A DNA stretch of 64,000 nucleotides from Candidatus Gastranaerophilales bacterium. GTDB taxonomy: Bacteria; Cyanobacteriota; Vampirovibrionia; Gastranaerophilales; Gastranaerophilaceae. How positions within the stretch are numbered: position 1 is the stretch's first letter; every line of letters begins with the position of its first letter. The DNA is taken from assembly GCA_944324865.1 (NCBI GenBank), contig CALUXW010000001.1, positions 186,001 through 250,000 on the forward strand, written 5' to 3'. Both the position numbers and the translations under genes were made by a program. Below are positions 1 through 64,000 of the stretch, in pieces. Under the pieces are notes generated by a model. The model did no database searches. It saw nothing but the letters and a program-made list of their open reading frames with translations, and was not told where the DNA came from.

Positions 1-1455
1 ATAATATTCATCCATTTTTGCAATGTTCTTACCGTTTTCAATTGATTTAACCAGTATATCAGTCAAATCTTTTGCTGATTGTTCACTCATAACACGTCTT
101 TGAACTACTTTTTGTTCTAAAAGTTCAGGAGTATATTTTATTACATGAGGAGTAATCCATATACCATTATTTGCAATTGCGGCAACAGCAGCAGCCATTT
201 GTATCGCAGTAACTGATGCACCATAACCGTATCCCATAGCACCATGTGTCGCTACATCCCAGCTTTTAGGAGGAGGTAAAATTCCTGATGACTCACCGGG
301 CAAATCAATTCCTGTCACATCGCCAAAATTAAAAGTTTTTAAAGTATCATAAAACTCTTGAGAACTCATCATTTGCGCAACTTTAGCACTTCCGACATTA
401 CTTGAGTGTTCAAAAAGATAAACTAAATCAATCAATCCGGGATTTTTATTCTTGTAGTAATCGTAATTTTTAATTTCCCACCAACCAATTTTCATTTTTC
501 CTGTATCAAGTATACGAGAATTTTTATTCACTTTACCATTTATCATGGCACAGGCAACAGTAATAACCTTAAATGTTGAACCAGGTGGATAAACATCTGT
601 AATTGCCCAATTTTTCATATCAACCATTGAATATTTTTGATAATTATTAGGGTCATAATAAGGATATGCAGCAAGTGCCAAAACTTCGCCAGTCTTAGGG
701 TCCATAACAATTACAGCACCTCTAAGGGCTTTAGTTCTTTGTACAGTTTTGTTTAAATATTTTTCACAAATATGTTGAACAGCAGAATCAATAGTAAGAT
801 TAAGTGTTTTTCCTTTAATTGGTGCTGCTATATCCTCCGGATTAGTATTAAAATTATATATAACATCACCACGAGGTGTTTTTTCGTAAGTTATATTTTT
901 ATCAAAATATTCGAGATAGTCTTTAGCAACATACTCAATACCTCCAGCCACGTCAGCATCAGCATTATAGTAACCAAGTACATGAGAGGCCAGACTTCCT
1001 TGCGGATAAACTCTTTTATTTTTTACTTCCAGGGATAATTCACGCAAACCTTTTGCTTTAATGGCTTCAGCAGTTTTTCTGTCAAGCGATTTTTTTATAG
1101 AAATTACGGGTTCGTCACCTGCAAGAGTTTTGGCAAGAGAAGAAACGGGTATATTTACAAGCGGAGATAGTATTTCAGCTAATTCTTGCGGAGTATGATC
1201 ATAATACATAGGATGAGCATACAAATTGAAAGAAGTGTTATCAGATGCTAATTTATAACCATTTCTATCTAAAATTTCACCACGTAAAACAAAAAGTTTT
1301 GATGCCCGCTGTTTTTTTGCACGATCACGATATTGTCTAATATCAAGAACTTGAATTAGAAACAAGTAAACAAGCAGTAATGCAATGAAAGTACTAAAAC
1401 CAAACTGCAAACATCCGATTCGCTTATCAAATTTTTTATATCTATCTTTGCTCAT
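1..1455 (-). CDS. ftsI: Class B penicillin-binding protein, FtsI-like (partial, cut by left edge)
   Basis: Septal peptidoglycan transpeptidase that would cross-link glycan strands outside the inner membrane. The first 485 codons are visible; the frame leaves the window before the KTG motif. Seen: a short basic N-terminus, one membrane segment at about residues 17-37, a dimerisation-domain motif RGEILDRNG at 58-66, the catalytic PPGSTFK (nucleophile Ser293, Lys296) and the SSN motif at 351-353. The start is the ATG 5 bases after the upstream ftsL-like gene. The order rsmH, ftsL, ftsI is that of the conserved division cluster, so FtsI is more likely than an elongation PBP2, though sequence alone does not fully exclude the latter. 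Confidence 0.93.
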   Translation of the reverse strand, partial: MSKDRYKKFDKRIGCLQFGFSTFIALLLVYLFLIQVLDIRQYRDRAKKQRASKLFVLRGEILDRNGYKLASDNTSFNLYAHPMYYDHTPQELAEILSPLVNIPVSSLAKTLAGDEPVISIKKSLDRKTAEAIKAKGLRELSLEVKNKRVYPQGSLASHVLGYYNADADVAGGIEYVAKDYLEYFDKNITYEKTPRGDVIYNFNTNPEDIAAPIKGKTLNLTIDSAVQHICEKYLNKTVQRTKALRGAVIVMDPKTGEVLALAAYPYYDPNNYQKYSMVDMKNWAITDVYPPGSTFKVITVACAMINGKVNKNSRILDTGKMKIGWWEIKNYDYYKNKNPGLIDLVYLFEHSSNVGSAKVAQMMSSQEFYDTLKTFNFGDVTGIDLPGESSGILPPPKSWDVATHGAMGYGYGASVTAIQMAAAVAAIANNGIWITPHVIKYTPELLEQKVVQRRVMSEQSAKDLTDILVKSIENGKNIAKMDEYY

Positions 1456-1460
1456 AAAAT

Positions 1461-1979
1461 CTAATAGCCCATCGACCAAGCTTTTTTCTGAGCGTTGTCT
1501 TGATTTTCAAACCTGACACTGGGAATTTTTGCAGCAGAAAGTTCAACAACCTTGGTTGCACGATGTAACATATTAGATTTAGCAACCGCAATATCCACAT
1601 TGTAATATGACTGCAGATTATCTAGCTTATTTTGTAAATCTTCATTTTCATAATTTAGCGCAAGTGTCTCTTTCCTTATTTGATTTAACGAAACCTCACC
1701 CATGGTTACAAAATAATAACTCACCAAACAAACAAAAACCAAAAAGCCCAACATAGCACACAAAAAACTGTTAACACGGGCAATTGCCATTTCTTTATAA
1801 GATTTTTCTTTTGTAAAATAACCGCTAATTATTTGATTACCATTTGAAACACCTCGGCTAAGATTAAAATTTGTATCATTTGGGCGATAAGGACTACGCA
1901 TAATACCATGCAATTGCGGTTTTGAATTTTTGCCGTTTTTATTATTTTTATTATTTCTGTTAAAAGAAAGTGAACTCAA
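1461..1979 (-). CDS. ftsL: FtsL-like divisome protein
   Basis: Probable small bitopic division protein of the FtsQLB complex. The 172-residue protein has an Asn/Lys-rich cytoplasmic tail (1-60), one membrane segment at about 70-92, and a periplasmic stretch with heptad-like leucines and charged residues at about 96-125, typical of FtsL coiled coils. FtsL diverges quickly, so the call rests on topology and on position between rsmH and ftsI. The start is TTG: an AGGAGAG ribosome site lies 5 bases before it and no better ATG is present. The N-terminal tail is longer than in Escherichia coli FtsL. Confidence 0.72.
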   Translation of the reverse strand: MSSLSFNRNNKNNKNGKNSKPQLHGIMRSPYRPNDTNFNLSRGVSNGNQIISGYFTKEKSYKEMAIARVNSFLCAMLGFLVFVCLVSYYFVTMGEVSLNQIRKETLALNYENEDLQNKLDNLQSYYNVDIAVAKSNMLHRATKVVELSAAKIPSVRFENQDNAQKKAWSMGY

Positions 1980-1995
1980 GCTATCTCTCCTAAAC

Positions 1996-2919
1996 TTAAA
2001 CCCGTCTTGCTACTCTTAATTTTGCACTTCTTGAGGGTGGGTTTAATTTAATTTCTTCCTCACTGGGGCAGATAGGTTTTTTATTTACCAACTCTACCAA
2101 CTTACCTTCGCATTTGCAAACCGGAACATTTTTTTCGCATCTGCAGTTTAATGAAAGGTTTTTCAATATTGATTTTGCAATTCTGTCTTCCAAAGAATGG
2201 AAAGTTATAATACTAATTATAGCACCTGAATCTAATAATGAAACAACTTCTTTCAATGATTTTTCAAAATTTAACAACTCATGATTAACCTCAATTCTAA
2301 TTGCTTGAAAAACTCTTGTAGCTGGGTGTATTCGAGAGTTTGTCTTTGGAACAGCATGTAAAATTATATTTGCCAATTGTAAAGTGGTGTTAAGTGGTCT
2401 TGATTTCACAATTGCGTGCGCAATCCTTTTTGAATAATGCTCTTCGCCATATTTAGAAAAAATATTAACCAATTCCGCTTCACTGTATTTATTAACAACA
2501 TCCCATGCGGAAAAATTCTCGCCACAATTGAACCTCATATCAAGCGGAGCATCATACTTAAAACTAAAACCCCTATTTAAAGTTGTCAATTGATGATAAG
2601 AAGCACCTAAGTCATATATAATACCGCCTGTAATTTTTGAAATTCCTAATTTTTCAAGGTTGCATTTAATATTAACATAACTATCATGAATTATTGTGAG
2701 GTTTTGATAATTGGCAAGACGTGTTTTAGAGGCTTCTATTGCATCAATATCAACGTCAAAAGAAAAAAGTCTGCCATGCGGAGAAATTTTTTTAAGTATG
2801 AGTTCGCTATGCCCACCGCCACCTAGCGTAGCATCAACATAGATTTTTTCCGAGTTATCACACTCAAGAGCATTTACTGCCTCATTTAACATAACTGTAT
2901 AATGTTTAAATTCGTTCAT
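1996..2919 (-). CDS. rsmH: 16S rRNA (cytosine1402-N4)-methyltransferase
   Basis: RsmH (MraW) methylates N4 of C1402 in the ribosomal P site using S-adenosylmethionine. The 307-residue length matches the family. The HYTVML start, the SAM-binding GGGGHS loop at residues 33-38, the FSFD segment and the late ITFHSLEDR motif are all present. The C-terminus ends in the usual basic NPPSRSAKLRVARR stretch. It opens the ftsL-ftsI run, 16 bases before the ftsL-like gene. No Shine-Dalgarno sequence precedes its ATG; instead a perfect TATAAT lies 6 bases upstream, so it may be translated from a leaderless transcript. Confidence 0.97.
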   Translation of the reverse strand: MNEFKHYTVMLNEAVNALECDNSEKIYVDATLGGGGHSELILKKISPHGRLFSFDVDIDAIEASKTRLANYQNLTIIHDSYVNIKCNLEKLGISKITGGIIYDLGASYHQLTTLNRGFSFKYDAPLDMRFNCGENFSAWDVVNKYSEAELVNIFSKYGEEHYSKRIAHAIVKSRPLNTTLQLANIILHAVPKTNSRIHPATRVFQAIRIEVNHELLNFEKSLKEVVSLLDSGAIISIITFHSLEDRIAKSILKNLSLNCRCEKNVPVCKCEGKLVELVNKKPICPSEEEIKLNPPSRSAKLRVARRV

Positions 2920-2925
2920 AAGAAA

Positions 2926-2931
2926 ATTATA
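2926..2931 (-). promoter_or_regulatory. -10 box (TATAAT) 6 bases before rsmH ATG; leaderless start candidate
   Basis: On the minus strand TATAAT is followed by TTTCTT and then the rsmH ATG. Transcription usually starts 6-8 bases after a -10 box, so the mRNA would begin at or next to the ATG. No ribosome-binding sequence fits in between. No strong -35 was found. The site lies at the very end of the preceding glycosyltransferase gene. Confidence 0.55.
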
Positions 2932-2933
2932 CC

Positions 2934-3626
2934 CTAATTAAAAAATCTAAAGTAAAAAAGAGCAAATATTGCTTCTAGTGCATCTTTTGCTCTTACTTTT
3001 TTTCCTTCATTATAGTCACGAGGAGAATAAGATATTTCAACTTCGGCAAAACGAAGCTTTCTTTTTAAAATCTTAGCAGTAATTTCCGGCTCAAAGTTAA
3101 ACTTTTTTGATTTAATCTTAAAGTCTTTTATACACTCTCTTCTAAATGCCTTATAACATGTTTCCATATCCGTCAAATTTGCCATGTATAAAATATTAGT
3201 AAGCAATGTAAGCAATTTATTAGCTAATAAACTTAAAAATAAAAAGTTTTTTTCAATATTCTTGTTTTTTAATCTTGAACCGTAGACTACATCGGCATGA
3301 TTATCAATAATTAATGGAAGTAATTTTTCGTAATCAGCAGGGTCATATTCTAAGTCAGCATCCTGAATTATTATAATATCTGCATTTGAGTACTTAATAC
3401 CACTTGCAACTGCAGCGCCCTTGCCAAGATTTTGCATGTGGCTAATAACAATATGATTACTATACTTTGATAAAATTTTTGCACTGGAGTCAATGGAGGC
3501 ATCATCAACAAAAATCAATCTCTTTTTTAGCCCACAAAATTTACAATCCTCAAGCTTTTTTATGACTTTTTCCAGCGTATTTTCTTCGTTATAAACAGGT
3601 ATGATAACATCTATTGTCTGAACCAT
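2934..3626 (-). CDS. Family 2 glycosyltransferase, dolichyl-phosphate-mannose-synthase type
   Basis: Soluble GT-A enzyme of 230 residues. It carries the family N-terminus [10 protein letters not shown] (8-17), the DDAS motif at 41-44, and QDADLEYDP with the metal-binding D89-A-D91. Relatives transfer a sugar from a nucleotide donor to polyprenyl or dolichyl phosphate at the membrane face. Two hydrophobic stretches around 125-150 may touch the membrane, but there is no typical C-terminal transmembrane domain. Donor and acceptor cannot be read from sequence. It precedes rsmH by 14 bases. Its start has no Shine-Dalgarno and an extended -10 six bases upstream. Confidence 0.88.
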
Positions 3627-3632
3627 AAAAAT

Positions 3633-3641
3633 ATAATAACA
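3633..3641 (-). promoter_or_regulatory. Extended -10 (TGnTATTAT) 6 bases before the GT2 ATG; leaderless candidate
   Basis: Minus-strand TG-T-TATTAT is followed by ATTTTT and the ATG at 3626. The geometry puts the transcription start on or next to the start codon. No Shine-Dalgarno sequence is visible. Confidence 0.55.
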
Positions 3642-3665
3642 GATGCAAAAAAAAGTTGCACTTTC

Positions 3666-4133
3666 TTAATACTTGCAAAGTGAATTAGATACAGCGGAAG
3701 TTATTGTAACACCATCCTTAAATAAAAATATACCACTATATCTATATGATACAATTACTTTAACATTTGAATTACTGCTAGTGTCAATATTAATGAAAAC
3801 AGCAAGTATACTTTGTCCATGTTTAACTTTATCACTTTTAATTAAATAAGACCCATCACTGCCCGAGAGTGCATATTGGGAATCAGACAAGTTTAAAAGT
3901 CCGGAACATTTCTTGGTAAATAAAAGTGCACTTTGCAAAATTTCGTCATGAGATTTTGTATTTTGAGAAACAATTTGAATATTTGCGGTAATTTCGTTTG
4001 CAATATTTGCCACTGAATACTTTGCGCGCCAATATAGCCCTAGCTCGATTACAGAAAGAAAAATCGACATTGTAACTAAAAATACAAAAACAAATTCTAT
4101 AATATTTTGTGCGCTACACTTTTTGTGCATCAT
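3666..4133 (-). CDS. TadE-like pseudopilin
   Basis: A 155-residue protein with the TadE/TadG N-terminal pattern: short basic leader, then AQNIIEFVFVFLV with the conserved Glu next to a hydrophobic helix (about residues 10-32), ending IELGLYWRAKY. The rest is a small periplasmic domain with few distinctive residues. TadE proteins are minor pilins of Flp/Tad type IVc pili, but no tadA, tadB, tadC, rcpA or flp gene is in the window, so its partners must lie elsewhere. It overlaps the upstream 127-residue gene by 4 bases (ATGA). Either of two adjacent ATGs could start it. Confidence 0.7.
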   Translation of the reverse strand: MMHKKCSAQNIIEFVFVFLVTMSIFLSVIELGLYWRAKYSVANIANEITANIQIVSQNTKSHDEILQSALLFTKKCSGLLNLSDSQYALSGSDGSYLIKSDKVKHGQSILAVFINIDTSSNSNVKVIVSYRYSGIFLFKDGVTITSAVSNSLCKY

Positions 4134-4513
4134 AAATTAATCATTTTCTTCAAACGCATAAAAACGGCTTTTTTATCTATATTGGGATATATTAAAGATT
4201 CTTTATGATATTTGTTGTACTCTTCTATTACATTGCAGGGTAGGGCATTTCCCTCAGATAGAATATTGGCTATATCTTCAAGATACATATCCTGTTCATC
4301 ACGATAATTAGCATCATTGCAGCGCAAATCTTCATCCGCTTCAAGATGCACAAGCGCATGAAAAGCAGCATTAAGTGTCGGATCACCAAGATTTTTCGGG
4401 AATTGCCCCAGTGCCTCTAAAACACTCAACTTTTTTGTCAGAACATCAAAAATAAGTTCTGAAACTTTTTTTCTATCTTTTATATAAGATGAAACAGTAT
4501 CAGATGCAGACAT
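4130..4513 (-). CDS. Unknown helical protein in BlaI-TadE operon
   Basis: I do not recognise this 127-residue acidic protein. It has no signal peptide or membrane segment and looks all-helical. A His/acidic-rich stretch around residues 50-75 (HALVHLEADEDLR) is the most distinctive part. It starts 1 base after the BlaI-type gene stop and ends with a 4-base overlap into the TadE-like gene, so it is almost certainly translated with them. A link to pilus or cell-wall signalling is only inferred from neighbours. Confidence 0.65.
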   Translation of the reverse strand: MSASDTVSSYIKDRKKVSELIFDVLTKKLSVLEALGQFPKNLGDPTLNAAFHALVHLEADEDLRCNDANYRDEQDMYLEDIANILSEGNALPCNVIEEYNKYHKESLIYPNIDKKAVFMRLKKMINL

Positions 4514-4514
4514 A

Positions 4515-4877
4515 TTATTTTACCAACATTGCATTATTATCATTTTCACACATTGACTTTGTAATGCGCATAAGTTTTGTCATATCACCGTTACAGTATT
4601 GGCTGGCAATTTTTCTTAATGAGGTGACTATGATATCAGAATTAGAATACGCAGTTCTATAGAAGAATTTTTTTCCTTGCTTAATTCTAAGCAAAACTTC
4701 TTTTTCGAATAATCTGTCCATTACAGTTTTTATAGTAGTGTAGGCCCTTTTTGTAGAATCAGTCTTAGATAAAAATTCATAAACTTCTTTTACAGAGTTT
4801 TTATACAAACCTGCTTTCTCCAGCTCCCACATTGCATTTAAGATAATACTTTCTAATGACCCATGCTTAAAATTCAT
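4515..4877 (-). CDS. BlaI/MecI/CopY-family transcriptional repressor
   Basis: A 120-residue winged-helix regulator of the Penicillinase_R family. The N-terminus matches the family pattern (L..IM..LW, here LESIILNAMWELE), followed by the recognition-helix segment AYTTIKTVMDRLFEKEVL and the wing with Tyr/Arg residues (KQGKKFFYRTAY). These proteins bind operators as dimers and in some bacteria are cleaved after a BlaR1 membrane protease senses beta-lactam. No BlaR1/M56 gene is in the window. AAAGGAAT lies upstream as ribosome site. It sits between a lipoprotein gene and an unknown gene; its target is unknown. Confidence 0.85.
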   Translation of the reverse strand: MNFKHGSLESIILNAMWELEKAGLYKNSVKEVYEFLSKTDSTKRAYTTIKTVMDRLFEKEVLLRIKQGKKFFYRTAYSNSDIIVTSLRKIASQYCNGDMTKLMRITKSMCENDNNAMLVK

Positions 4878-4892
4878 TTTATATTCCTTTAC

Positions 4893-5231
4893 TTAGTATC
4901 TTGTACGAAAATGCTCCGCATCAAACTTTACATCCATAGGCCCGACATCAGACCTTACTTTAAAATTAAATTTATAACCCGTTGTGTTAATTGTGGAATT
5001 ATCTTTGTAAATATATAATCCTGATTTTGTTCTTGTTATACCATTATCACCTTTTGAAGGCAATTGAGATGATGACTTATTTATAAAATCACTAAATTTA
5101 TGTCCCGGCATATAATGAGTATTAATCAAACTTTGTTTTTTTTCACAACCTGATAAAAAAAGACACATGATGATTACTGTCACACAGACAAAGTAACTAA
5201 CAAAACTTTTTTTACAACAATCAACCATCAT
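4893..5231 (-). CDS. Small lipoprotein
   Basis: A 112-residue protein with a basic N-terminus, a hydrophobic segment (about 12-27) and the lipobox LSGC ending at Cys29, so it should be lipidated and anchored in a membrane facing the periplasm. The mature part is short, polar and of no family I recognise. It opens the lipoprotein-BlaI-unknown-TadE run. Two adjacent ATGs could start it. An extended -10 (TGTTATAAT, 5245-5253) lies 13 bases upstream, so any leader is only a few bases long. Confidence 0.75.
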   Translation of the reverse strand: MMVDCCKKSFVSYFVCVTVIIMCLFLSGCEKKQSLINTHYMPGHKFSDFINKSSSQLPSKGDNGITRTKSGLYIYKDNSTINTTGYKFNFKVRSDVGPMDVKFDAEHFRTRY

Positions 5232-5244
5232 ATTTATTACTACT

Positions 5245-5253
5245 ATTATAACA
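5245..5253 (-). promoter_or_regulatory. Extended -10 (TGTTATAAT) upstream of the lipoprotein-BlaI-TadE run
   Basis: The minus strand reads TG-T-TATAAT, a perfect extended -10, ending 13 bases before the lipoprotein ATG. The predicted leader is about 5-7 bases and no Shine-Dalgarno sequence is visible. Confidence 0.55.
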
Positions 5254-5289
5254 CTTATATGATTTTTTTTAAAGGATAAATAAAATATT

Positions 5290-5335
5290 TTTACAAAGTA
5301 CCAAAAATATAGTAAAATTATTAAAAATGTGAGGG
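5290..5335 (+). promoter_or_regulatory. Promoter and ribosome site of the GT6 gene
   Basis: TTTACA (5290-5295), a 17-base spacer and TAAAAT (5313-5318) make a good sigma-70 type promoter. GAGGG at 5331-5335 is the ribosome-binding site 4 bases before the ATG. Unlike several neighbours, this gene has a normal leader. Confidence 0.6.
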
Positions 5336-5339
5336 AATT

Positions 5340-6134
5340 ATGAATATAGGCATATTATATATTGCAACAGGCAGATATATTTGCTTTTGGGATGAGTTTT
5401 ACAAAAGCGCAAAGCAGTATCTTTTTCCTGGGCACAAAGTAAAATACTTTATATATACCGATGCGCCAAAAATTAATTATGAAGAAAACGACGATGTAAC
5501 TAAAATTTTTGCACAGTCATCAAACTGGCCTATAAGCGTATGTGATAAATACGCAATTTTGCTTAGCGGGCGAAAACTATATGAAGAACTAGACTATATT
5601 TTTCACTTTAATGCAAATATGAAATTTATTGCACCAATTGGGGATGAAATATTACCTAGTAAAGATAATGGCTACATTTGCGTTGGAGAATGGCTTAACC
5701 ACAAGCTTAAATCTACTCCTGACAAATTTCCCTATGAAAGAAACCCTCAATCTCTCGCTTATATTCCTGTCGGCAAAGGTACACATTATTTTATGAGCGG
5801 TGTACACGGCGGAAGAACAAAAGAATACATAGCCATGTGCAAAGAGATAGAAAATAGCATAAGAAAAGATTTTCAAAACGGAATAATAGCTATTTGGCAT
5901 GATGAAAGTCATTTAAACAAATACATGTTAGATAAGAACCCTCTCATTATCCCGCCACAGTATGCAATTCCTGAAAATTGGAAATATAAAGGATACACAA
6001 AAAACCGAAAGGGGTTACTATTAAACAAATTGCACTGGAAATACGGCGGACATTCTTACTTAAGAGGAATTACAGATAAGAAAATTACACCCCTAAAATA
6101 TTGGATTACAAAAATTACAAATATTAAATTTTAA
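5340..6134 (+). CDS. Family 6 glycosyltransferase (ABO/alpha-1,3-Gal(NAc) transferase-like)
   Basis: A 264-residue homologue of the GT6 family, which includes the vertebrate blood-group A/B and alpha-1,3-galactosyltransferases. Seen: the opening IGILYIATGRYICFW, YFIYTD at 36-41, the WHDESHLNKY signature at 187-196 and PENW at 211-214. The vertebrate metal-binding DxD is replaced by N91-A-N93, the change known in bacterial GT6 enzymes, which act without a metal ion. There is no signal or membrane anchor, so it is cytosolic. It would add alpha-1,3-linked Gal or GalNAc to a surface glycan. It converges on the GT8 gene with overlapping stops (TTAA). Confidence 0.93.
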   Translation: MNIGILYIATGRYICFWDEFYKSAKQYLFPGHKVKYFIYTDAPKINYEENDDVTKIFAQSSNWPISVCDKYAILLSGRKLYEELDYIFHFNANMKFIAPIGDEILPSKDNGYICVGEWLNHKLKSTPDKFPYERNPQSLAYIPVGKGTHYFMSGVHGGRTKEYIAMCKEIENSIRKDFQNGIIAIWHDESHLNKYMLDKNPLIIPPQYAIPENWKYKGYTKNRKGLLLNKLHWKYGGHSYLRGITDKKITPLKYWITKITNIKF

Positions 6135-7060
6135 TAATTAAATTCCATTGATTTAACAATGCGCATAAAATTTTTCTTTCTGTCATCTTTTAAGAAAAAA
6201 ATGGGATACATTTTAAAAAACCACAAAAATTGACAAAATCTACAGTGCATAAAAAATGTAATATTTTTAATCAAAATTTGTTTTAAATCGGATGAAAAAG
6301 GTGTTGACATGTAGTATTTCCAAAACATCTCTCTATAGTTGTTATAAAAGCCGATTTTCCAAGGTTTAGTACCTGCAAAATGAACAATGGCAGGATTAGA
6401 ATTATTTTTAAAATAAAAATTAGGAGTAATGAAATTAAATTCTCTACCCATTTTCTTAACATGACCAAGCAGGACCGCATTCATTACATCTTGATCACAA
6501 TAGCTGAGTTTTTCCCAATTATTGCGCAAATAATCAAACATTTTATTCTCGACATTATTCTCGCGCATTTTTTCAAGATCCAGCAGGCATACTCCTGCAT
6601 TAAAATAAAAATTTGAACATGAATTTTCAAGATTCATTCTTAACATATGAGCATCTTGAGCTAAATCAGGAACACAGGCTGCATACTGATTTGCACTCAA
6701 CTCGCAGAAATAAATAGAACTAAGCGAACTTAATACAATTATGTCGCAATCAAGATACAAAACTCTCTTTACATCAGGCAATAAACTAGGTAACTTTAAC
6801 CTGTATAATGTTGGAATAGTAACATTAGTACAAACACCATTATAAAAATAGGGCTCAAAAAGAGAATTGTCAAGCTTGTGAAAAATAATATTGCCCATGC
6901 TTTTTAATTTTTCAATATTAGTCGTTGACAAGTTTGAATATAAAATATGAAAAATGATATCTTCATCATTTTTTTTGTTTTTCAAAGCACTATAAATAAC
7001 AACTGCAGCATACTTTGCATAGTTATCATCAGTAGATAAACATAATTCTAGCCTTTTCAT
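6131..7060 (-). CDS. Family 8 glycosyltransferase (LgtC/WaaJ-like)
   Basis: A 309-residue retaining hexosyltransferase of the GT8 family. Diagnostic pieces are the N-terminal LCLSTDDNY, the donor/metal motif D104-C-D106 in RVLYLDCDIIVL, FNAGVCLLDLEKMRE, the YCDQDVMNAVL segment, and the late HFAGTKPWK that contacts the donor phosphate. Relatives add galactose or glucose to lipopolysaccharide cores. The C-terminal 70 residues are basic and aromatic, as in GT8 enzymes that sit on the membrane surface. No Shine-Dalgarno precedes the ATG; an extended -10 lies 6 bases upstream. Its stop overlaps that of the GT6 gene. Confidence 0.93.
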   Translation of the reverse strand: MKRLELCLSTDDNYAKYAAVVIYSALKNKKNDEDIIFHILYSNLSTTNIEKLKSMGNIIFHKLDNSLFEPYFYNGVCTNVTIPTLYRLKLPSLLPDVKRVLYLDCDIIVLSSLSSIYFCELSANQYAACVPDLAQDAHMLRMNLENSCSNFYFNAGVCLLDLEKMRENNVENKMFDYLRNNWEKLSYCDQDVMNAVLLGHVKKMGREFNFITPNFYFKNNSNPAIVHFAGTKPWKIGFYNNYREMFWKYYMSTPFSSDLKQILIKNITFFMHCRFCQFLWFFKMYPIFFLKDDRKKNFMRIVKSMEFNY

Positions 7061-7066
7061 ATTTTT

Positions 7067-7075
7067 ATAATATCA
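7067..7075 (-). promoter_or_regulatory. Extended -10 (TGnTATTAT) 6 bases before GT8 ATG; leaderless candidate
   Basis: Minus-strand TG-A-TATTAT is followed by AAAAAT and the ATG at 7060. This is the same geometry as upstream of the gene starting at 3626. Confidence 0.55.
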
Positions 7076-7099
7076 TGAAAAAAAAGGAAAGAATTAATT

Positions 7100-8086
7100 A
7101 TGGAATTAAGCCCAAAAATTAGTGTCATAATGCCCGTCTATAATACTGCCGAAAAAGATTTTAAAGAGGCGATAGAGAGTATTTTAAACCAAGATTTCAG
7201 TGACTTTGAATTAATTATAATTGATGACTGTTCAAAGGATTATATTAGAAATATTGTAGAAGGTTATAATGATAAAAGAATAATTTATTTAAGAAATGAA
7301 AAAAATCTTGGTCTGGTGGGAACTCCAAATAGGGCTTTAAAAATTGCAAAAGGGAAATATATTGCAAGGATGGATTCTGACGACATTTCAAATCCGCAAA
7401 GACTTAGAGTGCAATTCGATTATATGGAAAATAACCCGCAAACAGACATCTTAGGTTCATCATTTATAAAAATTCCAAAAAATGAAATAATAAACTTTCC
7501 AATCGACAATGAAAAAATAAAATATACAATGATTTTTTCCCACAACTGCATTTGTCATTCAACTGCAATAATAAGAAAATCAACAATGGACAAATATGAC
7601 ATCAAATATGATGAACAAAATGATGTTTGTGAAGACTATGGACTATGGCTAAAACATATTGAAGAACTGACCTACCATAACCTACAAGACGTACTGGTAA
7701 AATACAGATGGTACTTAAGTAATACATCAAAAAGAAAAAAAATGATTCAAAGTGCAGGATCGCAAAAACTCATGTTTAATGCTCAGGCAAAACACTTTAA
7801 TATTAATTGTGACAAAATTATTAAAAGTATTGAAAAATACTGTAACAACAAAGTTGTTACTTCAAAAGATTTGATAGAAATTATCAATTTCATATTACAA
7901 ATAAAAGACTTATTAAATAAAGAAAACCCACAAGCAGTATACAATGTTAACAGAGTATTTTTCAAAGATTTTCTTAGAAAATGTATTAGCGATATTACTT
8001 TTATAAAAATTATTTTTTCAAAACAGCTTGATAGTATTATTAAATTGACATTTTTTGAAAAAATTGGCATGATTATAGGTTTTTAG
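7100..8086 (+). CDS. Family 2 glycosyltransferase
   Basis: A 328-residue GT2 enzyme. It shows the standard GT-A features ISVIMPVYNT (8-17), IDDCSKD (41-47), and the DxD-like MDSDD at 91-95, followed by a C-terminal domain of about 100 residues of unknown type rich in Lys/Ile. It has no transmembrane segment. Relatives build O-antigen or capsule repeats. It lies divergently from the GT8 gene with AAGGAAAG as ribosome site. The three enzymes together (GT6, GT8, GT2) look like a small surface-glycan set. Its TAG stop overlaps the uvrC stop in the tetranucleotide TTAG. Confidence 0.9.
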   Translation: MELSPKISVIMPVYNTAEKDFKEAIESILNQDFSDFELIIIDDCSKDYIRNIVEGYNDKRIIYLRNEKNLGLVGTPNRALKIAKGKYIARMDSDDISNPQRLRVQFDYMENNPQTDILGSSFIKIPKNEIINFPIDNEKIKYTMIFSHNCICHSTAIIRKSTMDKYDIKYDEQNDVCEDYGLWLKHIEELTYHNLQDVLVKYRWYLSNTSKRKKMIQSAGSQKLMFNAQAKHFNINCDKIIKSIEKYCNNKVVTSKDLIEIINFILQIKDLLNKENPQAVYNVNRVFFKDFLRKCISDITFIKIIFSKQLDSIIKLTFFEKIGMIIGF

Positions 8087-9747
8087 TTTGTCATATTTTT
8101 TGAACGCAACTGTCTGTGAAATGTAATAGCAAATCTGTGCGCTTCATCCCTAATTCTTTGAAACAAATGTAGAGCAGGAGAATTTAGTGCTAAAATAACT
8201 GGCTTGGAATTATTAGGCAAGAATACTTCCTCTTCACGCTTTGCAAGTGAAACAATATCCAAATCAAGGCCCATGTCCTTCATAACATTAATAACGCTAG
8301 AAAGCTGACCCTTGCCCCCATCAATAATAATTAAATCTGGAGGCAAGATATCACCATTCTTAATTCTTTTAAAACGCCTACGCAAAATTTCACGCATACT
8401 TTTAAAATCATCAACTTCGCCCTTTTTAATTGTTTGGAGTTTATATTTTCTATATTTTGACTTTCTTGGTACACCGTTTTCAAAATAAACACCCGATGCA
8501 ACAGTATTAGTCCCCTGTGTATGAGAAATATCATAACATTCTATGGTATGGGGAAACTTGCGTAAATTCAGTTTTTCCATAAGATAAACTCCAACTTCAT
8601 TGTAATCATTTTGAATATTTGACAATTCTTTTAATTTAGCTTGGTCCATATTAAATTGCGCAGTATTTTGGGCCATATTAAGCATTTCTTTATCTCGGGT
8701 CGATTTTGCAACATTAATTGTAACCTTTTTTCCCAATCTGCCAGTAAGCCACTTTTCATAGAGTTCATAATCCTCAAGAGGATCTAACAATGTGATTTTT
8801 GCAGGAATTTCAGTGTCGGTAATAATTGCATAATACTCTCTTAAAACTGCTTGCATAATTTCGTTAGCATCACTATTACGAGAATTTGCTATATGAGTAA
8901 AAGTAAAATCTTTTTTATTGATTAATCTACCCTGACGCACCTGTAGTATAGTTGCGCAATATAACCCATCTGATTTAATTATTCCTACATAATCTTGATT
9001 AATACGAGTATTTTCACTAACAATCTTTTGCTTTTCCATGGTTTTTTTGATGTCATTGTAACTGTCACGATATCTTGCAGCTTTTTCAAATTCCAGATTT
9101 TTACTTGCAATTTGCATTTCTTTCTCAATTACTTTCAAAAGTTCGCTCTGCCTACCCGATAAGAAAAGCTCAACATCATTTAAAATTTTTTTATAATCTT
9201 GACTTGAAATTAATTTTTGACAAGGTGCACAACACTGCCCAATATCATAATAAAGGCAAGGTCTTGACTTAAATTTAGGTGTTTTACACTTTTTTAAGGG
9301 GAAAATTTTACCCAAGGTTTCAAGCGTACAATACATTGCTCTTGAATCAGTATAAGGTCCAAAATATTTACCCTTTAGCATATTTTTGTTTGCTTTTCTG
9401 ACTACTGTAATTCGCGGATATTCTTCATCAGTTATTAAAAAATAAGGAAATTTTTTATCATCTTTTAATAAAATATTATACTTTGGCTTATATTTTTTTA
9501 TAAGTTCCGACTCTAAAATTAAAGCCTCAACCTCAGAATTGACAACAATACACTCAACACGAACAATCTGCGGAACCATAACCTGCAGCTTTGGAGAATC
9601 TTTCTTGCCCACAAAATAACTATTTACCCTGTTATAAAGATTTTTTGCTTTACCAATATATATCAGCTCACCGGCTTTATCAAAATACTGGTAACAACCG
9701 GGTAACTTTGGCATAAGTTTTATTTGCTGTTTAATATCAGTGTTCAT
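8083..9747 (-). CDS. uvrC: Excinuclease ABC subunit C lacking the C-terminal HhH domain
   Basis: UvrC makes both incisions around bulky DNA damage with UvrAB. Present: the GIY-YIG nuclease (GCY at 17-19, YIG at 30-32), a Cys-cluster region near residue 165, the UvrB-binding UVR domain (about 195-235), and the RNase H-like nuclease with YDISH and IDGGKGQLS. The protein ends right after HRFAITFHRQLRSKNMTN. In canonical UvrC of about 600 residues, two helix-hairpin-helix motifs follow at this point, so the DNA-binding end is missing. No HhH-like coding continues downstream; the glycosyltransferase gene converges there. The start is ATG with AAGGA upstream, not the TTG one codon earlier. Confidence 0.96.
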   Translation of the reverse strand: MNTDIKQQIKLMPKLPGCYQYFDKAGELIYIGKAKNLYNRVNSYFVGKKDSPKLQVMVPQIVRVECIVVNSEVEALILESELIKKYKPKYNILLKDDKKFPYFLITDEEYPRITVVRKANKNMLKGKYFGPYTDSRAMYCTLETLGKIFPLKKCKTPKFKSRPCLYYDIGQCCAPCQKLISSQDYKKILNDVELFLSGRQSELLKVIEKEMQIASKNLEFEKAARYRDSYNDIKKTMEKQKIVSENTRINQDYVGIIKSDGLYCATILQVRQGRLINKKDFTFTHIANSRNSDANEIMQAVLREYYAIITDTEIPAKITLLDPLEDYELYEKWLTGRLGKKVTINVAKSTRDKEMLNMAQNTAQFNMDQAKLKELSNIQNDYNEVGVYLMEKLNLRKFPHTIECYDISHTQGTNTVASGVYFENGVPRKSKYRKYKLQTIKKGEVDDFKSMREILRRRFKRIKNGDILPPDLIIIDGGKGQLSSVINVMKDMGLDLDIVSLAKREEEVFLPNNSKPVILALNSPALHLFQRIRDEAHRFAITFHRQLRSKNMTN

Positions 9748-10081
9748 CAATCCTTATTTTATCACCAATTTTAACATCTAAACACCCATTAACAATTTCC
9801 AAAAGATATTTTGTACCAAAAACAGGTTTTAAAATTAAAAAAGGTGGAATATTATTTTTGTATGATATTACATTAAATTTATTATCTAAAAAAACTGCAT
9901 CAAACTTAAAAAAACAAAAAAACGAATGTATCCAAAAGACATTTTTAAAAATAAGGATTTTTCTGCCTTTTGGTTTAAAACTAAACATTAACCCTAAAAA
10001 TCTTTTTAGAAAGGACTCTTGCAAAAAAATATCTGCAATTACTCGTTTATTGTTTAAAAATATTTTTATATTTTTACTCAT
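9737..10081 (-). CDS. DUF192 family protein
   Basis: A 114-residue protein matching the DUF192 fold: RFLGLMF, then WIHSFFCFFKFDAVFLD (family pattern I.TfFM.fpiDvvFld), then a late GTKYLLEIVNG segment and a terminal basic/acidic IGDKI. The family function is not known. Many members are exported, but this one lacks a clear signal peptide. The 3' end overlaps the start of uvrC by 11 bases, so the two are co-transcribed. No Shine-Dalgarno is evident; a weak AATACT box lies 6 bases before the ATG. Confidence 0.8.
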   Translation of the reverse strand: MSKNIKIFLNNKRVIADIFLQESFLKRFLGLMFSFKPKGRKILIFKNVFWIHSFFCFFKFDAVFLDNKFNVISYKNNIPPFLILKPVFGTKYLLEIVNGCLDVKIGDKIRIDEH

Positions 10082-10105
10082 AACACTAGTATTTTTAAAA
10101 ACATC

Positions 10106-10202
10106 TGATATAATAAATATATAATACTATAAGAGTAGTAATAAATCAACGCATACACATTAAAAAGGATTTCAAAGACAGCATACTAAATGGCCAAGGA
10201 GG
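10106..10202 (+). promoter_or_regulatory. Strong promoter and ribosome site for the 93-residue gene
   Basis: TGATATAAT at 10106-10114 is a perfect extended -10, with a second TATAAT at 10120-10125. An AAGGAGG ribosome site lies at 10196-10202, 4 bases before the ATG. The leader of about 85 bases is long for this genome. I see no conserved riboswitch fold in it. Confidence 0.6.
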
Positions 10203-10206
10203 CACA

Positions 10207-10488
10207 ATGATACTAGAATATAAAATTGATGAACTCAATGTACAGAGCGCTTGGTTAAAAACGCTTTATGATCTTGTTGACGAGTTAAATTGCAAATGTC
10301 AGACATTTTTTGAGGAAAGCTATAATCCAAAAATGAAATGTTTTGGCTCAGTTCGAATCGTAAAAATTATAGGTTCAAACTCAATGCTCGGTTGGCTAAA
10401 ATTAAGAATGGAAAGATACACACACTTTATTGACTCTTTAAATTCTCAAAGTACCAATTTTACAACCTCCTTCAACGAAGATGAATAA
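10207..10488 (+). CDS. Unknown 93-residue protein
   Basis: I do not recognise this protein. It is soluble, probably mixed alpha/beta, with Cys at 29, 31 and 45 and a Ser/Thr/Asn-rich acidic tail. It is a single-gene unit with a perfect extended -10, the best ribosome site in the area and its own terminator, which points to a genuine and well-expressed gene. It is divergent from DUF192-uvrC and convergent with rplY. No function can be given. Confidence 0.72.
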   Translation: MILEYKIDELNVQSAWLKTLYDLVDELNCKCQTFFEESYNPKMKCFGSVRIVKIIGSNSMLGWLKLRMERYTHFIDSLNSQSTNFTTSFNEDE

Positions 10489-10495
10489 AGCACAC

Positions 10496-10518
10496 AAAAG
10501 CCGCCTATGGCGGCTTTT
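10496..10518. terminator. Bidirectional terminator between the 93-residue gene and rplY
   Basis: A perfect 10-bp stem, AAAAGCCGCC/GGCGGCTTTT, with the 3-base loop TAT. GC core plus A/T ends gives a U-tract in either direction, so it can end transcripts from both flanking genes. Confidence 0.9.
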
Positions 10519-10528
10519 GAATGTTTAA

Positions 10529-10816
10529 TTATACAAGTTTAAACTCAATATTTAAAATTTGATTTGTAGAGTAGTTTTTTTGCAATTCTTGAATTACAAC
10601 TTTTAGTTTATCTTTTCCAACAGTAAGTTCAAACACAGCATCTCTGTTGTTTCTTGTTGATAATTCAAATTCATGAGCACAAATTTGAATATTTTTAGAA
10701 TCGATACCCTTACCATAAACAGTAGCAGGAACAAGACCAGCTGTCCTTAACTGTCTTGGGTTCATATTAGCATCACGCTCTTGAGCACTTAATTTGATGA
10801 TGGTAGTTTCTGCCAT
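10529..10816 (-). CDS. rplY: 50S ribosomal protein bL25 (short form)
   Basis: bL25 binds 5S rRNA in the large subunit. The 95-residue length equals the short RplY type without the C-terminal CTC extension. The diagnostic segment is RQLRTAGLVPATVYGKG near residues 21-37, followed by VVIQELQKNYSTNQILNIEF, which matches the family pattern of a basic residue-Gln dipeptide and a final beta-strand. AGGAG precedes the ATG. It is monocistronic, bounded by the shared hairpin terminator downstream. Confidence 0.93.
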   Translation of the reverse strand: MAETTIIKLSAQERDANMNPRQLRTAGLVPATVYGKGIDSKNIQICAHEFELSTRNNRDAVFELTVGKDKLKVVIQELQKNYSTNQILNIEFKLV

Positions 10817-10890
10817 ATTATTTTTTCTCCTAAATATTTACTTTGGTGTTATTCTATTATATGTAGAAAATCATAAAATGCAATTTTATC

Positions 10891-12048
10891 ATGAAAATTA
10901 TTTCAAAAAACTTTATAGAACAAGAAATTAAAAATATCGGTTTTAGCCCCGAATATTTGCAAATAGGACTTAACAATCATAAATTTTTAAGTTTAAAAAT
11001 TTATGATTTACGCTCATTTGAAGCAAATATTCTGAAACAAACCGCACTAAGTTGCGATTGTGATTGTGCTGTTAATAAAAATACAGTTAATTGCAAGGTG
11101 GAAAAAACTGACTGTGTACTTTCAGGAACAATATCTCAACTTATTGAGGTTTCAAAAAAACTCAAAAAACAGCCAAAAAATTTATCATTTAATGAAATTT
11201 CAAAAGATATAATTAAACAAATATTTTTGTATAAAAAACAATCAGTACCAAAAATTATGGGCATATTAAATCTTACAGATAATTCATTCTCTGACGGTGG
11301 CGAATTTCTGGATTTTAACAATGCCTGCGAACACGTTGATAAAATGATAAGACAAGGTGCTCAAATTATTGACATAGGTGCAGAAAGCACAAAACCATGC
11401 TCATTTGATGTTCAAGATGATATACAAATTAAAAGAATTATACCAATTATAAACTACATAAAAGAAAAATATCCTAAAACACAAATAAGCATTGATACTC
11501 GAAGCTCGATAGTTGCACGGGAATCCTTGACAGCAGGTGCTCAAATAATTAATGATGTATCAGGTCTGCGCTATGATAAAGATATGACAAAAAAAGTTGC
11601 AAAACATAATGCAAAAATAGTTATTGTACACTCACGCTCTACCCCAAAAGAAATGGACAATATGTGCAAATATAAAAATTTAATCGATGAAGTCTATTTT
11701 GAACTCAAGAAACAGTGTGAATATGCATTAAACAGCGGAATAAACCCGGAAAATATAATAATTGATGTAGGTTTTGGATTTGCAAAAAATTTTATACAAA
11801 ACATTCAATTATTAGCCAGGATAGAAGAGTTCAAAAGTCTTGGTTTTGAAATTTTAGCAGGAGCATCAAGAAAGAGATTTCTGCAAGAACTCATTGGTGC
11901 AAAAACACCAAAAGAAGCAGATGATATAACAGCTATCAGCAGTGCTTACTTTGCAAATTGTAAAATTGACTATATACGTGTTCATAATGTGCAAAAAACT
12001 GCAGAAGCAATAAAATTTGCACAAATTTTTAATCAACAAAAAATTTAA
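10891..12048 (+). CDS. folP: Dihydropteroate synthase with N-terminal extension
   Basis: FolP joins p-aminobenzoate to the pterin diphosphate in folate synthesis. The TIM-barrel catalytic domain begins near residue 120 with GILNLTDNSFSDGG, followed by DIGAESTKP, SIDTRSSIVARESL, INDVSGL, DVGFGFAKN, GASRKRF and RVHNV. The usual Thr-Pro-Asp of the first loop reads Thr-Asp-Asn here, a small departure. About 118 residues precede the catalytic domain, including a Cys cluster (CDCDC, 55-59); such an extension occurs in some other bacteria but its job is unknown. No other folate gene is adjacent. Its stop overlaps that of the next gene (TTAA). No clear Shine-Dalgarno is present. Confidence 0.93.
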   Translation: MKIISKNFIEQEIKNIGFSPEYLQIGLNNHKFLSLKIYDLRSFEANILKQTALSCDCDCAVNKNTVNCKVEKTDCVLSGTISQLIEVSKKLKKQPKNLSFNEISKDIIKQIFLYKKQSVPKIMGILNLTDNSFSDGGEFLDFNNACEHVDKMIRQGAQIIDIGAESTKPCSFDVQDDIQIKRIIPIINYIKEKYPKTQISIDTRSSIVARESLTAGAQIINDVSGLRYDKDMTKKVAKHNAKIVIVHSRSTPKEMDNMCKYKNLIDEVYFELKKQCEYALNSGINPENIIIDVGFGFAKNFIQNIQLLARIEEFKSLGFEILAGASRKRFLQELIGAKTPKEADDITAISSAYFANCKIDYIRVHNVQKTAEAIKFAQIFNQQKI

Positions 12049-12476
12049 AATTTATATTTTTTATCCGATTTTAAAACCTTTTCAAAAACCTCGGAAAAAG
12101 GGATAATTGGGGTGAACTTATATCCACACCCATCACTTAAAGATGCACCCATTGAAAAAATCTCTTCTTGAGGATATTGAGCACATATTCTGTCACGATT
12201 TTTGTGATTTGTACAAAGACGAGTCAGAGGATCCAAAAAATTGCATTTAAAAATTAAACCTGTTTCATCAGAACCCACAACTTCAAGATTTGCATAGAAC
12301 TTATGCATTTTTTGAAGCTTCTCAAACGTTTCTTTATCGCAAATGATACTACTGCCGTGCTTTACATAAATTTTTTCACAACAACAACCGCAACGATTAC
12401 ATTTCCCGCTACGGTAATACTTTTTTTTCAAAATATAAAGGTAATAAAACCTTTTAAATTTATGAAGCAATTTCAT
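12045..12476 (-). CDS. YkgJ-type cysteine-cluster protein
   Basis: A 143-residue member of the CxxCxxCC zinc/iron-chelating family. A CNRCGCCC block lies at residues 26-33, followed by FKCNFLDPLTRLC, CAQYPQ and a final DGCGYKF, which together give the ligand set of the family. The exact biochemical role of the family is not settled. Its first 17 bases overlap the end of the upstream 110-residue gene, so they form one transcript. Confidence 0.87.
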   Translation of the reverse strand: MKLLHKFKRFYYLYILKKKYYRSGKCNRCGCCCEKIYVKHGSSIICDKETFEKLQKMHKFYANLEVVGSDETGLIFKCNFLDPLTRLCTNHKNRDRICAQYPQEEIFSMGASLSDGCGYKFTPIIPFSEVFEKVLKSDKKYKF

Positions 12477-12792
12477 TTAAAAATTCTTCATTAGATAACA
12501 ATGAAAAAATAGCATCGTCATCATCAATTGAAATTTCACCATCAAAAACTTTTGAAACAACAAGTGCATCAGCACTTTTATCATCCGCATCACTAAGTGC
12601 AAGCTTTGTGAACTTTTGTACATCTTGTTCTCTTTCGTAAAGTTTTAACGCAATATCAGAAATATTCGACTCATCAACAAATAAACCGCTATCATCACTT
12701 TCATATACGCCTTGCGTATTTAGAGAAGAAATTTTACTTATACTGTTATGTGATACAGCTTCATTTCTCTCATTTGAAATTCTGTCTAACAT
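12460..12792 (-). CDS. Unknown acidic 110-residue protein
   Basis: I do not recognise this small, strongly acidic, Ser/Asp-rich protein. It has no signal or membrane segment and looks partly disordered. It has AAGGA upstream of the ATG and overlaps the cysteine-cluster gene by 17 bases, which supports a real two-gene operon. Function unknown. Confidence 0.6.
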   Translation of the reverse strand: MLDRISNERNEAVSHNSISKISSLNTQGVYESDDSGLFVDESNISDIALKLYEREQDVQKFTKLALSDADDKSADALVVSKVFDGEISIDDDDAIFSLLSNEEFLNEIAS

Positions 12793-12879
12793 GACCCAAG
12801 TCCTTATTCATACACATGTATAGTATCCAATATTTAGAATAATTTTGTATCAATCTTTAGGTCTATTTTTTTATTTTTA

Positions 12880-12907
12880 TGTTATATTAAACAAGTAAGA
12901 GAGGAAA
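12880..12907 (+). promoter_or_regulatory. Extended -10 and ribosome site of gpmI
   Basis: TG (12880-12881), one base, then TATATT (12883-12888) forms an extended -10. AGAGGAAAG (12899-12907) is the ribosome site, 5 bases before the ATG. No strong -35 is seen. Confidence 0.5.
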
Positions 12908-12912
12908 GAATT

Positions 12913-14442
12913 ATGGAAAATCAAAAACGTGTATTACTATGCATACTTGACGGGTGGGGAATTTCGAGCGACACAAAATATAATGCCATATCAAAGGGTA
13001 AAACACCTAATTTTGATAATTTTATCAAAACAATGCCCCATACACAAATTCATGCAGACGGAAATAATGTGGGACTGCCAAAAGGTCAAATGGGTAATTC
13101 GGAAGTAGGTCACTTAAATATTGGTGCCGGCAGAATCGTTTATCAGGAATTAACAAGAATCAACAAAGCAATTGAAAGCGGTGATTTTTTTAAAAATGAA
13201 GAATTTCTAAACGCAATAAATCATGTTAAAAAATACAATTCATCACTTCATATTTATGGACTGGTTTCTACAGGTGGTGTCCATAGCTCTATTGAACATC
13301 TGAAAGCCTTAATAAAAATGGCAGCACAAAACGGTCTTAAAGATGTATATGTCCACGCTTTTTTAGATGGTCGTGACACACCTCCGCAAAGTGCAAAAGA
13401 ATTCTTGGAAGAAATAGAACAAACGTTAAAAGAATACAATCTACCACCAATTGCCTCTGTGATTGGAAGATATTGGGTAATGGATAGAGATAAACGCTGG
13501 GAAAGAGTAGAAAAGGCATATGATGCACTACTTTTAGGTGAAGGTAACAAAGCCAAAAGTGCCGTAGAAGGACTTCAAAAATCATATCATAACGGTAAAA
13601 ATGACGAATTTGTCGAACCTATAGTTGTTGGTGGAAAAAGAATTCAAGATAATGATGCAATTATTTTCTTTAACTACAGACCAGACCGCGCAAGAGAAAT
13701 TACAAGCGCAATAGCACTCAATGACTTCACAGGTTTTAAAAGGAAAGTAAAAAGGGGAAATATTTATTACGTATGCATGACCCAATATGACGAAACATTT
13801 CCTCTGCCTGTAGCGTTCAAGCCTGAAAGGTTAACAAATATCTTAGGACAAGTTTTGGATGATAATAATATAAAAGAATTTAGAACAGCAGAAACAGAAA
13901 AATATGCACATATAACATTTTTCTTTAACGGAGGAGAAGAAACTCCATTTAAACTAGAAACAAGAAAACTTGTTGCCTCTCCCAAAGTTGCAACTTATGA
14001 CTTAAAGCCCGAAATGAGTGCATATGAAGTATGCGATAACGTTCTTAAAGCACTTGAAAACAATGAGTATGGTTTCATACTTGTAAACTTTGCAAATCCA
14101 GATATGGTAGGACATACTGGAGTAATGAATGCTGCAATTAAAGCTGTAGAAGCTGTTGATGAGTGTGTAGGAAAAATTGCAAAAAAGGCATTAGAAAATC
14201 ATGTTGAAATGATAATAACCGCAGATCATGGTAATGCAGAATGGATGTTTAATGAACAAACAAACTCTCCACAGACAGCACATACAACAAATCCGGTACC
14301 ATTTATCTTGGTTACAAATGATATGAAAAATGTAGAACTTAATAATACAGGAGCATTGTGTGACATTGCCCCAACGGTATTAGATTTACTTGGTATAAAA
14401 AAACCAATAGATATGACAGGTAAAAGTTTAATTAAACATTAG
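12913..14442 (+). CDS. gpmI: 2,3-bisphosphoglycerate-independent phosphoglycerate mutase
   Basis: Interconverts 3- and 2-phosphoglycerate in glycolysis with Mn2+. The length (509) is that of the iPGM family. Seen: CILDGWG at 10-16 with metal Asp13, the phospho-acceptor Ser63 in GQMGNSEVGH, FLDGRDTPP near 150, the GRYWVMDRD segment, and the second metal cluster NFANPDMVGHTG and ITADHGNAEWM. It has its own promoter and ends at a strong hairpin; glycolytic neighbours are absent. Confidence 0.97.
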   Translation: MENQKRVLLCILDGWGISSDTKYNAISKGKTPNFDNFIKTMPHTQIHADGNNVGLPKGQMGNSEVGHLNIGAGRIVYQELTRINKAIESGDFFKNEEFLNAINHVKKYNSSLHIYGLVSTGGVHSSIEHLKALIKMAAQNGLKDVYVHAFLDGRDTPPQSAKEFLEEIEQTLKEYNLPPIASVIGRYWVMDRDKRWERVEKAYDALLLGEGNKAKSAVEGLQKSYHNGKNDEFVEPIVVGGKRIQDNDAIIFFNYRPDRAREITSAIALNDFTGFKRKVKRGNIYYVCMTQYDETFPLPVAFKPERLTNILGQVLDDNNIKEFRTAETEKYAHITFFFNGGEETPFKLETRKLVASPKVATYDLKPEMSAYEVCDNVLKALENNEYGFILVNFANPDMVGHTGVMNAAIKAVEAVDECVGKIAKKALENHVEMIITADHGNAEWMFNEQTNSPQTAHTTNPVPFILVTNDMKNVELNNTGALCDIAPTVLDLLGIKKPIDMTGKSLIKH

Positions 14443-14466
14443 AAATACCCGCTCAAGCGGGTATTT
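14443..14466. terminator. Bidirectional terminator between gpmI and lgt
   Basis: A 10-bp stem AAATACCCGC/GCGGGTATTT with loop TCAA, followed by T residues on the plus strand. It starts 1 base after the gpmI stop. The last codons and stop of lgt lie inside its right arm. Confidence 0.9.
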
Positions 14467-15241
14467 TTTTGCAACAGCAAACAAGTCCTGCTATACCAAT
14501 AAAAAATATAATCACAGAAACAATTTGAGCAATAGGGACATGGCAAATATTTAATACGCTATCGGTCCTTATTCCTTCAATTATAAATCTGCCTATGGAA
14601 TACAGTATGAAATAAGAATAAAAAACCACTCCATCTGAGCATTTCTTATTTTTTCTCACAAAGAAAAACAATATAACAAAAACAAGTAAACACCACAAAG
14701 ACTCGTACAAAAAAGTAGGATGAAAATACTCATAAGAAGAATATTCAATAGGTCTGTATTGCGGAGAAATATATAATTTCCAAGGCAAATTACATGGTGT
14801 GCCAAATGCCTCAGAATTAAAAAAATTACCCCAACGACCGATTGCCTGGGCTAAAACTAGCCCATAAGTAATTACATCAGCATAAGGTAAAAGTGGCAAT
14901 TTATTTTTTTTAAAGTAAAAAATTCCTGCCAACACACCGCCCAAAATTGCTCCATGTATCGAAATGCCTCCATGCCATAAGGCAGGTATTTCCATAGGAT
15001 GATAAAAATAATAATCAATATTTAAAACAACATAATATAATCGAGCAAATAAAATCCCGCTAATTATCATTAAAGGAAAAAAATCATATAAAATTTCTAT
15101 ATCTACATCCTTGCTATATTTTTTTGCAATTAAAACAGAAACAAATGTCCCGAGTAAAATTGCGCAAAACATAACAACGCCATACATTTTCACATCGTAA
15201 TCACCCAGAGAAAAAGCATTAATAAAAGGAGATTGAAACAT
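14453..15241 (-). CDS. lgt: Prolipoprotein diacylglyceryl transferase
   Basis: Lgt moves diacylglycerol from phosphatidylglycerol to the lipobox Cys of prolipoproteins in the inner membrane. The 262-residue protein has about seven membrane segments. It carries the Lgt signature GRWGNFFNSEAFG, the upstream HGGISIHGAILGG with the conserved His, and the late family segment YSIGRFIIEGIRTD. It overlaps the upstream TPR lipoprotein gene by one base, so an Lgt substrate and the enzyme are translated together. The 3' end lies within the shared terminator. Confidence 0.97.
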   Translation of the reverse strand: MFQSPFINAFSLGDYDVKMYGVVMFCAILLGTFVSVLIAKKYSKDVDIEILYDFFPLMIISGILFARLYYVVLNIDYYFYHPMEIPALWHGGISIHGAILGGVLAGIFYFKKNKLPLLPYADVITYGLVLAQAIGRWGNFFNSEAFGTPCNLPWKLYISPQYRPIEYSSYEYFHPTFLYESLWCLLVFVILFFFVRKNKKCSDGVVFYSYFILYSIGRFIIEGIRTDSVLNICHVPIAQIVSVIIFFIGIAGLVCCCKKIPA

Positions 15242-15855
15242 TATTCAAAACTACCGTTATAATCACCTACTTGATACTTTTGTGCATACTTATTTGCGGT
15301 ATCTTGCAAATAATTTATTTGAGAAAGTATATCATCCTTATCATTAGTCTGAGGCTTAAGTTCTAAATACTTATTATAAGATGCAATTGCCTTATTTAAT
15401 TTCTCTACAAGCTCACTTGCTTCTTGCACATTAATATTTTTTAAGTCAGAAAATTCATCCGAATTATCATCGCTTACCACTTCAACTTGAATATCTGAAT
15501 CATTCGAAGTTTCATCTTCCAGAATTTGCAGCGCATCACTTTCCTGGGCAACTGCAAGAGAATAATATGAATCAGCATAATCAGGTTTTATTTTTATAGC
15601 TTCACTCAACTGCTCCTGAGCTTTTTTAAAATCTTGAGCACTAATATATGCAACTCCGAGATTATAACGTGTCTCAAAAACCGTACCATCTAAATCAACA
15701 CTTGACTCAAGCCTGCAAATTGCACTTTGAAAGTCACCTTTTTGCATATATTCTTGAGCTTTGTTATTTAATTCCTCAATCGCAATATTATTTATACATG
15801 CACTACATAAAACACTTACAAACAATATCGCTAAAAATAATGTCAATTTTTTCAT
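15241..15855 (-). CDS. TPR-repeat lipoprotein
   Basis: A 204-residue protein with a signal sequence ending in the lipobox-like CSAC (Cys20), so it should be lipidated. Two clear tetratricopeptide repeats lie at about 27-60 and 61-94 (AQEYMQKGDFQSAICRLE; LGVAYISAQDFKKAQEQL), then an acidic linker and a third helical pair with YNKYLELKP. TPR lipoproteins often serve as scaffolds in envelope assembly. It lies just downstream of the large AsmA-like gene and just upstream of lgt. The ribosome site is AAAGGAAT; TTGATT and TATAAA-type boxes lie further upstream. Confidence 0.85.
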   Translation of the reverse strand: MKKLTLFLAILFVSVLCSACINNIAIEELNNKAQEYMQKGDFQSAICRLESSVDLDGTVFETRYNLGVAYISAQDFKKAQEQLSEAIKIKPDYADSYYSLAVAQESDALQILEDETSNDSDIQVEVVSDDNSDEFSDLKNINVQEASELVEKLNKAIASYNKYLELKPQTNDKDDILSQINYLQDTANKYAQKYQVGDYNGSFE

Positions 15856-15933
15856 ATTTTATTCCTTTTGCTAAAATTTTATAATCAAATTTTTATACTT
15901 GCAAGTATGTTAAGAAATAATTAATCTTAAGAC

Positions 15934-18900
15934 TTAGTTGAGCCAGTTAAAACTTTTAACATAATCCTCAGAATTAAGCTTACCCTTAATTTTTGCCAAG
16001 AACAACCTGTAATCATCAGCAGAAATTTCAATTAAAGGAATTTTATTCACATTTTCAACTATTTGAGATCTGGCACCTTCTTTTATCTTGTTCCCCGTAA
16101 GTGTACTTAATAAAGTATTTAAAGATGCATTTCCCGCCGCCCCCAGAACATTACTAACATTTTTTGAAAGTCTGCCCAGGACTTCTATATTTGCATCGTC
16201 ATTTATAATATCATAATTACCATATATAAATAAACTCAAATTATTTCCCTTAGAGAAAATTTCCAAAGAAGAAATTTTACCAGCCCCAAGTTCAAAGCTA
16301 CCCTTTATTGCAGAAAATTCACCTGTTTTATATGGCATTAAAACTTCTATTAAATTATTTAAAGTTAAACCAAGAATTCCACTTTTTATTAAATTTCCAG
16401 CTCTTAATAAATATTCTAATGACCCAAGCTTTGGCATTTTACCATTATTTACGCTAAAATTTACATTACCCGAAACAAGTTTAATATCTTGAGCATTTTC
16501 CGGAATTTTACCCTTTAATTTAATTTTTGCATTTGTTCTGCCGTAAATTTGATTCTGCAATCCAAGAAAATTTTCACTAAGCGTATTTGCATCACAATCA
16601 TTTACAACCGAGTCAATATCAAAAAGCATGGATGAAACATCAAAATTTCCGCTTGATTTTATATTTCCGCCCGCAATGTCAAAACTCATGTCGTTAATGT
16701 TTAACATATCACCCGTAGGATTAGAAAAATGCATTTTTAAATTTGAAGCTTTAATATTATACAGTTCAATCTCGTCAGCACTAGCATGACCATCAAGAAT
16801 TAATAAATCCTTGGGCTTTAAAATTATTGGCTGACCAGGAACAATATCGGAAGAACCTTTTGGTAACTGAGAAATTCCTTCTATAAGTTGGGAAAGACTT
16901 GTCTTTTTTGACATTATATTTAAATTTTCCACAATAACAGGTAATGTTTGTTTATTTTGTATATTTGCAAAAATTTCAACATCGGAATCAAAACTTTTAC
17001 CTTTAATTGTAGCAATTATTTTTCTTTTTGAAATATCACAATCCAAATCATTAATTTTTGTACTGTACAAAGGAATATTAATATTTCTAAAATTAATTTT
17101 ACCGGTTGCATGCGGCAATAATACACTTCCGTTTAGATTCAAATCACACTTAAAAAGTCCTTGTTTTAAAACTGATTTTTTAAAAATTACATTAAAAACC
17201 TTTGCTGTAACTGCATTAGGTGTGAAAATCCTAAAATTACTAAAAGATAAATTTTTTCCATTAGAAATAAGATTACCATAAGCTTTCAACATTGTCACAG
17301 GAGTTGGCTTATTATTCTGAGAAGGAATAAACATTACATAGCTTGCATTATTTATTTTAGCGCTGTTTTTTGCAAAATTAGCGTTTGCTTCAAACTCCCT
17401 ATCATACTGAATATCACCGAAATTTGCCCCCATATATGTAATATCAGTGCCACGAGGAAGAGTTAAATAAGAAATAAGAGAATAATTATTAAAATCACCT
17501 TTTATTCTCCCTTTTAGACGAATTTCACCCTTTACCTTAAAAGGATAAGTAAGATACGGATTAATCAGCCTATCTGCAGAACTTTCGTCAATATTTGTAG
17601 AAAACATTGCATTAAATAACGGCTTTTTAGACAAGTAATCTCTAGCTGTCGCATTAAAGTAAATAGGCGTATTACCGTAATTAAAATTAAAAGCATCAAC
17701 AAAAATTTTTTCACCTGTAAACTTTATTGCGCCGCTTTTTAAAATTAGAGGGATTTGTTGTTTTTTATTAAACATGGAAATATTATTAAATTTAATTTTT
17801 CCGTAAGGAAAATTCTTTTTAATGTTTAAATTAAAATCTAGATATCCTTTATAATCAACGAAATCTGAAAGTAAAATCCTGAAAAGTTTAATATCGGAAT
17901 TGTTTACAAAATTTTGAACATTACCAAAACTGAAATTATTTGCGCTTAATTTTAAATTTAATTGCGGGTTTCTTATAAAATCATTAATATGCCCATCTGC
18001 ATAAACATCTGAATCAAAAAATTTTACATGGGAATTTGAAATTATAATTTTTGAACCATCAGCACTATATTTTCCATCGATAAATTTGATATTTTTTGAC
18101 ACATCAGAATTAATCGGCTCAAAATTACCATACAATTTTACTTTAGAATAATCTTGCTTTTTAAAATTTGCAGGAATTTCACCCTTAACCATACCAAAGG
18201 CATTAAATAAGAAATCTATTTTATTCAAAGGTGCATTTGTAAGTAAAAATTTTAAATCATTATTGGAAAAATAATGTTGCTCTTTTATAATATTAAGCAG
18301 CCGAGAGTAAGAAAGCATTTTAACACCGAGATTTAAATTTAATTTAAATTTTGCACTACTCTTTGTTAAATCAGATTCATTAGGAGTAATAGAGCCTTTT
18401 AAATAAGAGTCAGCTCCACTAAATTTAGTAACAATATCCACATTAAAGGTGTCGGAAAATGTAATTTTACCTTTTATATTAGAAAAATTATAATTTGGCA
18501 AAATCGTAGCACTTACGTTTTTTAAAATAATTTCCCCGGTTGGTTTTATATATTTTATAAAATCAAGACCTTCAAGACTTTTGGCTTTTCCTTTGAAAAC
18601 TATTGATAGATTTAAATCACCTTTTGCTTGCTTAATAAACGATAAATCACCGCTATAAGTTTTTATAAGTGTACTTGTTTTTGCTATATTTAAAATGTCA
18701 GTAGCAGTCACATTGGTAATTTGTGTCTTTACATCAAGATTATTATAGTCATCGGCAAATCCACGCAACTCGAATACACCGCCTGACATATCTGCACTTG
18801 TATTGACAATATTAATAATTTTCCCATTAAAGTCCAATTCAATTTTCCCATTCCTTAAAACAGTGTTTAAGCCATCCATAGAGGCAGTAATGTTTTTTGC

Positions 18901-20475
18901 CTTAAATTTACCATAAACAACTGCATCATAAATTGTGCCACTAGTTTTAATATGTATTTTACCGTTGCCAGAAATCTTCATAAAAGGTAAAGGTCCAAGT
19001 TTAAAGCCTATTACCCTTTGAACAGGAATTAAATACTTGTGTGCAAATGCTAAATCGACAGAATCCGAGGATACTACATCATATTCTCCGGTTTGTTTAC
19101 CATATATTTCAGAATGACCTTTAACTTTAACAAACTGATTGTTTGGACCTGCAACATATACATTTACATTTACAATATCGCCATCAAAATTACAATCAAC
19201 CGAAGCTGTATCAAAATTTTTTGGACGAGTAAATAAGTAAAGGTCATCAACTTTAATATCCCCATTAATATCTGGTTTTTTGTAATTACCTGAAATATTA
19301 ATCTCACCATTAAGCTTTGCATAAGGATTAGCTTTTAAAAGTTCATTAATAATATCTGTTTTATAAACAACGAAAGATGCAGGAATAATACGAATAAAAC
19401 TCATGAATTCACTATTTGTAATTTTTAAATTTATATCCGGTTTTGGATTCTTTGTTTTATAATTTTTTACTAACCCCGAAAAATTTAAATTAATATCATG
19501 AGACAAAACATCGGAAGGCTTAATGAGAAGTTCTCGTTTCTGCGCAATAAATGGTAAAGACAAAGATGTTGTTGCAGGCAAAGAAATAATATTTTTTTTA
19601 CCATTATAGTTAAAATTAGCTAAAACATCTGATAATTCTACATTAAGTAAATAGTTAGCATTTGTTCTGTCCTGATTTTTCTTAAAAGAAAGGTTGGCTT
19701 TTGCAGACAAATTATTAAAAATATTGCCTGAAAACTCATTAAAATATGGTAAATAAGGAGCTAAATTAATATTTCTAATATCAATGTCAAAATTTGTATC
19801 TTTATAGTCTAAATACTTATTAATAGGTAACCTTGAATCAAAGTAAAATGCAACATTAGTATCATGGCAATTCAATGAATCAAGGGCACATGTTTTTAAA
19901 ATACCTTTTGTATTTATTTCAAGTTTTTTCGGATTGTCCGAAGCGCTGAAAAGTAATGCATCAGAAACATATTCAAGTTTTTTATCAAACTTTTTGTCTA
20001 AAAAACTAACATTAATATTATTAATTTGCACATTTGCTTTTTTAAATCTTAATTTAAGCGGAAATTTTATCTCGTTACTTATAAATTTTTCAAAATCAAA
20101 TACGCCGTCCCTATCTCTTTGTAATATTAGCTTAAAATCATCAGAACTGAATTTTGAAACTGAAATATTTTTAAACAAAAGAGGTAAAATTGCTATTCTT
20201 AAGTTACATCTTGCAGTAGATAAAATGTTTTCTTGTTCATCGGGCATGGAAATTGAAAAATTATCTGCAGTGATACTTATTGTTAAGTCTGGCAATGTAC
20301 GTACTTTTGTATTAGAAAAGCATACAGTCAATCCAGAATTTTCTTTGACAATTTTTTTTATTTTATCTGCACTCAAGCAACAACTTGCAAGAAAACCTGC
20401 CAAAAAATATGTAACCAGACAAAAAGCGCCAAGTGAACAAATAAAAATTATAATTTTTTTCTTTGAAAAAACCAT
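15934..20475 (-). CDS. AsmA-like (TamB/YhdP-type) giant envelope protein
   Basis: A 1513-residue protein anchored by one N-terminal membrane segment (about 7-29), with the remainder in the periplasm. An AsmA-type N-terminal domain is followed by more than 1000 residues of repeating short beta-strands (patterns such as KINIKASGKI, GNFDVSSM), and a C-terminal AsmA_2-like region: GRTNAKIKLKGK, VNFSVNNGKMPKLGSLEYLLRAGNLI, then a TGEF/NDDANIEVLGR stretch. AsmA-like proteins form long hydrophobic grooves thought to carry phospholipid between membranes. The C-terminal 200 residues are clearly homologous to those of the AsmA-like protein at 24696-28220. No Shine-Dalgarno; TATAAT lies 6 bases before the ATG. 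Confidence 0.88.
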   Translation of the reverse strand: MVFSKKKIIIFICSLGAFCLVTYFLAGFLASCCLSADKIKKIVKENSGLTVCFSNTKVRTLPDLTISITADNFSISMPDEQENILSTARCNLRIAILPLLFKNISVSKFSSDDFKLILQRDRDGVFDFEKFISNEIKFPLKLRFKKANVQINNINVSFLDKKFDKKLEYVSDALLFSASDNPKKLEINTKGILKTCALDSLNCHDTNVAFYFDSRLPINKYLDYKDTNFDIDIRNINLAPYLPYFNEFSGNIFNNLSAKANLSFKKNQDRTNANYLLNVELSDVLANFNYNGKKNIISLPATTSLSLPFIAQKRELLIKPSDVLSHDINLNFSGLVKNYKTKNPKPDINLKITNSEFMSFIRIIPASFVVYKTDIINELLKANPYAKLNGEINISGNYKKPDINGDIKVDDLYLFTRPKNFDTASVDCNFDGDIVNVNVYVAGPNNQFVKVKGHSEIYGKQTGEYDVVSSDSVDLAFAHKYLIPVQRVIGFKLGPLPFMKISGNGKIHIKTSGTIYDAVVYGKFKAKNITASMDGLNTVLRNGKIELDFNGKIINIVNTSADMSGGVFELRGFADDYNNLDVKTQITNVTATDILNIAKTSTLIKTYSGDLSFIKQAKGDLNLSIVFKGKAKSLEGLDFIKYIKPTGEIILKNVSATILPNYNFSNIKGKITFSDTFNVDIVTKFSGADSYLKGSITPNESDLTKSSAKFKLNLNLGVKMLSYSRLLNIIKEQHYFSNNDLKFLLTNAPLNKIDFLFNAFGMVKGEIPANFKKQDYSKVKLYGNFEPINSDVSKNIKFIDGKYSADGSKIIISNSHVKFFDSDVYADGHINDFIRNPQLNLKLSANNFSFGNVQNFVNNSDIKLFRILLSDFVDYKGYLDFNLNIKKNFPYGKIKFNNISMFNKKQQIPLILKSGAIKFTGEKIFVDAFNFNYGNTPIYFNATARDYLSKKPLFNAMFSTNIDESSADRLINPYLTYPFKVKGEIRLKGRIKGDFNNYSLISYLTLPRGTDITYMGANFGDIQYDREFEANANFAKNSAKINNASYVMFIPSQNNKPTPVTMLKAYGNLISNGKNLSFSNFRIFTPNAVTAKVFNVIFKKSVLKQGLFKCDLNLNGSVLLPHATGKINFRNINIPLYSTKINDLDCDISKRKIIATIKGKSFDSDVEIFANIQNKQTLPVIVENLNIMSKKTSLSQLIEGISQLPKGSSDIVPGQPIILKPKDLLILDGHASADEIELYNIKASNLKMHFSNPTGDMLNINDMSFDIAGGNIKSSGNFDVSSMLFDIDSVVNDCDANTLSENFLGLQNQIYGRTNAKIKLKGKIPENAQDIKLVSGNVNFSVNNGKMPKLGSLEYLLRAGNLIKSGILGLTLNNLIEVLMPYKTGEFSAIKGSFELGAGKISSLEIFSKGNNLSLFIYGNYDIINDDANIEVLGRLSKNVSNVLGAAGNASLNTLLSTLTGNKIKEGARSQIVENVNKIPLIEISADDYRLFLAKIKGKLNSEDYVKSFNWLN

Positions 20476-20481
20476 GTGACA

Positions 20482-20487
20482 ATTATA
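20482..20487 (-). promoter_or_regulatory. -10 box (TATAAT) 6 bases before the 1513-residue AsmA-like gene; leaderless candidate
   Basis: The minus strand reads TATAAT, TGTCAC, ATG. The start point would fall on or next to the ATG. No ribosome-binding sequence is present. Confidence 0.55.
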
Positions 20488-20536
20488 CTATCTGAACTAT
20501 CAGAGTAAAAATTCTTCATATTTTTTAATTTCACTT

Positions 20537-20564
20537 TTGCAAAATTAAAAAAATGACTTAATAT
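20537..20564 (+). promoter_or_regulatory. Promoter TTGCAA-16-TAATAT, 7 bases before the 182-residue gene; leaderless candidate
   Basis: TTGCAA at 20537-20542 and TAATAT at 20559-20564 with a 16-base spacer. The ATG follows after 7 bases, none resembling a ribosome site. A second reading uses TATAAT at 20562-20567. This promoter would drive the exported-protein and TonB-ExbBD-AsmA run. Confidence 0.5.
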
Positions 20565-20571
20565 AATAATT

Positions 20572-21120
20572 ATGAAAAAAATATTTTTAGCAATTACCTT
20601 TGTGGCTGTTTTACTAACAATGTATAGTCTAAACACATTAGCTGCAACACTAGAAAAGGGTTCTTTTGTTCTTGTAGAAACAAAGAAAATACTCTCTACA
20701 CAAACACTACAAGAAGGTGATACGGTTTACTTTATTGCACCACAGGACACTTGGCTAGATGAAATAAATATTGTGCCTAAAAATAGTATTTTTACAGGTT
20801 ATGTAAGCATGCTGAAAATGCCTGTAAAGGGCATTAATGCTGCAATTAAGTTCAAAATTACACATATCACATTACCAAATGGTGAAACACATGAGTTTGA
20901 CGGAGTAATAACAGACGGTAAAAGCGATATGATAGGAGGAGAACTGGCACCACCTGCTTCATATAATAAAATGACACATTTATATCAATCTAGGTGGCAC
21001 TGGTCAGGAACAACACAATGGGTGCCAAGCGGAGATTACGAATATGGACAACATAGAGGTGTAAAACCCGGACAAAAACTTTTCGTTGTAAATGAAAGCC
21101 CATATATTACAAATGATTGA
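20572..21120 (+). CDS. Exported beta-rich protein, paralogue of the next gene
   Basis: A 182-residue protein with a clear signal peptide cleaved near ALA-ATL (about residue 24). The mature part (KGSFVLVETKKILSTQTLQ ... VPKNSIFTGYVSM ... IKFKITHITLPNGETHEF) matches in order the core of the downstream 235-residue protein. The shared pattern, 'high-value modifier, stable constant, then range of change under option', resembles the outer-edge beta-domain seen in VirB10/TrbI-type proteins, but this is a fold-level guess. The Trp-rich C-terminus (WHWSGTTQWVPSG) is distinctive. It is the first gene of the plus-strand envelope run. Confidence 0.78.
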   Translation: MKKIFLAITFVAVLLTMYSLNTLAATLEKGSFVLVETKKILSTQTLQEGDTVYFIAPQDTWLDEINIVPKNSIFTGYVSMLKMPVKGINAAIKFKITHITLPNGETHEFDGVITDGKSDMIGGELAPPASYNKMTHLYQSRWHWSGTTQWVPSGDYEYGQHRGVKPGQKLFVVNESPYITND

Positions 21121-21152
21121 TTTAAACTTTACTATCAAAAATTATAGTGTAT

Positions 21153-21177
21153 TATAATAAAAAGGAATAAAAGGAGG
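21153..21177 (+). promoter_or_regulatory. -10 box and AAGGAGG ribosome site of the 235-residue gene
   Basis: TATAAT at 21153-21158 and a near-perfect AAGGAGG at 21171-21177, 4 bases before the ATG. The 61-base gap from the upstream gene leaves room for an internal promoter. Confidence 0.5.
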
Positions 21178-21181
21178 AGAC

Positions 21182-21889
21182 ATGGGTAAAGTATTTAAAA
21201 AAGGTTTGGTACTGTCAGTATTTACAGCCTTCACCTTGTTAACCAACTCTGCATACGCAGATTCCAACTATTCATACGTCACAAATACAAACAATAACTA
21301 TAGCACTCTACAGGGTCAAGTTGTCTATGTTCCAACCGGAACTACGACAAGTGCCATTATTTCACAAACTCTTGACTCGAAAACTTGTAGTAAAGGAATG
21401 AGCGTATATGCAACCTTAAATAAAGATTTCACATACAATGGAATTGAAGTTGCGCCGCAAGGTTCTACACTTAACGGCACTATAACAAAATGTAAAAAAG
21501 CGGGAATAGGCAATAGAAACGGTCAAATACAAATACGATTTACAAGTATTACAACACCATCAGGCTATAATATACCCGTTAGTGCAATGATTGCAACAAC
21601 AGATAATACTGGTATATTAAAAGGTGGTGCAACAAAAGACAGTGCTAAAGATTACGGCAAAAATGTTGCAATTGGTGCAGCAGGAGGAGCTGTCCTGGGC
21701 ACTGCAATGGGACCACTCTCTGGCGGAAAAGTTGGAAAAGGTGCAGTATACGGTACAGCAGTAGGAGGCGGACTTGGTCTGCTAAATGCAGCAAGACAAT
21801 CCGGAGAAGATGTGCAAATACCTGCAAATGCAGTTATGGATATATATTTTGACCAACCAATAACCCTAAGTGCACCAAAGAGTTATTAG
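21182..21889 (+). CDS. Exported glycine-zipper protein
   Basis: A 235-residue protein with a signal peptide (cleavage near AYA-DSN, residue 27). A beta-rich domain (about 45-150) resembles the upstream 182-residue protein: APQGSTLNGTITKCKKAG and QIRFTSITTPSGYNIPVSAMI. A glycine-zipper membrane-insertion motif follows at about 160-200 (GAAGGAVLGTAMG, GTAVGGGLGLL), then IPANAVMDIYFDQPITL. The zipper suggests it sits in or crosses a membrane. It precedes the TonB-like gene by 77 bases. The molecular role is unknown; envelope function is inferred from export and neighbours. Confidence 0.78.
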   Translation: MGKVFKKGLVLSVFTAFTLLTNSAYADSNYSYVTNTNNNYSTLQGQVVYVPTGTTTSAIISQTLDSKTCSKGMSVYATLNKDFTYNGIEVAPQGSTLNGTITKCKKAGIGNRNGQIQIRFTSITTPSGYNIPVSAMIATTDNTGILKGGATKDSAKDYGKNVAIGAAGGAVLGTAMGPLSGGKVGKGAVYGTAVGGGLGLLNAARQSGEDVQIPANAVMDIYFDQPITLSAPKSY

Positions 21890-21966
21890 TAAATATAGTA
21901 AATCGGCTAATTTAAATTAAAGTCATTTATTTAAAAATAAATTCAAAGAAAATAAAAAGAGACGAT

Positions 21967-23151
21967 ATGACTAAATTGAGAGACAAATTTTATATTGACG
22001 ATTCGGATGATTTAATGGAAAACGATATCAAAACGCTTCCCAATAGTTTCGAAGATGACAGAGACGAGTTATCCCTAAAAAACTCGCTTATAATGTCTAT
22101 CATACTACATCCCGTAGCGTTTTTCGTTATTTGGGCACTCATTACATACGCAATTAGTTTAAACTTAATTCAAAAACCACCCTTAAAACCAAGAGATATA
22201 GAATTTGTAATAACACAAAATGAAGCAATGCCGATTAACAAAAATACAAAATATCGTTCCGACAGAAATTCGAGAGCAGGCGGAATACATGACCCAAATC
22301 GAAAGGTTTCTTTGCCTAGTGCGCCTTCTAAAGCTGCACCAAAATCTGTTTCATCACCGTCGGTAGCGCAAAAAAAGACTACACAACCTAAACAACAAGT
22401 AAAAAAACAAGTCACCCCTGTAAAAAAACAACAAACTCAGGCACCAAAAGCACCGCAAAAGCCGCAACCTGCAAAAGCACCTTCACCATTGTTTAAGCCC
22501 ACACTTAAACCAGCTACAACACCACCAAAAACTCAAGCACCAAAGCTATCGCAAGTGCCAAAAAGTCCTTTTTCGGTGGCAGTTCCAAAAAGCACAGCTC
22601 CTGTGGGCCCTGCACCCAGTTTAGGTTCTAAATCAGGCTCAAGTACATCCGGCGGAAGTACAGCATCAGGCACCTCTAAGGGCACAGGTATGCCATCGCC
22701 TCAATTTTCGGCATCAAAAGGTAGTTCAAGTTCCGGTGCATCAAGGAGCTCAACTGGTTCAAGAGGTTCAAGAGGTTCAGGATATTCCGGCGGAAACATA
22801 GGCAATCCGGGTCCGGGAAATCCATCCGGACCTCCCGGAATAGACGCAATAAGACAACCAAACTGGGGGCCTTACATGCGTGATTTAGAAGCAAGAATAA
22901 AAAGAAATTGGAACCCTCCAAAAGGCGACCAAAGCAAACGAGTTATCTTATTATTTAAAATAGGACGTGATGGCAGATTACTGTCGATACAAACAGTAAA
23001 AAGTTCGGGTCAACCACTATCTGATGCTGCAGCAAAGGCAGCAGTTGAGTTGACAGCACCTTTTAGACCATTACCTCCAGAATTTAAAGGTAGCAGCATA
23101 GATATTGAGTTTACTTTTGATTACAACGTACTCGGAGCAAGTTACAGATAA
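21967..23151 (+). CDS. TonB-family energy transducer
   Basis: A 394-residue TonB-like protein. It has a cytoplasmic acidic tail, a single membrane segment (about 41-66) holding the S44-xxx-H48 pattern equivalent to the Ser-His pair through which TonB contacts ExbB/ExbD, a long Pro/Lys/Gln linker (about 110-210), a Ser/Gly-rich stretch, and a TonB C-terminal domain (WGPYMRDLEARIKRNWNPP, then VILLFKIGRDGRLLSIQTVKSSG). The linker is long enough to span a periplasm. ExbB and two ExbD genes follow directly. No TonB-dependent receptor is in the window, so the partner is unknown; the co-transcribed AsmA-like protein is the obvious candidate. Confidence 0.9.
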   Translation: MTKLRDKFYIDDSDDLMENDIKTLPNSFEDDRDELSLKNSLIMSIILHPVAFFVIWALITYAISLNLIQKPPLKPRDIEFVITQNEAMPINKNTKYRSDRNSRAGGIHDPNRKVSLPSAPSKAAPKSVSSPSVAQKKTTQPKQQVKKQVTPVKKQQTQAPKAPQKPQPAKAPSPLFKPTLKPATTPPKTQAPKLSQVPKSPFSVAVPKSTAPVGPAPSLGSKSGSSTSGGSTASGTSKGTGMPSPQFSASKGSSSSGASRSSTGSRGSRGSGYSGGNIGNPGPGNPSGPPGIDAIRQPNWGPYMRDLEARIKRNWNPPKGDQSKRVILLFKIGRDGRLLSIQTVKSSGQPLSDAAAKAAVELTAPFRPLPPEFKGSSIDIEFTFDYNVLGASYR

Positions 23152-23175
23152 TACAGAAAATGAGGATAAAATATT

Positions 23176-23823
23176 ATGGAACTTTTTTTAGAATCAATCA
23201 AAATGGACTGGCCTGTTTTAACGCCTATTTTCATTTGTTCAATTCTTACAATTGCTGTTGCAATTAACCGATTTTACTACTACAAAAAAAATGACCGCAA
23301 CATTGGTGAATTTATTCAAACTTTGCAAAAAGCTTTGGTAAAAAACAATATTGGTGCCGCACAAAGAGCATCGATACAATTAGGGGGCATTATAAGTGAA
23401 ATGGTGGACGAAGGTTTAAGAATATACACCGAACAGCGCGCCGGTTTTTCAAGGGCGTATGATATATCAGCAAGCCTAGCTACAAGAAAACTTGAAAAAG
23501 GGTTAACAATACTTGGTACAATTGGTGGCGTTGCACCATTCCTTGGCTTATTTGGTACGGTTGTGCGTATTTTATATACATTTCAAGACTTGGCGGTACA
23601 AGGTAATCAATCTGCAGCCGTAGCTACAGGTATTGCATCAGCTCTTATTGCAACAGCTTTTGGTCTTGGTGTTGCAATTGTGGCAGTAGTCTTGTATAAC
23701 TATTTTCAAACGGTTGTTTCTCGTTTTGAAAGCGATTTTAAACTAATTAAACTTGTGTTCCTTAGCTTTATTGACTCTGACGAAGAAGTAAAAGTAGACG
23801 AATCAGGTACAATTGCTCTTTAA
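23176..23823 (+). CDS. exbB: ExbB/TolQ/MotA-type proton channel protein
   Basis: A 215-residue inner-membrane protein with three membrane helices (about 14-33, 109-135, 150-177). The family cores are intact: GTIGGVAPFLGLFGTVVRI at helix 2 and GIASALIATAFGLGVAIVAV at helix 3. Five such subunits form the stator-like ring that uses the proton gradient to drive ExbD/TonB. It lies 24 bases after the TonB-like gene and 15 bases before the first exbD. Confidence 0.95.
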   Translation: MELFLESIKMDWPVLTPIFICSILTIAVAINRFYYYKKNDRNIGEFIQTLQKALVKNNIGAAQRASIQLGGIISEMVDEGLRIYTEQRAGFSRAYDISASLATRKLEKGLTILGTIGGVAPFLGLFGTVVRILYTFQDLAVQGNQSAAVATGIASALIATAFGLGVAIVAVVLYNYFQTVVSRFESDFKLIKLVFLSFIDSDEEVKVDESGTIAL

Positions 23824-23838
23824 TTTTGAGGTAAAAAA

Positions 23839-24294
23839 ATGGTTATAAAAGTAAGTGCAGACGGTAAAAAACCCGTATTTAATGAAATAAACATAACACC
23901 ATTGACAGATATTTTTCTGGTTTTGTTAATAATAATGATGGTTATCGCTCCCAGTTTTCAATCTTTAGATAAGAATATAACAATTCCGGAAATCAACTCT
24001 GGTGTAAGTATTGAAGAAAAAAATGCAACTGTTGCACTAACAAAAGAAGGTGAGTTATTTTTAAACGGAGAAAAAACAAGTCATGATGCTCTAGAGGGTA
24101 AACTTGCAGCCTTAATTTCAAATATGGAAAAAAAGGAAGTTGTTGTCAAAGCAGACGAAAAAGCAAAAAGCTCAGATATAATGCAAATAATGCGCTCTGC
24201 CCAAAATGCCGGATTTGAAAAGCTTGTTGTAGCAGGTGAACCACTTAGTAAAAAAGAGCAAAAAGAACTCCAAAACAAGGGGGAAGAACAATGA
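23839..24294 (+). CDS. exbD: ExbD/TolR biopolymer transport protein, copy 1
   Basis: A 151-residue protein with a short cytoplasmic part, one membrane helix (about 24-40) and a periplasmic domain. NEINITPLTDIFLVLLIIMMV is the family core; Asp24 is the proton-carrying residue. GAGGT ribosome site upstream. Its 3' end overlaps the second exbD by 4 bases (ATGA). An acidic Lys/Glu-rich C-terminus distinguishes it from copy 2. Confidence 0.94.
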   Translation: MVIKVSADGKKPVFNEINITPLTDIFLVLLIIMMVIAPSFQSLDKNITIPEINSGVSIEEKNATVALTKEGELFLNGEKTSHDALEGKLAALISNMEKKEVVVKADEKAKSSDIMQIMRSAQNAGFEKLVVAGEPLSKKEQKELQNKGEEQ

Positions 24295-24677
24295 AAAGAC
24301 AAACATTTAACGAAATAAATATAACCCCCCTAACCGACATTTTTCTTGTGTTATTAATTATAATGATGGTTATAGCGCCAATGCTTGACCAACAGGGTTT
24401 GAATTTAGCAATACCTGACTACATAGAAAAAACACAAGATACGCCAAAAGAAAATAAAATACTTACAGTTACAGTCAGCTCGGATAACAAATATTATATA
24501 GACGAAAGCGAAATTCAAGAAAAAGACTTGTTTAACACAATCAAAGAAAAGTCATCAACTTTGACTGACGGACTAATGATTCAAGCAGAAGGCAATAGTC
24601 AGCATGGATGCGTTGTTAAATTAATGGACACAGCAAGAAATGCAGGTGTTAAAAGCATTTCAATTATGGAAATTTAA
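24291..24677 (+). CDS. exbD: ExbD/TolR biopolymer transport protein, copy 2
   Basis: A shorter 128-residue ExbD with the same FNEINITPLTDIFLVLLIIMM helix as copy 1 (catalytic Asp16), so the pair arose by duplication. The periplasmic domains differ strongly. ExbD works as a dimer inside the ExbB ring, so two genes could give a heterodimer. The AGGGGGAAG ribosome site lies inside exbD copy 1. The AsmA-like gene starts 18 bases downstream. Confidence 0.94.
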   Translation: MKRQTFNEINITPLTDIFLVLLIIMMVIAPMLDQQGLNLAIPDYIEKTQDTPKENKILTVTVSSDNKYYIDESEIQEKDLFNTIKEKSSTLTDGLMIQAEGNSQHGCVVKLMDTARNAGVKSISIMEI

Positions 24678-24695
24678 ATTTAAAAGGCAGGTTAC

Positions 24696-27600
24696 ATGAT
24701 TTTCAAAAAAATCAATACAAGCCCTAAAATTTTAAAAATTTTAAAAATAGGTTCTATATCATTTTTTGGATTTATATTATTTTTATATCTTTCATTTTTG
24801 CTTATACTGCCAAATGTAATAAATGTAAATAATTTTACGCCGCAAATAAATACGCAAATCGAAAAGCAAACCGGATTTAAATTTTCATTGATTAACCCTA
24901 AGTTTAAAACAACTTGGAGACTCGGTATTAAATTTGCTGCAGACAACGTCTTATTAAAATATCCCGACGATACAGATTTCTTAAACCTTAAACGACCATC
25001 CATAGAAATTAATTTACCAACTTTAATTTTTAAAAAACTGAATTTGGACAAAATATATGTCCAAAATGCAAACGTAAAACTTGTTTTTACAAAAAATAAA
25101 AACTATACAATAGAAGAAAACATAAATAAAATAACTGACGAATTGCAAAAAAATAACAAGGAAAACAAACAAAATAATTTACCAATAGAAATAAAAAACA
25201 TTAATATTGACATACAAAAAGTCGATTTGCTTGTAAAAGACGAAAATATTTCAAAAGACTTTTTATTGGTTGCAAACAATACGAAAGTATCGCTTTCTTC
25301 GCTAAACGGACCATTAAAATTAAATAGCAACGGATATTTAAAAGCGGAAGGAAATAAAGAAAATTTTATAGATTATAACATTAAATTACAAACAAAATTA
25401 CCAAAACAAGAGCAAAAAAATAAAAACGATGTAAAAATTATTGACTTTTTCCCAGATTTTAACCCACTTGCAAATCTGGACACTTACAATTTTCACTCAA
25501 AGATTGACTGCGATTTAAAAATTACTGAGCTTGGAGAAAAATTTAATGCAAAAGGATATTTCAATATCGACGAAATTACTTTAAAAATTAACAAATACAA
25601 CCTGCCCCTCAGCTACATGAAGTCAACTTTTAATAAAAATAATATTAACACTAAATCCAAAATATACATTTCAAAAGATGAGCTTATTAGTGCTAATAAC
25701 ACTATGAATATAAGTAAAAAATCAAATCTTGATCTAAACATTAAAAGCGACAAAATCAGTCTTACTAATGTTCAAAATCTTGTTGTATCAATACTCGAAA
25801 TGTTTGCAATCAAAAATGATGTAAAATCTGCAAGTGTAAAAGGATATTTTAACTGCGATTTTAACTTAAAAAGCGATCTTAAATCAGTTAAATCATCCGG
25901 AAAATTAGAACTGCAAGAAGCAAACGTTAAATATCCAAAAATAGGATTAAACCTAACTCAAATAAAATCCCTGCTTGATTTTAACGGCAATAAAATCTCA
26001 ATTAAAGATACTCAAGCATTTTTAAATGGTTCAAAACTTGCAGTATCAGGAACAATAGACTCAAAGACAAATACTGACATAACCGTCAGCTCTGATCCTG
26101 TAAAAATTTCCGATATTATCAAGCTTGCAAAACAAACAGGAATTTTAAAAGAAAAAGACATAAAAGACTACTCTTTCAACAACGGGATTGCAATAATACT
26201 GTTTGAAATAAGAGGAAATTTTAAAAATTTAGTACCTGTTGCAGATATAAAGCTCAACAACTTGGCAATGCTAATTAAAAGTCTAAGCACATCAATAGCT
26301 ATTGATAAAATCTCTATTGTTGCGCAACCTGATAAAAAAAATGATTTTAGCGCAAAAGCAAATATTCAAAATTTCAAAGCCAACATTAAAAACCCATCAT
26401 TAACAATTAATACAGACAAAAGTATAATAAATGCAAACTCTGAAACACTAACTATTGAACCATTTTTAATAAATTTACAAGGTACAAAAATTAACACTTC
26501 AGGCGAGATAAAAAACTACACAAAAAATCCTGAAATTAAATTTATTTCAAACGGAAATATAAATCCACAAACAATATTGGCTTTTGTACCTGCACAAAAC
26601 AGAAAATATATAACATATCAAGGTCAAATGCCATTTAAACTTGAAATTAGTGGTACATTAAATAACATAAATTTGAAAAGTGATGTAACTTCAAATCCAA
26701 AAAACCACATAAGCATTATTGATATTAAAAACATAAAAGGTCTGGAAAATAATCTTAATGCAGACTTAAACATAAAAAATAACAATATTATTATAAACAC
26801 TATTTCAATTATATCTAAAAATAAAAGTATAGCCGATATTAATGGCAAAATACTTAATATAAACTCAAATATGCCACAGTTTTCTTCTTTTAATATCTTA
26901 ATACCGCAAAAACTTTCACTAACACTACCTGCGCTTGCCATGTTATCATTTGATACAGATGCAAATCTTATCTTGAACTCAACTGTATATAATCCGCAAA
27001 TAAGCGGTAATGCAAATATTTCAAATTTATCTTATCCTGATTTTAAAATAAACCTTGCAAATACTAAACTAGATTTCAAGAAATCTACAATTAATGCACA
27101 AGCACAAGGGCTTAAAATTTCTGATTCCGATTTCAATGGAAATGCCGAAATTTCAAGCAACTTCAGTAAAGTTATAACAATCAATTCACTGGATTTTAAT
27201 TCTAATTACATAAATGCAGACTCATTGTTAAAACTGACAACATCATTACCAAATACACAAACTACAGCAGGTCCGACATTGCCACTAATTATCAAAAATG
27301 GTAATGCAAAGATTACAAAATTAAAATCAGGCACAATAGAATCACAAAATATTTCTTTTAATTTTAATTTATACAACAACTTATTCACACTTTCAAAGAT
27401 AGTTGCAACATTTGCAGATGGAAATATATCTGCTGATGCAACCTATAACATTGCAAACACAAAAGTAACAATAGATGCAGTTGGAAAATCAATAAACGCA
27501 AAAAAAGCAGCATCATGTTTTGCAGGCGGCAGTTCTATAATAATGAGCGGTACAGCAAACGGAATCTCTAAAATTAATTTTAGAGGGAATAATCTTAATC

Positions 27601-28220
27601 AACAAATGAGAACACTAAACGGACAAGTAATTTTTGACATTTCAAATGGTCAATACGGGGAAGCCGCAAGGTTTGAAAGATTTTTACATGCAGGCAATCT
27701 ACTTTCGCAAAGCCTTTTGAATTGGAACATTAACCAAACCATCTCTGCAGTTACAAGTAGAAACACCGGAGAATTTAAAAATATTGAAGGTAAAATATCT
27801 TTATCAAATGGTTGGGCAAATATTACAAGTCTTGAATCATCAGGACCTAATATGAGTTTATATATAACAGGTAAATATAATCTATTGACTGAAAATTCCG
27901 ATATAAAAGTGCTCGGCAGAATTTCATCATCAGTTGTGAGTATTTTAGGACCTCTGGGTTCTTTTTCATTAAATAAAGTTGTAGAAAAACTTCCTGATGC
28001 AGGACTTGCCATTTTAAATACCATTAAAACAATAACACCAACAAACCCATTATTTGCAGACATAAATCAAAGTGATATCTCAAAAATTCCACCATTGAGT
28101 AATGTTTCCAATAATTCTACTTCAAAAGATTTTCAAGTTTTGATTAATGGTCCTCTATCAAAAACAACATCGATAAAATCATTCAAATGGGCTAACCCGC
28201 AGTCAACAGATATAAATTAA
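24696..28220 (+). CDS. AsmA-like giant envelope protein encoded in the motor operon
   Basis: A 1174-residue protein with one N-terminal membrane segment (about 18-42), an AsmA-type N-terminal domain, long beta-strand-rich central part (very Asn/Lys/Ile-rich), and an AsmA_2-like C-terminus: MSGTANGISKINFRGNNLN, VIFDISNGQYGEAARFERF, HAGNLL, TGEFKNIEGK and SDIKVLGRISSSVVSILG. These last segments line up with the same region of the 1513-residue protein. It begins 18 bases after exbD copy 2, so it is almost certainly co-transcribed with the TonB-ExbB-ExbD motor. Likely a periplasm-spanning lipid-handling protein; that role is inference from the family. Its stop overlaps that of the M16 peptidase gene (TTAA). 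Confidence 0.88.
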   Translation: MIFKKINTSPKILKILKIGSISFFGFILFLYLSFLLILPNVINVNNFTPQINTQIEKQTGFKFSLINPKFKTTWRLGIKFAADNVLLKYPDDTDFLNLKRPSIEINLPTLIFKKLNLDKIYVQNANVKLVFTKNKNYTIEENINKITDELQKNNKENKQNNLPIEIKNINIDIQKVDLLVKDENISKDFLLVANNTKVSLSSLNGPLKLNSNGYLKAEGNKENFIDYNIKLQTKLPKQEQKNKNDVKIIDFFPDFNPLANLDTYNFHSKIDCDLKITELGEKFNAKGYFNIDEITLKINKYNLPLSYMKSTFNKNNINTKSKIYISKDELISANNTMNISKKSNLDLNIKSDKISLTNVQNLVVSILEMFAIKNDVKSASVKGYFNCDFNLKSDLKSVKSSGKLELQEANVKYPKIGLNLTQIKSLLDFNGNKISIKDTQAFLNGSKLAVSGTIDSKTNTDITVSSDPVKISDIIKLAKQTGILKEKDIKDYSFNNGIAIILFEIRGNFKNLVPVADIKLNNLAMLIKSLSTSIAIDKISIVAQPDKKNDFSAKANIQNFKANIKNPSLTINTDKSIINANSETLTIEPFLINLQGTKINTSGEIKNYTKNPEIKFISNGNINPQTILAFVPAQNRKYITYQGQMPFKLEISGTLNNINLKSDVTSNPKNHISIIDIKNIKGLENNLNADLNIKNNNIIINTISIISKNKSIADINGKILNINSNMPQFSSFNILIPQKLSLTLPALAMLSFDTDANLILNSTVYNPQISGNANISNLSYPDFKINLANTKLDFKKSTINAQAQGLKISDSDFNGNAEISSNFSKVITINSLDFNSNYINADSLLKLTTSLPNTQTTAGPTLPLIIKNGNAKITKLKSGTIESQNISFNFNLYNNLFTLSKIVATFADGNISADATYNIANTKVTIDAVGKSINAKKAASCFAGGSSIIMSGTANGISKINFRGNNLNQQMRTLNGQVIFDISNGQYGEAARFERFLHAGNLLSQSLLNWNINQTISAVTSRNTGEFKNIEGKISLSNGWANITSLESSGPNMSLYITGKYNLLTENSDIKVLGRISSSVVSILGPLGSFSLNKVVEKLPDAGLAILNTIKTITPTNPLFADINQSDISKIPPLSNVSNNSTSKDFQVLINGPLSKTTSIKSFKWANPQSTDIN

Positions 28221-31093
28221 TCAGCTTGAATAACATCACCCAAAGAATTAATAAAGTCTTGCTGGTTATTAATTGTGTCCGGACTAGCAAGTATAGAAAT
28301 AGTTGGCTTATTTTTAAAAACATGTTTTGCGGCTTTAGATATATCATCGATTGTTATAGAGTCAATTGCCTTTACATATTCATCAATTCTTTTAATTCCG
28401 TACGGCAGAGTCATATTCATTGAAATTAAATCTGTTTCAGATGCAGGCAACTCAGTTTGTTTTGCAATTCTTTGCTTTAGTTGCATTTTTGCAGAATCTA
28501 ATTCTTCCTGGCTAACAGGTTCACTTAGCATTTTTTTAACTTGTACATCAAAACCGTCTAGCGACTTTTGCAAATTATCGTAACTAATTTCATCTTGCGC
28601 CTTATCATCTGTTGTACTCATTATAAACATAGTTAAAATACCAGTATCCTCAAAAGATTGCACCTGAGAAGAGACTCTGTAGGCAAGTTTCTTATTTTCG
28701 CGCAAATCTTGAAATAACCTTGATGCAGGTGAACCACCCAAAATTTCATTTAAAAGCTCAAATTTTACTTCATCTTTAATATTACCCGACATTTTAAAAG
28801 AATAAGTTTTATAAATCTGGGCTTGGTTCAATTCAGCTGTATCAACAATAACTTTTGTTTCCTTATTTGGCTTATAAATACAATTAAATTTTGGGGTAAA
28901 ATCCTTGAATACAACAGGACTTTGCGAAACAAAAGACATGGCAGATGCTTTTAAATCAGGATTTGAATAAAATGGAGCAGTAACTACATAATTGGAAGAA
29001 GATTTATTTATCATATCTTTATAATGTTTTACAACGTCATTCAGATTCATAGACTCCAACCCTTTAAGAATTTCTTTAGCAGAACCAAAGTAATTGGGGT
29101 ACAACTGTACAAGCATATTATCTGATCCATCTTTGTCGATTGATTCAAAATAAGCTTTAATTTTATTTTTTGCTTTTTCAAAATCTTCATTCGAAAAATT
29201 TGGATTATACATAACTTCATTTAATAATGACATTGTTTTACTTAAATCTTTAGACATGCAATTAGCACTGACTAATATTTGAAATCCGTTTGAATCAAAG
29301 TTATACTCAATTCCACTTGACGTTGTATCAATGTCAATTTGTTCCTTTGAACGTAAGGCAGAACCTGTATTTAATAATTCAGTTAAGACATATGGTATTG
29401 CAAGATTTTTAGGCATAGCAGAAATTGCACTTAAACGCCAATTAAGATAACAAACATCAGACTTGTTTGAATTATTAAGCGCAATATGCGCATTATTATT
29501 TAAAGCATATTCACTTACATCAGTAGTGTCTATACTCCTTGAACCGAAAGAAATTTCCCCGGCAGATGCAGCTTTGTTTTTGGGAACAAATTTACTATTT
29601 GAATAGTTATTCAATATTTGTTCATCACTTACACCAGCAGGATGAACTATTGCCATTGAAACCTTATTTAAATCAACATACTTAAGCGCAGCATTCACAA
29701 TGTCTTGTGCAGTAAGGGAATTAATGATATTTTGCATGTTTGAAATATCATTTAAATTACCATCAAGAAATCCGCTTCCAATTGCCTCACAAGTATTTTC
29801 AGCACTTTCAAAACTTATGGCAAGCTGCTTCGTTAAGTTACTTTTAATTGTATTCATTTCGTATTCACTGGGAGGGTTTTTAGTTAAATCTAATATTACA
29901 TCATAAAATGCATCCAGTGCTTTTTGCTCTAATTGAGCTGGTGTATTAATTTGTACAAATAATGCTTGCGGGTCATTATTATTTAAACCTACTTTTTGCA
30001 AACTTAAATAACTATACGAATTTAGCTGAGAAAGAGCTTTTGAAAGTCTTGAAGAAGAATTACCTTCCAGCAAAATATCGAGAGCCTCGAGGGCAATTGT
30101 ATCTCGCGTATTATCAACAGTAGGAGCTGCAAAACCCATTATAATATTTGTAGTATTTGTAATTTGTGATTTTAGATCAATTCTAACAGGCGTGGTTATT
30201 GGTGTAAGCACTTCTTTAGTTACAGTATCTGGGCGAACTTTGGCAGGCTGATTAAATTCTTTTGCTAATGTAGCTATTGCATCTTGCGGGTTAACATCAC
30301 CTACAACAACAGTATACAAGCTATCTGGAGTATAGTGCTTAGACCAATAATCAACAACATCTTCACGCGCTAAATTATTTACTGTATCAATTGAGCCTGC
30401 AACCAGATTTTCTGAAGTAGAATTAATTTGAAATAAATTTCTTACCACTTCATTAGCGGCCTTAGTTGTAACATCATCATTAATCATACTTATTTCAGAA
30501 GTAACTGGACCTTTTTCTTTTTCAAGCATATCTTTATAAAACTTTGGTCTCAATATCATATCAGCATGCATCTGTGCTGCTTTTTTAAAATCGGCATCAC
30601 ACATAATGCCTGATGAAATATAATAATCAGTCTGTGCATAATCAGTTGAGGCATTTGTTGAAGCACCCATTTTAGTAACATCTTTAAAAAACTGGCCCGG
30701 GGCAAGATTCTCGCTTCCGTTAAATAGATTATGTTCAATAAAATGGCTTATACCCCTTATTCTGTCATTTTCATTCATTGACCCTGAATCAACAAATGTC
30801 TTTAGTATAGTAGTGCCTTCACGAGGCAAAATAGCAATTCTTTGACCGCTTTTAAGCATATAAGTATAAATATTTTCACCAAATGGAGTTTTGATAGTTC
30901 CTAAATAAGTATAATCAGAACTTATTTTTGGATTAACAAGTAAAGGATTTATCGGATTTGTCATATACATAGGTACAACCTGGTAAGGCACACCACCTGC
31001 TTGCGGCATTGCGTAATAAACATTTTGAACAACCGGAGGACAGTAAGATGACGTATATGGACTATTATAATTATAATTTATACTTGATAACAT
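28217..31093 (-). CDS. M16-family zinc peptidase (fused two-half type)
   Basis: A 958-residue peptidase of the insulinase/pitrilysin superfamily with two M16 halves in one chain. The N-terminal half has the inverted zinc motif H117-F-I-E-H121 and the downstream ligand Glu200 in VTSEISM; the second half (from about 520) lacks HxxEH and is the usual inactive partner, ending with LAYRVSSQVQSF-type family residues. It lacks an obvious signal peptide and opens with about 55 Tyr/Pro/Asn-rich residues, so its location is uncertain. It faces the AsmA-motor operon with overlapping stops. AGG lies before the ATG. Confidence 0.93.
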   Translation of the reverse strand: MLSSINYNYNSPYTSSYCPPVVQNVYYAMPQAGGVPYQVVPMYMTNPINPLLVNPKISSDYTYLGTIKTPFGENIYTYMLKSGQRIAILPREGTTILKTFVDSGSMNENDRIRGISHFIEHNLFNGSENLAPGQFFKDVTKMGASTNASTDYAQTDYYISSGIMCDADFKKAAQMHADMILRPKFYKDMLEKEKGPVTSEISMINDDVTTKAANEVVRNLFQINSTSENLVAGSIDTVNNLAREDVVDYWSKHYTPDSLYTVVVGDVNPQDAIATLAKEFNQPAKVRPDTVTKEVLTPITTPVRIDLKSQITNTTNIIMGFAAPTVDNTRDTIALEALDILLEGNSSSRLSKALSQLNSYSYLSLQKVGLNNNDPQALFVQINTPAQLEQKALDAFYDVILDLTKNPPSEYEMNTIKSNLTKQLAISFESAENTCEAIGSGFLDGNLNDISNMQNIINSLTAQDIVNAALKYVDLNKVSMAIVHPAGVSDEQILNNYSNSKFVPKNKAASAGEISFGSRSIDTTDVSEYALNNNAHIALNNSNKSDVCYLNWRLSAISAMPKNLAIPYVLTELLNTGSALRSKEQIDIDTTSSGIEYNFDSNGFQILVSANCMSKDLSKTMSLLNEVMYNPNFSNEDFEKAKNKIKAYFESIDKDGSDNMLVQLYPNYFGSAKEILKGLESMNLNDVVKHYKDMINKSSSNYVVTAPFYSNPDLKASAMSFVSQSPVVFKDFTPKFNCIYKPNKETKVIVDTAELNQAQIYKTYSFKMSGNIKDEVKFELLNEILGGSPASRLFQDLRENKKLAYRVSSQVQSFEDTGILTMFIMSTTDDKAQDEISYDNLQKSLDGFDVQVKKMLSEPVSQEELDSAKMQLKQRIAKQTELPASETDLISMNMTLPYGIKRIDEYVKAIDSITIDDISKAAKHVFKNKPTISILASPDTINNQQDFINSLGDVIQAD

Positions 31094-31233
31094 ACAAAAC
31101 CTATGTTTTTATAAAAAACAATAACACAAATTATTTACACAAAATACATATTTAGTTAAATTATTGTTACAATACAAAGTGCAAAAAAAAATTGTTTCAA
31201 GTATTATATTAATAACAAAACGGAGATTTTTCC

Positions 31234-32319
31234 ATGAAACAAAAAAAGCAAATAGGCATAGCAAGAGCATTATCATACTACAACTATTTTCCGTATTACT
31301 GGGGGTTCTTTACTCACTTGGGAATAGAAATAATTTTAAGTAATCCTACAACAAAAAAGACATTGTCAGAAGGCTCATCACTCGTTGTAACAGAAACCTG
31401 TTTGCCTGTTAAAATATTTGTCGGTCATATTGTAGAGCTTGTAAATAAAGGTGTTAAAAAAATTTTTGTTCCTTCAATACAATCCATTGCACCCAAAATA
31501 TATAATTGCTCTAAAATCAGGGGATTGCCAGATTTAATCAGAAATGTTGTAAGAGGTAATTTTGAAATAATAGAAGCAACTTTAGACAAATCCGAAAAAA
31601 ATCTCGGACTATATGAATTTTTAAAACAAGCAGTTAAACCATTTGGTATCACAAATGAAAAACTAATAAAAGAGGCCTCTAGGGCAGGTTTTGTAGTGCA
31701 AAACAACTTTAGAGTTATGATGCAACAAGGTTTAAATTTTGAAGATGCGCTAAAAAACGCAATGGAGGGCAAGGTTGTAATATCTCCAAAACAAGAAGAC
31801 GCTCAAGGAATAATACATGTAGCCCTAGTTGCACATGGATACAATATATATGACAAAAAAGCCTGCATGGACATTTTTAAAAAGCTTAAAAAAATGGGGG
31901 TAGTTGTGCACAGTGCCTACCAACTTACAGATGGACAATTGCAAAGTGGAATCTGTGCACTTGATACAACCCCATATTGGGCAAATCAAATGGAAGTAAC
32001 AGGTTGCGCCGGACATTACTTAAAAAATAATAAAATTGATGGCATAATAACAATTACTGCTTTTGGGTGCGGACCTGACTCCCTAATGATAGAAGACATC
32101 AAAAGAAAGGCTAAAAACTTCTCAAAACCCTTGTTAAACCTTTCAATAGACGAACATACCGGCGAAGCAGGTTTTGTAACAAGACTAGAGGCATTTTGTG
32201 ATATGCTCTTTAGAAACAAGAGAGTAAAATTAGCTAAAAATTTAGACATAGGTACAAACGAACAAACAAAAACATTTGATGAAATAAACAATATCTTGAG
32301 TCTTGGTCAATCAAATTAA
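31234..32319 (+). CDS. Acyl-CoA dehydratase activase-related protein (DUF2229)
   Basis: A 361-residue protein matching the DUF2229/CoA-activase-associated family. It opens with IGIARALSYYNYFPYYWGFF and includes VVTETCLPVKIFVGH (Cys56), NCSKIRGLPD (Cys92), QSGICALDT, TGCAGHYLK and AFGCGPDSLM, a Cys set suited to an iron-sulfur cluster. Relatives are often fused to or next to a BadF/HgdC-type ATPase that activates radical dehydratases. Here it stands alone; no ATPase, dehydratase or CoA-transferase is nearby, so its substrate is unknown. CGGAG ribosome site upstream. Its stop overlaps the DUF1292 gene stop (TTAA). Confidence 0.88.
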   Translation: MKQKKQIGIARALSYYNYFPYYWGFFTHLGIEIILSNPTTKKTLSEGSSLVVTETCLPVKIFVGHIVELVNKGVKKIFVPSIQSIAPKIYNCSKIRGLPDLIRNVVRGNFEIIEATLDKSEKNLGLYEFLKQAVKPFGITNEKLIKEASRAGFVVQNNFRVMMQQGLNFEDALKNAMEGKVVISPKQEDAQGIIHVALVAHGYNIYDKKACMDIFKKLKKMGVVVHSAYQLTDGQLQSGICALDTTPYWANQMEVTGCAGHYLKNNKIDGIITITAFGCGPDSLMIEDIKRKAKNFSKPLLNLSIDEHTGEAGFVTRLEAFCDMLFRNKRVKLAKNLDIGTNEQTKTFDEINNILSLGQSN

Positions 32320-32582
32320 TATCCGCTATCTTCCATTATAGCCTGAGAAACAAGGTCAAATTCGTCATCACTATCTATTACTTCAAAGATATACTCAGAG
32401 TTGTCTTGTTTTAACCTCATCAAGACAATTTCACACTCCTCGTCATCATCAACATTTGTTTCCGCCGGCACTAGAAGCGCATAATCGACATCATTAACAT
32501 TAATAATATCAATTAATTTCAAATCAATTTCTTGGCCGTTTTCATCAATTGTTTTAATTATCTCGAATTCATTGTCTTTCAT
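32316..32582 (-). CDS. DUF1292 family protein
   Basis: A strongly acidic 88-residue protein of the DUF1292 (YrzB) family, with the typical TIDENGQEIDLKLIDI, DYALLVP and EDEFDLVSQAI-like segments. Its function is unknown. It follows ruvX by 2 bases, the same pairing seen in Firmicutes (yrrK-yrzB), which supports a shared role or at least conserved co-expression. Confidence 0.87.
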   Translation of the reverse strand: MKDNEFEIIKTIDENGQEIDLKLIDIINVNDVDYALLVPAETNVDDDEECEIVLMRLKQDNSEYIFEVIDSDDEFDLVSQAIMEDSGY

Positions 32583-32584
32583 TT

Positions 32585-33013
32585 TTATTCCTTTTCTCTA
32601 AGATAGTCTTCTAAAATAATACATGCACTTAAGACATCAACCATTCCCTTGTCTTTAGTATATTTTTTACCTTCACTTTTAAGTAATTCTTCTGCTTCAA
32701 AAGAAGTGAGTCTTTCATCATGATATAAAATTTCATATTCATTCTCAAGGGGTTTTATAAAATTTATACAATTTTTCGCTTGAAAGCCTAAAGAGCCATC
32801 CATATTATAAGGTATACCTACTAAAATTGTTTTTGTATCATATTTTTGACACAAAGTTTTAATTTCTTCAATCGCCTTATGATTACCACTTATCGTATTA
32901 TCTCTTTTTACAACACCAACTTTGGACACAACGATCCTCATTGGGTCACACACAGCAACACCAATTCTTTTGGTACCAATATCAAGAGCAATTATTCTTC
33001 CTTTATAACCCAT
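32585..33013 (-). CDS. ruvX: Putative pre-16S rRNA nuclease / Holliday junction resolvase
   Basis: RuvX/YqgF, an RNase H-fold protein of 142 residues. It shows ALDIGTKRIGVAVCDP at 9-24, GIPYNMDGS, YHDERLTSFEAEELL and a late DVLSACIILEDYL with the last catalytic Asp. The family acts in 16S rRNA 5' end maturation and perhaps junction cleavage. Its start overlaps the upstream 546-residue gene by 22 bases, and it is 2 bases from DUF1292. Confidence 0.94.
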   Translation of the reverse strand: MGYKGRIIALDIGTKRIGVAVCDPMRIVVSKVGVVKRDNTISGNHKAIEEIKTLCQKYDTKTILVGIPYNMDGSLGFQAKNCINFIKPLENEYEILYHDERLTSFEAEELLKSEGKKYTKDKGMVDVLSACIILEDYLREKE

Positions 33014-34632
33014 TTTTCCTCTAAAATAACAGGCATCTTCTTTACAAAGTCAACATCATATCCTATGTTTTGTCTGCGTCTGAAAATTGAACTTTCAGCT
33101 TGCTGCTGTACAGATGCTAAATTAACAAAATGCATGTACAAACTTTTTTGCACCAAAATTAATACTAGTGTCTTAAATATTGTTTGATCAAAAATTGTCG
33201 AATATAAAGCATTAGCAGTAGTATTTAAATTAGCGTTATTTAATATAAAAGATTGAAAACATATTTGTTCTACAAGTCTTTCTTTAAATATCTTATCTTC
33301 CAACAATGAATTAACTAAAGTATTTACCAAATTATCAATTTTATTCATATTTGATATTTTATTTTTTAAAATATTATCAGCCAACTCAAACAATAAAGGA
33401 GAAGTATTGCAATCATAAAACCAACTTGAAAAAATTGAGGAATTAAATATTTCATACAACATTTTTTCACTGACTTTTACTTTTTGCAACCCTGAAACAA
33501 GGTAATTATTAAAATCAAAATCTTTAGATAATTTTATATCATAAGTCAAACGACGCCAACATATAAACTCATAAGGAACACTAACATTATCTTGCCAACC
33601 CCTAGAAGACAATTCATCAAATATAGCTCGACCATCATTTAAATTTATACAAGCATAAAGAGAAGAGTTAAAGAACCTGGACAAAATAATATTAAAATCT
33701 TTATTGCTTATTTCATCAAAACCAAAACATGCAATAGGTCCAATAAATAAGTTAAAAACCGTAAAAAAGGTTTGTATAAATCCACTATCTTTTTTTCTAG
33801 CAAAGACACAAGAAATATTCGAATTGCCATCAGCACAAGAATAGTAAAAATTTAAAGGTTTTGAATTTTTTAAAAAAGAATTAAAAATTTCAGCATCATC
33901 CCTTGTTCCATCAAACCCTAAAAGCAACATCTTTTGATAACACTTATTTGCCATTTTTGCCAAATAAACATCACGACAATTGTCTGCACACCATTTTAAA
34001 GGTTTGAGTGCATAGTATGATTTGGAACTTTCAAGTGCACCCAGGATTTTTTCATTAATATAAACCTTAGGATAAAAATAAGCAAACGGTTCAAGCAAAG
34101 ATGCAAGCTCATCACCCGAATAATCATCAATAATAGAATTTATGAGCATATTTTTATCATCAGCACTTACTGTAAAATAAAAATCAAAAAAATCAATTTG
34201 GACTTCAGGGCTTATTTGTGCACACTGTAAAAATTTTCGTGTCTCAACATCAATTGCATCATCCGGGTTACTAACATGAGCCTTAATAAACTCGTAGTCA
34301 ACTTTTTGCCCTTGTTCTCTTAATATGTTAATAAGGTATAGTTTTTTTGCATCAGATGTATTCAAATCATTTAAAAATTTTAAAATTTCATTTGTCAATA
34401 AATCTGCATCACAAATACTAAATAGCAACAACGTTAAAATATTATCATAAATGCATCCACTTCCGGAAATTTCCTTCAATAATACATTTGCCACAAATTC
34501 ATGATTCTCGATTTCCTTTAGAACATTAATAGCATCACTAACATCGCTATCAGCAGGCAATGATGAATTTTTAAATCTTAAAACAGATTGCAAAACCTGT
34601 GCTCTAATTTGCATTTTAGAGCTTGTACTCAT
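32992..34632 (-). CDS. Unknown 546-residue protein with helical-repeat N-terminus
   Basis: I do not recognise this protein. The first 230 residues are helical with HEAT-like spacing (VLLKEISGSG, LLLFSICDADLL, LYLINIL). The middle (about 250-370) is more mixed, with several Cys and aromatic residues, and the end is helical again. No signal peptide or membrane segment. It overlaps ruvX at its 3' end and the ClpX-type zinc-finger gene at its 5' end (ATGA), so the three are translated together. A role tied to DNA or RNA handling is only a guess from the neighbours. Confidence 0.75.
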   Translation of the reverse strand: MSTSSKMQIRAQVLQSVLRFKNSSLPADSDVSDAINVLKEIENHEFVANVLLKEISGSGCIYDNILTLLLFSICDADLLTNEILKFLNDLNTSDAKKLYLINILREQGQKVDYEFIKAHVSNPDDAIDVETRKFLQCAQISPEVQIDFFDFYFTVSADDKNMLINSIIDDYSGDELASLLEPFAYFYPKVYINEKILGALESSKSYYALKPLKWCADNCRDVYLAKMANKCYQKMLLLGFDGTRDDAEIFNSFLKNSKPLNFYYSCADGNSNISCVFARKKDSGFIQTFFTVFNLFIGPIACFGFDEISNKDFNIILSRFFNSSLYACINLNDGRAIFDELSSRGWQDNVSVPYEFICWRRLTYDIKLSKDFDFNNYLVSGLQKVKVSEKMLYEIFNSSIFSSWFYDCNTSPLLFELADNILKNKISNMNKIDNLVNTLVNSLLEDKIFKERLVEQICFQSFILNNANLNTTANALYSTIFDQTIFKTLVLILVQKSLYMHFVNLASVQQQAESSIFRRRQNIGYDVDFVKKMPVILEEKWVIKEE

Positions 34633-34898
34633 TTATTTGTACCCCAGAGCATATCAATTATCCTCTGAGCTTCCGCAGAAAGAGCACCATCTTGTAATAT
34701 TAAATATTGGACTGCAATCAAAGTACACTCTGAACAAATATTAACACCCGGACCCTTTACAAGCTTTGGCACCATGGTATTTGGTCTGCCACAAAAACTA
34801 CAATATTCAAGTTCCTGTTTGCTTGTATCTTTTTTAGGCTCAGAGTGTTTTTTTGTCTTAGAACCAATTGAAACAACTTTTTTATCTTTTTTGTCCAT
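34629..34898 (-). CDS. Stand-alone ClpX-type C4 zinc finger protein
   Basis: An 89-residue protein consisting of a Lys-rich, probably disordered N-terminus and one ClpX-type zinc-binding domain: CSFCGRP, then PGVNICSECTLIAV, giving two CxxC pairs 18 residues apart. In ClpX this domain precedes an AAA+ ATPase and binds substrates and adaptors; here no ATPase follows. The ATG at 34898 is chosen over a TTG two codons earlier because AAGG lies 6 bases before the ATG. It could work as an adaptor or act with the overlapping 546-residue protein. Confidence 0.82.
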   Translation of the reverse strand: MDKKDKKVVSIGSKTKKHSEPKKDTSKQELEYCSFCGRPNTMVPKLVKGPGVNICSECTLIAVQYLILQDGALSAEAQRIIDMLWGTNK

Positions 34899-34960
34899 AT
34901 GCAACCTTAAAAAACTGTACTTACATTATTTTATACATTTTTTTTAAACAAAACAAGTAT

Positions 34961-35473
34961 TTATGAAAATCTTAGTTTTTTTGCTTTTTGTAATTTAATA
35001 ATTTTATTTTTGAAAATCGTTTTTTGCTCATCAGTTAAATAAGTGGAATTATCAATATTTTCAAACACAACTTTAAAATCATTTTCCATATATTCGATAC
35101 AGGACAATTCATCATCAGTATAAAACTCTGGAAAGTCATCCATATAATCAACTATAGCTTTATCAGACCAATTTTTGTAGTTAAAAATTATATCAGAAAT
35201 TTCTACATCCAGAGCCTTAGCATAAGGCTCAATTTTCTTTAGAAGATAATTCTTGTACATAGAAAGCTCTTGCACCACATAAGAATCAGCACAACTAACA
35301 TACATTTTAAAATTTTTTATTGCATAAGGTTTTGAAGAATTTTCAAATTTTTTACCCGCAATTTTTCCCCAAAAACTGAAAATTGTATGCTGTTTAAATG
35401 CTAATTTTAATTTTTTTGTACTGAATAAATTAGCATTTAATATATCTGAAATGTTAGAAAAGTCATCATACAT
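34961..35473 (-). CDS. DUF721/DciA-like protein
   Basis: A 170-residue protein whose first 110 residues fit the DUF721 pattern: FSFWGKIAGKKFENSSKP, then a beta-strand KMYVSCADSYVVQELSMYKNYLLKKI, and a final IIFNYKNW. DciA members load the replicative helicase DnaB in many bacteria lacking DnaC. The acidic tail (EFYTDDELSCIEYMENDF) is an addition. Function as helicase loader is inference from the family. It lies between metK and the zinc-finger gene. Confidence 0.72.
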   Translation of the reverse strand: MYDDFSNISDILNANLFSTKKLKLAFKQHTIFSFWGKIAGKKFENSSKPYAIKNFKMYVSCADSYVVQELSMYKNYLLKKIEPYAKALDVEISDIIFNYKNWSDKAIVDYMDDFPEFYTDDELSCIEYMENDFKVVFENIDNSTYLTDEQKTIFKNKIIKLQKAKKLRFS

Positions 35474-35484
35474 ATAAAATTAAA

Positions 35485-35505
35485 GGCGGCACAGTCTGCA
35501 CCGCC
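35485..35505 (-). terminator. Probable terminator after metK
   Basis: GGCGG and CCGCC pair around an interrupted loop, followed on the minus strand by TTTAATTTTA. It lies between the metK stop and the DUF721 gene. The internal mismatch makes it weaker than the other hairpins in the window. Confidence 0.55.
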
Positions 35506-35515
35506 AAAATAACAT

Positions 35516-36781
35516 CTACTTAGCACAAACAAGCGCTTGCTCTTTTAATTTTGCCGCAATTGAAGTATCTTCCCAGGGTACAACGAAATCTGTTCTACCA
35601 ATATGACCATATGCAGCAAGTCTTTGATAAAATTTACCACCGTTTTTGGCAGGCAAATTTCTCAAATCGAATTGCTTAATTATAGCGGCAGGTCTTAAAT
35701 CAAAATTCTTTTCGACTAATTTGGCTAAACATTCATCGTTTAATTTTCCTGTGTCAAAAGTATCAACAAGAACTGATACAGGACGACTTACACCAATTGC
35801 ATATGCAAGTTCAACTTCACATTTTTCTGCAAGTCCAGCGGCAACAATATTTTTTGCAACCCAACGAGCTGCATATGCAGCTGAACGGTCAACTTTTGTC
35901 GGATCCTTTCCGGAAAAAGCACCGCCACCATGACGCGCATAACCACCATATGTATCAACAATAATTTTTCTACCCGTCAAACCTGCATCACCTTGTGGTC
36001 CGCCAATTACAAATCTGCCTGAAGGGTTAATTAAATATTTTGTTGTCGAATCCGGTTTTATTTCATCATTTGCAAAAACAGGCTCAATGACATATTTAAT
36101 CATATCCTCACGAATTTGCGCTTGTATTTTTTGGTTATCTGAAATTCCGTTTATTTCCGGATCATGTTGGGTTGAAATAACGATAGTATCAATTCTTGCA
36201 GGTTTGCCATCAATGTATTCAACCGTAACTTGAGATTTGCCATCAGGTCTTAAATAGTTAACTGTTTTATTTTTTCTAACTTTTGAAAGCTGCAAAGCAA
36301 GCCTGTGAGCCAAAGAAATTGGCAATGGCATTAACTCCGGTGTTTCATTACAAGCATAGCCAAACATAATACCTTGATCTCCTGCACCTATATCAAGAGT
36401 TTCATCTTTAGATGTATCAGCATTGTCACTTCTTGTTTCAAATGCTTTATTTACACCACCGGCAATGTCACTTGACTGTTCGTCTATACTTGTTAAAACA
36501 GCACAAGTCTTGTAATCAAATCCGCCACCTTCTTCACCGTTATAACCTATAGATTTAATTGTATTTCTAACTACAGAAGGGATATCCACATAACAATTAG
36601 ACGTAATCTCGCCACAAACAAGAGCCATACCAGTTGTAACAGTTGTTTCAGCAGCAACCCTCGACTTTGGGTCTTTAGTTAAAAATTCGTCCAAAATTGC
36701 ATCTGAAATCTGATCACAAACCTTATCAGGATGCCCTTCAGTAACAGATTCAGATGTGAATAAGAAATTTTTCAAAGCCAT
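35516..36781 (-). CDS. metK: S-adenosylmethionine synthetase
   Basis: MetK makes S-adenosylmethionine from methionine and ATP. The 421-residue protein shows [18 protein letters not shown] at the N-terminus, the family hexapeptide [29 protein letters not shown] and [19 protein letters not shown] (P-loop-like). It is about 20-35 residues longer than most MetK proteins because of small insertions. GGAGTGAG lies before the ATG. It has its own promoter region shared divergently with aspS; I see no SAM riboswitch in the 113-base gap. Confidence 0.97.
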
Positions 36782-36834
36782 TAATACTCACTCCAATTAA
36801 ATATAACAATACCAGTGTAACTTAAAAAAAATCG

Positions 36835-36888
36835 TGGTCAAATAAAATTTTTATTTTATAATTACTTTATAAAAGAATTTAAGAGGAT
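36835..36888 (+). promoter_or_regulatory. Promoter and ribosome site of aspS
   Basis: TGGTCA (36835-36840), 16 bases, TATAAT (36857-36862), then AAGAGGAT (36881-36888) 6 bases before the ATG. Confidence 0.55.
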
Positions 36889-36894
36889 AAAAGC

Positions 36895-38673
36895 ATGGAA
36901 TTGTCTTACAAAAAACAAAACTGCACACAAATAAACGAAAGTTATATTGGTAAAGAATGTACACTTGCCGGCTGGGTCTCAACTGTACGTGATTTAGGTG
37001 GAATAATTTTTGTTGAAGTTCGTGACAGAAGCGGACTTTTTCAAGTAGTAGCAGATCCGCAAATTAACCCACAAGTGTATGAAAAATTTCAAGAACTCAG
37101 AAGTGAATACGTAATTCAGGTTAAGGGTAAAATTTCAAAACGTCCAGATGATACAATAAATGAAAAACTAAAAACAGGCACAATAGAAATGTACCCGGAT
37201 GGCATTGAAATACTATCAAGGGCTATTGCATTACCTTTTGTTTTGGATGATGAGGACGTATCGGAAGAAGTAAGGCTAAAATATAGATATTTAGATATAC
37301 GTCGAGAAAAAATGCTTTCTAATCTGACCTTAAGGCATAAAATTGTTACAGCTATAAGAAATTACTTAAATAATCAAGATTTTCTTGAAATTGAAACTCC
37401 AAATTTAACAAAAGCAACTCCTGAAGGAGCACGTGATTACCTCGTTCCAAGTCGCGTGCATGACGGAAAATTCTATGCTTTACCACAATCACCACAAATA
37501 TTTAAGCAACTTTTAATGGTTGGCGGTATTGAAAAATACTATCAGATTGCGCGTTGCTTTAGAGATGAGGACTTAAGAGCAGATAGACAACCTGAATTCA
37601 CTCAAGTAGATATCGAAATGAGTTTTGTAAAACAAGATGATGTTATAAAAATGGCAGAAGGTCTGATTGTAGATGCTTTCAAGGCTGCCGGTGTCGAGGT
37701 TCAAGCCCCATTTAAAAGACTTAGCTGGAAAGTAGCAATGGAAAAATATGGCTCAGATAAACCAGATACACGCTTTGGTCTTGAACTGTTTGATGTATCT
37801 GATATTATGGTGCAATCAACATTTGAAGCCTTTAAATCTGTTGTTGAAAAAGGTGGAACGGTAAGAGCCATAAAAATCCCCGGTATCGCAGGCTATTCAA
37901 GAAAAGAAATGGATGATATAAGAAATCTTGCAATTTCTTATGGAGCAAAAGGTCTGGCATGGGTTACATATATGGAAGACGGAACTGTAAAATCACCTGT
38001 ATTTAAATTTCTAACACATGAACAAATTGACGAAATTCAAAAAAGGGCAGATGCACAAAAAGGAGATATTGTATTCTTTGTTGCAGATGCACACAAGGTT
38101 GTATTTGACGTACTTGGAAGATTTAGACTATACTTTGGCGAAAGATTGGGAATGATTGACAAAGCAAAACACGATTTACTTTGGGTAGTAGATTTTCCAT
38201 TATTTGAGTATTCTCAAGAAGAAAATAGATATGTTAGTGTTCACCATCCTTTTACTATGCCTGCTTACGAAGATTTAGACAAACTGGAAACAGATAAAGC
38301 AAACGTTAAATCAATTGCATATGATGTTGTATATAATGGAAATGAGCTTGGAGGCGGTTCTATAAGAATCCATGATAGCGAAATTCAAGAAAAAGCATTT
38401 AAAGCCCTAGGGTTAAGTGAAGAAGAAATACACAACAAGTTTGAGTTTATGATAAATGCATTCAAATATGGCACGCCACCACACGGTGGTATTGCACTAG
38501 GTCTTGATAGGCTTGTAGCACTACTTGTCAGGGCAAATTCAATTAGAGATGTGATTGCATTTCCTAAAAATGCACAAGCTAAATGTGTAATGACGCAAGC
38601 ACCATCAGATGTTTCAGAAGAACAATTAAGAGAATTGCATATAAAGCTTAGAAATTTACCAAAAATCCACTAA
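36895..38673 (+). CDS. aspS: Aspartyl-tRNA synthetase
   Basis: Class II synthetase charging tRNA with aspartate; 592 residues, the bacterial type with the GAD insertion. Seen: an N-terminal anticodon-binding OB-fold (GWVSTVRDLGGIIFVEVRDRSG), motif 2 region QIARCFRDEDLRADRQPEFTQ split around 224-243, the bacterial insertion with GSDKPDTRFG, and motif 3 GIALGLDRLVALL. Whether it also charges tRNA-Asn cannot be told. It is a single-gene unit ended by a hairpin. Confidence 0.97.
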   Translation: MELSYKKQNCTQINESYIGKECTLAGWVSTVRDLGGIIFVEVRDRSGLFQVVADPQINPQVYEKFQELRSEYVIQVKGKISKRPDDTINEKLKTGTIEMYPDGIEILSRAIALPFVLDDEDVSEEVRLKYRYLDIRREKMLSNLTLRHKIVTAIRNYLNNQDFLEIETPNLTKATPEGARDYLVPSRVHDGKFYALPQSPQIFKQLLMVGGIEKYYQIARCFRDEDLRADRQPEFTQVDIEMSFVKQDDVIKMAEGLIVDAFKAAGVEVQAPFKRLSWKVAMEKYGSDKPDTRFGLELFDVSDIMVQSTFEAFKSVVEKGGTVRAIKIPGIAGYSRKEMDDIRNLAISYGAKGLAWVTYMEDGTVKSPVFKFLTHEQIDEIQKRADAQKGDIVFFVADAHKVVFDVLGRFRLYFGERLGMIDKAKHDLLWVVDFPLFEYSQEENRYVSVHHPFTMPAYEDLDKLETDKANVKSIAYDVVYNGNELGGGSIRIHDSEIQEKAFKALGLSEEEIHNKFEFMINAFKYGTPPHGGIALGLDRLVALLVRANSIRDVIAFPKNAQAKCVMTQAPSDVSEEQLRELHIKLRNLPKIH

Positions 38674-38676
38674 ATT

Positions 38677-38702
38677 AAAAAGCGACCAAAAGGTCGCTTT
38701 TT
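38677..38702. terminator. Bidirectional terminator between aspS and the beta-lactamase-fold gene
   Basis: An 11-bp stem AAAAAGCGACC/GGTCGCTTTTT around the loop AAAA, with A/T runs on both sides. It lies between two convergent genes. Confidence 0.9.
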
Positions 38703-39876
38703 AATATAAATCAACTCCTGAATTAATATTATCATAAATAATCTTTGACGCTTTTTGAATTAAATCACGTGCGCTATAGTCATTATATGGACGCTTAACC
38801 AAAACAACAACGATATATTTCCTGCCATTTTGAGCATAAACAATTCCAGCATCACCTAACATTTTTCCTATATCACCGGTTTTGTGTATTAAAATTGCTT
38901 CATTTGGCAAACCAGCTTGTAAAAGACTCTTGTTTTCTACATTTGCCATATACTCTTTAATCATGATTTTACTTTTATCACTCAAAAAGTTAGGATTGTC
39001 CAAATTGTAGAGCAAAGTGGCAATTTGCTTAGCACTGATTTTATTTGTACCTTCTAAATCAGGCAACCTGTTGTTTAACTCAATTTTGTCAAGTCCTAAA
39101 GACCTCATCGAGGAGTTTATTGCAGACATGCCGCCAGCTTCTTCAATAAGCATATTTGTTGCGGAATTATCTGATTGTGTAATCATTATTTTTGCCAGAA
39201 AATCAACAGTATAAGCACGATTTAAAGGGCTAAACTGTAACTTGCCTGAACCGGAAGTTAAATTTCTCGAATTAAAAACTAATCTTTTATCCAAAGAGGT
39301 AGAATTTGAACCGTTAGTGATACTCCTGTCAATTTTTCTAAAGAGTTCAAACAAAATTGGTAGCTTAATTATGCTTGCAGCAGGAAAAGAAAGGTCAGCG
39401 TCAATATTTGCCTCTCTTGCCGTCGAATATTCCCAAACATATACTGAAGGCTGCATATTAGGATAACTTTTAAACAAATTATTTAATTCACGTATAGTTA
39501 TTGTAAGTTCACCTGATGTTATCATGGGAACTATTGTTTTAGTATGCTTATTTACGGGTACAATTAAATTTTGACCAAAAAGTTCTGAATTGTGAACATA
39601 ATTGAGATAAGCCGAAACATAATTTGTAGCATCAAGTTTTATATTTCTATTTAATATATGATTTAAAATTAAAGGTTCAAAATATTTAGTGTACACATCA
39701 GGAGCAACAAAATAAGCAAAACAAGTTAAAAAACAAGAAACAAATAAAAAACGTAAAAATCTAACAAACGGACTCACATGACGCTTTTTATGAATTCTAT
39801 TTTGCTTTTTGGGATAAATTCTTACAGTATTATTATCATAATAATCATACTGCTGTTTCCGTAACTGTGCAGGCAA
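38701..39876 (-). CDS. Membrane-anchored beta-lactamase-fold serine hydrolase
   Basis: A 391-residue protein with a basic cytoplasmic tail, one membrane segment (about 36-58) and a class A beta-lactamase/transpeptidase-like domain. It has the nucleophile motif S168-I-I-K171, S235-D-N237 and K332-T-G334 (HKTG). The region that in class A enzymes carries the water-activating Glu166 (ExxLN) reads LPDLEGTN and does not match well. It may therefore be a penicillin-binding carboxypeptidase or inactive homologue, not a drug-hydrolysing enzyme. The start is TTG at 39876 with GGAG 7 bases upstream. It lies far from the BlaI-type regulator. Confidence 0.85.
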   Translation of the reverse strand: MPAQLRKQQYDYYDNNTVRIYPKKQNRIHKKRHVSPFVRFLRFLFVSCFLTCFAYFVAPDVYTKYFEPLILNHILNRNIKLDATNYVSAYLNYVHNSELFGQNLIVPVNKHTKTIVPMITSGELTITIRELNNLFKSYPNMQPSVYVWEYSTAREANIDADLSFPAASIIKLPILFELFRKIDRSITNGSNSTSLDKRLVFNSRNLTSGSGKLQFSPLNRAYTVDFLAKIMITQSDNSATNMLIEEAGGMSAINSSMRSLGLDKIELNNRLPDLEGTNKISAKQIATLLYNLDNPNFLSDKSKIMIKEYMANVENKSLLQAGLPNEAILIHKTGDIGKMLGDAGIVYAQNGRKYIVVVLVKRPYNDYSARDLIQKASKIIYDNINSGVDLY

Positions 39877-39972
39877 ATCTTAACTCCACTAATCTATATT
39901 AATAGTTTATTCAATATTCAACAAAAATACATAGTATATTTATATGAAATAAATACAGATAAACTCAAAACA

Positions 39973-39981
39973 TGGTATACT
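39973..39981 (+). promoter_or_regulatory. Extended -10 (TGG-TATACT) 7 bases before the 125-residue gene; leaderless candidate
   Basis: TG plus one base plus TATACT ends at 39981 and the ATG starts at 39989. No ribosome-binding sequence lies in the 7-base gap. It likely drives the exported protein, the diguanylate cyclase and hisF. Confidence 0.55.
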
Positions 39982-39988
39982 GTCATAA

Positions 39989-40366
39989 ATGGTTAAAATA
40001 TTTAAGAAAATTATTGCCTATATAGTTACAATAGTGATATTGCTGCCATCATGTGCTTTTTGCGACACGGTTATTTCTCCTGCAGTAGAATCAAACGGAA
40101 GAATTAAATCTGTCGGGGCAGGAATGATAGTAATAAATGATAATGGTACAGATTTAACCTACCAAAGAGAAGTGAATAATGAATACTTTGGCGATGCGGT
40201 AATGTATAAAAAAAATTTTTTTTCAAGACAAATACAGGAATTGACAGGCAGAATAGAAAGTCTTGACCGCATGAATGCAATTGTATACACTCCAATGGGA
40301 AAAATAGAAATTCAGAGATATAAAATAAAAAATATTATAATGAAGGTACCAAATAAAGGATATTAA
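39989..40366 (+). CDS. Unknown exported protein
   Basis: A 125-residue protein with a basic start and hydrophobic segment (about 7-22) followed by PSCAFCDTV, so a signal peptide or possible lipoprotein (the Cys context LPSC is not a clean lipobox). The mature part is short, beta-rich and of no family I recognise. It is followed 4 bases later by the diguanylate cyclase gene, giving a three-gene operon with hisF. Confidence 0.65.
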   Translation: MVKIFKKIIAYIVTIVILLPSCAFCDTVISPAVESNGRIKSVGAGMIVINDNGTDLTYQREVNNEYFGDAVMYKKNFFSRQIQELTGRIESLDRMNAIVYTPMGKIEIQRYKIKNIIMKVPNKGY

Positions 40367-40370
40367 CGGC

Positions 40371-41246
40371 ATGAATATTGTAATTTTTACACAAGAAGGC
40401 ACAAGTAGCTACACAGAAATGCTATCTGGCGCAAATGAAGAATTTAACATTATTAACACAAAATTTGAAGAAATAAAAAACTACAAAAAATACACACCCG
40501 GAGTTATTATAATTGACGCTCCAATAGCAAAGGTAAAAGACGTCTGCGCAATTACAAAATTTGAAACGTCAGTATTAATAATAACAGATAATATAGAGCC
40601 GTTTACACTTAGAGCGGACTCGTTTGACTTTATCAAAAGCCCAATTAACCAATATGAATTTACAACAAGAGTTTGCGCACTGGCAAAAACATCATACTAT
40701 CACTTTCATCTCCAAAAGTCTTCAATAACTGACGAACTCACAGGTTTATATAACAGAAAATACCTTCATCACAGGCTAGAAGCAGAAATGTCTAGAGCAA
40801 AAAGGTATGGCACATCGCTTTCATGCTTACTTATAGACATTGACTTTTTCAAAACAGTTAATGATATGTATGGATACGACTGGGGTGATGTACTTTTGAA
40901 AAAAATAGCACAAATGCTTGAGGCTCTTATCAGAAAAGAGGATGTACTGACAAGATATGGAGATGAGGAATTTATATTAATTCTTCCAAATACTACTGAA
41001 GATAATGCATTCATTTTTGCGGAAAGATTTAGACACGATATAGAAAAAATGGAATTCATACCAGCAAACGAAGACGAAAGGCACCCTATTACAATATCAG
41101 GAGGCATATCTTCTTATCCCTTCCTTGAAAATGTTGAAGAAAATTCAAACACTGTAATTAGATATGCTGAACATGCTTTATATGCCGCAAAGAAACGTGG
41201 AAAAAACCAAATTGTAGAGTTTTCAAAAATGAATCTGGAATACTAA
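40371..41246 (+). CDS. Diguanylate cyclase with degenerate receiver domain
   Basis: A 291-residue protein that would make cyclic di-GMP. Residues 1-112 have a receiver-like fold: VIIIDAPI with Asp49 at the phospho-acceptor place, LIITDN and DFIKSPINQ with Lys89, but the N-terminal acidic pair of true receivers is missing. The GGDEF domain follows (120-285): DELTGLYNRKYL, D156-I-D158 metal residues, RYGDEEF where the signature reads GDEEF at 197-201, and an intact inhibitory RxxD site (R188-D191). The altered signature leaves activity uncertain. Its stop overlaps hisF by one base. Confidence 0.9.
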   Translation: MNIVIFTQEGTSSYTEMLSGANEEFNIINTKFEEIKNYKKYTPGVIIIDAPIAKVKDVCAITKFETSVLIITDNIEPFTLRADSFDFIKSPINQYEFTTRVCALAKTSYYHFHLQKSSITDELTGLYNRKYLHHRLEAEMSRAKRYGTSLSCLLIDIDFFKTVNDMYGYDWGDVLLKKIAQMLEALIRKEDVLTRYGDEEFILILPNTTEDNAFIFAERFRHDIEKMEFIPANEDERHPITISGGISSYPFLENVEENSNTVIRYAEHALYAAKKRGKNQIVEFSKMNLEY

Positions 41247-42004
41247 TGCTCGCAAAAAGAATAATTCCTTGCCTGGATATAAAAGAAGGGCAAACAGTTA
41301 AGGGTATAAACTTTAAAAATCTAAAGTATGCAGGAGACCCCGTGGAATTAGCAAAAAAATATTCCACACAAGGTGCAGATGAATTAGTATTTTTAGATAT
41401 TACAGCGACAAATGAAAAAAGGAAAACAATAACAGAACTTGTTGACAAAGTAGCAAAGAATGTATTTATACCTTTCACCGTCGGAGGTGGCATAAACTCA
41501 ATAGATGATATTGTGGCAATATTAAATGCCGGCGCAGACAAAGTTTCTATAAATTCTTATGCTGTTAAAAATCCAGATATAATTAATACTTGTGTAAATT
41601 ATTTTGGCTCACAGTGTATTGTGGTTGCAATAGATGCAAAAAAAATAGACAACAACTATTATGTTCACATTAATGCAGGGAAAAAAAATACCGGAATAAA
41701 ACTTGAATATTGGGCCAAAGAAGTTGAAAACAGGGGAGCAGGAGAAATATTGCTCACATCAATGGACTATGATGGTACACAAAAGGGTTTTGATATACAG
41801 ATGAATAAACTTGTAACTTCTGCAGTTAAAATTCCTGTTATAGCTTCGGGAGGAGCTGGTGCAGACAGTAAATATTTTAAAGATGTATTTCAAACTGCAA
41901 ATGCAGATGCTGCGCTTGCTGCTTCTATTTTTCATTATAATACGCTTCCGGTGAGCTTGCTAAAAGAACAACTATTGCATGACGGAGTTAATATAAGAAT
42001 TTAA
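41246..42004 (+). CDS. hisF: Imidazole glycerol phosphate synthase cyclase subunit
   Basis: HisF closes the imidazole ring in histidine synthesis, with HisH supplying ammonia. The 252-residue TIM barrel begins MLAKRIIPCLDIKEGQTVKG (Asp11 catalytic), continues LVFLDITATNEKR, TVGGGINSIDDI, SINSYAVKNP, LLTSMDYDGTQKGFD (second catalytic Asp) and IPVIASGGAG. No other histidine gene is in the window, so it has left the usual his operon. It begins on the stop codon of the cyclase gene (TAATG) and ends in a long hairpin. Confidence 0.97.
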   Translation: MLAKRIIPCLDIKEGQTVKGINFKNLKYAGDPVELAKKYSTQGADELVFLDITATNEKRKTITELVDKVAKNVFIPFTVGGGINSIDDIVAILNAGADKVSINSYAVKNPDIINTCVNYFGSQCIVVAIDAKKIDNNYYVHINAGKKNTGIKLEYWAKEVENRGAGEILLTSMDYDGTQKGFDIQMNKLVTSAVKIPVIASGGAGADSKYFKDVFQTANADAALAASIFHYNTLPVSLLKEQLLHDGVNIRI

Positions 42005-42044
42005 ACTGCAAAATATCGACCATTATGGTCGATATTTTGCAGTT
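42004..42044. terminator. Perfect 19-bp inverted repeat between hisF and the 280-residue gene
   Basis: The two 19-base arms match exactly around a TTA loop. It starts on the last base of the hisF stop and lies 29 bases from the stop of the convergent gene, so it can serve both. The stem contains A/T runs but no clear U-tract follows, so a processing or stability role is also possible. Confidence 0.75.
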
Positions 42045-42073
42045 ACATTGGTATTAACAGGGGACAATTTTTA

Positions 42074-42916
42074 TTAACTAAATATTTTAAACGAACTTTC
42101 TATATTACTTTGTATTACTTTTTGAACAGATTCAAATTCTGTTTCTACAGCCTTATGCTGAGTTTCAATTTGTTTTTGATCGGTTTCAAGTTTTTTATCT
42201 TGAGCCTGAACTCTTGCTGCGGCAGACTGATATTCTGCTTGTGCTGTAGCATCATCTTCTGTATAGTAATTATCTTGTATTTCGGTCATTCCAGACCAGC
42301 TGACAGATTGCCATTCACCTATTGCGCCTGATTCGCTTGCTTCACTACCAATTTCATCACCATTACCATCTATTGCAGAAAATTGTTCTATTATAAATCT
42401 GCCATTTCTCAAGCCTTCTTGGAAATAGTTTTCGGTTTCAGATGCATCTGATAATTTGCTATCTACAACATAAACATCATATACATCTTCACCATTATAA
42501 GTACCTGAAACAATAACTTTGTTTCCGTCCTTTTTAACAGTAACTCCTGAACCATCACCATATCCTGCATCGGCAGCAGTTTCTGGGAGTTCACTTTCGT
42601 CAGAAACAACTACTTGTCCTCTGGCATTTTTTACACGATAATCAGAAATATTTGACCCATCGTCGTTCATGCCTGATTGTATTAAGTTTTTATAAGTCAA
42701 ATTAACATTTTGGGACAAGTTTGCTTCACCTTGTTTGACCAAACGTGTTAACTTCATTTGTCTATTAGCGGTCTTACGTGCATATTGAGAAGAAACTGTT
42801 TCCAATTCAGATGCAAGTATCAATCTTCTTTGAGAAATTTCTTGAGCACGATATTCTAAATCGCTTTTCCTTGCTGTTAAGAGTAACAATCTGCCCTGAC
42901 TTGCTGCTAGTCCCAT
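42074..42916 (-). CDS. Unknown 280-residue coiled-coil protein (MGLAASQGRLL family)
   Basis: No function is known to me. The N-terminal MGLAASQGRLLLLTARKSD and following QEISQRRL region (1-45) looks strongly conserved in style, and I believe similar openings recur in proteins of gut Vampirovibrionia, though I cannot check. A Ser/Gly/Asp-rich beta-like middle (95-200) separates it from a C-terminal coiled coil (205-275: AARVQAQDKKLETDQKQIE) with no signal peptide. The overall plan, helix ends around a variable middle, recalls flagellin/hook-like or filament subunits, which is only a resemblance. A strong AAAGGTGG ribosome site and the long 278-base upstream gap suggest high or regulated expression. 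Confidence 0.8.
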   Translation of the reverse strand: MGLAASQGRLLLLTARKSDLEYRAQEISQRRLILASELETVSSQYARKTANRQMKLTRLVKQGEANLSQNVNLTYKNLIQSGMNDDGSNISDYRVKNARGQVVVSDESELPETAADAGYGDGSGVTVKKDGNKVIVSGTYNGEDVYDVYVVDSKLSDASETENYFQEGLRNGRFIIEQFSAIDGNGDEIGSEASESGAIGEWQSVSWSGMTEIQDNYYTEDDATAQAEYQSAAARVQAQDKKLETDQKQIETQHKAVETEFESVQKVIQSNIESSFKIFS

Positions 42917-43194
42917 ATTATACCACCTTTACATATCATACTTATATAAAAACATTTAGTATATACAAATTTCATACATAGTATATATCGTAACATTTCT
43001 TTACATAAGTATTTTTGTAATCCTTTCTGGTTTTATAATTCCCATATTGTAACCTTGTTACTCATGCAATCGGCTATTTTATTTTAAAACTTTAATAAAA
43101 TTAGAAAATGTTATTAAGAATTGTAACAATGTACAATAAATTAAAAGATAATGCAATTTTTCTTAATTTGCGATAAAATTAAGCAGAGGGAATT
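42917..43194. other. 278-base intergenic region with repeated motifs
   Basis: This is the longest gap in the window, between divergent genes. It holds two TAGTATATA direct repeats (42957-42965, 42979-42987) 22 bases apart, and GTAAC/GTTAC elements including GTAAC-CTT-GTTAC at 43049-43061 and ATTGTAACAAT near 43120. An AGAGGG ribosome site lies before the plus-strand VKOR gene. I see no RNA gene or open frame in it. Confidence 0.5.
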
Positions 43195-44388
43195 ATGGAA
43201 AAGAAAAAAACAGTTATTATAGCGCTATTAGCAATTATAGGATTTTTATTAACGATAGAATTAGCATTTATATTTTTTAAAGTAAATTTTAATGAACAAT
43301 ACAGTGCAAGTTTTTGCTCTGTTAACAACCTGATTGACTGTGATGGTGTGGCAAAAACAAATTACTCAATGTTTTTAGGCATACCACTTGCGCTATGGGG
43401 TATGTTTTATTACTTACTCACACTGTTTTTAAATTTTGTCCACTTAATTCAGAATAAATTTAAAAATACCATATTTGATGTTTTTAAAAATCCAAAAAGC
43501 TACATAGCAACACTTGGATTAATATCTTTTGGTGTCTCAATTTGCCTTGCGACTATTTCTATTTTTAAAATTAATAAAATATGTGCACTATGTTTTATTA
43601 CCTATTTCATCGATCTTTTTATAGCACTTTTTGCTAAAAGTAAGGGAAGTTTCTTTATAAAAGATATAAAAAATACAATTTACGATTTTATCGACGGTGT
43701 AAAAAAATATACGGTTTTATTTATAATTTTACTTATCGGTTTTATAGGTATTGTAACATATACAAGCGTTTCAATGGTGTTTTCGCCTCAACAAAAAATA
43801 CAAAAATCATTTGAAGAATTTATGAATATGGAAAAAAATAAGTATGCTGTAAGCGGAAATATACTTGGCAACCCAAAAGGCGAAATTATATATGTATATA
43901 GCGATTTTATGTGCCCATTCTGCAGAGTAACCAATATAATGGCCTCCAAATTTGCGCATGAAAACAAAGATATACAAATAATTCATATGAATTATCCACT
44001 CGATACATCATGCAACAAATATATACCACATACTGTGCATCCAGGCGCATGTACACTTGCAAAATATGCCTTAGCAGCAAAAAAACAAAGAAAATACTGG
44101 GATATGTCAAATTTAATTTTTGATGAACAACCAACAAGCGAGGCAGATATTATACAATTAAGTGAAAAAATTAACATAGATATTGTAAAACTTGTAAATG
44201 ATGTATCATCACAGGAAATAGAACAAGAACTGCTTAGTCAAATAGATGAAGCGCAAAACAAAGGTATATACGGTACACCAACAATAGTTATCGACAACAT
44301 ACCATATATGAGTGCAATGCCATACTTTAAAATCAAAACACTCTATGCACAAGCAAAAAAACGCCACAAAAGGGCTGCATTAAAATGA
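43195..44388 (+). CDS. VKOR-DsbA fusion (disulfide bond formation)
   Basis: A 397-residue membrane protein that both makes and passes on disulfides. The N-terminal vitamin K epoxide reductase domain (about 1-150) has four or five helices, the loop cysteines C41 and C49, and the active-site C130-A-L-C133. One more membrane segment (about 172-192) leads to a periplasmic thioredoxin-fold domain with C240-P-F-C243 (DFMCPFC) and the cis-proline GTPTIV. VKOR-thioredoxin fusions replace DsbB/DsbA in Cyanobacteria and relatives. It overlaps queH by 4 bases. Confidence 0.95.
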   Translation: MEKKKTVIIALLAIIGFLLTIELAFIFFKVNFNEQYSASFCSVNNLIDCDGVAKTNYSMFLGIPLALWGMFYYLLTLFLNFVHLIQNKFKNTIFDVFKNPKSYIATLGLISFGVSICLATISIFKINKICALCFITYFIDLFIALFAKSKGSFFIKDIKNTIYDFIDGVKKYTVLFIILLIGFIGIVTYTSVSMVFSPQQKIQKSFEEFMNMEKNKYAVSGNILGNPKGEIIYVYSDFMCPFCRVTNIMASKFAHENKDIQIIHMNYPLDTSCNKYIPHTVHPGACTLAKYALAAKKQRKYWDMSNLIFDEQPTSEADIIQLSEKINIDIVKLVNDVSSQEIEQELLSQIDEAQNKGIYGTPTIVIDNIPYMSAMPYFKIKTLYAQAKKRHKRAALK

Positions 44389-44915
44389 AACAAGTACTTT
44401 TACATGCTTGCTGTGCCGTATGCAGTGCATACCCCATTAATTACCTTAAAGAAGAAGGCTATGAACCTATAGTATATTTTTATAATCCAAATATATATCC
44501 ACATGAAGAACACCAAAGAAGATTAAATGAACTTATAGAATATTCGAAAAAAGAAAATTTTAAACTAATTATCGAAGATTATTCACCAAAAGATTTTACA
44601 AACATATCTATAGGGCTGGAAACAGAACCTGAAAAAGGTAAAAGATGCGAAAAGTGTTATTTTCTAAGACTCCATAAAACAGCAGAAAAAGCTCAAGAAC
44701 TTAATTTAGAGTATTTTACTACAACATTAAGCATAAGCCCACATAAAATTTCAAAAAAGATTTTTCAAGCAGCTAAGGAAGCGGAAAATCTATGCAATGT
44801 AAAATTCTTACCCTATGATTTTAAAAAACGTGACGGGTTTAAGATTACTCAGCAAATTGCAAAGAAAAACAACATGTATAGACAAACTTATTGTGGCTGC
44901 ATATTTTCTATTTAA
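44385..44915 (+). CDS. queH: Epoxyqueuosine reductase QueH
   Basis: QueH (DUF208) reduces epoxyqueuosine in tRNA to queuosine. The 176-residue protein opens with LLHACCAVCSAYP (C9, C10, C13), then GKRCEKCYFLRL and ends YCGCIFS, the full Cys set for its iron-sulfur and metal sites. It is co-translated with the VKOR-DsbA gene by a 4-base overlap, which is a positional link only. No other queuosine gene is nearby. It converges on rpe with an 8-base overlap. Confidence 0.94.
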   Translation: MKQVLLHACCAVCSAYPINYLKEEGYEPIVYFYNPNIYPHEEHQRRLNELIEYSKKENFKLIIEDYSPKDFTNISIGLETEPEKGKRCEKCYFLRLHKTAEKAQELNLEYFTTTLSISPHKISKKIFQAAKEAENLCNVKFLPYDFKKRDGFKITQQIAKKNNMYRQTYCGCIFSI

Positions 44916-45561
44916 TCAATGAATTAATTGCACAGTGTAAATCACTGGCATTAAAAAGGTAGCTGCCTGCAACAAGCGAATTTGCCCCAACACGAGTGCA
45001 TATTTTTGCGGTAGCATCATTTATTCCACCATCAACTTGAATAATAAGATTATCTCTATCATACAACCTTGAATACTCTTTAATATCGGCTATTTTAGAA
45101 ACACACTCATGAATAAATTTTTGTCCGCCAAAACCTGGTTCCACTGTCATAATTAACACCATATCCAAAAGGGGAATAAAATCTTTTATAGCACTCGAAG
45201 GTGTAGAAGGCTTAATTGATAAACCGGCCATTTTTCCCATGGCATGAATTTCATTGATTATTTCACACACACAATTATTTTGAGCCTCATAATGAAAAGT
45301 AACAATATCAGCACCGGAATTTATAAAATCTTTTATATATTTTTTAGGTTCACTTATCATTAAATGAACATCTAATTTCAAATCAGTAACTTTGCGAATT
45401 GATTTCACAACAGGAGCACCTATAGTTATGTTTGGTACAAAATGTCCATCCATAACATCAATATGAACCCATTTTGCCCCTGCACTTTTAATTTTATTTA
45501 TATCACGCTCTAGATTAGCGAAATCAGCAGAAAGTATAGACGGAGAAACAATTATTTCCAT
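44908..45561 (-). CDS. rpe: Ribulose-phosphate 3-epimerase
   Basis: Rpe interconverts ribulose 5-phosphate and xylulose 5-phosphate. The 217-residue TIM barrel has SPSILSADFANLE, HIDVMDGHFVPNIT (catalytic Asp, metal His), LDVHLMI, VEPGFGGQKFI and QVDGGIN. It overlaps the rnc 3' end by 10 bases and closes the pyrH-frr-cdsA-rnc-rpe run. Confidence 0.97.
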   Translation of the reverse strand: MEIIVSPSILSADFANLERDINKIKSAGAKWVHIDVMDGHFVPNITIGAPVVKSIRKVTDLKLDVHLMISEPKKYIKDFINSGADIVTFHYEAQNNCVCEIINEIHAMGKMAGLSIKPSTPSSAIKDFIPLLDMVLIMTVEPGFGGQKFIHECVSKIADIKEYSRLYDRDNLIIQVDGGINDATAKICTRVGANSLVAGSYLFNASDLHCAINSLIK

Positions 45562-46277
45562 AAACCCTCGTTTTTTAAATACGTAACAGCATTTTTTGCA
45601 GCATCTTGCTGAGCAGATTTTTTATTTGAGCCATACCCCTTTGCTAAAATTTTACCATCAAAATATACAGCAACTTCGAATAATGATTTATGCTCTGAAC
45701 CAGTCTTAGATACTAAAATATACTGCGGTAAAGTATGACTGATATCTTGCGTAAACTCTTGCAGTTGTTGCTTGGGGTTAATTTCATCAATTTTTTGTTC
45801 TATTAAAGAAATGCTGCTTGAAAAATTAGAAATAACAAACTTTTCGACTCTGCTATAATTAAAAGTTAAATAAATTGCACCCAAAAAAGCTTCAAAAGCA
45901 CAAGCAAGAATAGACTGCTTTTTCTCACCGCCTGACTTTCTCTCATTTTTTGACATTAATATAAAATCATTTAAACCGATTTGAAGTGCAAACTTTGCCA
46001 ACGTTTTATCAGCAACTATTTCACCACGCAATTTAGATAAAATTCCCTCGTTATAATTTGGGAATTTATTATATAAATATTTACTAACAATTAACTTTAA
46101 AACAGCATCGCCCATAAACTCTAGTCTCTCATAAGAACACTCTATTGGTATTGAAATTTCATGAACATAAGAGCTGTGTCGCATTGCCATCTCAAAAAGC
46201 GAAAAATCTTTACTATTGCCAAATCCTAATTTATTTAAAAATATACAATAATTATTTTCCCTATCAGAAATAGACAT
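45552..46277 (-). CDS. rnc: Ribonuclease III
   Basis: Rnc cleaves double-stranded RNA in rRNA and mRNA maturation. It is 241 residues long from the ATG at 46277, chosen over a TTG 11 codons earlier because AAGGTG lies 6 bases before the ATG. The nuclease signature ERLEFMGDAVLKLIV (about 50-64) and a second acidic segment CAFEAFLGAIYL are present, followed by a C-terminal double-stranded RNA-binding domain (KSLFEVAVYFDGK, SKKSAQQDAAKNAV). It overlaps the end of cdsA by 14 bases. Confidence 0.96.
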   Translation of the reverse strand: MSISDRENNYCIFLNKLGFGNSKDFSLFEMAMRHSSYVHEISIPIECSYERLEFMGDAVLKLIVSKYLYNKFPNYNEGILSKLRGEIVADKTLAKFALQIGLNDFILMSKNERKSGGEKKQSILACAFEAFLGAIYLTFNYSRVEKFVISNFSSSISLIEQKIDEINPKQQLQEFTQDISHTLPQYILVSKTGSEHKSLFEVAVYFDGKILAKGYGSNKKSAQQDAAKNAVTYLKNEGLWK

Positions 46278-47166
46278 GAATAACACCTTGAATATACTTA
46301 AAAAACTCAAGAATTATATTGTGACCGTTTGTAAAATTTACAAAATAATAATACGCCACCGGCAATGCAAACAGATAACCATCTGTTCTGTCTAAAATTC
46401 CACCATGTCCGGGTAAAATATTGCTTGAATCTTTTACGCCCGCATCACGTTTTACCAAAGATTCCGACAAATCTCCCAATTGCGAAGAAACAGTAATCAA
46501 AATTCCGGCAAAAAAAGCTTCAAAGAATGTCAATTTAGTATAAAACACGCCAAAAAGAGCAACCACGACAGCACAAAAAGTTGCTCCAAGAGCACCCTCT
46601 ATTGTCTTTTTTGGGCTTATAACCGGTGAAAGCTTATGTTTTCCGAACTTAGAACCAAAATAATAACCACCAATATCAGTTGCAACTACAATCAGGAATA
46701 CAAAAATTACTAGCCAAAGACCCTCATTTATTCCTATTTGAAATGCGTTAATTCTATCAAGTCCAATTTGTCTTATCAGTAATAAATGACAAGATAACCA
46801 ACCGCAATACAAAAAACCAAGCACGGTTGTTGCAACATTAACTATATAGGGTTGTCTCCCCATAAAAAGAACCATTAAAAAAGAACCCATGACAGCTAAT
46901 GAGATGATGGAAGGCAACAAATCAAATCTTCTAAAAAAAATTAAAATAGCAAAAGCAACATCTGCAAGCAAAATTAATGAAAGACTTGGATGAAAGCCTT
47001 TTGTACGGAGTATCTTGACATACTCGACAGAACCAAAAAAAATAACTACAAATAAAAAACATAAAAGTGGTATACCACCCATAAAAAGACACAATAATGC
47101 TACAAGTGAAATAATTACACCAGTAACTACCCTCATTATTTTATTTTGCTTTTGAGTGTCTTCCAC
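46264..47166 (-). CDS. cdsA: Phosphatidate cytidylyltransferase
   Basis: CdsA makes CDP-diacylglycerol, the branch point of phospholipid synthesis, in the inner membrane. The 300-residue protein has about eight membrane segments and the C-terminal family signature SLVKRDAGVKDSSNILPGHGGILDR. The order frr-cdsA is conserved in many bacteria. Its start overlaps the frr stop by one base. Confidence 0.96.
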   Translation of the reverse strand: MEDTQKQNKIMRVVTGVIISLVALLCLFMGGIPLLCFLFVVIFFGSVEYVKILRTKGFHPSLSLILLADVAFAILIFFRRFDLLPSIISLAVMGSFLMVLFMGRQPYIVNVATTVLGFLYCGWLSCHLLLIRQIGLDRINAFQIGINEGLWLVIFVFLIVVATDIGGYYFGSKFGKHKLSPVISPKKTIEGALGATFCAVVVALFGVFYTKLTFFEAFFAGILITVSSQLGDLSESLVKRDAGVKDSSNILPGHGGILDRTDGYLFALPVAYYYFVNFTNGHNIILEFFKYIQGVIHVYF

Positions 47167-47726
47167 TATACGGTTAAAACCTCTTTTTCCTTTTCAACAA
47201 CAACATCATCTACTATGCCAATATATTTATCAGTCAATTTTTGAACATCTGCCTGAGCATCTTTTACAGTATCCTCGGACATATTTTCAGTCTTTTCTAA
47301 TTTTTTTACTTCATCGGACATATCACGTCGAATATTTCTTATTGCAACTTTAGCATTTTCTCCCATTGCTTTAACATCCTTTGAAAGTTGCTTACGCCTT
47401 TCTTCAGTCAAGGGAGGGAAAGCAAGCCTTACAACAATGCCATCAGAATTCGGAGCAATACCTAATTCTGCCTTAACAATGGCTTTTTCAATTTCCTTTA
47501 TAATGGTCTTATCAAATGGAGTAATGACAAGTGTTGTACCCTCAACAACACTAATTTGTGCCATTTGGCGAAGTGGAGTAGGTGCACCATAATAATCAAT
47601 CAAAACTTTATCAAGTACCAAAGGGTTTGCCCTGCCAGTCCTTACAGTCGCAAGCTCCTTTTTAAGTTGTGCAACACATTTTTCCATCTTATCTTTACCA
47701 GAATTTTTAATTTCGTCAAATGACAT
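47166..47726 (-). CDS. frr: Ribosome recycling factor
   Basis: RRF splits post-termination ribosomes with EF-G. The 186-residue length and segments VRTGRANPLVLDKVLIDYYG, VRLAFPPLTEERRKQL and VRNIRRD (here IRNIRRD) match. It follows pyrH by 2 bases and touches cdsA with a one-base overlap. Confidence 0.97.
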   Translation of the reverse strand: MSFDEIKNSGKDKMEKCVAQLKKELATVRTGRANPLVLDKVLIDYYGAPTPLRQMAQISVVEGTTLVITPFDKTIIKEIEKAIVKAELGIAPNSDGIVVRLAFPPLTEERRKQLSKDVKAMGENAKVAIRNIRRDMSDEVKKLEKTENMSEDTVKDAQADVQKLTDKYIGIVDDVVVEKEKEVLTV

Positions 47727-47728
47727 GC

Positions 47729-48451
47729 TTATTCTCCTACATATGTTCCAACATTTTCATTATGTAAAATCTTAACAATACTATCCTGTTGTGCAAAATC
47801 AAACACATAAATAGGTATATTATTTTGTTTACACAAAGAACAAGAAGTTAAGTCCATTACTTTTAAATTATTTACAATTATATCATCGTACGTTATTTTA
47901 TTATATTTTTTAGCATGCTGATTTACCCTTGGATCATCATCATAAACTCCATCAACACCATTTTTTGCCATCAGCATTGCTTGTGCACCAATTTCTGCGG
48001 CCCGCAACGCAGCAGCTGTATCTGTAGTAAAAAACGGATTACCAGTACCAGCTGCGAATATAACAACTCTTCCCTTTTCAAGATGCCTAATAGCCTTAAA
48101 TCTAATATAAGGTTCAGCTATCTTGTGAATATCCAATGCAGACTGTACCCTGCAAGCAACTCCAATTTTTCTTAACTCACTTTGGAGGGCAATAGCGTTC
48201 ATAACAGTAGCAAGCATACCTACATAATCACCTGATGCTTGGTCCATTCCAAGCTTTTTAGAATTTTTCATACCTCTGAAGATATTTCCGCCACCGACCA
48301 CTACTGCGATTTGCACACCCAAGTCATGTACTTTTTTAATTTCATTACAAATCATTTCAACAGGCTTAGGATCAATCCCAAACTCTTGAGAACCCAACAA
48401 GGCCTCTCCGCTTATTTTTAATAATATTTTTTGATATTTTGTTTCCAACAT
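47729..48451 (-). CDS. pyrH: UMP kinase
   Basis: PyrH converts UMP to UDP. The 240-residue amino-acid-kinase-fold protein shows ILLKISGEALLG, VVVGGGNIFRG, DYVGMLATVMNA, FFTTDTAAALRA and GVDGVYDDDPR. AAGG precedes the ATG. It is the first gene of the run pyrH-frr-cdsA-rnc-rpe. Confidence 0.97.
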   Translation of the reverse strand: MLETKYQKILLKISGEALLGSQEFGIDPKPVEMICNEIKKVHDLGVQIAVVVGGGNIFRGMKNSKKLGMDQASGDYVGMLATVMNAIALQSELRKIGVACRVQSALDIHKIAEPYIRFKAIRHLEKGRVVIFAAGTGNPFFTTDTAAALRAAEIGAQAMLMAKNGVDGVYDDDPRVNQHAKKYNKITYDDIIVNNLKVMDLTSCSLCKQNNIPIYVFDFAQQDSIVKILHNENVGTYVGE

Positions 48452-48506
48452 ATTTTAGCCTTATGAAACTAACTTAAATTAATTATACAAGAAAGTCAAA
48501 TCGATG

Positions 48507-48512
48507 TATAAT
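48507..48512 (+). promoter_or_regulatory. -10 box (TATAAT) 7 bases before the 396-residue gene; leaderless candidate
   Basis: TATAAT is followed by TGTAAAT and the ATG at 48520. No Shine-Dalgarno is present. The -35 region is unclear. Confidence 0.55.
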
Positions 48513-48519
48513 TGTAAAT

Positions 48520-49710
48520 ATGAATTTAAAAACTCAAAATGCAAAAAATCTTATATCTAAAGACGAAAAACTTTCCAAACAGGCTGCACAGGACATTTTA
48601 AACCAAACAGACATAAAAAGTTTTAAAACATTATGCGAAAACTCTATTTTTTTATTTGATTACGTTGTCAATAAAATTGTAAAAAATCTTAATTTGGCAA
48701 CAAATACAAAAAATTTAAATTCAACTTTTGAATTTGCGAAGTACTATGACGATAAAATAGGCTGTTATATTAATAATATTTGGCAAAAATATGCAAACGA
48801 AGATTTAACTGATGCAATATTAGAATTATTGCAAAAAGGAACAGATAACCAGAAAATTTATGCCGTAAAATATTTTGAAAAAATAAATGACCCTCTTGCA
48901 CTTGAATACCTGAGAGAATTTGCCTTCTGTGAAAATGAACATTTACAAAGTGTTTCGGCAGTAACACTAAGAGCCTTTAATGACAAATTTAGTCACGACA
49001 AAGCTTTTTTGATGTTAAAAAATGATGATGAATTCATTAAATACAAAGCAATAAAATTTTTAATTAACTATGGAATATCAGAAGACATAAAGTTTATAAT
49101 AAACGAACTTGACAATAATATTTTTGCATCAAATATTGCTCAAGAAATACTATATGCACATGACTACATTTTTTTAAAAAAATATTTAAGTTTTGAGCAA
49201 ATTCTTAACTTATACGATGAAATTGTATCTTCTTACCCAGAAGATACACCTCTGGAAACTATTTTAGACTTTAATCTTTATGGATTTATATATGAGTTAG
49301 CACAGAACAAAACTTCATACAGCGAAAGAATAATTGCGGATATTAAAAATATAACCTGCATCACAAGCTCCAATACTACATACACTTATGACTTGGACAA
49401 AGAACACTTATACGAAATACACAAGTTAAATAATTATTTAAAAAATATCGAAACTGACATAAAGCTAATCACCAAAGAATTTGATAAATCACAAAAAAGA
49501 ATACAAAGAGCACTTAACTGTATTGTAAACATTGGTAACAATTCTGCAAACTCAGATATAAAAACTTTATATGAAAAAACATTTGACCCACTTATATTGT
49601 GCGAATGCGCAAGAGCTGCAAAAAGTTTAAATTTTTCACTAGATATAAAAATCGGACTAAGTAAAATCAGAGACACAAATGCAATGGAACTATTTAAAAG
49701 TTATTTTTAA
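48520..49710 (+). CDS. HEAT-like helical-repeat protein
   Basis: A 396-residue protein of unknown function, made largely of helix pairs with HEAT-like spacing: GTDNQKIYAVKYFEKINDPLALEYLREF, LQSVSAVTLRAFND and FIKYKAIKFLINYGISEDIKF, split here across residues 106-195. A later segment (320-345) is coiled-coil-like. No signal or membrane segment. HEAT repeats commonly bind proteins or nucleic acids. It is monocistronic, diverges from pyrH and shares its TTAA stop region with ftsQ. A distant likeness in style to the 546-residue protein at 32992 is possible, not shown. Confidence 0.78.
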   Translation: MNLKTQNAKNLISKDEKLSKQAAQDILNQTDIKSFKTLCENSIFLFDYVVNKIVKNLNLATNTKNLNSTFEFAKYYDDKIGCYINNIWQKYANEDLTDAILELLQKGTDNQKIYAVKYFEKINDPLALEYLREFAFCENEHLQSVSAVTLRAFNDKFSHDKAFLMLKNDDEFIKYKAIKFLINYGISEDIKFIINELDNNIFASNIAQEILYAHDYIFLKKYLSFEQILNLYDEIVSSYPEDTPLETILDFNLYGFIYELAQNKTSYSERIIADIKNITCITSSNTTYTYDLDKEHLYEIHKLNNYLKNIETDIKLITKEFDKSQKRIQRALNCIVNIGNNSANSDIKTLYEKTFDPLILCECARAAKSLNFSLDIKIGLSKIRDTNAMELFKSYF

Positions 49711-50609
49711 TTCTGTTGTTCTTCCTTATCTTCAGCATCCTCATTTGTCTTGTCATTAATATGCTCACTTGCCTCTTCAAGCTTAATGTATTTTGCATCC
49801 TCCCACCTTAAATCTACATATTTAATCTTTTGCTTAAACTTTGCTACCTCGGGCAAGATAGTAGCCACCCATTTTGCTCTTTTTAAAGCAGTATCGTTAA
49901 TTTCACCAAACCTGATCAATACTTTTTCAAGCTTAATGTAGACATCCGATGGATTTCTTAAGTCTATATATTCAACTTTTTGACCACCATAAGTTTCAAT
50001 AGACTTTGTAAGCATTAAAATTTCGTCAACTCTTTGCTTGTTCCATTTTTCATAATCATCCCCCCTGACACCATATGTAATAATTTTGTATGTTTTAAAT
50101 TTTGGACTTATAGGCATGTATTCTCTATCGATAAATACTCCATCAGTAGTAATAGCATAGATAGGCTCAGCGTCCAGGGCAGGAGTAATTAAAAAAACAG
50201 GTAACCTTTCTTCGATTATTATATTAAGTCTGGCAGGATTCCAAAGTCTTCTTATATAAACTTTTTTTATAGGTTGAAGTTTTAAAAGATTATTTTCTAT
50301 TTCGCTCGTATCAAGTCTGAAAATCTGAACATATGGAAGTGGCACTTGTCTAACCAGGTCAATAATTTTATATTTAGGAGTAATTGCATTACCTTCAATT
50401 TTTATTACTCTCGGATCTGCAATAGCAAGCAAGTCAGAATTAATATACCAACCCGGAAGTTTTATGACTTTTATTGCAAAAAGTATAATTAAAACTATTA
50501 AAGAAAAACGCAGAAGCAAACGGAAATTTCTTATTGCACTCCTTCTGGATGCAATAAGTCTGCGCATTTTATTAGCTTTTAGTCTTCTCCTGTAATATTC
50601 TTGTCCCAT
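49707..50609 (-). CDS. ftsQ: FtsQ/DivIB-like division protein
   Basis: A 300-residue bitopic protein with a basic cytoplasmic N-terminus (RRRLKANKMRRL), one membrane segment (about 31-45), and a periplasmic POTRA domain beginning IKIEGNAITPKYKIIDLV, followed by IEERLPVFLI and a beta domain ending in an acidic tail. FtsQ links early and late divisome proteins. The ATG at 50609 (with GGAG 5 bases upstream) is preferred to a TTG one codon before. It follows ddl by a one-base overlap, as in classical division clusters. Its stop overlaps that of the HEAT-like gene (TTAA). Confidence 0.9.
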   Translation of the reverse strand: MGQEYYRRRLKANKMRRLIASRRSAIRNFRLLLRFSLIVLIILFAIKVIKLPGWYINSDLLAIADPRVIKIEGNAITPKYKIIDLVRQVPLPYVQIFRLDTSEIENNLLKLQPIKKVYIRRLWNPARLNIIIEERLPVFLITPALDAEPIYAITTDGVFIDREYMPISPKFKTYKIITYGVRGDDYEKWNKQRVDEILMLTKSIETYGGQKVEYIDLRNPSDVYIKLEKVLIRFGEINDTALKRAKWVATILPEVAKFKQKIKYVDLRWEDAKYIKLEEASEHINDKTNEDAEDKEEQQN

Positions 50610-51562
50610 CAAAACTCCGAGGTTTTCAATATTAACTCAACAAGATTATTATAGTCAATACCCATATAAGCAGCTTGTGCAGGTAAATCACTAAGATCTG
50701 TCATGCCTGGATTTGTATTAATTTCAAGCACATATGGTGTATTATTATAAACAAGAAAATCAACACGAGCAAGACCGCTGCACTCACAAGCCTCGAAAGC
50801 ACGTATTGCAATATTTTGTATTGTTTTTGTCATGTTATTATCAAAGTCTGCCGGCAAAATAAATTTGGTTAAACCCTTTGTATACTTAGCATCATAATCA
50901 TACCACTGTGTTTTGGTTTCAAATCCCAAAACAGGTGTAGCAAATGTTTCGATTTTATTATCAGTTTTTCTTTGCAAAACCCCAACAGTAGCACTTTTTC
51001 CTTGATAATATTCTTCAATTAAAATCTTTCTATCTGACTTTTGTGCAATTTTGAATGCTTCAACAAGCTCAGTAAAATTTTCCACACGATTCATACCAAT
51101 ACTGGAGCCTTCCTTAACCGGTTTAACCATTAAGGGGTAATTAAGACCGGAAACAGCTTGCTCTAATTCTGAAATATCATAAACACACACAGAAGAAATG
51201 AGAGGAATAGCATTGGAAGCTAAAATATTTTTTGTTGTCTCTTTATCCATACAGATTGCACTGGACTTAACTTTACAGCCTGTGTATTTTAAACCCATAA
51301 TCTCTAAAAGACCTTGAATACAGCCATCTTCACCATATCTACCATGCAAAACATTAAAAGCATATTCAAACTCACCATCGTTTAAAATTTTAGCAATGTT
51401 TTTGTCAACATCAACAAGTTTTGCATTTTGGTAACCCAACTGCAAAAGCGCATTAAGGACATTTTTACCACTCCTTAAAGATACATCTCTTTCTGCGGAC
51501 AATCCACCGCATAAAACAGCTATTTTTGAAGATTTATTTAATCTTTTTTCAATATTTTCCAT
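50609..51562 (-). CDS. ddl: D-alanine-D-alanine ligase
   Basis: Ddl makes the D-Ala-D-Ala end of the peptidoglycan stem. The 317-residue ATP-grasp protein shows VLCGGLSAERDVSLRSG, LHGRYGEDGCIQGLLE, MVKPVKEGSSIGM and VLEINTNPGMTDLS. GAGGA ribosome site upstream. It overlaps murB by 25 bases and ftsQ by 1 base. The active-site loop residue after SSIGM and the conserved Tyr/Phe choice (D-Ala versus D-Lac) were not resolved. Confidence 0.96.
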   Translation of the reverse strand: MENIEKRLNKSSKIAVLCGGLSAERDVSLRSGKNVLNALLQLGYQNAKLVDVDKNIAKILNDGEFEYAFNVLHGRYGEDGCIQGLLEIMGLKYTGCKVKSSAICMDKETTKNILASNAIPLISSVCVYDISELEQAVSGLNYPLMVKPVKEGSSIGMNRVENFTELVEAFKIAQKSDRKILIEEYYQGKSATVGVLQRKTDNKIETFATPVLGFETKTQWYDYDAKYTKGLTKFILPADFDNNMTKTIQNIAIRAFEACECSGLARVDFLVYNNTPYVLEINTNPGMTDLSDLPAQAAYMGIDYNNLVELILKTSEF

Positions 51563-52485
51563 ATTTTTTCCTCTGGCTCACTTAATCGACCTGCCTGAAC
51601 TATTTCGCACTCTAATTCAATATTGAATTTCTTCTTTACACTATCATACATTTTAAAGATAACATTTGTATAGTCACTCGATGTACAATTGTCATAATTT
51701 ATAACAAAATTACCATGTTTTTCCCAAACACCCGCACCCAAAATTCTAAATCCCTTTAATCCGCACTTATCTATAAGTTTTCCTGCACTTATTTTTTGAC
51801 CATCGGGTAAAATTGGATTTTTAAAAACACTGCCTAAATTAGGTAAAGAAAGACTGGGTTGCACATTTATGCGAAACTGTGTATTATCATCCATCATTTT
51901 TTTTATTAAATTTTTATCCTTTTTTTCCAATTTAAATTTTGCGCTAAGTACAACAAATCTACCAGGTTGAGTTTTTACGATAGAATTTCTGTATGAAAAC
52001 AAGAGTTCGTCTTTTGAAAAAACTTTAATTTTTTTATCATTTTTATCATACATTCGCACACTTATAAGACAATCGGAAATACTCTGCCCATGGGCACCTG
52101 CATTCATTGCAACAGCACCGCCCATACTTGCAGGAATGCCTATTAAAAACTCAAAACCACTAAGGGAAAATCTGCAAGCCTCAACAGATAACTTTTGCAC
52201 AGATGCACCCGCCTGTACTTCAACAGTATCATGCCTAAAGGAAATATCGGACATTTTTCTTGTAATAATAACAGGTTTTTCAATACCAAACGTGGAAAAA
52301 AGTGTGTTTGAGCCCCAACCAAGCACATGTACATCATCATAAAGCTCGAAAATATCTAATATATCTTGCTCGCCTTTGACAAAATATACAATATCAGCAA
52401 CTGAGGAAATTTTTAGCGTATTAAAATTTTTTAACTGAAAATTATTATAAAATTCAATATTATTTTTTGAGCAAATACACTCCAT
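51538..52485 (-). CDS. murB: UDP-N-acetylenolpyruvoylglucosamine reductase
   Basis: MurB reduces the enolpyruvyl group to lactyl with FAD/NADPH in UDP-MurNAc synthesis. It is 315 residues long from the ATG at 52485, which has GAGG 7 bases upstream; the longer frame to 52572 would overlap murC by 113 bases and lacks support. Motifs: NFNTLKI, VLGWGSNTLF, GIPASMGGAVAMNAGAHG (FAD-binding), SYRNS-like FSYRNSIV, and LPNLGSVFKNP. It lies between murC and ddl. Confidence 0.96.
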   Translation of the reverse strand: MECICSKNNIEFYNNFQLKNFNTLKISSVADIVYFVKGEQDILDIFELYDDVHVLGWGSNTLFSTFGIEKPVIITRKMSDISFRHDTVEVQAGASVQKLSVEACRFSLSGFEFLIGIPASMGGAVAMNAGAHGQSISDCLISVRMYDKNDKKIKVFSKDELLFSYRNSIVKTQPGRFVVLSAKFKLEKKDKNLIKKMMDDNTQFRINVQPSLSLPNLGSVFKNPILPDGQKISAGKLIDKCGLKGFRILGAGVWEKHGNFVINYDNCTSSDYTNVIFKMYDSVKKKFNIELECEIVQAGRLSEPEEKIWKILKKD

Positions 52486-53848
52486 GCAAAACCTCGCCCA
52501 TTTTTGTAATATCACCTGCACCCAAAGTAAAGACAATATCCTTACTTTTAAGTTTGTTTGATATTTTTTCACCCGCTTGTTCTATTGTCCCACCAAAATA
52601 TTCCGCTCTTTGTCCGAGTTCGTCTGCTAAATCTTTTGGAGTTTTGCCACTGATGTATTTTTCACCAGCACTATAAACGTCTAAAACAGCAACATAGTCC
52701 GCCAATTTTAAAACATTTAAAAAATCACTATAGAATGCATTAAATCTTGAAAATCTATGTGGTTGAAAAATTGCAACAATACGTCCTTCTTTATAATTTT
52801 TAACCGCACTCAAGGTTGCCTCTATCTCTCTTGGGTGATGGGCATAATCATCAATCACAGTAATTGAGTTAAATTCTGCGCTTTTTTGAAAACGTCTTCC
52901 CATTCCTGTAAAATTTTTAAAATATGATGCAAATGAATTAAATTCGAGTCCTGCTTCAAGCAACATTGAGACAACACCAAGAGCATTTGAAACATTATGT
53001 AATCCGGGAATTGAAAGTTCTATCTTTCCTAAAAATTTAGAATTTACATAAACATCAAAAGCAGAAGAAAGTACATCTAATGCAATATTTTTCGCATAGT
53101 ATTTAGCATTAGAATTATTAAGCGAGTAACCGACAAAATTTTTAAAATCTTTATTGTGGCTTACAAGGGAAATATTACCGGCATTGTCAAGGTTAATAAC
53201 AACTTTAGAGTTAGAATCAAGAGATTGTATTAATACAGAAAAAGTGTTTAATATATCAGCTAGACCATTTTTATAAAAATCCAGGTGATCAGCCTCCAAA
53301 TTATTTATTAGCAATAGCTTAGGCATATACTTTACGATAGTGCCGTCACTTTCGTCTAATTCTGCAACGAAATATTTTGTATTTTTGTCTTCACAATCAC
53401 CATTTGTATTTAATTCAGGAATAATTCCACCAACTGCATATGCGGGTTTTGCACCAGATTTAGATAACAAATAAGCACAAAGTCCGCTTGTTGTAGTTTT
53501 TCCATGAGTACCGGAAAATCCCATAAAACAAGGGTAATTCTCTGAAATAGTTTTCAATAAATCAGAACGGTGTATAACTTTAAGAGAACGTCTTTTTGCC
53601 TCAATCATCTCCGGATTATCGTCCTTTATTGCACTTGAAACAACAATCACCGGATTTGCCAATATATTATTTTTGCTGTGACCGATAAATATCTTTGCTC
53701 CAGCATTTTCCATTTTTTTAACATACTTATTTTTTGCAATGTCTGAACCGCTAACTTTTTTCCCTTCTTTTAGAAGAATATTTGCAAGTGCGCTTTGTCC
53801 AATACCACCAATCGCTATAAAATGATAGTCAGGTGAAAAGCTTGTCAT
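52460..53848 (-). CDS. murC: UDP-N-acetylmuramate-L-alanine ligase
   Basis: MurC adds L-alanine to UDP-MurNAc. The 462-residue Mur ligase opens with FIAIGGIGQSALA, contains the ATP-binding GFSGTHGKTTTSG, ELDESDGT, NNLEADHLDFY and VIDDYAHHPREIEAT. GGGG lies 8 bases before the ATG. It shares one base with the preceding glycosyltransferase gene and starts the murC-murB-ddl-ftsQ run. Confidence 0.97.
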   Translation of the reverse strand: MTSFSPDYHFIAIGGIGQSALANILLKEGKKVSGSDIAKNKYVKKMENAGAKIFIGHSKNNILANPVIVVSSAIKDDNPEMIEAKRRSLKVIHRSDLLKTISENYPCFMGFSGTHGKTTTSGLCAYLLSKSGAKPAYAVGGIIPELNTNGDCEDKNTKYFVAELDESDGTIVKYMPKLLLINNLEADHLDFYKNGLADILNTFSVLIQSLDSNSKVVINLDNAGNISLVSHNKDFKNFVGYSLNNSNAKYYAKNIALDVLSSAFDVYVNSKFLGKIELSIPGLHNVSNALGVVSMLLEAGLEFNSFASYFKNFTGMGRRFQKSAEFNSITVIDDYAHHPREIEATLSAVKNYKEGRIVAIFQPHRFSRFNAFYSDFLNVLKLADYVAVLDVYSAGEKYISGKTPKDLADELGQRAEYFGGTIEQAGEKISNKLKSKDIVFTLGAGDITKMGEVLHGVYLLKK

Positions 53849-55182
53849 TACTTATTCCCCCTGCAACACTCACTTACAACGCCATGTTGAGTTTTGCCCC
53901 AATCCATCGTTTTCTTAGTAAATATTATTTTAAAAATAATAAACATTGCAATAGGAAACCAAATTAAAACAATATAAACTGCAGTAATTACAGCCTGCCA
54001 AACTGCACGAAGAAACCCGTAGTGAGAGTATTTAATGAGCGAATATATTAATCCGCACGCAAAAAATACTGCGGTACAAAAAAGCAATATAATAGATGTT
54101 AAAATACTGTCTTCGTAACCTCTTACAAACTTAAAAGCTTGGATAAAAAGTTCCGCAACAAGCCAAAATGGCAAAAGAAACTCTGATATATAAGCAATCA
54201 AATCAAAACCAACCCTTAATGACATGTCCTTGGAGAAAAAAACATCTTTTGCAAACTCCAAATATCTTCTTATACTACCTTCAACCCAACGCCTGCGTTG
54301 CCTTATTAGTGCATTAAAACAAATAACACCTTCTTCATAAACAATTGCATCTTGGCAAAAACGAATATCCCAACCTTTAATATGTAATCTGGTTGACATG
54401 TCTAAATCATCAGTAATTGTATTATTATTCCAGCCACCAATATCTTCAATCGCTTTTCTTTTAATTATTTCTCCGTTTCCACGTAGTTCTACTGCACCTT
54501 TAACGGCATCACGACCTATTTGAAGATAAGAATCAAAAACATACTCATTATATTGACAAGTTGTAAGGAAATTCTGTTTTGCATTAATTATTACTTTTCT
54601 TGCCTGAACAGCTCCGACGGTATCAGGTGCAAGCTTTGGCAATAATAAATTAATAAACTCCGGTTCAACTTTTGCATCAGCATCAAAAACAAGAATGGCA
54701 TCACCTTTTGCAATTTTCATTGCATCATTTAGTACTGCAGATTTTCCAGGGAATGCATCTTTGTTTCTTACTAATGTTTTAATATTTTTATTATCCTTGG
54801 CGATATTTTGGATAATTTCAGCTGTGTTATCTGTAGAACGATCATCTATTAAAATAAGTTCATAATCACTGTAATTAATATTTAAAATATTGTTTACGGT
54901 ATCATAAATTACCTCATGTTCATTGTGACAAGGAATCATGATAGAAATAAATGGTTTATAATCACAATTTATCTTGAGAGGATTTTTTTTCAATTTTCTA
55001 CGCTGATGTTTAATTGAAAGATACATATATAACATATAAAGCGTCATAAAGCATATCAAAAACACAACGGCATATGAGGTTTTAAAATAATTTTGAAATA
55101 TAACCAAAAAAGCCAGAAGGCAAGATATTATAAGTAATAATGTTATCCTATCTTTCATAATTCCGACAAGTAATTTCCTCAT
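53848..55182 (-). CDS. Membrane-bound family 2 glycosyltransferase (polysaccharide synthase type)
   Basis: A GT2 enzyme of about 444 residues resembling chitin/cellulose/poly-GlcNAc synthases. Two N-terminal membrane segments are followed by the catalytic domain with ISIMIPCHNE, IDDRSTDNT, VFDADAKVE and the processive motif RQRRRWVEGS (Q/RxxRW), then three or four C-terminal membrane helices. It likely makes an exopolysaccharide; the sugar is unknown. The ATG at 55182 is chosen over an upstream TTG because an extended -10 lies 4 bases before it. It precedes murC with a one-base overlap. Confidence 0.88.
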   Translation of the reverse strand: MRKLLVGIMKDRITLLLIISCLLAFLVIFQNYFKTSYAVVFLICFMTLYMLYMYLSIKHQRRKLKKNPLKINCDYKPFISIMIPCHNEHEVIYDTVNNILNINYSDYELILIDDRSTDNTAEIIQNIAKDNKNIKTLVRNKDAFPGKSAVLNDAMKIAKGDAILVFDADAKVEPEFINLLLPKLAPDTVGAVQARKVIINAKQNFLTTCQYNEYVFDSYLQIGRDAVKGAVELRGNGEIIKRKAIEDIGGWNNNTITDDLDMSTRLHIKGWDIRFCQDAIVYEEGVICFNALIRQRRRWVEGSIRRYLEFAKDVFFSKDMSLRVGFDLIAYISEFLLPFWLVAELFIQAFKFVRGYEDSILTSIILLFCTAVFFACGLIYSLIKYSHYGFLRAVWQAVITAVYIVLIWFPIAMFIIFKIIFTKKTMDWGKTQHGVVSECCRGNK

Positions 55183-55186
55183 AGTA

Positions 55187-55195
55187 ATTGTATCA
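55187..55195 (-). promoter_or_regulatory. Extended -10 (TGnTACAAT) 4 bases before the GT2/murC operon ATG; leaderless candidate
   Basis: The minus strand reads TG-A-TACAAT, TACT, ATG. The gap is shorter than at the other sites, so the transcription start would lie on or just inside the codon. Confidence 0.45.
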
Positions 55196-55313
55196 AAAAA
55201 TAAATAATGGTACAAAATTTAAAAAATATTTACAATCATAATACAAATACAGGATAAAAACTTGCATAATCAGGTTTAAAATATATATGTAAGGTAAGTT
55301 TAGAGGTGTTGAT

Positions 55314-55532
55314 ATGAATAATTCCGAAATTTATATCCCCCAAACAAATGGCGAAGTATCAGAGTCACTTACACAAAATTGGACTACGCAGGCATGTGAG
55401 TGTTATTCAATTAATTGCAATTGTAAAAAATGCTCATTGGAAATCTCGAAATACTCATTTGTATGTCAGATGCCAAAAATTGTAGAAATATTATTAAAAA
55501 CCCGTGGCAAACCCCAACAAAATGCATTTTAG
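55314..55532 (+). CDS. Small Cys-rich protein
   Basis: A 72-residue protein with six Cys in the first 51 residues (28, 30, 35, 37, 40, 51; CECYSINCNCKKC), a metal-binding or redox-type pattern. No family is recognised. GAGGTG lies 5 bases before the ATG. Its TAG stop abuts the stop of the convergent 168-residue gene. Confidence 0.6.
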   Translation: MNNSEIYIPQTNGEVSESLTQNWTTQACECYSINCNCKKCSLEISKYSFVCQMPKIVEILLKTRGKPQQNAF

Positions 55533-56039
55533 TTACATTTCTTTTGTCTTATCTAAAAAAGTTTTTAAAGCCTCGTTTTTATTTTGTGGCGTATCAAGAG
55601 TAATTCTTTTTTGTTCATCTGAATTCAAATCTTCAAAAGTAACAGCAGGTGAATAAAAACGTCTGACAAACAAAAGCACAGCAAAAATAATAACCGAACT
55701 GATTGCCACCGCCAGCATTACTTTTAAAAACATTTTCACCATTTTTGTAAGCTCACTGCGAGTATTTGGAACGACTTTTTTTGTAAGGTCTTTATTATCA
55801 TTGGGCGAACTTTGCACATCGTCGATTATAATTTGTCGCTGTTCGCCCAATCCCATTTCATTATTTAATTCATCAATATTACTTTTTTCGCCAGTATCAG
55901 AAAAGTTTTCATTAGCAGTCTGAGAGCTTTCAACAGGAATATTATTTTCCTGCAAAACAGTAGTTTCCTCCTGTGCAAAGACAATTAAATTTGTAAATAT
56001 AATTGAAATTACAGACACAAATACAAAGAAATTACGCAT
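55533..56039 (-). CDS. Unknown exported, membrane-anchored protein
   Basis: A 168-residue protein with a signal peptide (cleavage near VFA-QEE, residue 22), an acidic low-complexity region (23-85), a membrane segment (about 103-126) and a short charged C-terminal tail. The plan is like FliO or other small bitopic proteins, but no flagellar gene is near and no family match is visible. It overlaps the RNase E/G gene by 8 bases and is probably expressed with it. Confidence 0.68.
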   Translation of the reverse strand: MRNFFVFVSVISIIFTNLIVFAQEETTVLQENNIPVESSQTANENFSDTGEKSNIDELNNEMGLGEQRQIIIDDVQSSPNDNKDLTKKVVPNTRSELTKMVKMFLKVMLAVAISSVIIFAVLLFVRRFYSPAVTFEDLNSDEQKRITLDTPQNKNEALKTFLDKTKEM

Positions 56040-57747
56040 TTTTAGCCTTTCTTGTTCTTTTTACTGTACGTTTTTGTTTTGTTGCTTCTGGCTCATCTTG
56101 CAGTTGAATATCTGTAGACTTATCTTCCGAGTCAACTTTTTGAGCTTCTTTTTTTTGCGTTTTTTTGGTTTTTCTTGAAACTTTTTTTGCCTTTTTTTGT
56201 TCAGTATTGTTTTCATCGGCAGGCTCTTCAACGGGTGCCAAAACTTCTGGTTGCTCAGTCTTAATTTCAGGGGTACTTTCTACTTCAAAAATTTTACCAA
56301 TTGCAGTTTCAATAATTACATCAGCTGGTATTTGTTCCTGTGTTTCTTGCAATACCACATCTGCTTGCTGCATATTTTCATTTTGTTTATTAAAATCTTT
56401 ATTAAATTTAGACCTTTTATCTTTTTTACTGAATTTTTGCTGAGAATTTGAGGTTGGTTTAGCATCAGTATTAAAATTAGCAGCAAATGGTCCTTTAATT
56501 TTATTCATTTTAGCACGAGCTTCTCCTTGAGAATTAGAAGATTGAAATTTCAAATCTTCTATAACAAAACCTTGTCCACCACACTTATCACATTTTTTGG
56601 TGAATATTTCAGATAAAGATTGCCCCTGCCTGTGTCGCGTAAGCTCGACCAGTCCTAAGTCAGAAAGTTGCCCTATTTGCGGTTTTGCTTTATCTTGTTC
56701 TAAAGCAAGTTCAAAATGTTCAAGCACTGCAAGTTTATCCATTCTAGATACCATATCGATAAAGTCAACAACTACCATACCGCCAATGTTTCTTAATTTT
56801 AATTGACGAGCAATTTCATCAGCAGCTTGCAGATTTGTTTTTAGAATTGTTTCTGCTTGAGAAGATGAACTTGTAAATTTTCCGCTGTTTACATCAACTA
56901 CTGTCAGTGCTTCAGTTTGTTGAATAAATAAGTATCCGCCCAGTGGTAAATTTACTTTAGTTTGCAAAGCTGCATGTATCTCTTTATTAACTCCAGTAGC
57001 TACAAGTAAGGGCTCAGCGCCTTTGTGCATGTTAACTTTTACATTCATATTCCAATGTTGCAAAAGCTGAGTTGTGCGATGAAGCGCAAAAGGTGTATCG
57101 ACAATGATTTCCTCAACATCTTCGCTGCAAGCTTCACGAATAACTCTGTATAACAAGTCCTGATCTCGATACAAAAGACAAGGCGGATTTGCAGTATCGG
57201 CAGCAGTAACAATTGAATTCCACTTCTCGAGCAATATTTCAATATCTTCTTGAATTTCAGATTCAGATTGTCCTTCTGCTTCAGTCCTAACAATAACACC
57301 AACCCCGACAGGCTTTAATAAGCTTACTATTGACTTTAATCTTGCACGTTCTTTATTTGAAACAATTTTTCTTGAAACATTTATACCAGTTTCATCCGGC
57401 AAAAGCACCAGAAATCGGCCCGGAAGGCTAAGAGAAGTTGTAACTCTTGGACCCTTATGACCTGTCGGCTCCTTTTCAACTTGTACAATTAATTTTTGAT
57501 TTGGCTTCACCTTATCCTTAAGAGGTCCTTTACCTGCTATGTCATTTGCATGAATAAATGCCATTTTATCACTCATACCAACATCTAAAAAGGCAGCCTC
57601 AATACTTGGCAAAACATTGTCTACTCTTGCTAAATAGACATCACCCATAAGCACATCACCTCTTGAAACAAAAAACTCATTCACTTTACTGTTTTCAATT
57701 ACAGCTGCAATGTTGTCCTTTTCGGAAATTACAATTTTTTTTGACAT
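56032..57747 (-). CDS. rng: Ribonuclease E/G family endoribonuclease
   Basis: Single-strand-specific endonuclease for rRNA and mRNA processing, 571 residues from the ATG at 57747 (AAGGA upstream; a longer frame adds ten unsupported codons). S1 RNA-binding part with GDVYLARVDNVLPSIEAAFLDVG in two steps (46-68), the DNase I-like active site with VVDVNSGKFT and VVVDFIDM, and the zinc-link CDKC. About 170 Lys/Glu/Gln-rich residues follow, ending in a basic tail (KRTVKRTRKAKNA). Such a tail recalls the RNA-binding or scaffold end of RNase E more than RNase G. Confidence 0.95.
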   Translation of the reverse strand: MSKKIVISEKDNIAAVIENSKVNEFFVSRGDVLMGDVYLARVDNVLPSIEAAFLDVGMSDKMAFIHANDIAGKGPLKDKVKPNQKLIVQVEKEPTGHKGPRVTTSLSLPGRFLVLLPDETGINVSRKIVSNKERARLKSIVSLLKPVGVGVIVRTEAEGQSESEIQEDIEILLEKWNSIVTAADTANPPCLLYRDQDLLYRVIREACSEDVEEIIVDTPFALHRTTQLLQHWNMNVKVNMHKGAEPLLVATGVNKEIHAALQTKVNLPLGGYLFIQQTEALTVVDVNSGKFTSSSSQAETILKTNLQAADEIARQLKLRNIGGMVVVDFIDMVSRMDKLAVLEHFELALEQDKAKPQIGQLSDLGLVELTRHRQGQSLSEIFTKKCDKCGGQGFVIEDLKFQSSNSQGEARAKMNKIKGPFAANFNTDAKPTSNSQQKFSKKDKRSKFNKDFNKQNENMQQADVVLQETQEQIPADVIIETAIGKIFEVESTPEIKTEQPEVLAPVEEPADENNTEQKKAKKVSRKTKKTQKKEAQKVDSEDKSTDIQLQDEPEATKQKRTVKRTRKAKNA

Positions 57748-57766
57748 AAATTTATCCTTATAAATC

Positions 57767-58450
57767 TTATATAACATTTAGGTCTTTATCGAAAAAACAA
57801 AGCCTCTTTACATTAAACAAATAATCTTGCCCATATATATGCTTCAAGAATTCATCTGCACGCAATGAGGGAGTATTCTCATCTTGACCTGTTTTCAAAA
57901 CAAAAGTCAAAACTCTGTCTTTAAACTCCAATGAATTTAAAGATTTTCGATAATTTATAACTTTACTTAAACCTTTTTTTGTTTTTCTTTCGATTAATAT
58001 CTCATCGCAAGACAAACATTTTTTTGTATTATACTCTAATTCCTTAAAATTTAAAATACCCTCATTTTTGTTGAGTAATGGTATTGCCTCATATTTTGCC
58101 CACTGTAAAAGATTATCAAGAGCAGGAAGCCTTGTTGAAACATGCGAAAAATCAGTACATTCCAAGAGTTTAACATTTTTATTAGTATTATTCTCAAAAA
58201 GCTGCTTGAAATTTTCCGGAACGGGTTCGTAAGTTTGAAAATAAACAAACTCTGACTCACTTTCAATAAAAAGAGGTAACGCGGGCGAAAAACCTGTTTT
58301 CGGAATTTTATTAAATCCTTCGCTCAATACAAGCTTTAACTGGCAACGCCTAAGTGTTTTTATAACAAGGTTTTGCCAATCAAGATGTGAAATATATTTT
58401 AACTCACCGTATTTTGTTAATTTTAATCTGTATTTAAAAATTTCTTGCAT
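57767..58450 (-). CDS. DUF2344 (radical-SAM-linked) protein
   Basis: A 227-residue protein of the family usually linked to a radical SAM enzyme and RNase E/G: KYRLKLTKYGELKYISHLDWQNLVIKTLRR and the later GFNKIPKTGFSPALPL, split here. In many genomes the radical SAM partner is fused or adjacent; here upstream lie only a 71-residue gene and engB. It ends 19 bases before rng. Its biochemical role is not known; RNA modification near RNase E/G is a common suggestion. Confidence 0.85.
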   Translation of the reverse strand: MQEIFKYRLKLTKYGELKYISHLDWQNLVIKTLRRCQLKLVLSEGFNKIPKTGFSPALPLFIESESEFVYFQTYEPVPENFKQLFENNTNKNVKLLECTDFSHVSTRLPALDNLLQWAKYEAIPLLNKNEGILNFKELEYNTKKCLSCDEILIERKTKKGLSKVINYRKSLNSLEFKDRVLTFVLKTGQDENTPSLRADEFLKHIYGQDYLFNVKRLCFFDKDLNVI

Positions 58451-58649
58451 TCTTTAATGCTTTAAACTTGTCTTGCACCCTGAATTTAGAAGTATTTTCA
58501 AGGACTTTTTCTAGTATATCTTCCCTGTGCGAGCGATTAAGTTCGCCAATTTTATCTAAAGTATTTTTAATTTGAAGAGCACGAGCCTCCTTAATCAGCT
58601 GATTAAAGGTGTAGTCATTTATGCAACTCCTAGAAATCGGACTCTCCAT
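58434..58649 (-). CDS. Unknown 71-residue protein
   Basis: A small helical, charged protein without recognised domains. It overlaps the DUF2344 gene by 17 bases and has an extended -10 six bases before its ATG, so it appears to be the first gene of the operon with DUF2344 and rng. Coding status rests on that context. Confidence 0.6.
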   Translation of the reverse strand: MESPISRSCINDYTFNQLIKEARALQIKNTLDKIGELNRSHREDILEKVLENTSKFRVQDKFKALKNARNF

Positions 58650-58655
58650 AAAAAA

Positions 58656-58664
58656 ACTATAACA
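58656..58664 (-). promoter_or_regulatory. Extended -10 (TGnTATAGT) 6 bases before the 71-residue gene; leaderless candidate
   Basis: The minus strand reads TG-T-TATAGT, TTTTTT, ATG. Same layout as at 3633 and 7067. It would drive the DUF2344-rng operon. Confidence 0.55.
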
Positions 58665-58690
58665 TTTTTTTATAAAAGAGACATGGGAAA

Positions 58691-59278
58691 TTAAGTTTTG
58701 TTACACAAATTTTCAAAATAATTCAAAACATCATCTACATAGTAACGATTTTTAGAACTAAAAGGCAAAACATCAGTCATAAATAAATTTCTAACATATG
58801 TAATTTTCTTTAAAATATCACTCTTCGAAACATAATCGCACTTTGACAATACTATAAAATGTGCAACATTATTAACTTTTAACCACTCGTTCATTTGAAA
58901 ATCATTTTTTTGAATATCATGCCGAACATCAATAAACTGAACACAAGAAATTAAATTGTTACGCTTTAATAAATATTCCTCAAGGTTCTTTTGCCACATC
59001 GCCTGCTCTGTTTTAGAAACTCTTGCATATCCGTAACCCGGCAAATCAGCAATAATAAAAGGCAATGCCGCTGTTTTAATTTCAAATAAATTAATAAGAC
59101 GTGTTTTGCCCGGTGTATTAGACGTTTTTGCAAGATTCTTATTATTACAAAGTGTATTTATAAAAGTTGATTTACCTACATTAGAACGCCCCAAAAGAGC
59201 AAATTCACAAATGTCGGATTTTAAACATTGCTTAAGATTTGGAGAGCTTTGCAAAAAGGTCGCTTGTTTTATTTTCAT
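58691..59278 (-). CDS. engB: Ribosome-biogenesis GTPase YsxC/EngB
   Basis: A 195-residue TRAFAC-class GTPase needed for 50S subunit assembly. P-loop GRSNVGKST at about 31-39, switch II DLPGYGYARV, and the base-contact VLSKCDY, where the usual TKxD reads SKCD. The start overlaps the upstream 94-residue gene by 47 bases. Confidence 0.95.
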   Translation of the reverse strand: MKIKQATFLQSSPNLKQCLKSDICEFALLGRSNVGKSTFINTLCNNKNLAKTSNTPGKTRLINLFEIKTAALPFIIADLPGYGYARVSKTEQAMWQKNLEEYLLKRNNLISCVQFIDVRHDIQKNDFQMNEWLKVNNVAHFIVLSKCDYVSKSDILKKITYVRNLFMTDVLPFSSKNRYYVDDVLNYFENLCNKT

Positions 59279-59516
59279 AACCGGGTCTTCTTAACTCGTT
59301 AAGTCTTTTTTTATAAACAACTGCTGACAAAAGGTTATATACATTATCGTTATTAACAACATTTACTTGTATAGTGTCATCCATTATTTCAACATTTACT
59401 GATTTTGTACTTACAAAATCAGACTTTAGATTTGCGATTTGAATTATTTTGTTTCGCAATATACCTAAAGGTTGCGATATAAAGTCTTCAAAAGATTTTA
59501 AGATGACATTTCTCAT
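59232..59516 (-). CDS. Unknown 94-residue protein
   Basis: A small protein with no recognised domain. It overlaps the engB start by 47 bases, a rather long overlap, which lowers confidence, but the frame is complete. TATAAT (59529-59534 on the minus strand) lies 12 bases before the ATG and no Shine-Dalgarno is seen. It diverges from speE. Confidence 0.55.
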   Translation of the reverse strand: MRNVILKSFEDFISQPLGILRNKIIQIANLKSDFVSTKSVNVEIMDDTIQVNVVNNDNVYNLLSAVVYKKRLNELRRPGYENKTSDLFAKLSKS

Positions 59517-59554
59517 AAGCTTGCATTTATTATAGCAAATAATTTGGTTTTTTG

Positions 59555-59560
59555 TATAAT
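59555..59560 (+). promoter_or_regulatory. -10 box (TATAAT) of speE
   Basis: A perfect TATAAT 31 bases before the speE ATG, followed by an AAGGAT ribosome site. The -35 region is weak. Confidence 0.5.
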
Positions 59561-59591
59561 AGATTAAGAGAGTTTAATAAAGGATAAAAAT

Positions 59592-60434
59592 ATGTATCTT
59601 GAAATAAATCAACTACATTACGGTATAGCAATAGAAAGAGAGGAAACACTCTTTAAAGATAAATCCCCCTATCAAGAGGTAGAAATATTTAAAAGCAAGG
59701 GCTTGGGCAATGTTTTAACACTAGATGGTTTAATGATGACAACAGAGCATGATGAGTTTTTTTATCATGAGATGATTGCGCACGTCCCACTTATTGCACA
59801 TAATAATCCGCAAAATATCTTAGTAATTGGCGGTGGTGACGGCGGAACAGTAAGAGAAGTATTAAAACATAAATCAGTTAAAAGTGTTGATATGTGCGAA
59901 ATTGATAACATGGTAATAGAAGCAAGTAAAAAGTTTTTACCAACAATTTCTTTAAAACTTGATGATCCAAAAGTTAATATTTATGTAGAAGATGCAATTG
60001 AATTTATAAAAAACAAAAAAGATTGCTACGATGTTGTCTTAATTGACTCAACAGACCCTATGGGTCCGGGTGAAGGCCTATTTACAGAAGAATTTTACAC
60101 AAATGTAAAAAAATCATTAAAAGAAGGCGGAATTGTTGTAGCGCAATCTGAGTCACCATTTGCAAATGTTAATGAAATGAGCAAGATGTACAAACTTTTA
60201 AGAAAAGTATTCAAAAATGTTTCACCATACTGTGGACCAATTCCGACATACCCTGGTGGTTATTGGTCTTGGGCATTTTGCTCCGAGCAAGTCGAAACAC
60301 CTCATTGTCATAAAAAAGTTGATAAACACAGAGCAGATGAGATTTCAGAAATTTGCAAATTATACAATACAAGAATACAAACTGCAGCTTTCGATGTGCC
60401 AAATTTTGTAAAAGAAATCGCGTTTGGTGAATAA
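59592..60434 (+). CDS. speE: Spermidine synthase
   Basis: SpeE transfers an aminopropyl group from decarboxylated SAM to putrescine. The 280-residue protein has YQEVEIFKS, LDGLMMTTEHDEFFYHEMI, the SAM-binding GGGDGGTVREVLKH, the catalytic DSTDPMGPGEGLF, and WSWAFCS near the end. No speD or other polyamine gene is adjacent. The 3' end lies within the aroA start region. Confidence 0.96.
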   Translation: MYLEINQLHYGIAIEREETLFKDKSPYQEVEIFKSKGLGNVLTLDGLMMTTEHDEFFYHEMIAHVPLIAHNNPQNILVIGGGDGGTVREVLKHKSVKSVDMCEIDNMVIEASKKFLPTISLKLDDPKVNIYVEDAIEFIKNKKDCYDVVLIDSTDPMGPGEGLFTEEFYTNVKKSLKEGGIVVAQSESPFANVNEMSKMYKLLRKVFKNVSPYCGPIPTYPGGYWSWAFCSEQVETPHCHKKVDKHRADEISEICKLYNTRIQTAAFDVPNFVKEIAFGE

Positions 60435-60435
60435 T

Positions 60436-61737
60436 TTGAACAGCAATATAATTTCAAAAAAGCAAAATAAGGGACTTAAGGGAATAATAAATATACCCTC
60501 TGATAAATCAATTTCGCACAGAAGTCTAATTTTTGGTGCGCTTACAGGTGGAAAAATTAGAATTTCAAATTTTTCACAAGGGGCTGATTGTCTTGCAACA
60601 CTCAATATCATTAAACAGTTAGGTTGCAAAATTAATCATATAGACAAAGGAATAATCGAATTAATTGCACCAAATAAATTCAGCGTGCCTAAAAATATTC
60701 TTGATTGCGCAAATTCAGGGACATCAATGCGTTTGTTATCAGGAATGCTTTCAGCACAAAATTTTGATAGTGTTCTTTCGGGTGATGAAAGTTTGTCCAA
60801 AAGGCCCATGAAACGAATTATAGAACCTTTAAGTCTTATGGGAGCAAAAATTAAATCAAACAACTATAAAGCCCCACTTGAAATTATGGGAACAGTATTA
60901 TCGCCGATAGAATATTTTAGTCCGATTTCATCAGCCCAGGTTAAATCTTGCATATTGCTTGCAGGAATCAATACTGATGGTATAACAGTATTTTATGAAA
61001 AAACACTATCAAGAAATCACAGTGAAAAAATGCTTGAATATTTAGAAGCTGAAATTGAAACAGGACAAGATGATTATGGTTTTTATACAAAAATTAGAAA
61101 ATCTTGCCTTGTACCAAAAAATATTATCATCCCTGGAGATATTTCATCTGCTGCATTTTTCATGGTTATGGCTGCAATTGTGCCAAACAGTGAAATAATT
61201 ATTCAAAATATCGGATTAAACCCCACAAGAACTGGCATTTTAGATGTTTTTGATAAAATGGGCGTACATTACGAGTTTTTAGACAAAAAAACAGTCTCTA
61301 ACGAAGAAGTAGGTGATATAAAAGTTAGATACTCTCCGAACACCAAGGGTTGTGAAATTTCCGGAGAAATTATACCCAGATTAATTGACGAATTACCCAT
61401 AATAGCAGTTTTGGCAGCACAAGCTGAAGGTCAAACCATTGTAAAAGATGCTAAAGACTTAAGAAATAAAGAGTCAGACAGAATCAGTGCACTTGTCCTG
61501 GGATTAACCAAAATAGGTATAGATATAAAAGAAAAACACGATGGTTTTATTATAAACGGAAACAAAAATGATTTTACTGGTGGACAAGAAGTGGAAACTT
61601 ATATGGATCATAGACTTGCGATGAGTTTCTTTGCAGCAGGTCTGAAATGCAAAAAAGAAATAAATATAAAAGATTTCGCTTGGGTTAATACGTCTTTTCC
61701 CGAATTTTTATCAATCTTTAACAAAATTTCATACTAA
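60436..61737 (+). CDS. aroA: 3-phosphoshikimate 1-carboxyvinyltransferase (EPSP synthase)
   Basis: AroA makes EPSP in the shikimate pathway. The protein has IPSDKSISHRSLIFGAL, LDCANSGTSMRLLSG, LSGDESLSKRPMKRI, and KDLRNKESDRI, the family signatures. No ATG fits; TTG at 60436 has GGTGA 5 bases upstream and is preferred. TTG at 60424 and GTG at 60427, which overlap the speE stop, are alternatives. The expected length of about 430 residues agrees with either. Confidence 0.95.
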   Translation: MNSNIISKKQNKGLKGIINIPSDKSISHRSLIFGALTGGKIRISNFSQGADCLATLNIIKQLGCKINHIDKGIIELIAPNKFSVPKNILDCANSGTSMRLLSGMLSAQNFDSVLSGDESLSKRPMKRIIEPLSLMGAKIKSNNYKAPLEIMGTVLSPIEYFSPISSAQVKSCILLAGINTDGITVFYEKTLSRNHSEKMLEYLEAEIETGQDDYGFYTKIRKSCLVPKNIIIPGDISSAAFFMVMAAIVPNSEIIIQNIGLNPTRTGILDVFDKMGVHYEFLDKKTVSNEEVGDIKVRYSPNTKGCEISGEIIPRLIDELPIIAVLAAQAEGQTIVKDAKDLRNKESDRISALVLGLTKIGIDIKEKHDGFIINGNKNDFTGGQEVETYMDHRLAMSFFAAGLKCKKEINIKDFAWVNTSFPEFLSIFNKISY

Positions 61738-61757
61738 AAGCAATTTCTAAACTTTAC

Positions 61758-63329
61758 ATGTTTTATTCGAGTATGGAACAAATAAAGTCAAAATATTTAA
61801 TATACCCCAAAAAACCAGAACCGCCAAAAGGAACAGCTCAATTAAAATTGCTTTACACAAATGATTGGCACGGGCAAACCGATAATCTTGGCGGTATTTT
61901 AGGTGCATCTTTACAATTTGACTCAAGTACAAAAGGCACAAAATTTGATACACTAAAACTAATAGCCGGAGATAGTTGGTCTGGCGGAAATACAAAGAAA
62001 AATCAGCTAATTTTAAATTTAATGAACTACATGGGGTTTGATGCTTGCGCTATAGGAAACCATGAGCTCGATGCTGGTTTTAAGGCTTTTAAAGATACAA
62101 TTAAAAATACATCTTACACAAAATTTGTTTCATCAAATTTGACAACAAGTGACAACAAAGGCGCAGAAGGCATTGCAAGCTCAATTATAAAAGAAGAAAA
62201 TGGCAATAAATATGGAATTATAGGTTTATCACCACTGGATTTAAAAACAGTTGTTTCTACCGAAAAAATACCGGAAATAAATGTAGAAAACTTTGAACAA
62301 ACCGTGAAATCAACACAAGCAGAAATTGATAAATTAAAATCACAAGGAGTGAATAAAATAATTATTCTCTCGCACATTGGAAAAGATTTTGATAAAAAAC
62401 TCGCAAGTCAACTTGATGGTGTTGATATTATTGTTGGTGGACATTCGCATGATAAAATTGAGGGCATAAAAGAAGGTGAAAATTTGGTTAGAAGCAAATC
62501 AAACGAACCTGTAATAATTCTTCAAACTGGTCAAAATGCAGAGAACTACGGTATATTAGAAGCAGAATTTGATATAAATGGTATTTTAAAAAGAGTTTCA
62601 AATTCAGTAATTGAAACCAGTAAGAAAAAAAGTTCAATTATTGATAATATAAGAGATTCGGAAATTGGAACCTCAACACAAATAGGAACAATTAAAGATA
62701 TAGACCCAATGCCTGAAAACAGGAAAATTAGCCCCAGTGCTTGGACAGGCAAGGTTGCAGACTCGATGAAAGAAGCACTTGATACCGATGTAGCAATTAT
62801 TAATAGCGCAAATATACGCAAAGTACCTCAAACAGGAAAATTAACAGAAAGGGACATCGAAGAATCTGCACCAATGAAAAATAGTCTAATAAGAACTAAA
62901 ATGACTGAAGAACAAATTGTTTCAGCAATAAAAAATGCAGCATATCGCTCCTTTGGTTCAGTTGACAGCTATCCCGGACTTTTACAATGCAGTGGAATCA
63001 ACTACACGATAGATACAAACGGCAACCTTCTAAATTTAAGTTTTATTGATAAAAATGGCAATGAAAATTCAATAGATGTAAATAATCCGTCAAAAACAAA
63101 AATATATACAGTAGCACTTGATAATTTTTTAGCCAATGGCAAAGAGTACCCGGAAATGCTACCAAAAGCTGAAGTAGAAAAATTTGAATTTGATAAAGAT
63201 AAAACAATGATAGACTACATTAAAAGAAATAAAGACAAAGATTCACTTGTAATTAGAAATGATGGCAGACTGAAAATAGTAAAAACATCAGAACCCCCAC
63301 GACAAAGCAATAATACGAGAAACATTTAA
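61758..63329 (+). CDS. 5'-nucleotidase/UshA-like metallophosphoesterase
   Basis: A 523-residue two-domain enzyme of the UshA/CpdB family. The calcineurin-like domain has LLYTNDWHGQ, AGDSWSGG, CAIGNHELDAGF, ILSHIGKD and GGHSHD; a 5'-nucleotidase C-terminal domain follows (INSANIRK, IKNAAYRSFG, YTVALDNFL). Relatives hydrolyse nucleotides in the periplasm. No signal peptide is visible in the first 30 residues, even from the alternative ATG at 61773, so it may be cytosolic or exported otherwise. It converges on uppP with a 77-base overlap. Confidence 0.9.
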   Translation: MFYSSMEQIKSKYLIYPKKPEPPKGTAQLKLLYTNDWHGQTDNLGGILGASLQFDSSTKGTKFDTLKLIAGDSWSGGNTKKNQLILNLMNYMGFDACAIGNHELDAGFKAFKDTIKNTSYTKFVSSNLTTSDNKGAEGIASSIIKEENGNKYGIIGLSPLDLKTVVSTEKIPEINVENFEQTVKSTQAEIDKLKSQGVNKIIILSHIGKDFDKKLASQLDGVDIIVGGHSHDKIEGIKEGENLVRSKSNEPVIILQTGQNAENYGILEAEFDINGILKRVSNSVIETSKKKSSIIDNIRDSEIGTSTQIGTIKDIDPMPENRKISPSAWTGKVADSMKEALDTDVAIINSANIRKVPQTGKLTERDIEESAPMKNSLIRTKMTEEQIVSAIKNAAYRSFGSVDSYPGLLQCSGINYTIDTNGNLLNLSFIDKNGNENSIDVNNPSKTKIYTVALDNFLANGKEYPEMLPKAEVEKFEFDKDKTMIDYIKRNKDKDSLVIRNDGRLKIVKTSEPPRQSNNTRNI

Positions 63330-64000
63330 GCGTAACTTTTCCCAAAAGTTTCATAAAATATTTAACACACAAATAACCCACAATAAAGGAAGTTAAAAAA
63401 CCGCAAATTATGGCAACGTAGTTAAAGTTTGCTATCTGCGAAAAATCCATTTCAAGCACAGGATAAGCCATTGATGCACCTAAAATTACCGGAATGCTCA
63501 TCAGAAATGAAAATCTGGCAGCTTTTACTCTATCCATACCAAAAAATACTTGTAATGCGATTGTCAAACCCGATCTGGAGAGTCCCGGAAATACGGCAAG
63601 TCCTTGTGCCAAACCAGTCCAAAGAGCAATTTTTAAATTCATTTCTTTATTTTGTTGTTTTAATTTTTCACTAAAAAACAAAATAAATCCCGTAACAATT
63701 AAAAATAAACTAACTATTTTTGGATTTTCGACAAGAGCATGTGTTGGTTCTTTCAAAATCAACGCAACAATACAAGTGACAGGAGTTGCAGCTAAAATAA
63801 AAACTGCAGTTTTAAAATCAACATCAGAATAGTTCTTATTTTTTAATCCAACAAAAAAGGCTTTAATTATATTTACAATGTCTTTTCTAAAGAATATTAA
63901 AACAGCAAGCAAGGTTGCAAGATGCACCATGATGTCAAAAAAAATCTCCTGCGAACCTACTTCGTTTAAAACTTGTGAACCTGTTAAAATTTTATAAATA
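63253..64000 (-). CDS. uppP: Undecaprenyl-diphosphatase (partial, cut by right edge)
   Basis: UppP/BacA recycles the lipid carrier for peptidoglycan and polysaccharide export. The frame is open to the window edge (249 codons); the ATG at 63930 is an internal methionine, because family-like sequence (FFDIMVHLATLLAV) continues upstream of it. Seen: the catalytic GLSRSG in AVFPGLSRSGLTIALQVF and the hydrophobic helices that follow. The first Glu/Ser-rich motif (near residue 20 of the complete protein) lies outside the window. The C-terminus overlaps the nucleotidase gene by 77 bases. Confidence 0.94.
   Translation of the reverse strand, partial: IYKILTGSQVLNEVGSQEIFFDIMVHLATLLAVLIFFRKDIVNIIKAFFVGLKNKNYSDVDFKTAVFILAATPVTCIVALILKEPTHALVENPKIVSLFLIVTGFILFFSEKLKQQNKEMNLKIALWTGLAQGLAVFPGLSRSGLTIALQVFFGMDRVKAARFSFLMSIPVILGASMAYPVLEMDFSQIANFNYVAIICGFLTSFIVGYLCVKYFMKLLGKVTLKCFSYYCFVVGVLMFLLFSVCHHF

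Follow-up and report, generated by a model that had tools for sequence, protein, structure and literature searches.

Does a gut bacterium that belongs to a cyanobacterial branch without photosynthesis cap its surface sugars with a blood-group-like structure, and has the gene for doing so come from an animal host? The question is raised by a glycosyltransferase gene in a 64,000-nucleotide stretch of a Gastranaerophilales genome, referred to here as the window. Among named records, the close relatives are Candidatus Gastranaerophilales genomes, including Candidatus Galligastranaerophilus intestinavium, and the host genus is one that includes Candidatus Galligastranaerophilus. The features on which the argument draws are as follows.

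5331..5335, + strand: GAGGG, a Shine-Dalgarno-like sequence 4 nt ahead of the ATG (direct reading)
5340..6134, + strand: GT6 glycosyltransferase gene, 264 aa (Pfam PF03414 125 bits; BoGT6a E 2e-51; AF2 model)
5610..5618, + strand: codons of N91-A92-N93, replacing the DxD metal site (direct reading, alignment)
5688..5708, + strand: acceptor loop E117-L123 (EWLNHKL), with W118 at the position of the BoGT6a acceptor contact H122 (alignment)
5793..5801, + strand: donor-selectivity triad M152-S153-G154, equivalent to human 266-268 (alignment; human rule from PMC4202792)
5895..5924, + strand: WHDESHLNKY, holding E189, the equivalent of BoGT6a catalytic E192 (reading, alignment)
6131..7060, - strand: GT8 glycosyltransferase in convergent orientation, with a 4-bp overlap at the GT6 stop (Pfam PF01501 132 bits)
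7100..8086, + strand: GT2 glycosyltransferase (Pfam PF00535 116 bits)

The open reading frame extends from an ATG at 5340 to a TAA that ends at 6134, has no internal stops, and scores 125.2 bits (E 3e-36) on the CAZy GT6 / Pfam PF03414 (Glyco_transf_6) profile, for which the curated threshold is 25. When the protein was searched against the PDB, the best match, at E 2e-51, was BoGT6a from Bacteroides ovatus (PDB 4AYJ, 4CJ8), which synthesizes blood group A without a metal ion, followed by the ABO transferases at about 1e-26. The motifs ATGRY (residues 9–13), NAN (91–93), WHDESHLNKY (186–195), and PENW (211–214) can be read directly. By these sequence comparisons the family match is far above chance, in agreement with the coordinates, family and motifs assigned in an earlier note on this DNA, and the gene is a genuine bacterial GT6. 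Its score against the NCBIfam subfamily model NF041524 (Gltr_6), 237.5 bits, is slightly under the curated 250, and the protein is not placed in that subfamily.

An AlphaFold2 model, for which the input was an alignment of 43 relatives, reached a pLDDT of 95.3 and a pTM of 0.91 and superimposed on BoGT6a with bound UDP-GalNAc at a TM of 0.92 by target and 1.5 Å, with 39% sequence identity. The top PDB structural matches were all BoGT6a, followed by ABO and alpha3GT, which points to a GT-A fold of the GT6 type. The BoGT6a residues that contact UDP-GalNAc are known from structural work (PMC3961637) and are mostly retained, as its T10, Y13, W66, N95-A-N97, E192, K231, and R243 are matched here by T10, Y13, W63, N91-A-N93, E189, K230, and R242. 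The catalytic Glu of WHDES and the Lys stabilizing the UDP leaving group are thus present (E189/K230 aligning to E192/K231), and the donor-site and catalytic residues are conserved across the genus. The earlier note had placed N91-A-N93 at the DxD position; asparagine occupies both ends of NxN in 15/15 genus members, and since NxN marks metal independence in published GT6 enzymes (PMC3961637), the enzyme is most likely metal-independent. Human GTA and GTB share the family, the fold (TM about 0.7 by target) and an identical WHDESHLNKY, but they carry DVD where this protein has NAN, are only about 26% identical to it, and have a transmembrane stem that it lacks. Compared with BoGT6a, the protein is extended at its C-terminus by about 18 residues, the last of which are predicted to form a helix.

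The sugar-binding pockets are less conventional. In the human enzymes, Met266 favors Gal (B) and Gly268 belongs to the A type (PMC4202792); the triad here, MSG against AGG in BoGT6a, combines a B-like M152 with an A-like G154, so that the donor cannot be called from the sequence. For the ABO row of this alignment, it should be noted that 3SX7 is an engineered A/B chimera and that 3SX8, of the same sequence, is titled ABBA. Further donor-side changes relative to BoGT6a are R73 to K70 and T70 to V67 in 13/15 genus members, and N69 to S66; BoGT6a R73 touches the donor sugar. A Met at the human 266 position, together with the membership of alpha3GT in GT6 and its activity without fucose, could be taken to mean that the enzyme makes the linear alpha-Gal epitope (Gal-alpha-1,3-Gal). 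We regard this as the least likely product and as very improbable, the bovine alpha3GT triad being HAA rather than MSG and the association with GT11 described below indicating fucosylated acceptors.

On the acceptor side, the His and Thr expected of a histo-blood-group A/B synthase are absent, and because W118 and P131 replace BoGT6a H122 and T134, we do not class the protein as an A/B synthase. Proline at the latter position is common among other bacterial GT6 proteins. At the former, all 15 genus members and the sister GT6 sequences L142–L144 have tryptophan, which is confined to this W118 clade in the alignment; 63/81 other bacterial and viral rows have His. Such fixation gives some weight to a reading in which GalNAc or Gal is added to a bacterial sugar lacking any blood-group structure, in an acceptor site rebuilt around W118; the absence of any GT11 gene from the GT6 locus in the genus also speaks for it. 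We consider it a serious but distinctly less probable account than an A/B-like product. GT11 is retained in all 15 genus genomes, and since the W-type relative G017 has a GT11 gene about 1 kb from its GT6, the Trp by itself does not rule out a fucosylated acceptor.

GT11 is an alpha-1,2-fucosyltransferase family, which makes the H structure (PMC4202792). Within a 98-genome sample, GT11 was found in 22/22 GT6 carriers and 12/76 non-carriers; leaving out the genus, the counts were 7/7 and 12/76 (p 1.2e-5, uncorrected for relatedness). A further set, for which GT11 was expected beforehand, gave 7/9 GT6 genomes against 1/18 controls, or 7/9 against 1/9 with the nine fresh controls only (p 0.015, again without correction for relatedness). 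Two of those nine further genomes, G165 and G185, have GT6 but no GT11, which counts against an A/B-like product. In 9/16 GT6 genomes from outside the genus the two genes share a contig and lie about 3 kb apart at most, although glycosyltransferase genes tend to cluster in any case. An alignment query against IMG/VR viral contigs found 115 GT6 places, of which 80 were kept (L048–L127), whereas a single-protein query against viral contigs gave no GT6 match; GT11 flanks GT6 within 4 kb in 41 of these 80 partly redundant viral loci, and it is also present in the flanks of 30 of 80 named loci.

The two domains are moreover fused in single open reading frames, in both orders, in a Kuenenia (L205), a member of the Planctomycetota (L192), and one of the Alphaproteobacteria (L179). 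These frames lie at L205:2008-3738, L192:6998-8629, and L179:870-2570, and may be one-protein H-to-A/B synthases. Co-occurrence and fusion together accord with transfer to an H-type (Fuc-alpha-1,2-Gal) acceptor, the product being of A/B type and carried by lipopolysaccharide (LPS). Within the genus, every genome has at least one GT11 gene and that of the window (G000) has two, of which one has an HxRRxD motif; a GT11 gene of G000 lies at C12:39828-40709. GT11 was never found inside the GT6 locus in these genomes and lies elsewhere in the genome, a separation that weighs against an A/B-like product. The idea that an H-type acceptor is missing for want of a nearby GT11 was discarded once a search at genome level turned up GT11 throughout the genus. 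A published parallel is E. coli O86, where WbnI (GT6) and WbwK (GT11) form a B-antigen O-polysaccharide (PMC4202792); likened by description, it also pairs GT6 with a GT11 alpha-1,2-fucosyltransferase in one genome, but in the Gastranaerophilales genome the GT11 lies elsewhere.

The window's genome contains gmd and galE, and the presence of LpxC in 5/6 and KdtA in 6/6 of the genus genomes tested indicates that the genus makes LPS. On this combination of observed family membership, predicted fold, conservation, synteny, GT11 co-occurrence, and LPS genes, we suggest that the gene product is probably a retaining alpha-1,3-glycosyltransferase of the cytoplasm that needs no metal and that, with GT8 and GT2, would build the outer part of LPS with an A/B-like end; its choice of donor and acceptor, its product, its location, and its independence from metal are inferred. 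UDP-GalNAc or UDP-Gal would be held by T10, Y13, W63, the N91-A-N93 turn, and K230/R242, and E189 would aid retaining transfer to a galactoside, probably fucosylated (Fuc-alpha-1,2-Gal) by the product of a GT11 gene at another place in the genome. Together with the adjoining GT8 and GT2, the enzyme would probably assemble outer LPS or lipo-oligosaccharide, with LPS as the presumed carrier, and probably cap it with alpha-1,3-GalNAc or Gal, so that an A/B-like terminal structure might be displayed at the cell surface. Against this account stand the altered contacts relative to BoGT6a, at the acceptor (H122 to W118, T134 to P131) and at the donor (R73 to K70). Of the A-, B- or alpha-Gal-like epitope once proposed for this gene, a surface A/B-like product thus gains indirect support from GT11 co-occurrence, the fusions, and the LPS genes of the genus; confidence in naming it A, B, or alpha-Gal is weakened by the Trp at the acceptor His and by the mixed donor residues, and an alpha-Gal product would leave the GT11 association unexplained.

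The GT8 and GT2 neighbors that had been noted beside the gene were upheld by their Pfam matches. GT8 adjoins GT6 in every genus genome with an intact locus, while no homologue of the GT2 at 7100-8086 was found in the genus genomes G001, G003, G008, and G013. Throughout the genus GT6 lies between the blaI side and GT8, with uvrC farther out (in G011 and G012 the locus runs into a contig end). GT6 also occurs near blaI in two further genera, represented by G055 and G052, and in G055 the GT2, GT8, and GT6 genes are grouped beside blaI at about 39–42% identity. In G016, a genus-mate of G055, GT8, GT6, and an NDP-sugar epimerase are missing between the same flanks, so that the gyrA-to-blaI interval gains or loses these genes between species of one genus (L038:5904-10321 compared with L246:7125-8782). 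Because G055 and G052 share a blaI-side GT6 and G016 has the flanks without these three genes, we conclude that the blaI-side interval is a variable glycosyltransferase site that has become fixed in the window's genus. Two other proposals were set aside: uvrC as a family-wide marker of a conserved glycosyltransferase site, as its neighborhood changes outside the genus, and an LPS-core role for the extra GT2 of G055, G052, and G016, suggested by a likeness seen by eye, which was left unnamed as its NCBIfam matches are weak and generic.

As to where the gene came from, GT6 is present at a single syntenic site in 15/15 sampled genus genomes and is rare in the wider class (13/374 other genomes). 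A tree of 101 rows placed the genus in a single clade with support 99, with G017 (95), G055/G052 (86), and G070 of another family (90) as successive sisters. Since GT6 is genus-wide at one syntenic site, it has been inherited vertically in place within the genus and was very probably not acquired recently from a host. Recent acquisition from an animal host or another gut bacterium would find a basis in the patchy class-level distribution (21/382 genomes), in a second GT6 lineage (G025, G029, G037) that falls near Moraxellaceae and apart from the genus clade, and in the frequency of GT6 in marine viral contigs. For this genus we nevertheless consider it highly unlikely, in view of the genus-wide synteny, the nesting within Gastranaerophilales GT6s at support 86–99, a G+C content of 33% against 32% for the window, and NxN in place of the vertebrate DxD. 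The host-bacterium exchange suggested earlier is therefore not borne out as a recent event, and patchiness starts only outside the genus. The sole vertebrate segment in the tree is a long branch amid phage sequences, and the tree thus gives nothing firm on a vertebrate origin.

Split GT6 matches were seen in G352 (C63:1850-2511) and G293 (C21:29885-30533); the former contains stop codons and both look broken. The abundance of GT6 in viral contigs recalls the Prochlorococcus phage P-SSM2.

The GT6 family is already known; what is new is a member in a lineage for which a literature search of incomplete coverage found no published report of GT6. Most of the bacterial GT6 enzymes known so far belong to Gram-negative species in other phyla (PMC3961637). 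With GT6 present throughout a genus of gut Vampirovibrionia, there is a further candidate for a natural source of the bacterial antigens believed to prime anti-A and anti-B antibodies. The co-occurrence and fusion of GT6 with GT11 further yield a straightforward and testable criterion for telling which GT6 enzymes of bacteria use fucosylated (H-type) acceptors, and the W118 clade provides a natural variant for studies of acceptor choice.

Within the genus, GT6 alleles move between species. G008 and G013 are 91–99% identical in GT8, uvrC, gpmI, rsmH, and folP but only 68% identical in GT6, which suggests replacement of the GT6 allele in place in G008, G013, and G003. A constrained topology joining the GT6s of these three genomes in one clade was not rejected (AU test, p 0.17), so the claim of allele swapping rests on the contrast in identity and not on topology; the core and GT6 trees are both incompletely resolved. 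From that contrast we conclude that GT6 alleles evidently recombine between species of the genus. One might tentatively go further and picture an entire genus of gut Gastranaerophilales with a conserved GT6-capped fucosylated LPS end, made through a rebuilt Trp acceptor pocket, that presents a blood-group-related yet distinct epitope, and with alleles swapped between co-resident species as a means of surface variation, although we hold this fuller picture to be rather doubtful.

In the alleles of the close genomes G008, G013, and G003 (L028, L034, L023), a third of the residues differ while the neighbors are 87–99% identical. Close pairs show purifying selection on GT6, with dN 0.02 and dS 0.39 for G003 and G013. 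The G011 gene (L031:6785-7353, L032:8662-9011) looks mosaic, with a tract of about 93–100% DNA identity to G006 inside a window-like gene; its two contigs join at an exact 127-bp overlap, and because this overlap resembles an assembly k-mer, the mosaic allele may be an assembly chimera.

Follow-up and report, generated by a model that had tools for sequence, protein, structure and literature searches.

A Tol/Ton-type motor operon in Gastranaerophilales with a putative VirB10-like exported pair, and its linkage to AsmA-like genes in one clade

In the order Gastranaerophilales, which belongs to the cyanobacterial phylum, the most constant neighbors of a near-universal Tol/Ton-type motor operon are the genes for two exported proteins, b182 and b235, which are its order-wide partners. 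The AsmA-like genes found beside the motor in the locus analyzed here are not its usual neighbors across the order. Few receptors and no TolB were detectable in the order, nor was Pal in the genome from which this DNA comes. We propose, with about an even chance of being right, that the motor acts on a VirB10-like outer-membrane end and that one clade has coupled two AsmA bridges to it.

Results

The window, by which we mean the whole stretch of 64,000 nucleotides that was analyzed, comes from a Gastranaerophilales draft genome of 63 contigs that is 94.8% complete. The features considered here, in window coordinates, are as follows:

15241-15855, minus strand: TPR lipoprotein; neighbor, probably outside the unit
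15934-20475, minus strand: AsmA1513 (1513 aa), AsmA/TamB/DUF748-like giant, divergent to the motor operon; neighbor specific to one clade
20476-20571, no strand: intergenic region between AsmA1513 and b182, 96 bases, divergent; presumed promoter region
20572-21120, plus strand: b182, exported (apparent signal peptide, judged by eye), homolog of b235; core partner
21182-21889, plus strand: b235, exported (apparent signal peptide, judged by eye), predicted VirB10 C-terminal-domain fold; core partner
21967-23151, plus strand: TonB/TolA-like transducer (394 aa), Pfam TonB_2
23176-23823, plus strand: ExbB/TolQ-like proton-channel subunit (215 aa), Pfam MotA_ExbB
23839-24294, plus strand: ExbD1/TolR-like (151 aa), Pfam ExbD
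24291-24677, plus strand: ExbD2/TolR-like (128 aa), Pfam ExbD
24696-28220, plus strand: AsmA1174 (1174 aa), AsmA/YhdP-like, with N-terminal membrane helix and predicted long beta structure; clade-specific operon member
28217-31093, minus strand: M16 peptidase; neighbor, probably outside the unit

The initial annotation of this DNA described a same-direction run of TonB-, ExbB-, ExbD-, ExbD-, and AsmA-like genes, and the ORF coordinates agree, with gaps of 24 (TonB-ExbB), 15 (ExbB-ExbD1), −4 (ExbD1-ExbD2), and 18 bases (ExbD2-AsmA1174). A consensus scan returned no plus-strand terminator-like site between the genes from TonB to AsmA1174, the sole such site falling within AsmA1174, and the five genes probably form a single transcript. 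Promoter-like matches at 20300-28600 numbered 37 versus 36.6 in shuffled sequences, that is, no excess.

Pfam recognized all four motor proteins over its cut-offs: TonB_2 at 52.4 bits (cut-off 22), MotA_ExbB at 103.9 bits (cut-off 22.9), and ExbD at 88.3 and 86.4 bits for ExbD1 and ExbD2 (cut-off 25.4). Among NCBIfam models, TolQ, TolR, and TolA outscored ExbB, ExbD, and TonB, and only the TonB domain exceeded its cut-off; on the ExbB-like protein, TolQ reached 104.8 bits versus 80.1 bits for ExbB, both under cut-off. By family and gene order, TolQ-, TolR-, and TolA-like proteins are encoded in one operon, with best NCBIfam scores that lie under the equivalog cut-offs. The TonB-like protein is built of an N-terminal transmembrane segment with an SxxxH motif, a Pro/Gln/Ser-rich linker, and a TonB C-terminal domain, and its H48 and S44 are conserved in 100% and 92% of 135 sequences. 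Conservation was 100% across 139 sequences for T128 and T160 of the ExbB-like protein, D24 of ExbD1, and D16 of ExbD2. We take these to be the functional motor residues and, judged by them, the motor looks intact; the ExbB, ExbD, and TonB families and the motor residues that define a Ton motor are all present.

ExbD was found in 116/117 genomes of the order, the only genus lacking it (g36) being represented by one genome that is 88% complete. Gene order was scored in a genus sample of 60 loci from 36 genera (1 to 5 loci per genus) and in a second, overlapping sample of 80 loci picked by ExbB similarity and skewed to close relatives. TonB lay upstream of ExbB, and both ExbDs downstream of it, at all 60 genus-sampled loci; the corresponding counts in the ExbB-similarity sample were 76/80 and 78/80. 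At scorable loci, b235 lay directly upstream of TonB in 58/60 of the genus sample, which is more than the accessory role first given to the two exported beta proteins, and in 71/73 of the ExbB-similarity sample. b182 was upstream of b235 in 62/70 and 46/58 scorable loci of two overlapping sets, its profile missing 8/70 and 12/58 loci with room for the gene, some of which hold an unrecognized ORF there. Gene order may reflect shared regulation only.

The far end of the operon showed no constant partner in other genera. The gene following ExbD2 varies, being FtsH and then a CdhD-like protein at one g2 locus, FtsH at a second, and a TPR protein in g14. Four loci from another order of the class carry a small membrane-anchored protein resembling b182 (hhalign, 89.8%) before TonB-ExbB-ExbD, with a clear b235 relative at 4 to 6 kb. 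Across the phylum, the b235 profile matched 119/244 genomes, of which all but 6 belong to the class, and those 6 matched weakly; five of the six (L192, L193, and L201-L203) had no b235 at the one ExbD region read in each, two of the five carrying four ExbD matches each, and the sixth (G211) lay outside this reading.

What kind of proteins are b182 and b235? Profile comparison revealed that they are homologous (probability 98.7%, E = 3.8e-16), a point that the initial annotation had missed. The AlphaFold model of b235 (pLDDT 71.6, with the beta core mostly >90) gave 24 matches in the PDB at E ≤ 0.001, all of them type IV secretion outer-membrane complexes or ComB10, and fold comparison gave Z scores of 8.8 to 13.9 for VirB10-type structures versus 3.9 for the next fold. 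TrbI matches, all weak, occurred in 13/41 b235 members. On the structure comparison together with these TrbI matches, we assign to b235 a predicted VirB10 C-terminal-domain fold. Searched against the sequences of solved structures, the b235 profile returned 4 weak matches, to designed Pizza proteins and, over the glycine-rich part, to an OmpA-family protein of a Dot/Icm structure, and the profiles of b182, AsmA1174, and AsmA1513 returned none. Six further matches to the b235 profile, some of them weak, lie away from the motor in the same genome, which indicates that the domain has other uses.

Following the signal peptide of b235, an N-[YF]-x-[YF] peptide was present in 89/129 sequences, compared to a mean of 9.8 and a maximum of 22 in a shuffle that ignores descent; the pattern for the domain start failed in some rows (e.g., L035-L037, L039, L041, and L157). 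We offer this N-terminal peptide, which is missing in some genera, only as a lead to a possible docking motif.

VirB10 is the ring-forming subunit of type IV secretion systems at the outer membrane, and it bears its membrane helices where b235 has a helical glycine-zipper insert (residues about 150 to 205). One reading of the modeled fold and of this placement is that b182-b235 forms a pore for secretion or uptake, descended from the ring of a type IV secretion system and opened by the TonB motor. The insert was modeled without confidence (pLDDT <50), which leaves a pore formed by b235 unproven. VirB9/CagX scored over cut-off in 0/117 genomes (control positive in 1 of 14), and the gene downstream of ExbD2 differs among genera; we consider the pore distinctly unlikely. 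Weak VirB9/CagX matches occurred in 7/117 genomes, none of them the window's own. We reject a type IV secretion system as such, since VirB9 did not score over cut-off in any of the 117 genomes.

We then consider the classical partners, whose absences (receptors, TolB, and Pal, as well as VirB9) are absences from draft genomes. The claim made from the sequence that no TonB-dependent receptor is present held, at the level of the receptor barrel (PF00593), for the window's own draft genome, which had 0 matches. Across the order, the barrel was detected in 8/117 genomes and not found in 109 (controls positive in 3/14 named genomes), and in the 8 receptor-bearing genomes it lay on a different contig from the listed ExbD places. 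These 8 genomes would fit an ordinary Ton system in which receptors are scarce, missing from the assembly, or so divergent that PF00593 does not recognize them, as would the statement, in an excerpt of a 2025 survey, that Ton systems, sought as tonB plus receptor genes, occur in most diderm species of both Terrabacteria and Gracilicutes (PMC12204202). However, barrels missing from the window's own genome and from 109/117 genomes contrast with ExbD in 116/117, and TonB lies inside the motor operon, an arrangement that the excerpt calls infrequent for tonB (PMC12204202). We hold an ordinary Ton system to be very unlikely.

TolB (TolB_N, PF04052) was found in 0/117 genomes of the order (controls positive in 3/14). 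Pal was not found in the window's own draft genome, where both OmpA-domain proteins carry MotB_plug and adjoin MotA and are thus MotB; OmpA domains of whatever kind are present in 37/39 relatives. We reject membership in the Tol-Pal system because TolB was found in 0/117 genomes and because the window's own genome yielded no Pal. The excerpted survey reports Tol-Pal from Gracilicutes only (PMC12204202).

The two giants were compared by profile, and AsmA1174 was also modeled. AsmA1174 matched Pfam AsmA at 45.4 bits (cut-off 29.8), and AsmA1513 matched DUF748 at 36.1 bits, under the curated cut-off of 50. The homology first noticed between them was borne out over most of their length (100%, E = 1.3e-72, 1059 columns), and the C-terminal words AGNLI/HAGNLL, TGEF, NIEVLGR/DIKVLGR, and KSFNWLN/KSFKWAN are present in both sequences. 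The AsmA1174 model (pLDDT 83.4, pTM 0.53) consists of a helix at residues 10 to 41 and then successive beta strands. Its Foldseek matches, at E values of 3.0e-6 to 9.6e-4 and TM-scores of 0.17 or less, included ApoB (3.0e-6) and LPD-3 (1.1e-4). VIA gave a Z score of 8.2 for the Vps13 N-terminus and 8 to 9 for lipid-transfer proteins, with receptors and porins equally high, so that this comparison is not specific. AsmA1174 belongs to the AsmA family, with a membrane-anchored beta structure in its model, and is a candidate lipid carrier.

Relatives of both giants were found in 116/117 genomes of the order, with 2 to 9 (A1 profile) and 1 to 8 (A2 profile) matches per positive genome, counts that include pieces and that overlap because the two profiles are homologous. 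Adjacency to the motor, defined as a distance of up to about 1.5 kb for AsmA1174 and about 2.5 kb for AsmA1513, was scored at 144 loci, including 78 of the 80 ExbB-similarity loci (two without ExbD2 were left out). A contig end near the motor removed 5 loci from the AsmA1174 count and 11 from the AsmA1513 count; 2 and 1 of these, respectively, were among the 60 genus-sampled loci. In the genus sample, AsmA1174 adjoined the motor in 6/58 scorable loci (2 genera) and AsmA1513 in 7/59 (3 genera). These shares are too high if anything, because three of the five g18 genomes drawn, all of which the sample holds, were added once the linkage was known. On a FastTree tree of 138 rows (128 distinct, several identical across samples), all AsmA-linked loci fell within one clade, whose base is unresolved, with 3 and 2 changes, and AsmA1174 was adjacent in 42/51 scorable loci of that clade.

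Could the motor directly energize lipid transfer through AsmA-type bridges? AsmA1174 follows ExbD2 at operon spacing: across the 48 loci with an adjacent AsmA1174, the distance from the ExbD2 stop to its first possible start codon was −1 to +33 bases at 46 loci and −50 and −47 at the other two. The long succession of beta strands, with the ApoB, LPD-3 (low TM), and Vps13 matches, points the same way, and the force behind lipid flow in AsmA-like proteins is discussed as unsettled in the part of PMC10900882 that we cite. Against this, the motor occurs without an adjacent AsmA1174 in 52/58 scorable genus-sampled loci, AsmA relatives are as widespread where unlinked, and receptors and porins match the VIA scores of lipid-transfer proteins. 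Ten unlinked AsmA1174 relatives (a nonrandom pick) were none of them near motor genes, and their surroundings were varied. In favor of direct energizing, which we judge improbable, the two giants remain beside the motor in a g18-like subclade from which other neighbors are gone.

In that subclade, AsmA1174 was kept in 23/24 loci and AsmA1513 in 21/21, while lgt, TPR, M16, and HGDH genes were beside the motor in 0 of 18 to 23 (TPR, 0/18, scored on the original side only, with a TPR match on the opposite side at locus L053; M16, 0/23). The TPR lipoprotein and the M16 peptidase, once suggested as accessory parts, are thereby rejected as such, together with lgt and HGDH. The same counts speak against the view that the AsmA genes owe their position to history alone, that is, to one rearrangement beside the motor followed by passive inheritance, perhaps with a shared promoter, as does the persistence of the linkage at an AsmA1174 identity of only about 28 to 31% to that of the window. 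History alone would nevertheless account for linkage confined to a single clade and for unrelated genes (FtsH and a TPR protein) downstream of ExbD2 in other genera. It would also fit the window-like subclade, where lgt, TPR (12/12), M16 (14/14), and HGDH are kept no less completely than the AsmA genes. The same holds for the 14 loci of the rest of the clade, where AsmA1513 was adjacent in 9/13, no better than lgt and the TPR gene (the same count). We regard this explanation as unlikely, if less so than direct energizing.

The gene-order comparison thus divides the motor-AsmA unit first proposed for this DNA. The intact-looking motor, the lack of a receptor in its own genome, and the linkage in the g18-like subclade stand. 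Outside one clade, however, the motor generally occurs with no AsmA gene at its side, and within that clade the rest group has AsmA1174 adjacent at only 5/13 loci. The outcome that the initial annotation had named as refuting its proposal, a gene order not kept in relatives, was thus observed across the order and in part within the clade.

Discussion

In the reading that we favor, the motor works on an outer-membrane end that resembles VirB10, and the core is a putative force-transducing system of Tol/Ton type, proton-driven and encoded at a single locus. A ring of ExbB/TolQ, together with two distinct ExbD/TolR subunits, would pull or turn the TonB/TolA-like transducer; the families and residues are seen, and the activity is predicted from them. 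The outer-membrane end is most likely the b182-b235 pair, rather than a TonB-dependent receptor or TolB-Pal, on the basis of the b235 model fold, the homology of b182, and the near-universal gene order. From this we infer that the pair contacts TonB, oligomerizes, and is located at the outer membrane. The motor would do Tol-like work, holding or remodeling the outer membrane, in a lineage that yielded no TolB and a genome that yielded no Pal. In one clade, AsmA1174 would have arrived at the operon end and AsmA1513 on the divergent side, both being largely retained. Because both genes are largely kept at the motor locus, outer-membrane lipid supply is probably coregulated with the motor, and it is perhaps localized to it. 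Direct energizing of lipid flow by the motor would be possible but not needed.

A bolder version, which we think unlikely but worth stating, is that proton-driven machines spanning the envelope include a third class, in which ExbB-ExbD-TonB works on a VirB10-type ring (b235 with b182) at the outer membrane, instead of on TonB-dependent receptors or TolB-Pal, as a terrabacterial equivalent of Tol, and in which one clade's AsmA bridges feed the ring lipids, with the flow gated or energized by the motor.

If a VirB10-fold protein is the outer-membrane end, this would be a coupling of proton flow to the outer membrane not found in the open-license literature searched. That literature, judged by title, yielded no report on VirB10 with TonB-ExbB, nor on TonB or ExbD in Gastranaerophilales or Melainabacteria, and no report joining AsmA-like proteins to TonB/ExbB or TolQ was found in it; the terms energy, proton motive force, TolQRA, Tol-Pal, and TonB do not occur in PMC8912898. 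The AsmA-linked clade is a natural setting in which to test whether such a motor cooperates with bridge-like lipid carriers, a question left open in the AsmA literature as excerpted from PMC10900882.

As in Tol-Pal (TolQ-TolR-TolA, TolB, and Pal), motor and transducer here share an operon with secreted partners, and the scores are nearest to TolQ, TolR, and TolA. Unlike Tol-Pal, the system has two TolR-like subunits and a predicted VirB10-fold partner, with TolB_N in 0/117 genomes and no Pal in its own. It resembles Ton in its TonB C-terminal domain over cut-off and its conserved channel residues, and differs in having no receptor barrel of its own (8/117 in the order) and TonB directly upstream of ExbB at 60/60 loci. 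b235 shares its modeled C-terminal beta fold with VirB10, TrbI, ComB10, and CagY; unlike these subunits, it is short, exported, without VirB9 over cut-off, and encoded beside a proton-driven motor, and it lacks the long N-terminal part of VirB10. AsmA1174 is like the AsmA, YhdP, TamB, and DUF748 bridges in its Pfam AsmA match, N-terminal membrane helix, and predicted long beta structure, whereas what sets it apart from known AsmA-like proteins is that, in one clade, its gene closes a TonB-ExbB-ExbD operon. Finally, the motor-linked vWA force transducers, as described in excerpts of PMC12204202, are likewise nonclassical partners recognized from their synteny with tolQ/tolR-like genes; there the C-terminal domain of the transducer has changed, whereas here the transducer is TonB-like and it is the secreted neighbor that is unusual.

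Motor genes of the locus

An ORF check confirmed, at their positions, all of the genes and intergenic gaps that had been described for the locus. The host genome is a 1.79-Mb draft (63 contigs, completeness 94.8%), and the named genomes closest to it by ExbB similarity were assembled from metagenomes of Candidatus Gastranaerophilales and Candidatus Galligastranaerophilus. TonB_2, MotA_ExbB, two ExbD, and AsmA domains were matched above Pfam cut-offs; the 1,513-residue protein matched DUF748 with a score under its cut-off. The two AsmA-like giants, AsmA1174 at the end of the motor operon and AsmA1513 on the divergent side, are homologous (1059 columns aligned). The ExbD pair is the one ExbD locus found in the host genome. 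In addition to the ExbB-ExbD motor, this genome encodes two MotA-MotB pairs (L194:6098-7631 and L200:5375-7113).

Is the motor intact in relatives of this bacterium? ExbD was found in 116/117 genomes of the order, mostly in two copies each. In alignments that include the window's sequence (n = 139 each for ExbB, ExbD1, and ExbD2; n = 135 for TonB), ExbB T128 and T160, ExbD1 D24, and ExbD2 D16, which we take to be functional residues, were invariant. The membrane helix of TonB retained H48 in 100% and S44 in 92% of sequences. The motor thus looks intact and common to the whole order. NCBIfam scores lean to the Tol side for the ExbB-like protein (TolQ, 104.8 bits, versus ExbB, 80.1), the two ExbD proteins (TolR, 81.2 and 85.2, versus the top-scoring ExbD model, 58.5 and 60.2), and the transducer (TolA, 43.9, versus TonB domain, 39.1), the TonB domain being the only one of these matches to exceed its cut-off.

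A second TonB-like gene or fragment lies near ExbB in loci L100, L101, L102, L109, and L141, which suggests that transducer genes have been duplicated or broken there. Apart from L109, which is not on the motor-protein tree, several of them cluster with genus g15.

b182 and b235 are the constant neighbors of the motor

We compared gene order in two overlapping samples, one of 80 loci chosen by ExbB similarity and one of 60 loci across 36 genera and 7 families. Among loci with enough contig, the gene immediately upstream of TonB was b235 in 71/73 and 58/60, respectively, and b182 preceded b235 in 62/70 and 46/58. The motor's constant partners are therefore these two small exported proteins. They are homologous to each other (profile comparison probability 98.7%, E = 3.8e-16). 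The initial annotation had proposed them as accessory parts; they are the more interesting feature of the locus.

The predicted structure of b235 (mean pLDDT 71.6; beta core mostly >90, residues 150 to 199 <50) has a VirB10 fold. All 24 of its PDB matches at E ≤ 0.001 were type IV secretion outer-membrane complexes or ComB10, the former from Xanthomonas, R388 Trw, pKM101, the F plasmid, Cag, and Dot/Icm. Some carry TrwE/VirB10, CagY, or ComB10 in their titles; in the others, the matched chain is presumably of VirB10 type. VIA-align gave Z scores of 8.8 to 13.9 among the matches listed, and 3.9 for the next fold. Among 41 b235 members, Pfam TrbI was matched in 13 and two glycine-zipper families in 18 each. 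From the aligned ranges, and from the position of the outer-membrane helices in VirB10, we infer that the glycine-rich insert of b235 occupies the place of those helices. VirB9 was matched above cut-off in 0/117 genomes of the order, with 7 weak matches.

The b235 profile had eight matches in the window's genome: b235, b182, and six elsewhere. Two of the weakest (E = 3.5e-6 and 4.6e-6) have SLH domains, through which terrabacterial outer-membrane tethers such as OmpM bind the cell wall:

L195:6557-7744 (contig C17), SLH-domain protein weakly matching the b235 profile
L199:6736-8193 (contig C15), SLH-domain protein weakly matching the b235 profile

These proteins are possible tethers between cell wall and outer membrane. 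Their SLH domains suggest that these bacteria may use the VirB10-like domain at the outer membrane.

Outside the order but within the class, four loci of family f8 (L187 to L190) have TonB-ExbB with a single ExbD. A small membrane-anchored b182-like protein (hhalign 89.8%, four-row alignment) and a presumably Rid-like protein precede TonB there, and a clear b235 relative (99.9%) lies at a distance of 4 to 6 kb. Because of these relatives, the association of a VirB10-like protein with the motor may be older than the Gastranaerophilales. No b235 was seen around ExbD in the five loci inspected from other classes of the phylum.

AsmA linkage is limited to one clade

Does the motor drive the AsmA proteins? 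Direct energization of these putative lipid bridges, as initially proposed, is possible. Of the genus-sampled loci, 6/58 had AsmA1174 beside the motor (g1 and g18) and 7/59 had AsmA1513 there (g1, g18, and g22). The sample contains every one of the five g18 genomes drawn, and therefore the linked share is no underestimate. Relatives of AsmA1174 and AsmA1513 occur in 116/117 genomes (2 to 9 and 1 to 8 matches each, counts that include pieces and cross-matches between the giants), and the ten unlinked AsmA1174 relatives inspected had diverse gene surroundings. On the motor-protein tree, every AsmA-linked locus falls within one clade, which comprises 59 rows and has local support 100. On this tree, the linkage changes 3 times for AsmA1174 and 2 times for AsmA1513. 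We regard both giants as a clade-specific addition to the locus. Although the method cannot separate gain from loss, gain is the simpler reading, since families outside the clade have neither AsmA gene at the motor. In G009, from another family, an AsmA1513 relative lies ∼10 kb from ExbD (contig C48, 59049-63590 and 73956-74772), which may be a trace of older closeness or chance.

Within the clade (52 loci once repeats were removed), the linkage is mostly retained (AsmA1174, 42/51; AsmA1513, 42/46). The window-like subclade is uninformative because every neighbor is kept there, including lgt, TPR, M16, and HGDH. In the g18-like subclade, these outer neighbors are gone (M16, 0/23; lgt, TPR, and HGDH, 0/18 each), which tells against M16 and TPR as accessory parts. 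The AsmA genes stay beside the motor there (AsmA1174, 23/24; AsmA1513, 21/21) despite drift of AsmA1174 to ∼28 to 31% identity, a pattern that speaks for selection on the linkage. The other 14 loci speak against an obligatory link, since AsmA1174 was retained in 5/13 and AsmA1513 in 9/13, equal to lgt and TPR. The linkage holds in the g18-like subclade but not consistently in these loci or order-wide. In 46 of the 48 loci with AsmA1174 next to the motor, the earliest possible start codon of this gene is between −1 and +33 bases from the stop of ExbD2; in the other two, it is at −50 and −47.

A gene for an M16 peptidase, present near the window's motor but absent from part of the clade, also directly adjoins ExbD-ExbB in another class of the phylum (G143, L192:4287-7309).

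Classical partners and comparison with known systems

The absence of a TonB-dependent receptor from the window extends to its whole draft genome, where the barrel search was empty, and no such barrel was found in 109/117 genomes of the order. Single barrels occur in eight genomes (G005, G007, G009, G011, G013, G020, G033, and G105), on a contig different from that of the listed ExbD places. TolB_N was matched in 0/117 genomes of the order, and positive controls matched. OmpA domains (all types pooled) occur in 37/39 relatives. The two OmpA-domain proteins of the window's genome are both MotB, with MotB_plug domains and adjoining MotA. This genome therefore shows no sign of a Pal protein.

The locus as initially observed is borne out; its interpretation holds in part, with the greater interest lying in the proteins called accessory. 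We propose that the TonB-like transducer would contact b235, b182, or both at the outer membrane, where the motor would perform Tol-like work. An indirect tie between the motor and the AsmA bridges would account for bridges that share the locus without being motor driven. Veillonella is another diderm among the Terrabacteria. Its mla defects are reported to be suppressed by tamB mutations (PMC10665443), which indicates that AsmA-type carriers matter for its outer-membrane lipids.
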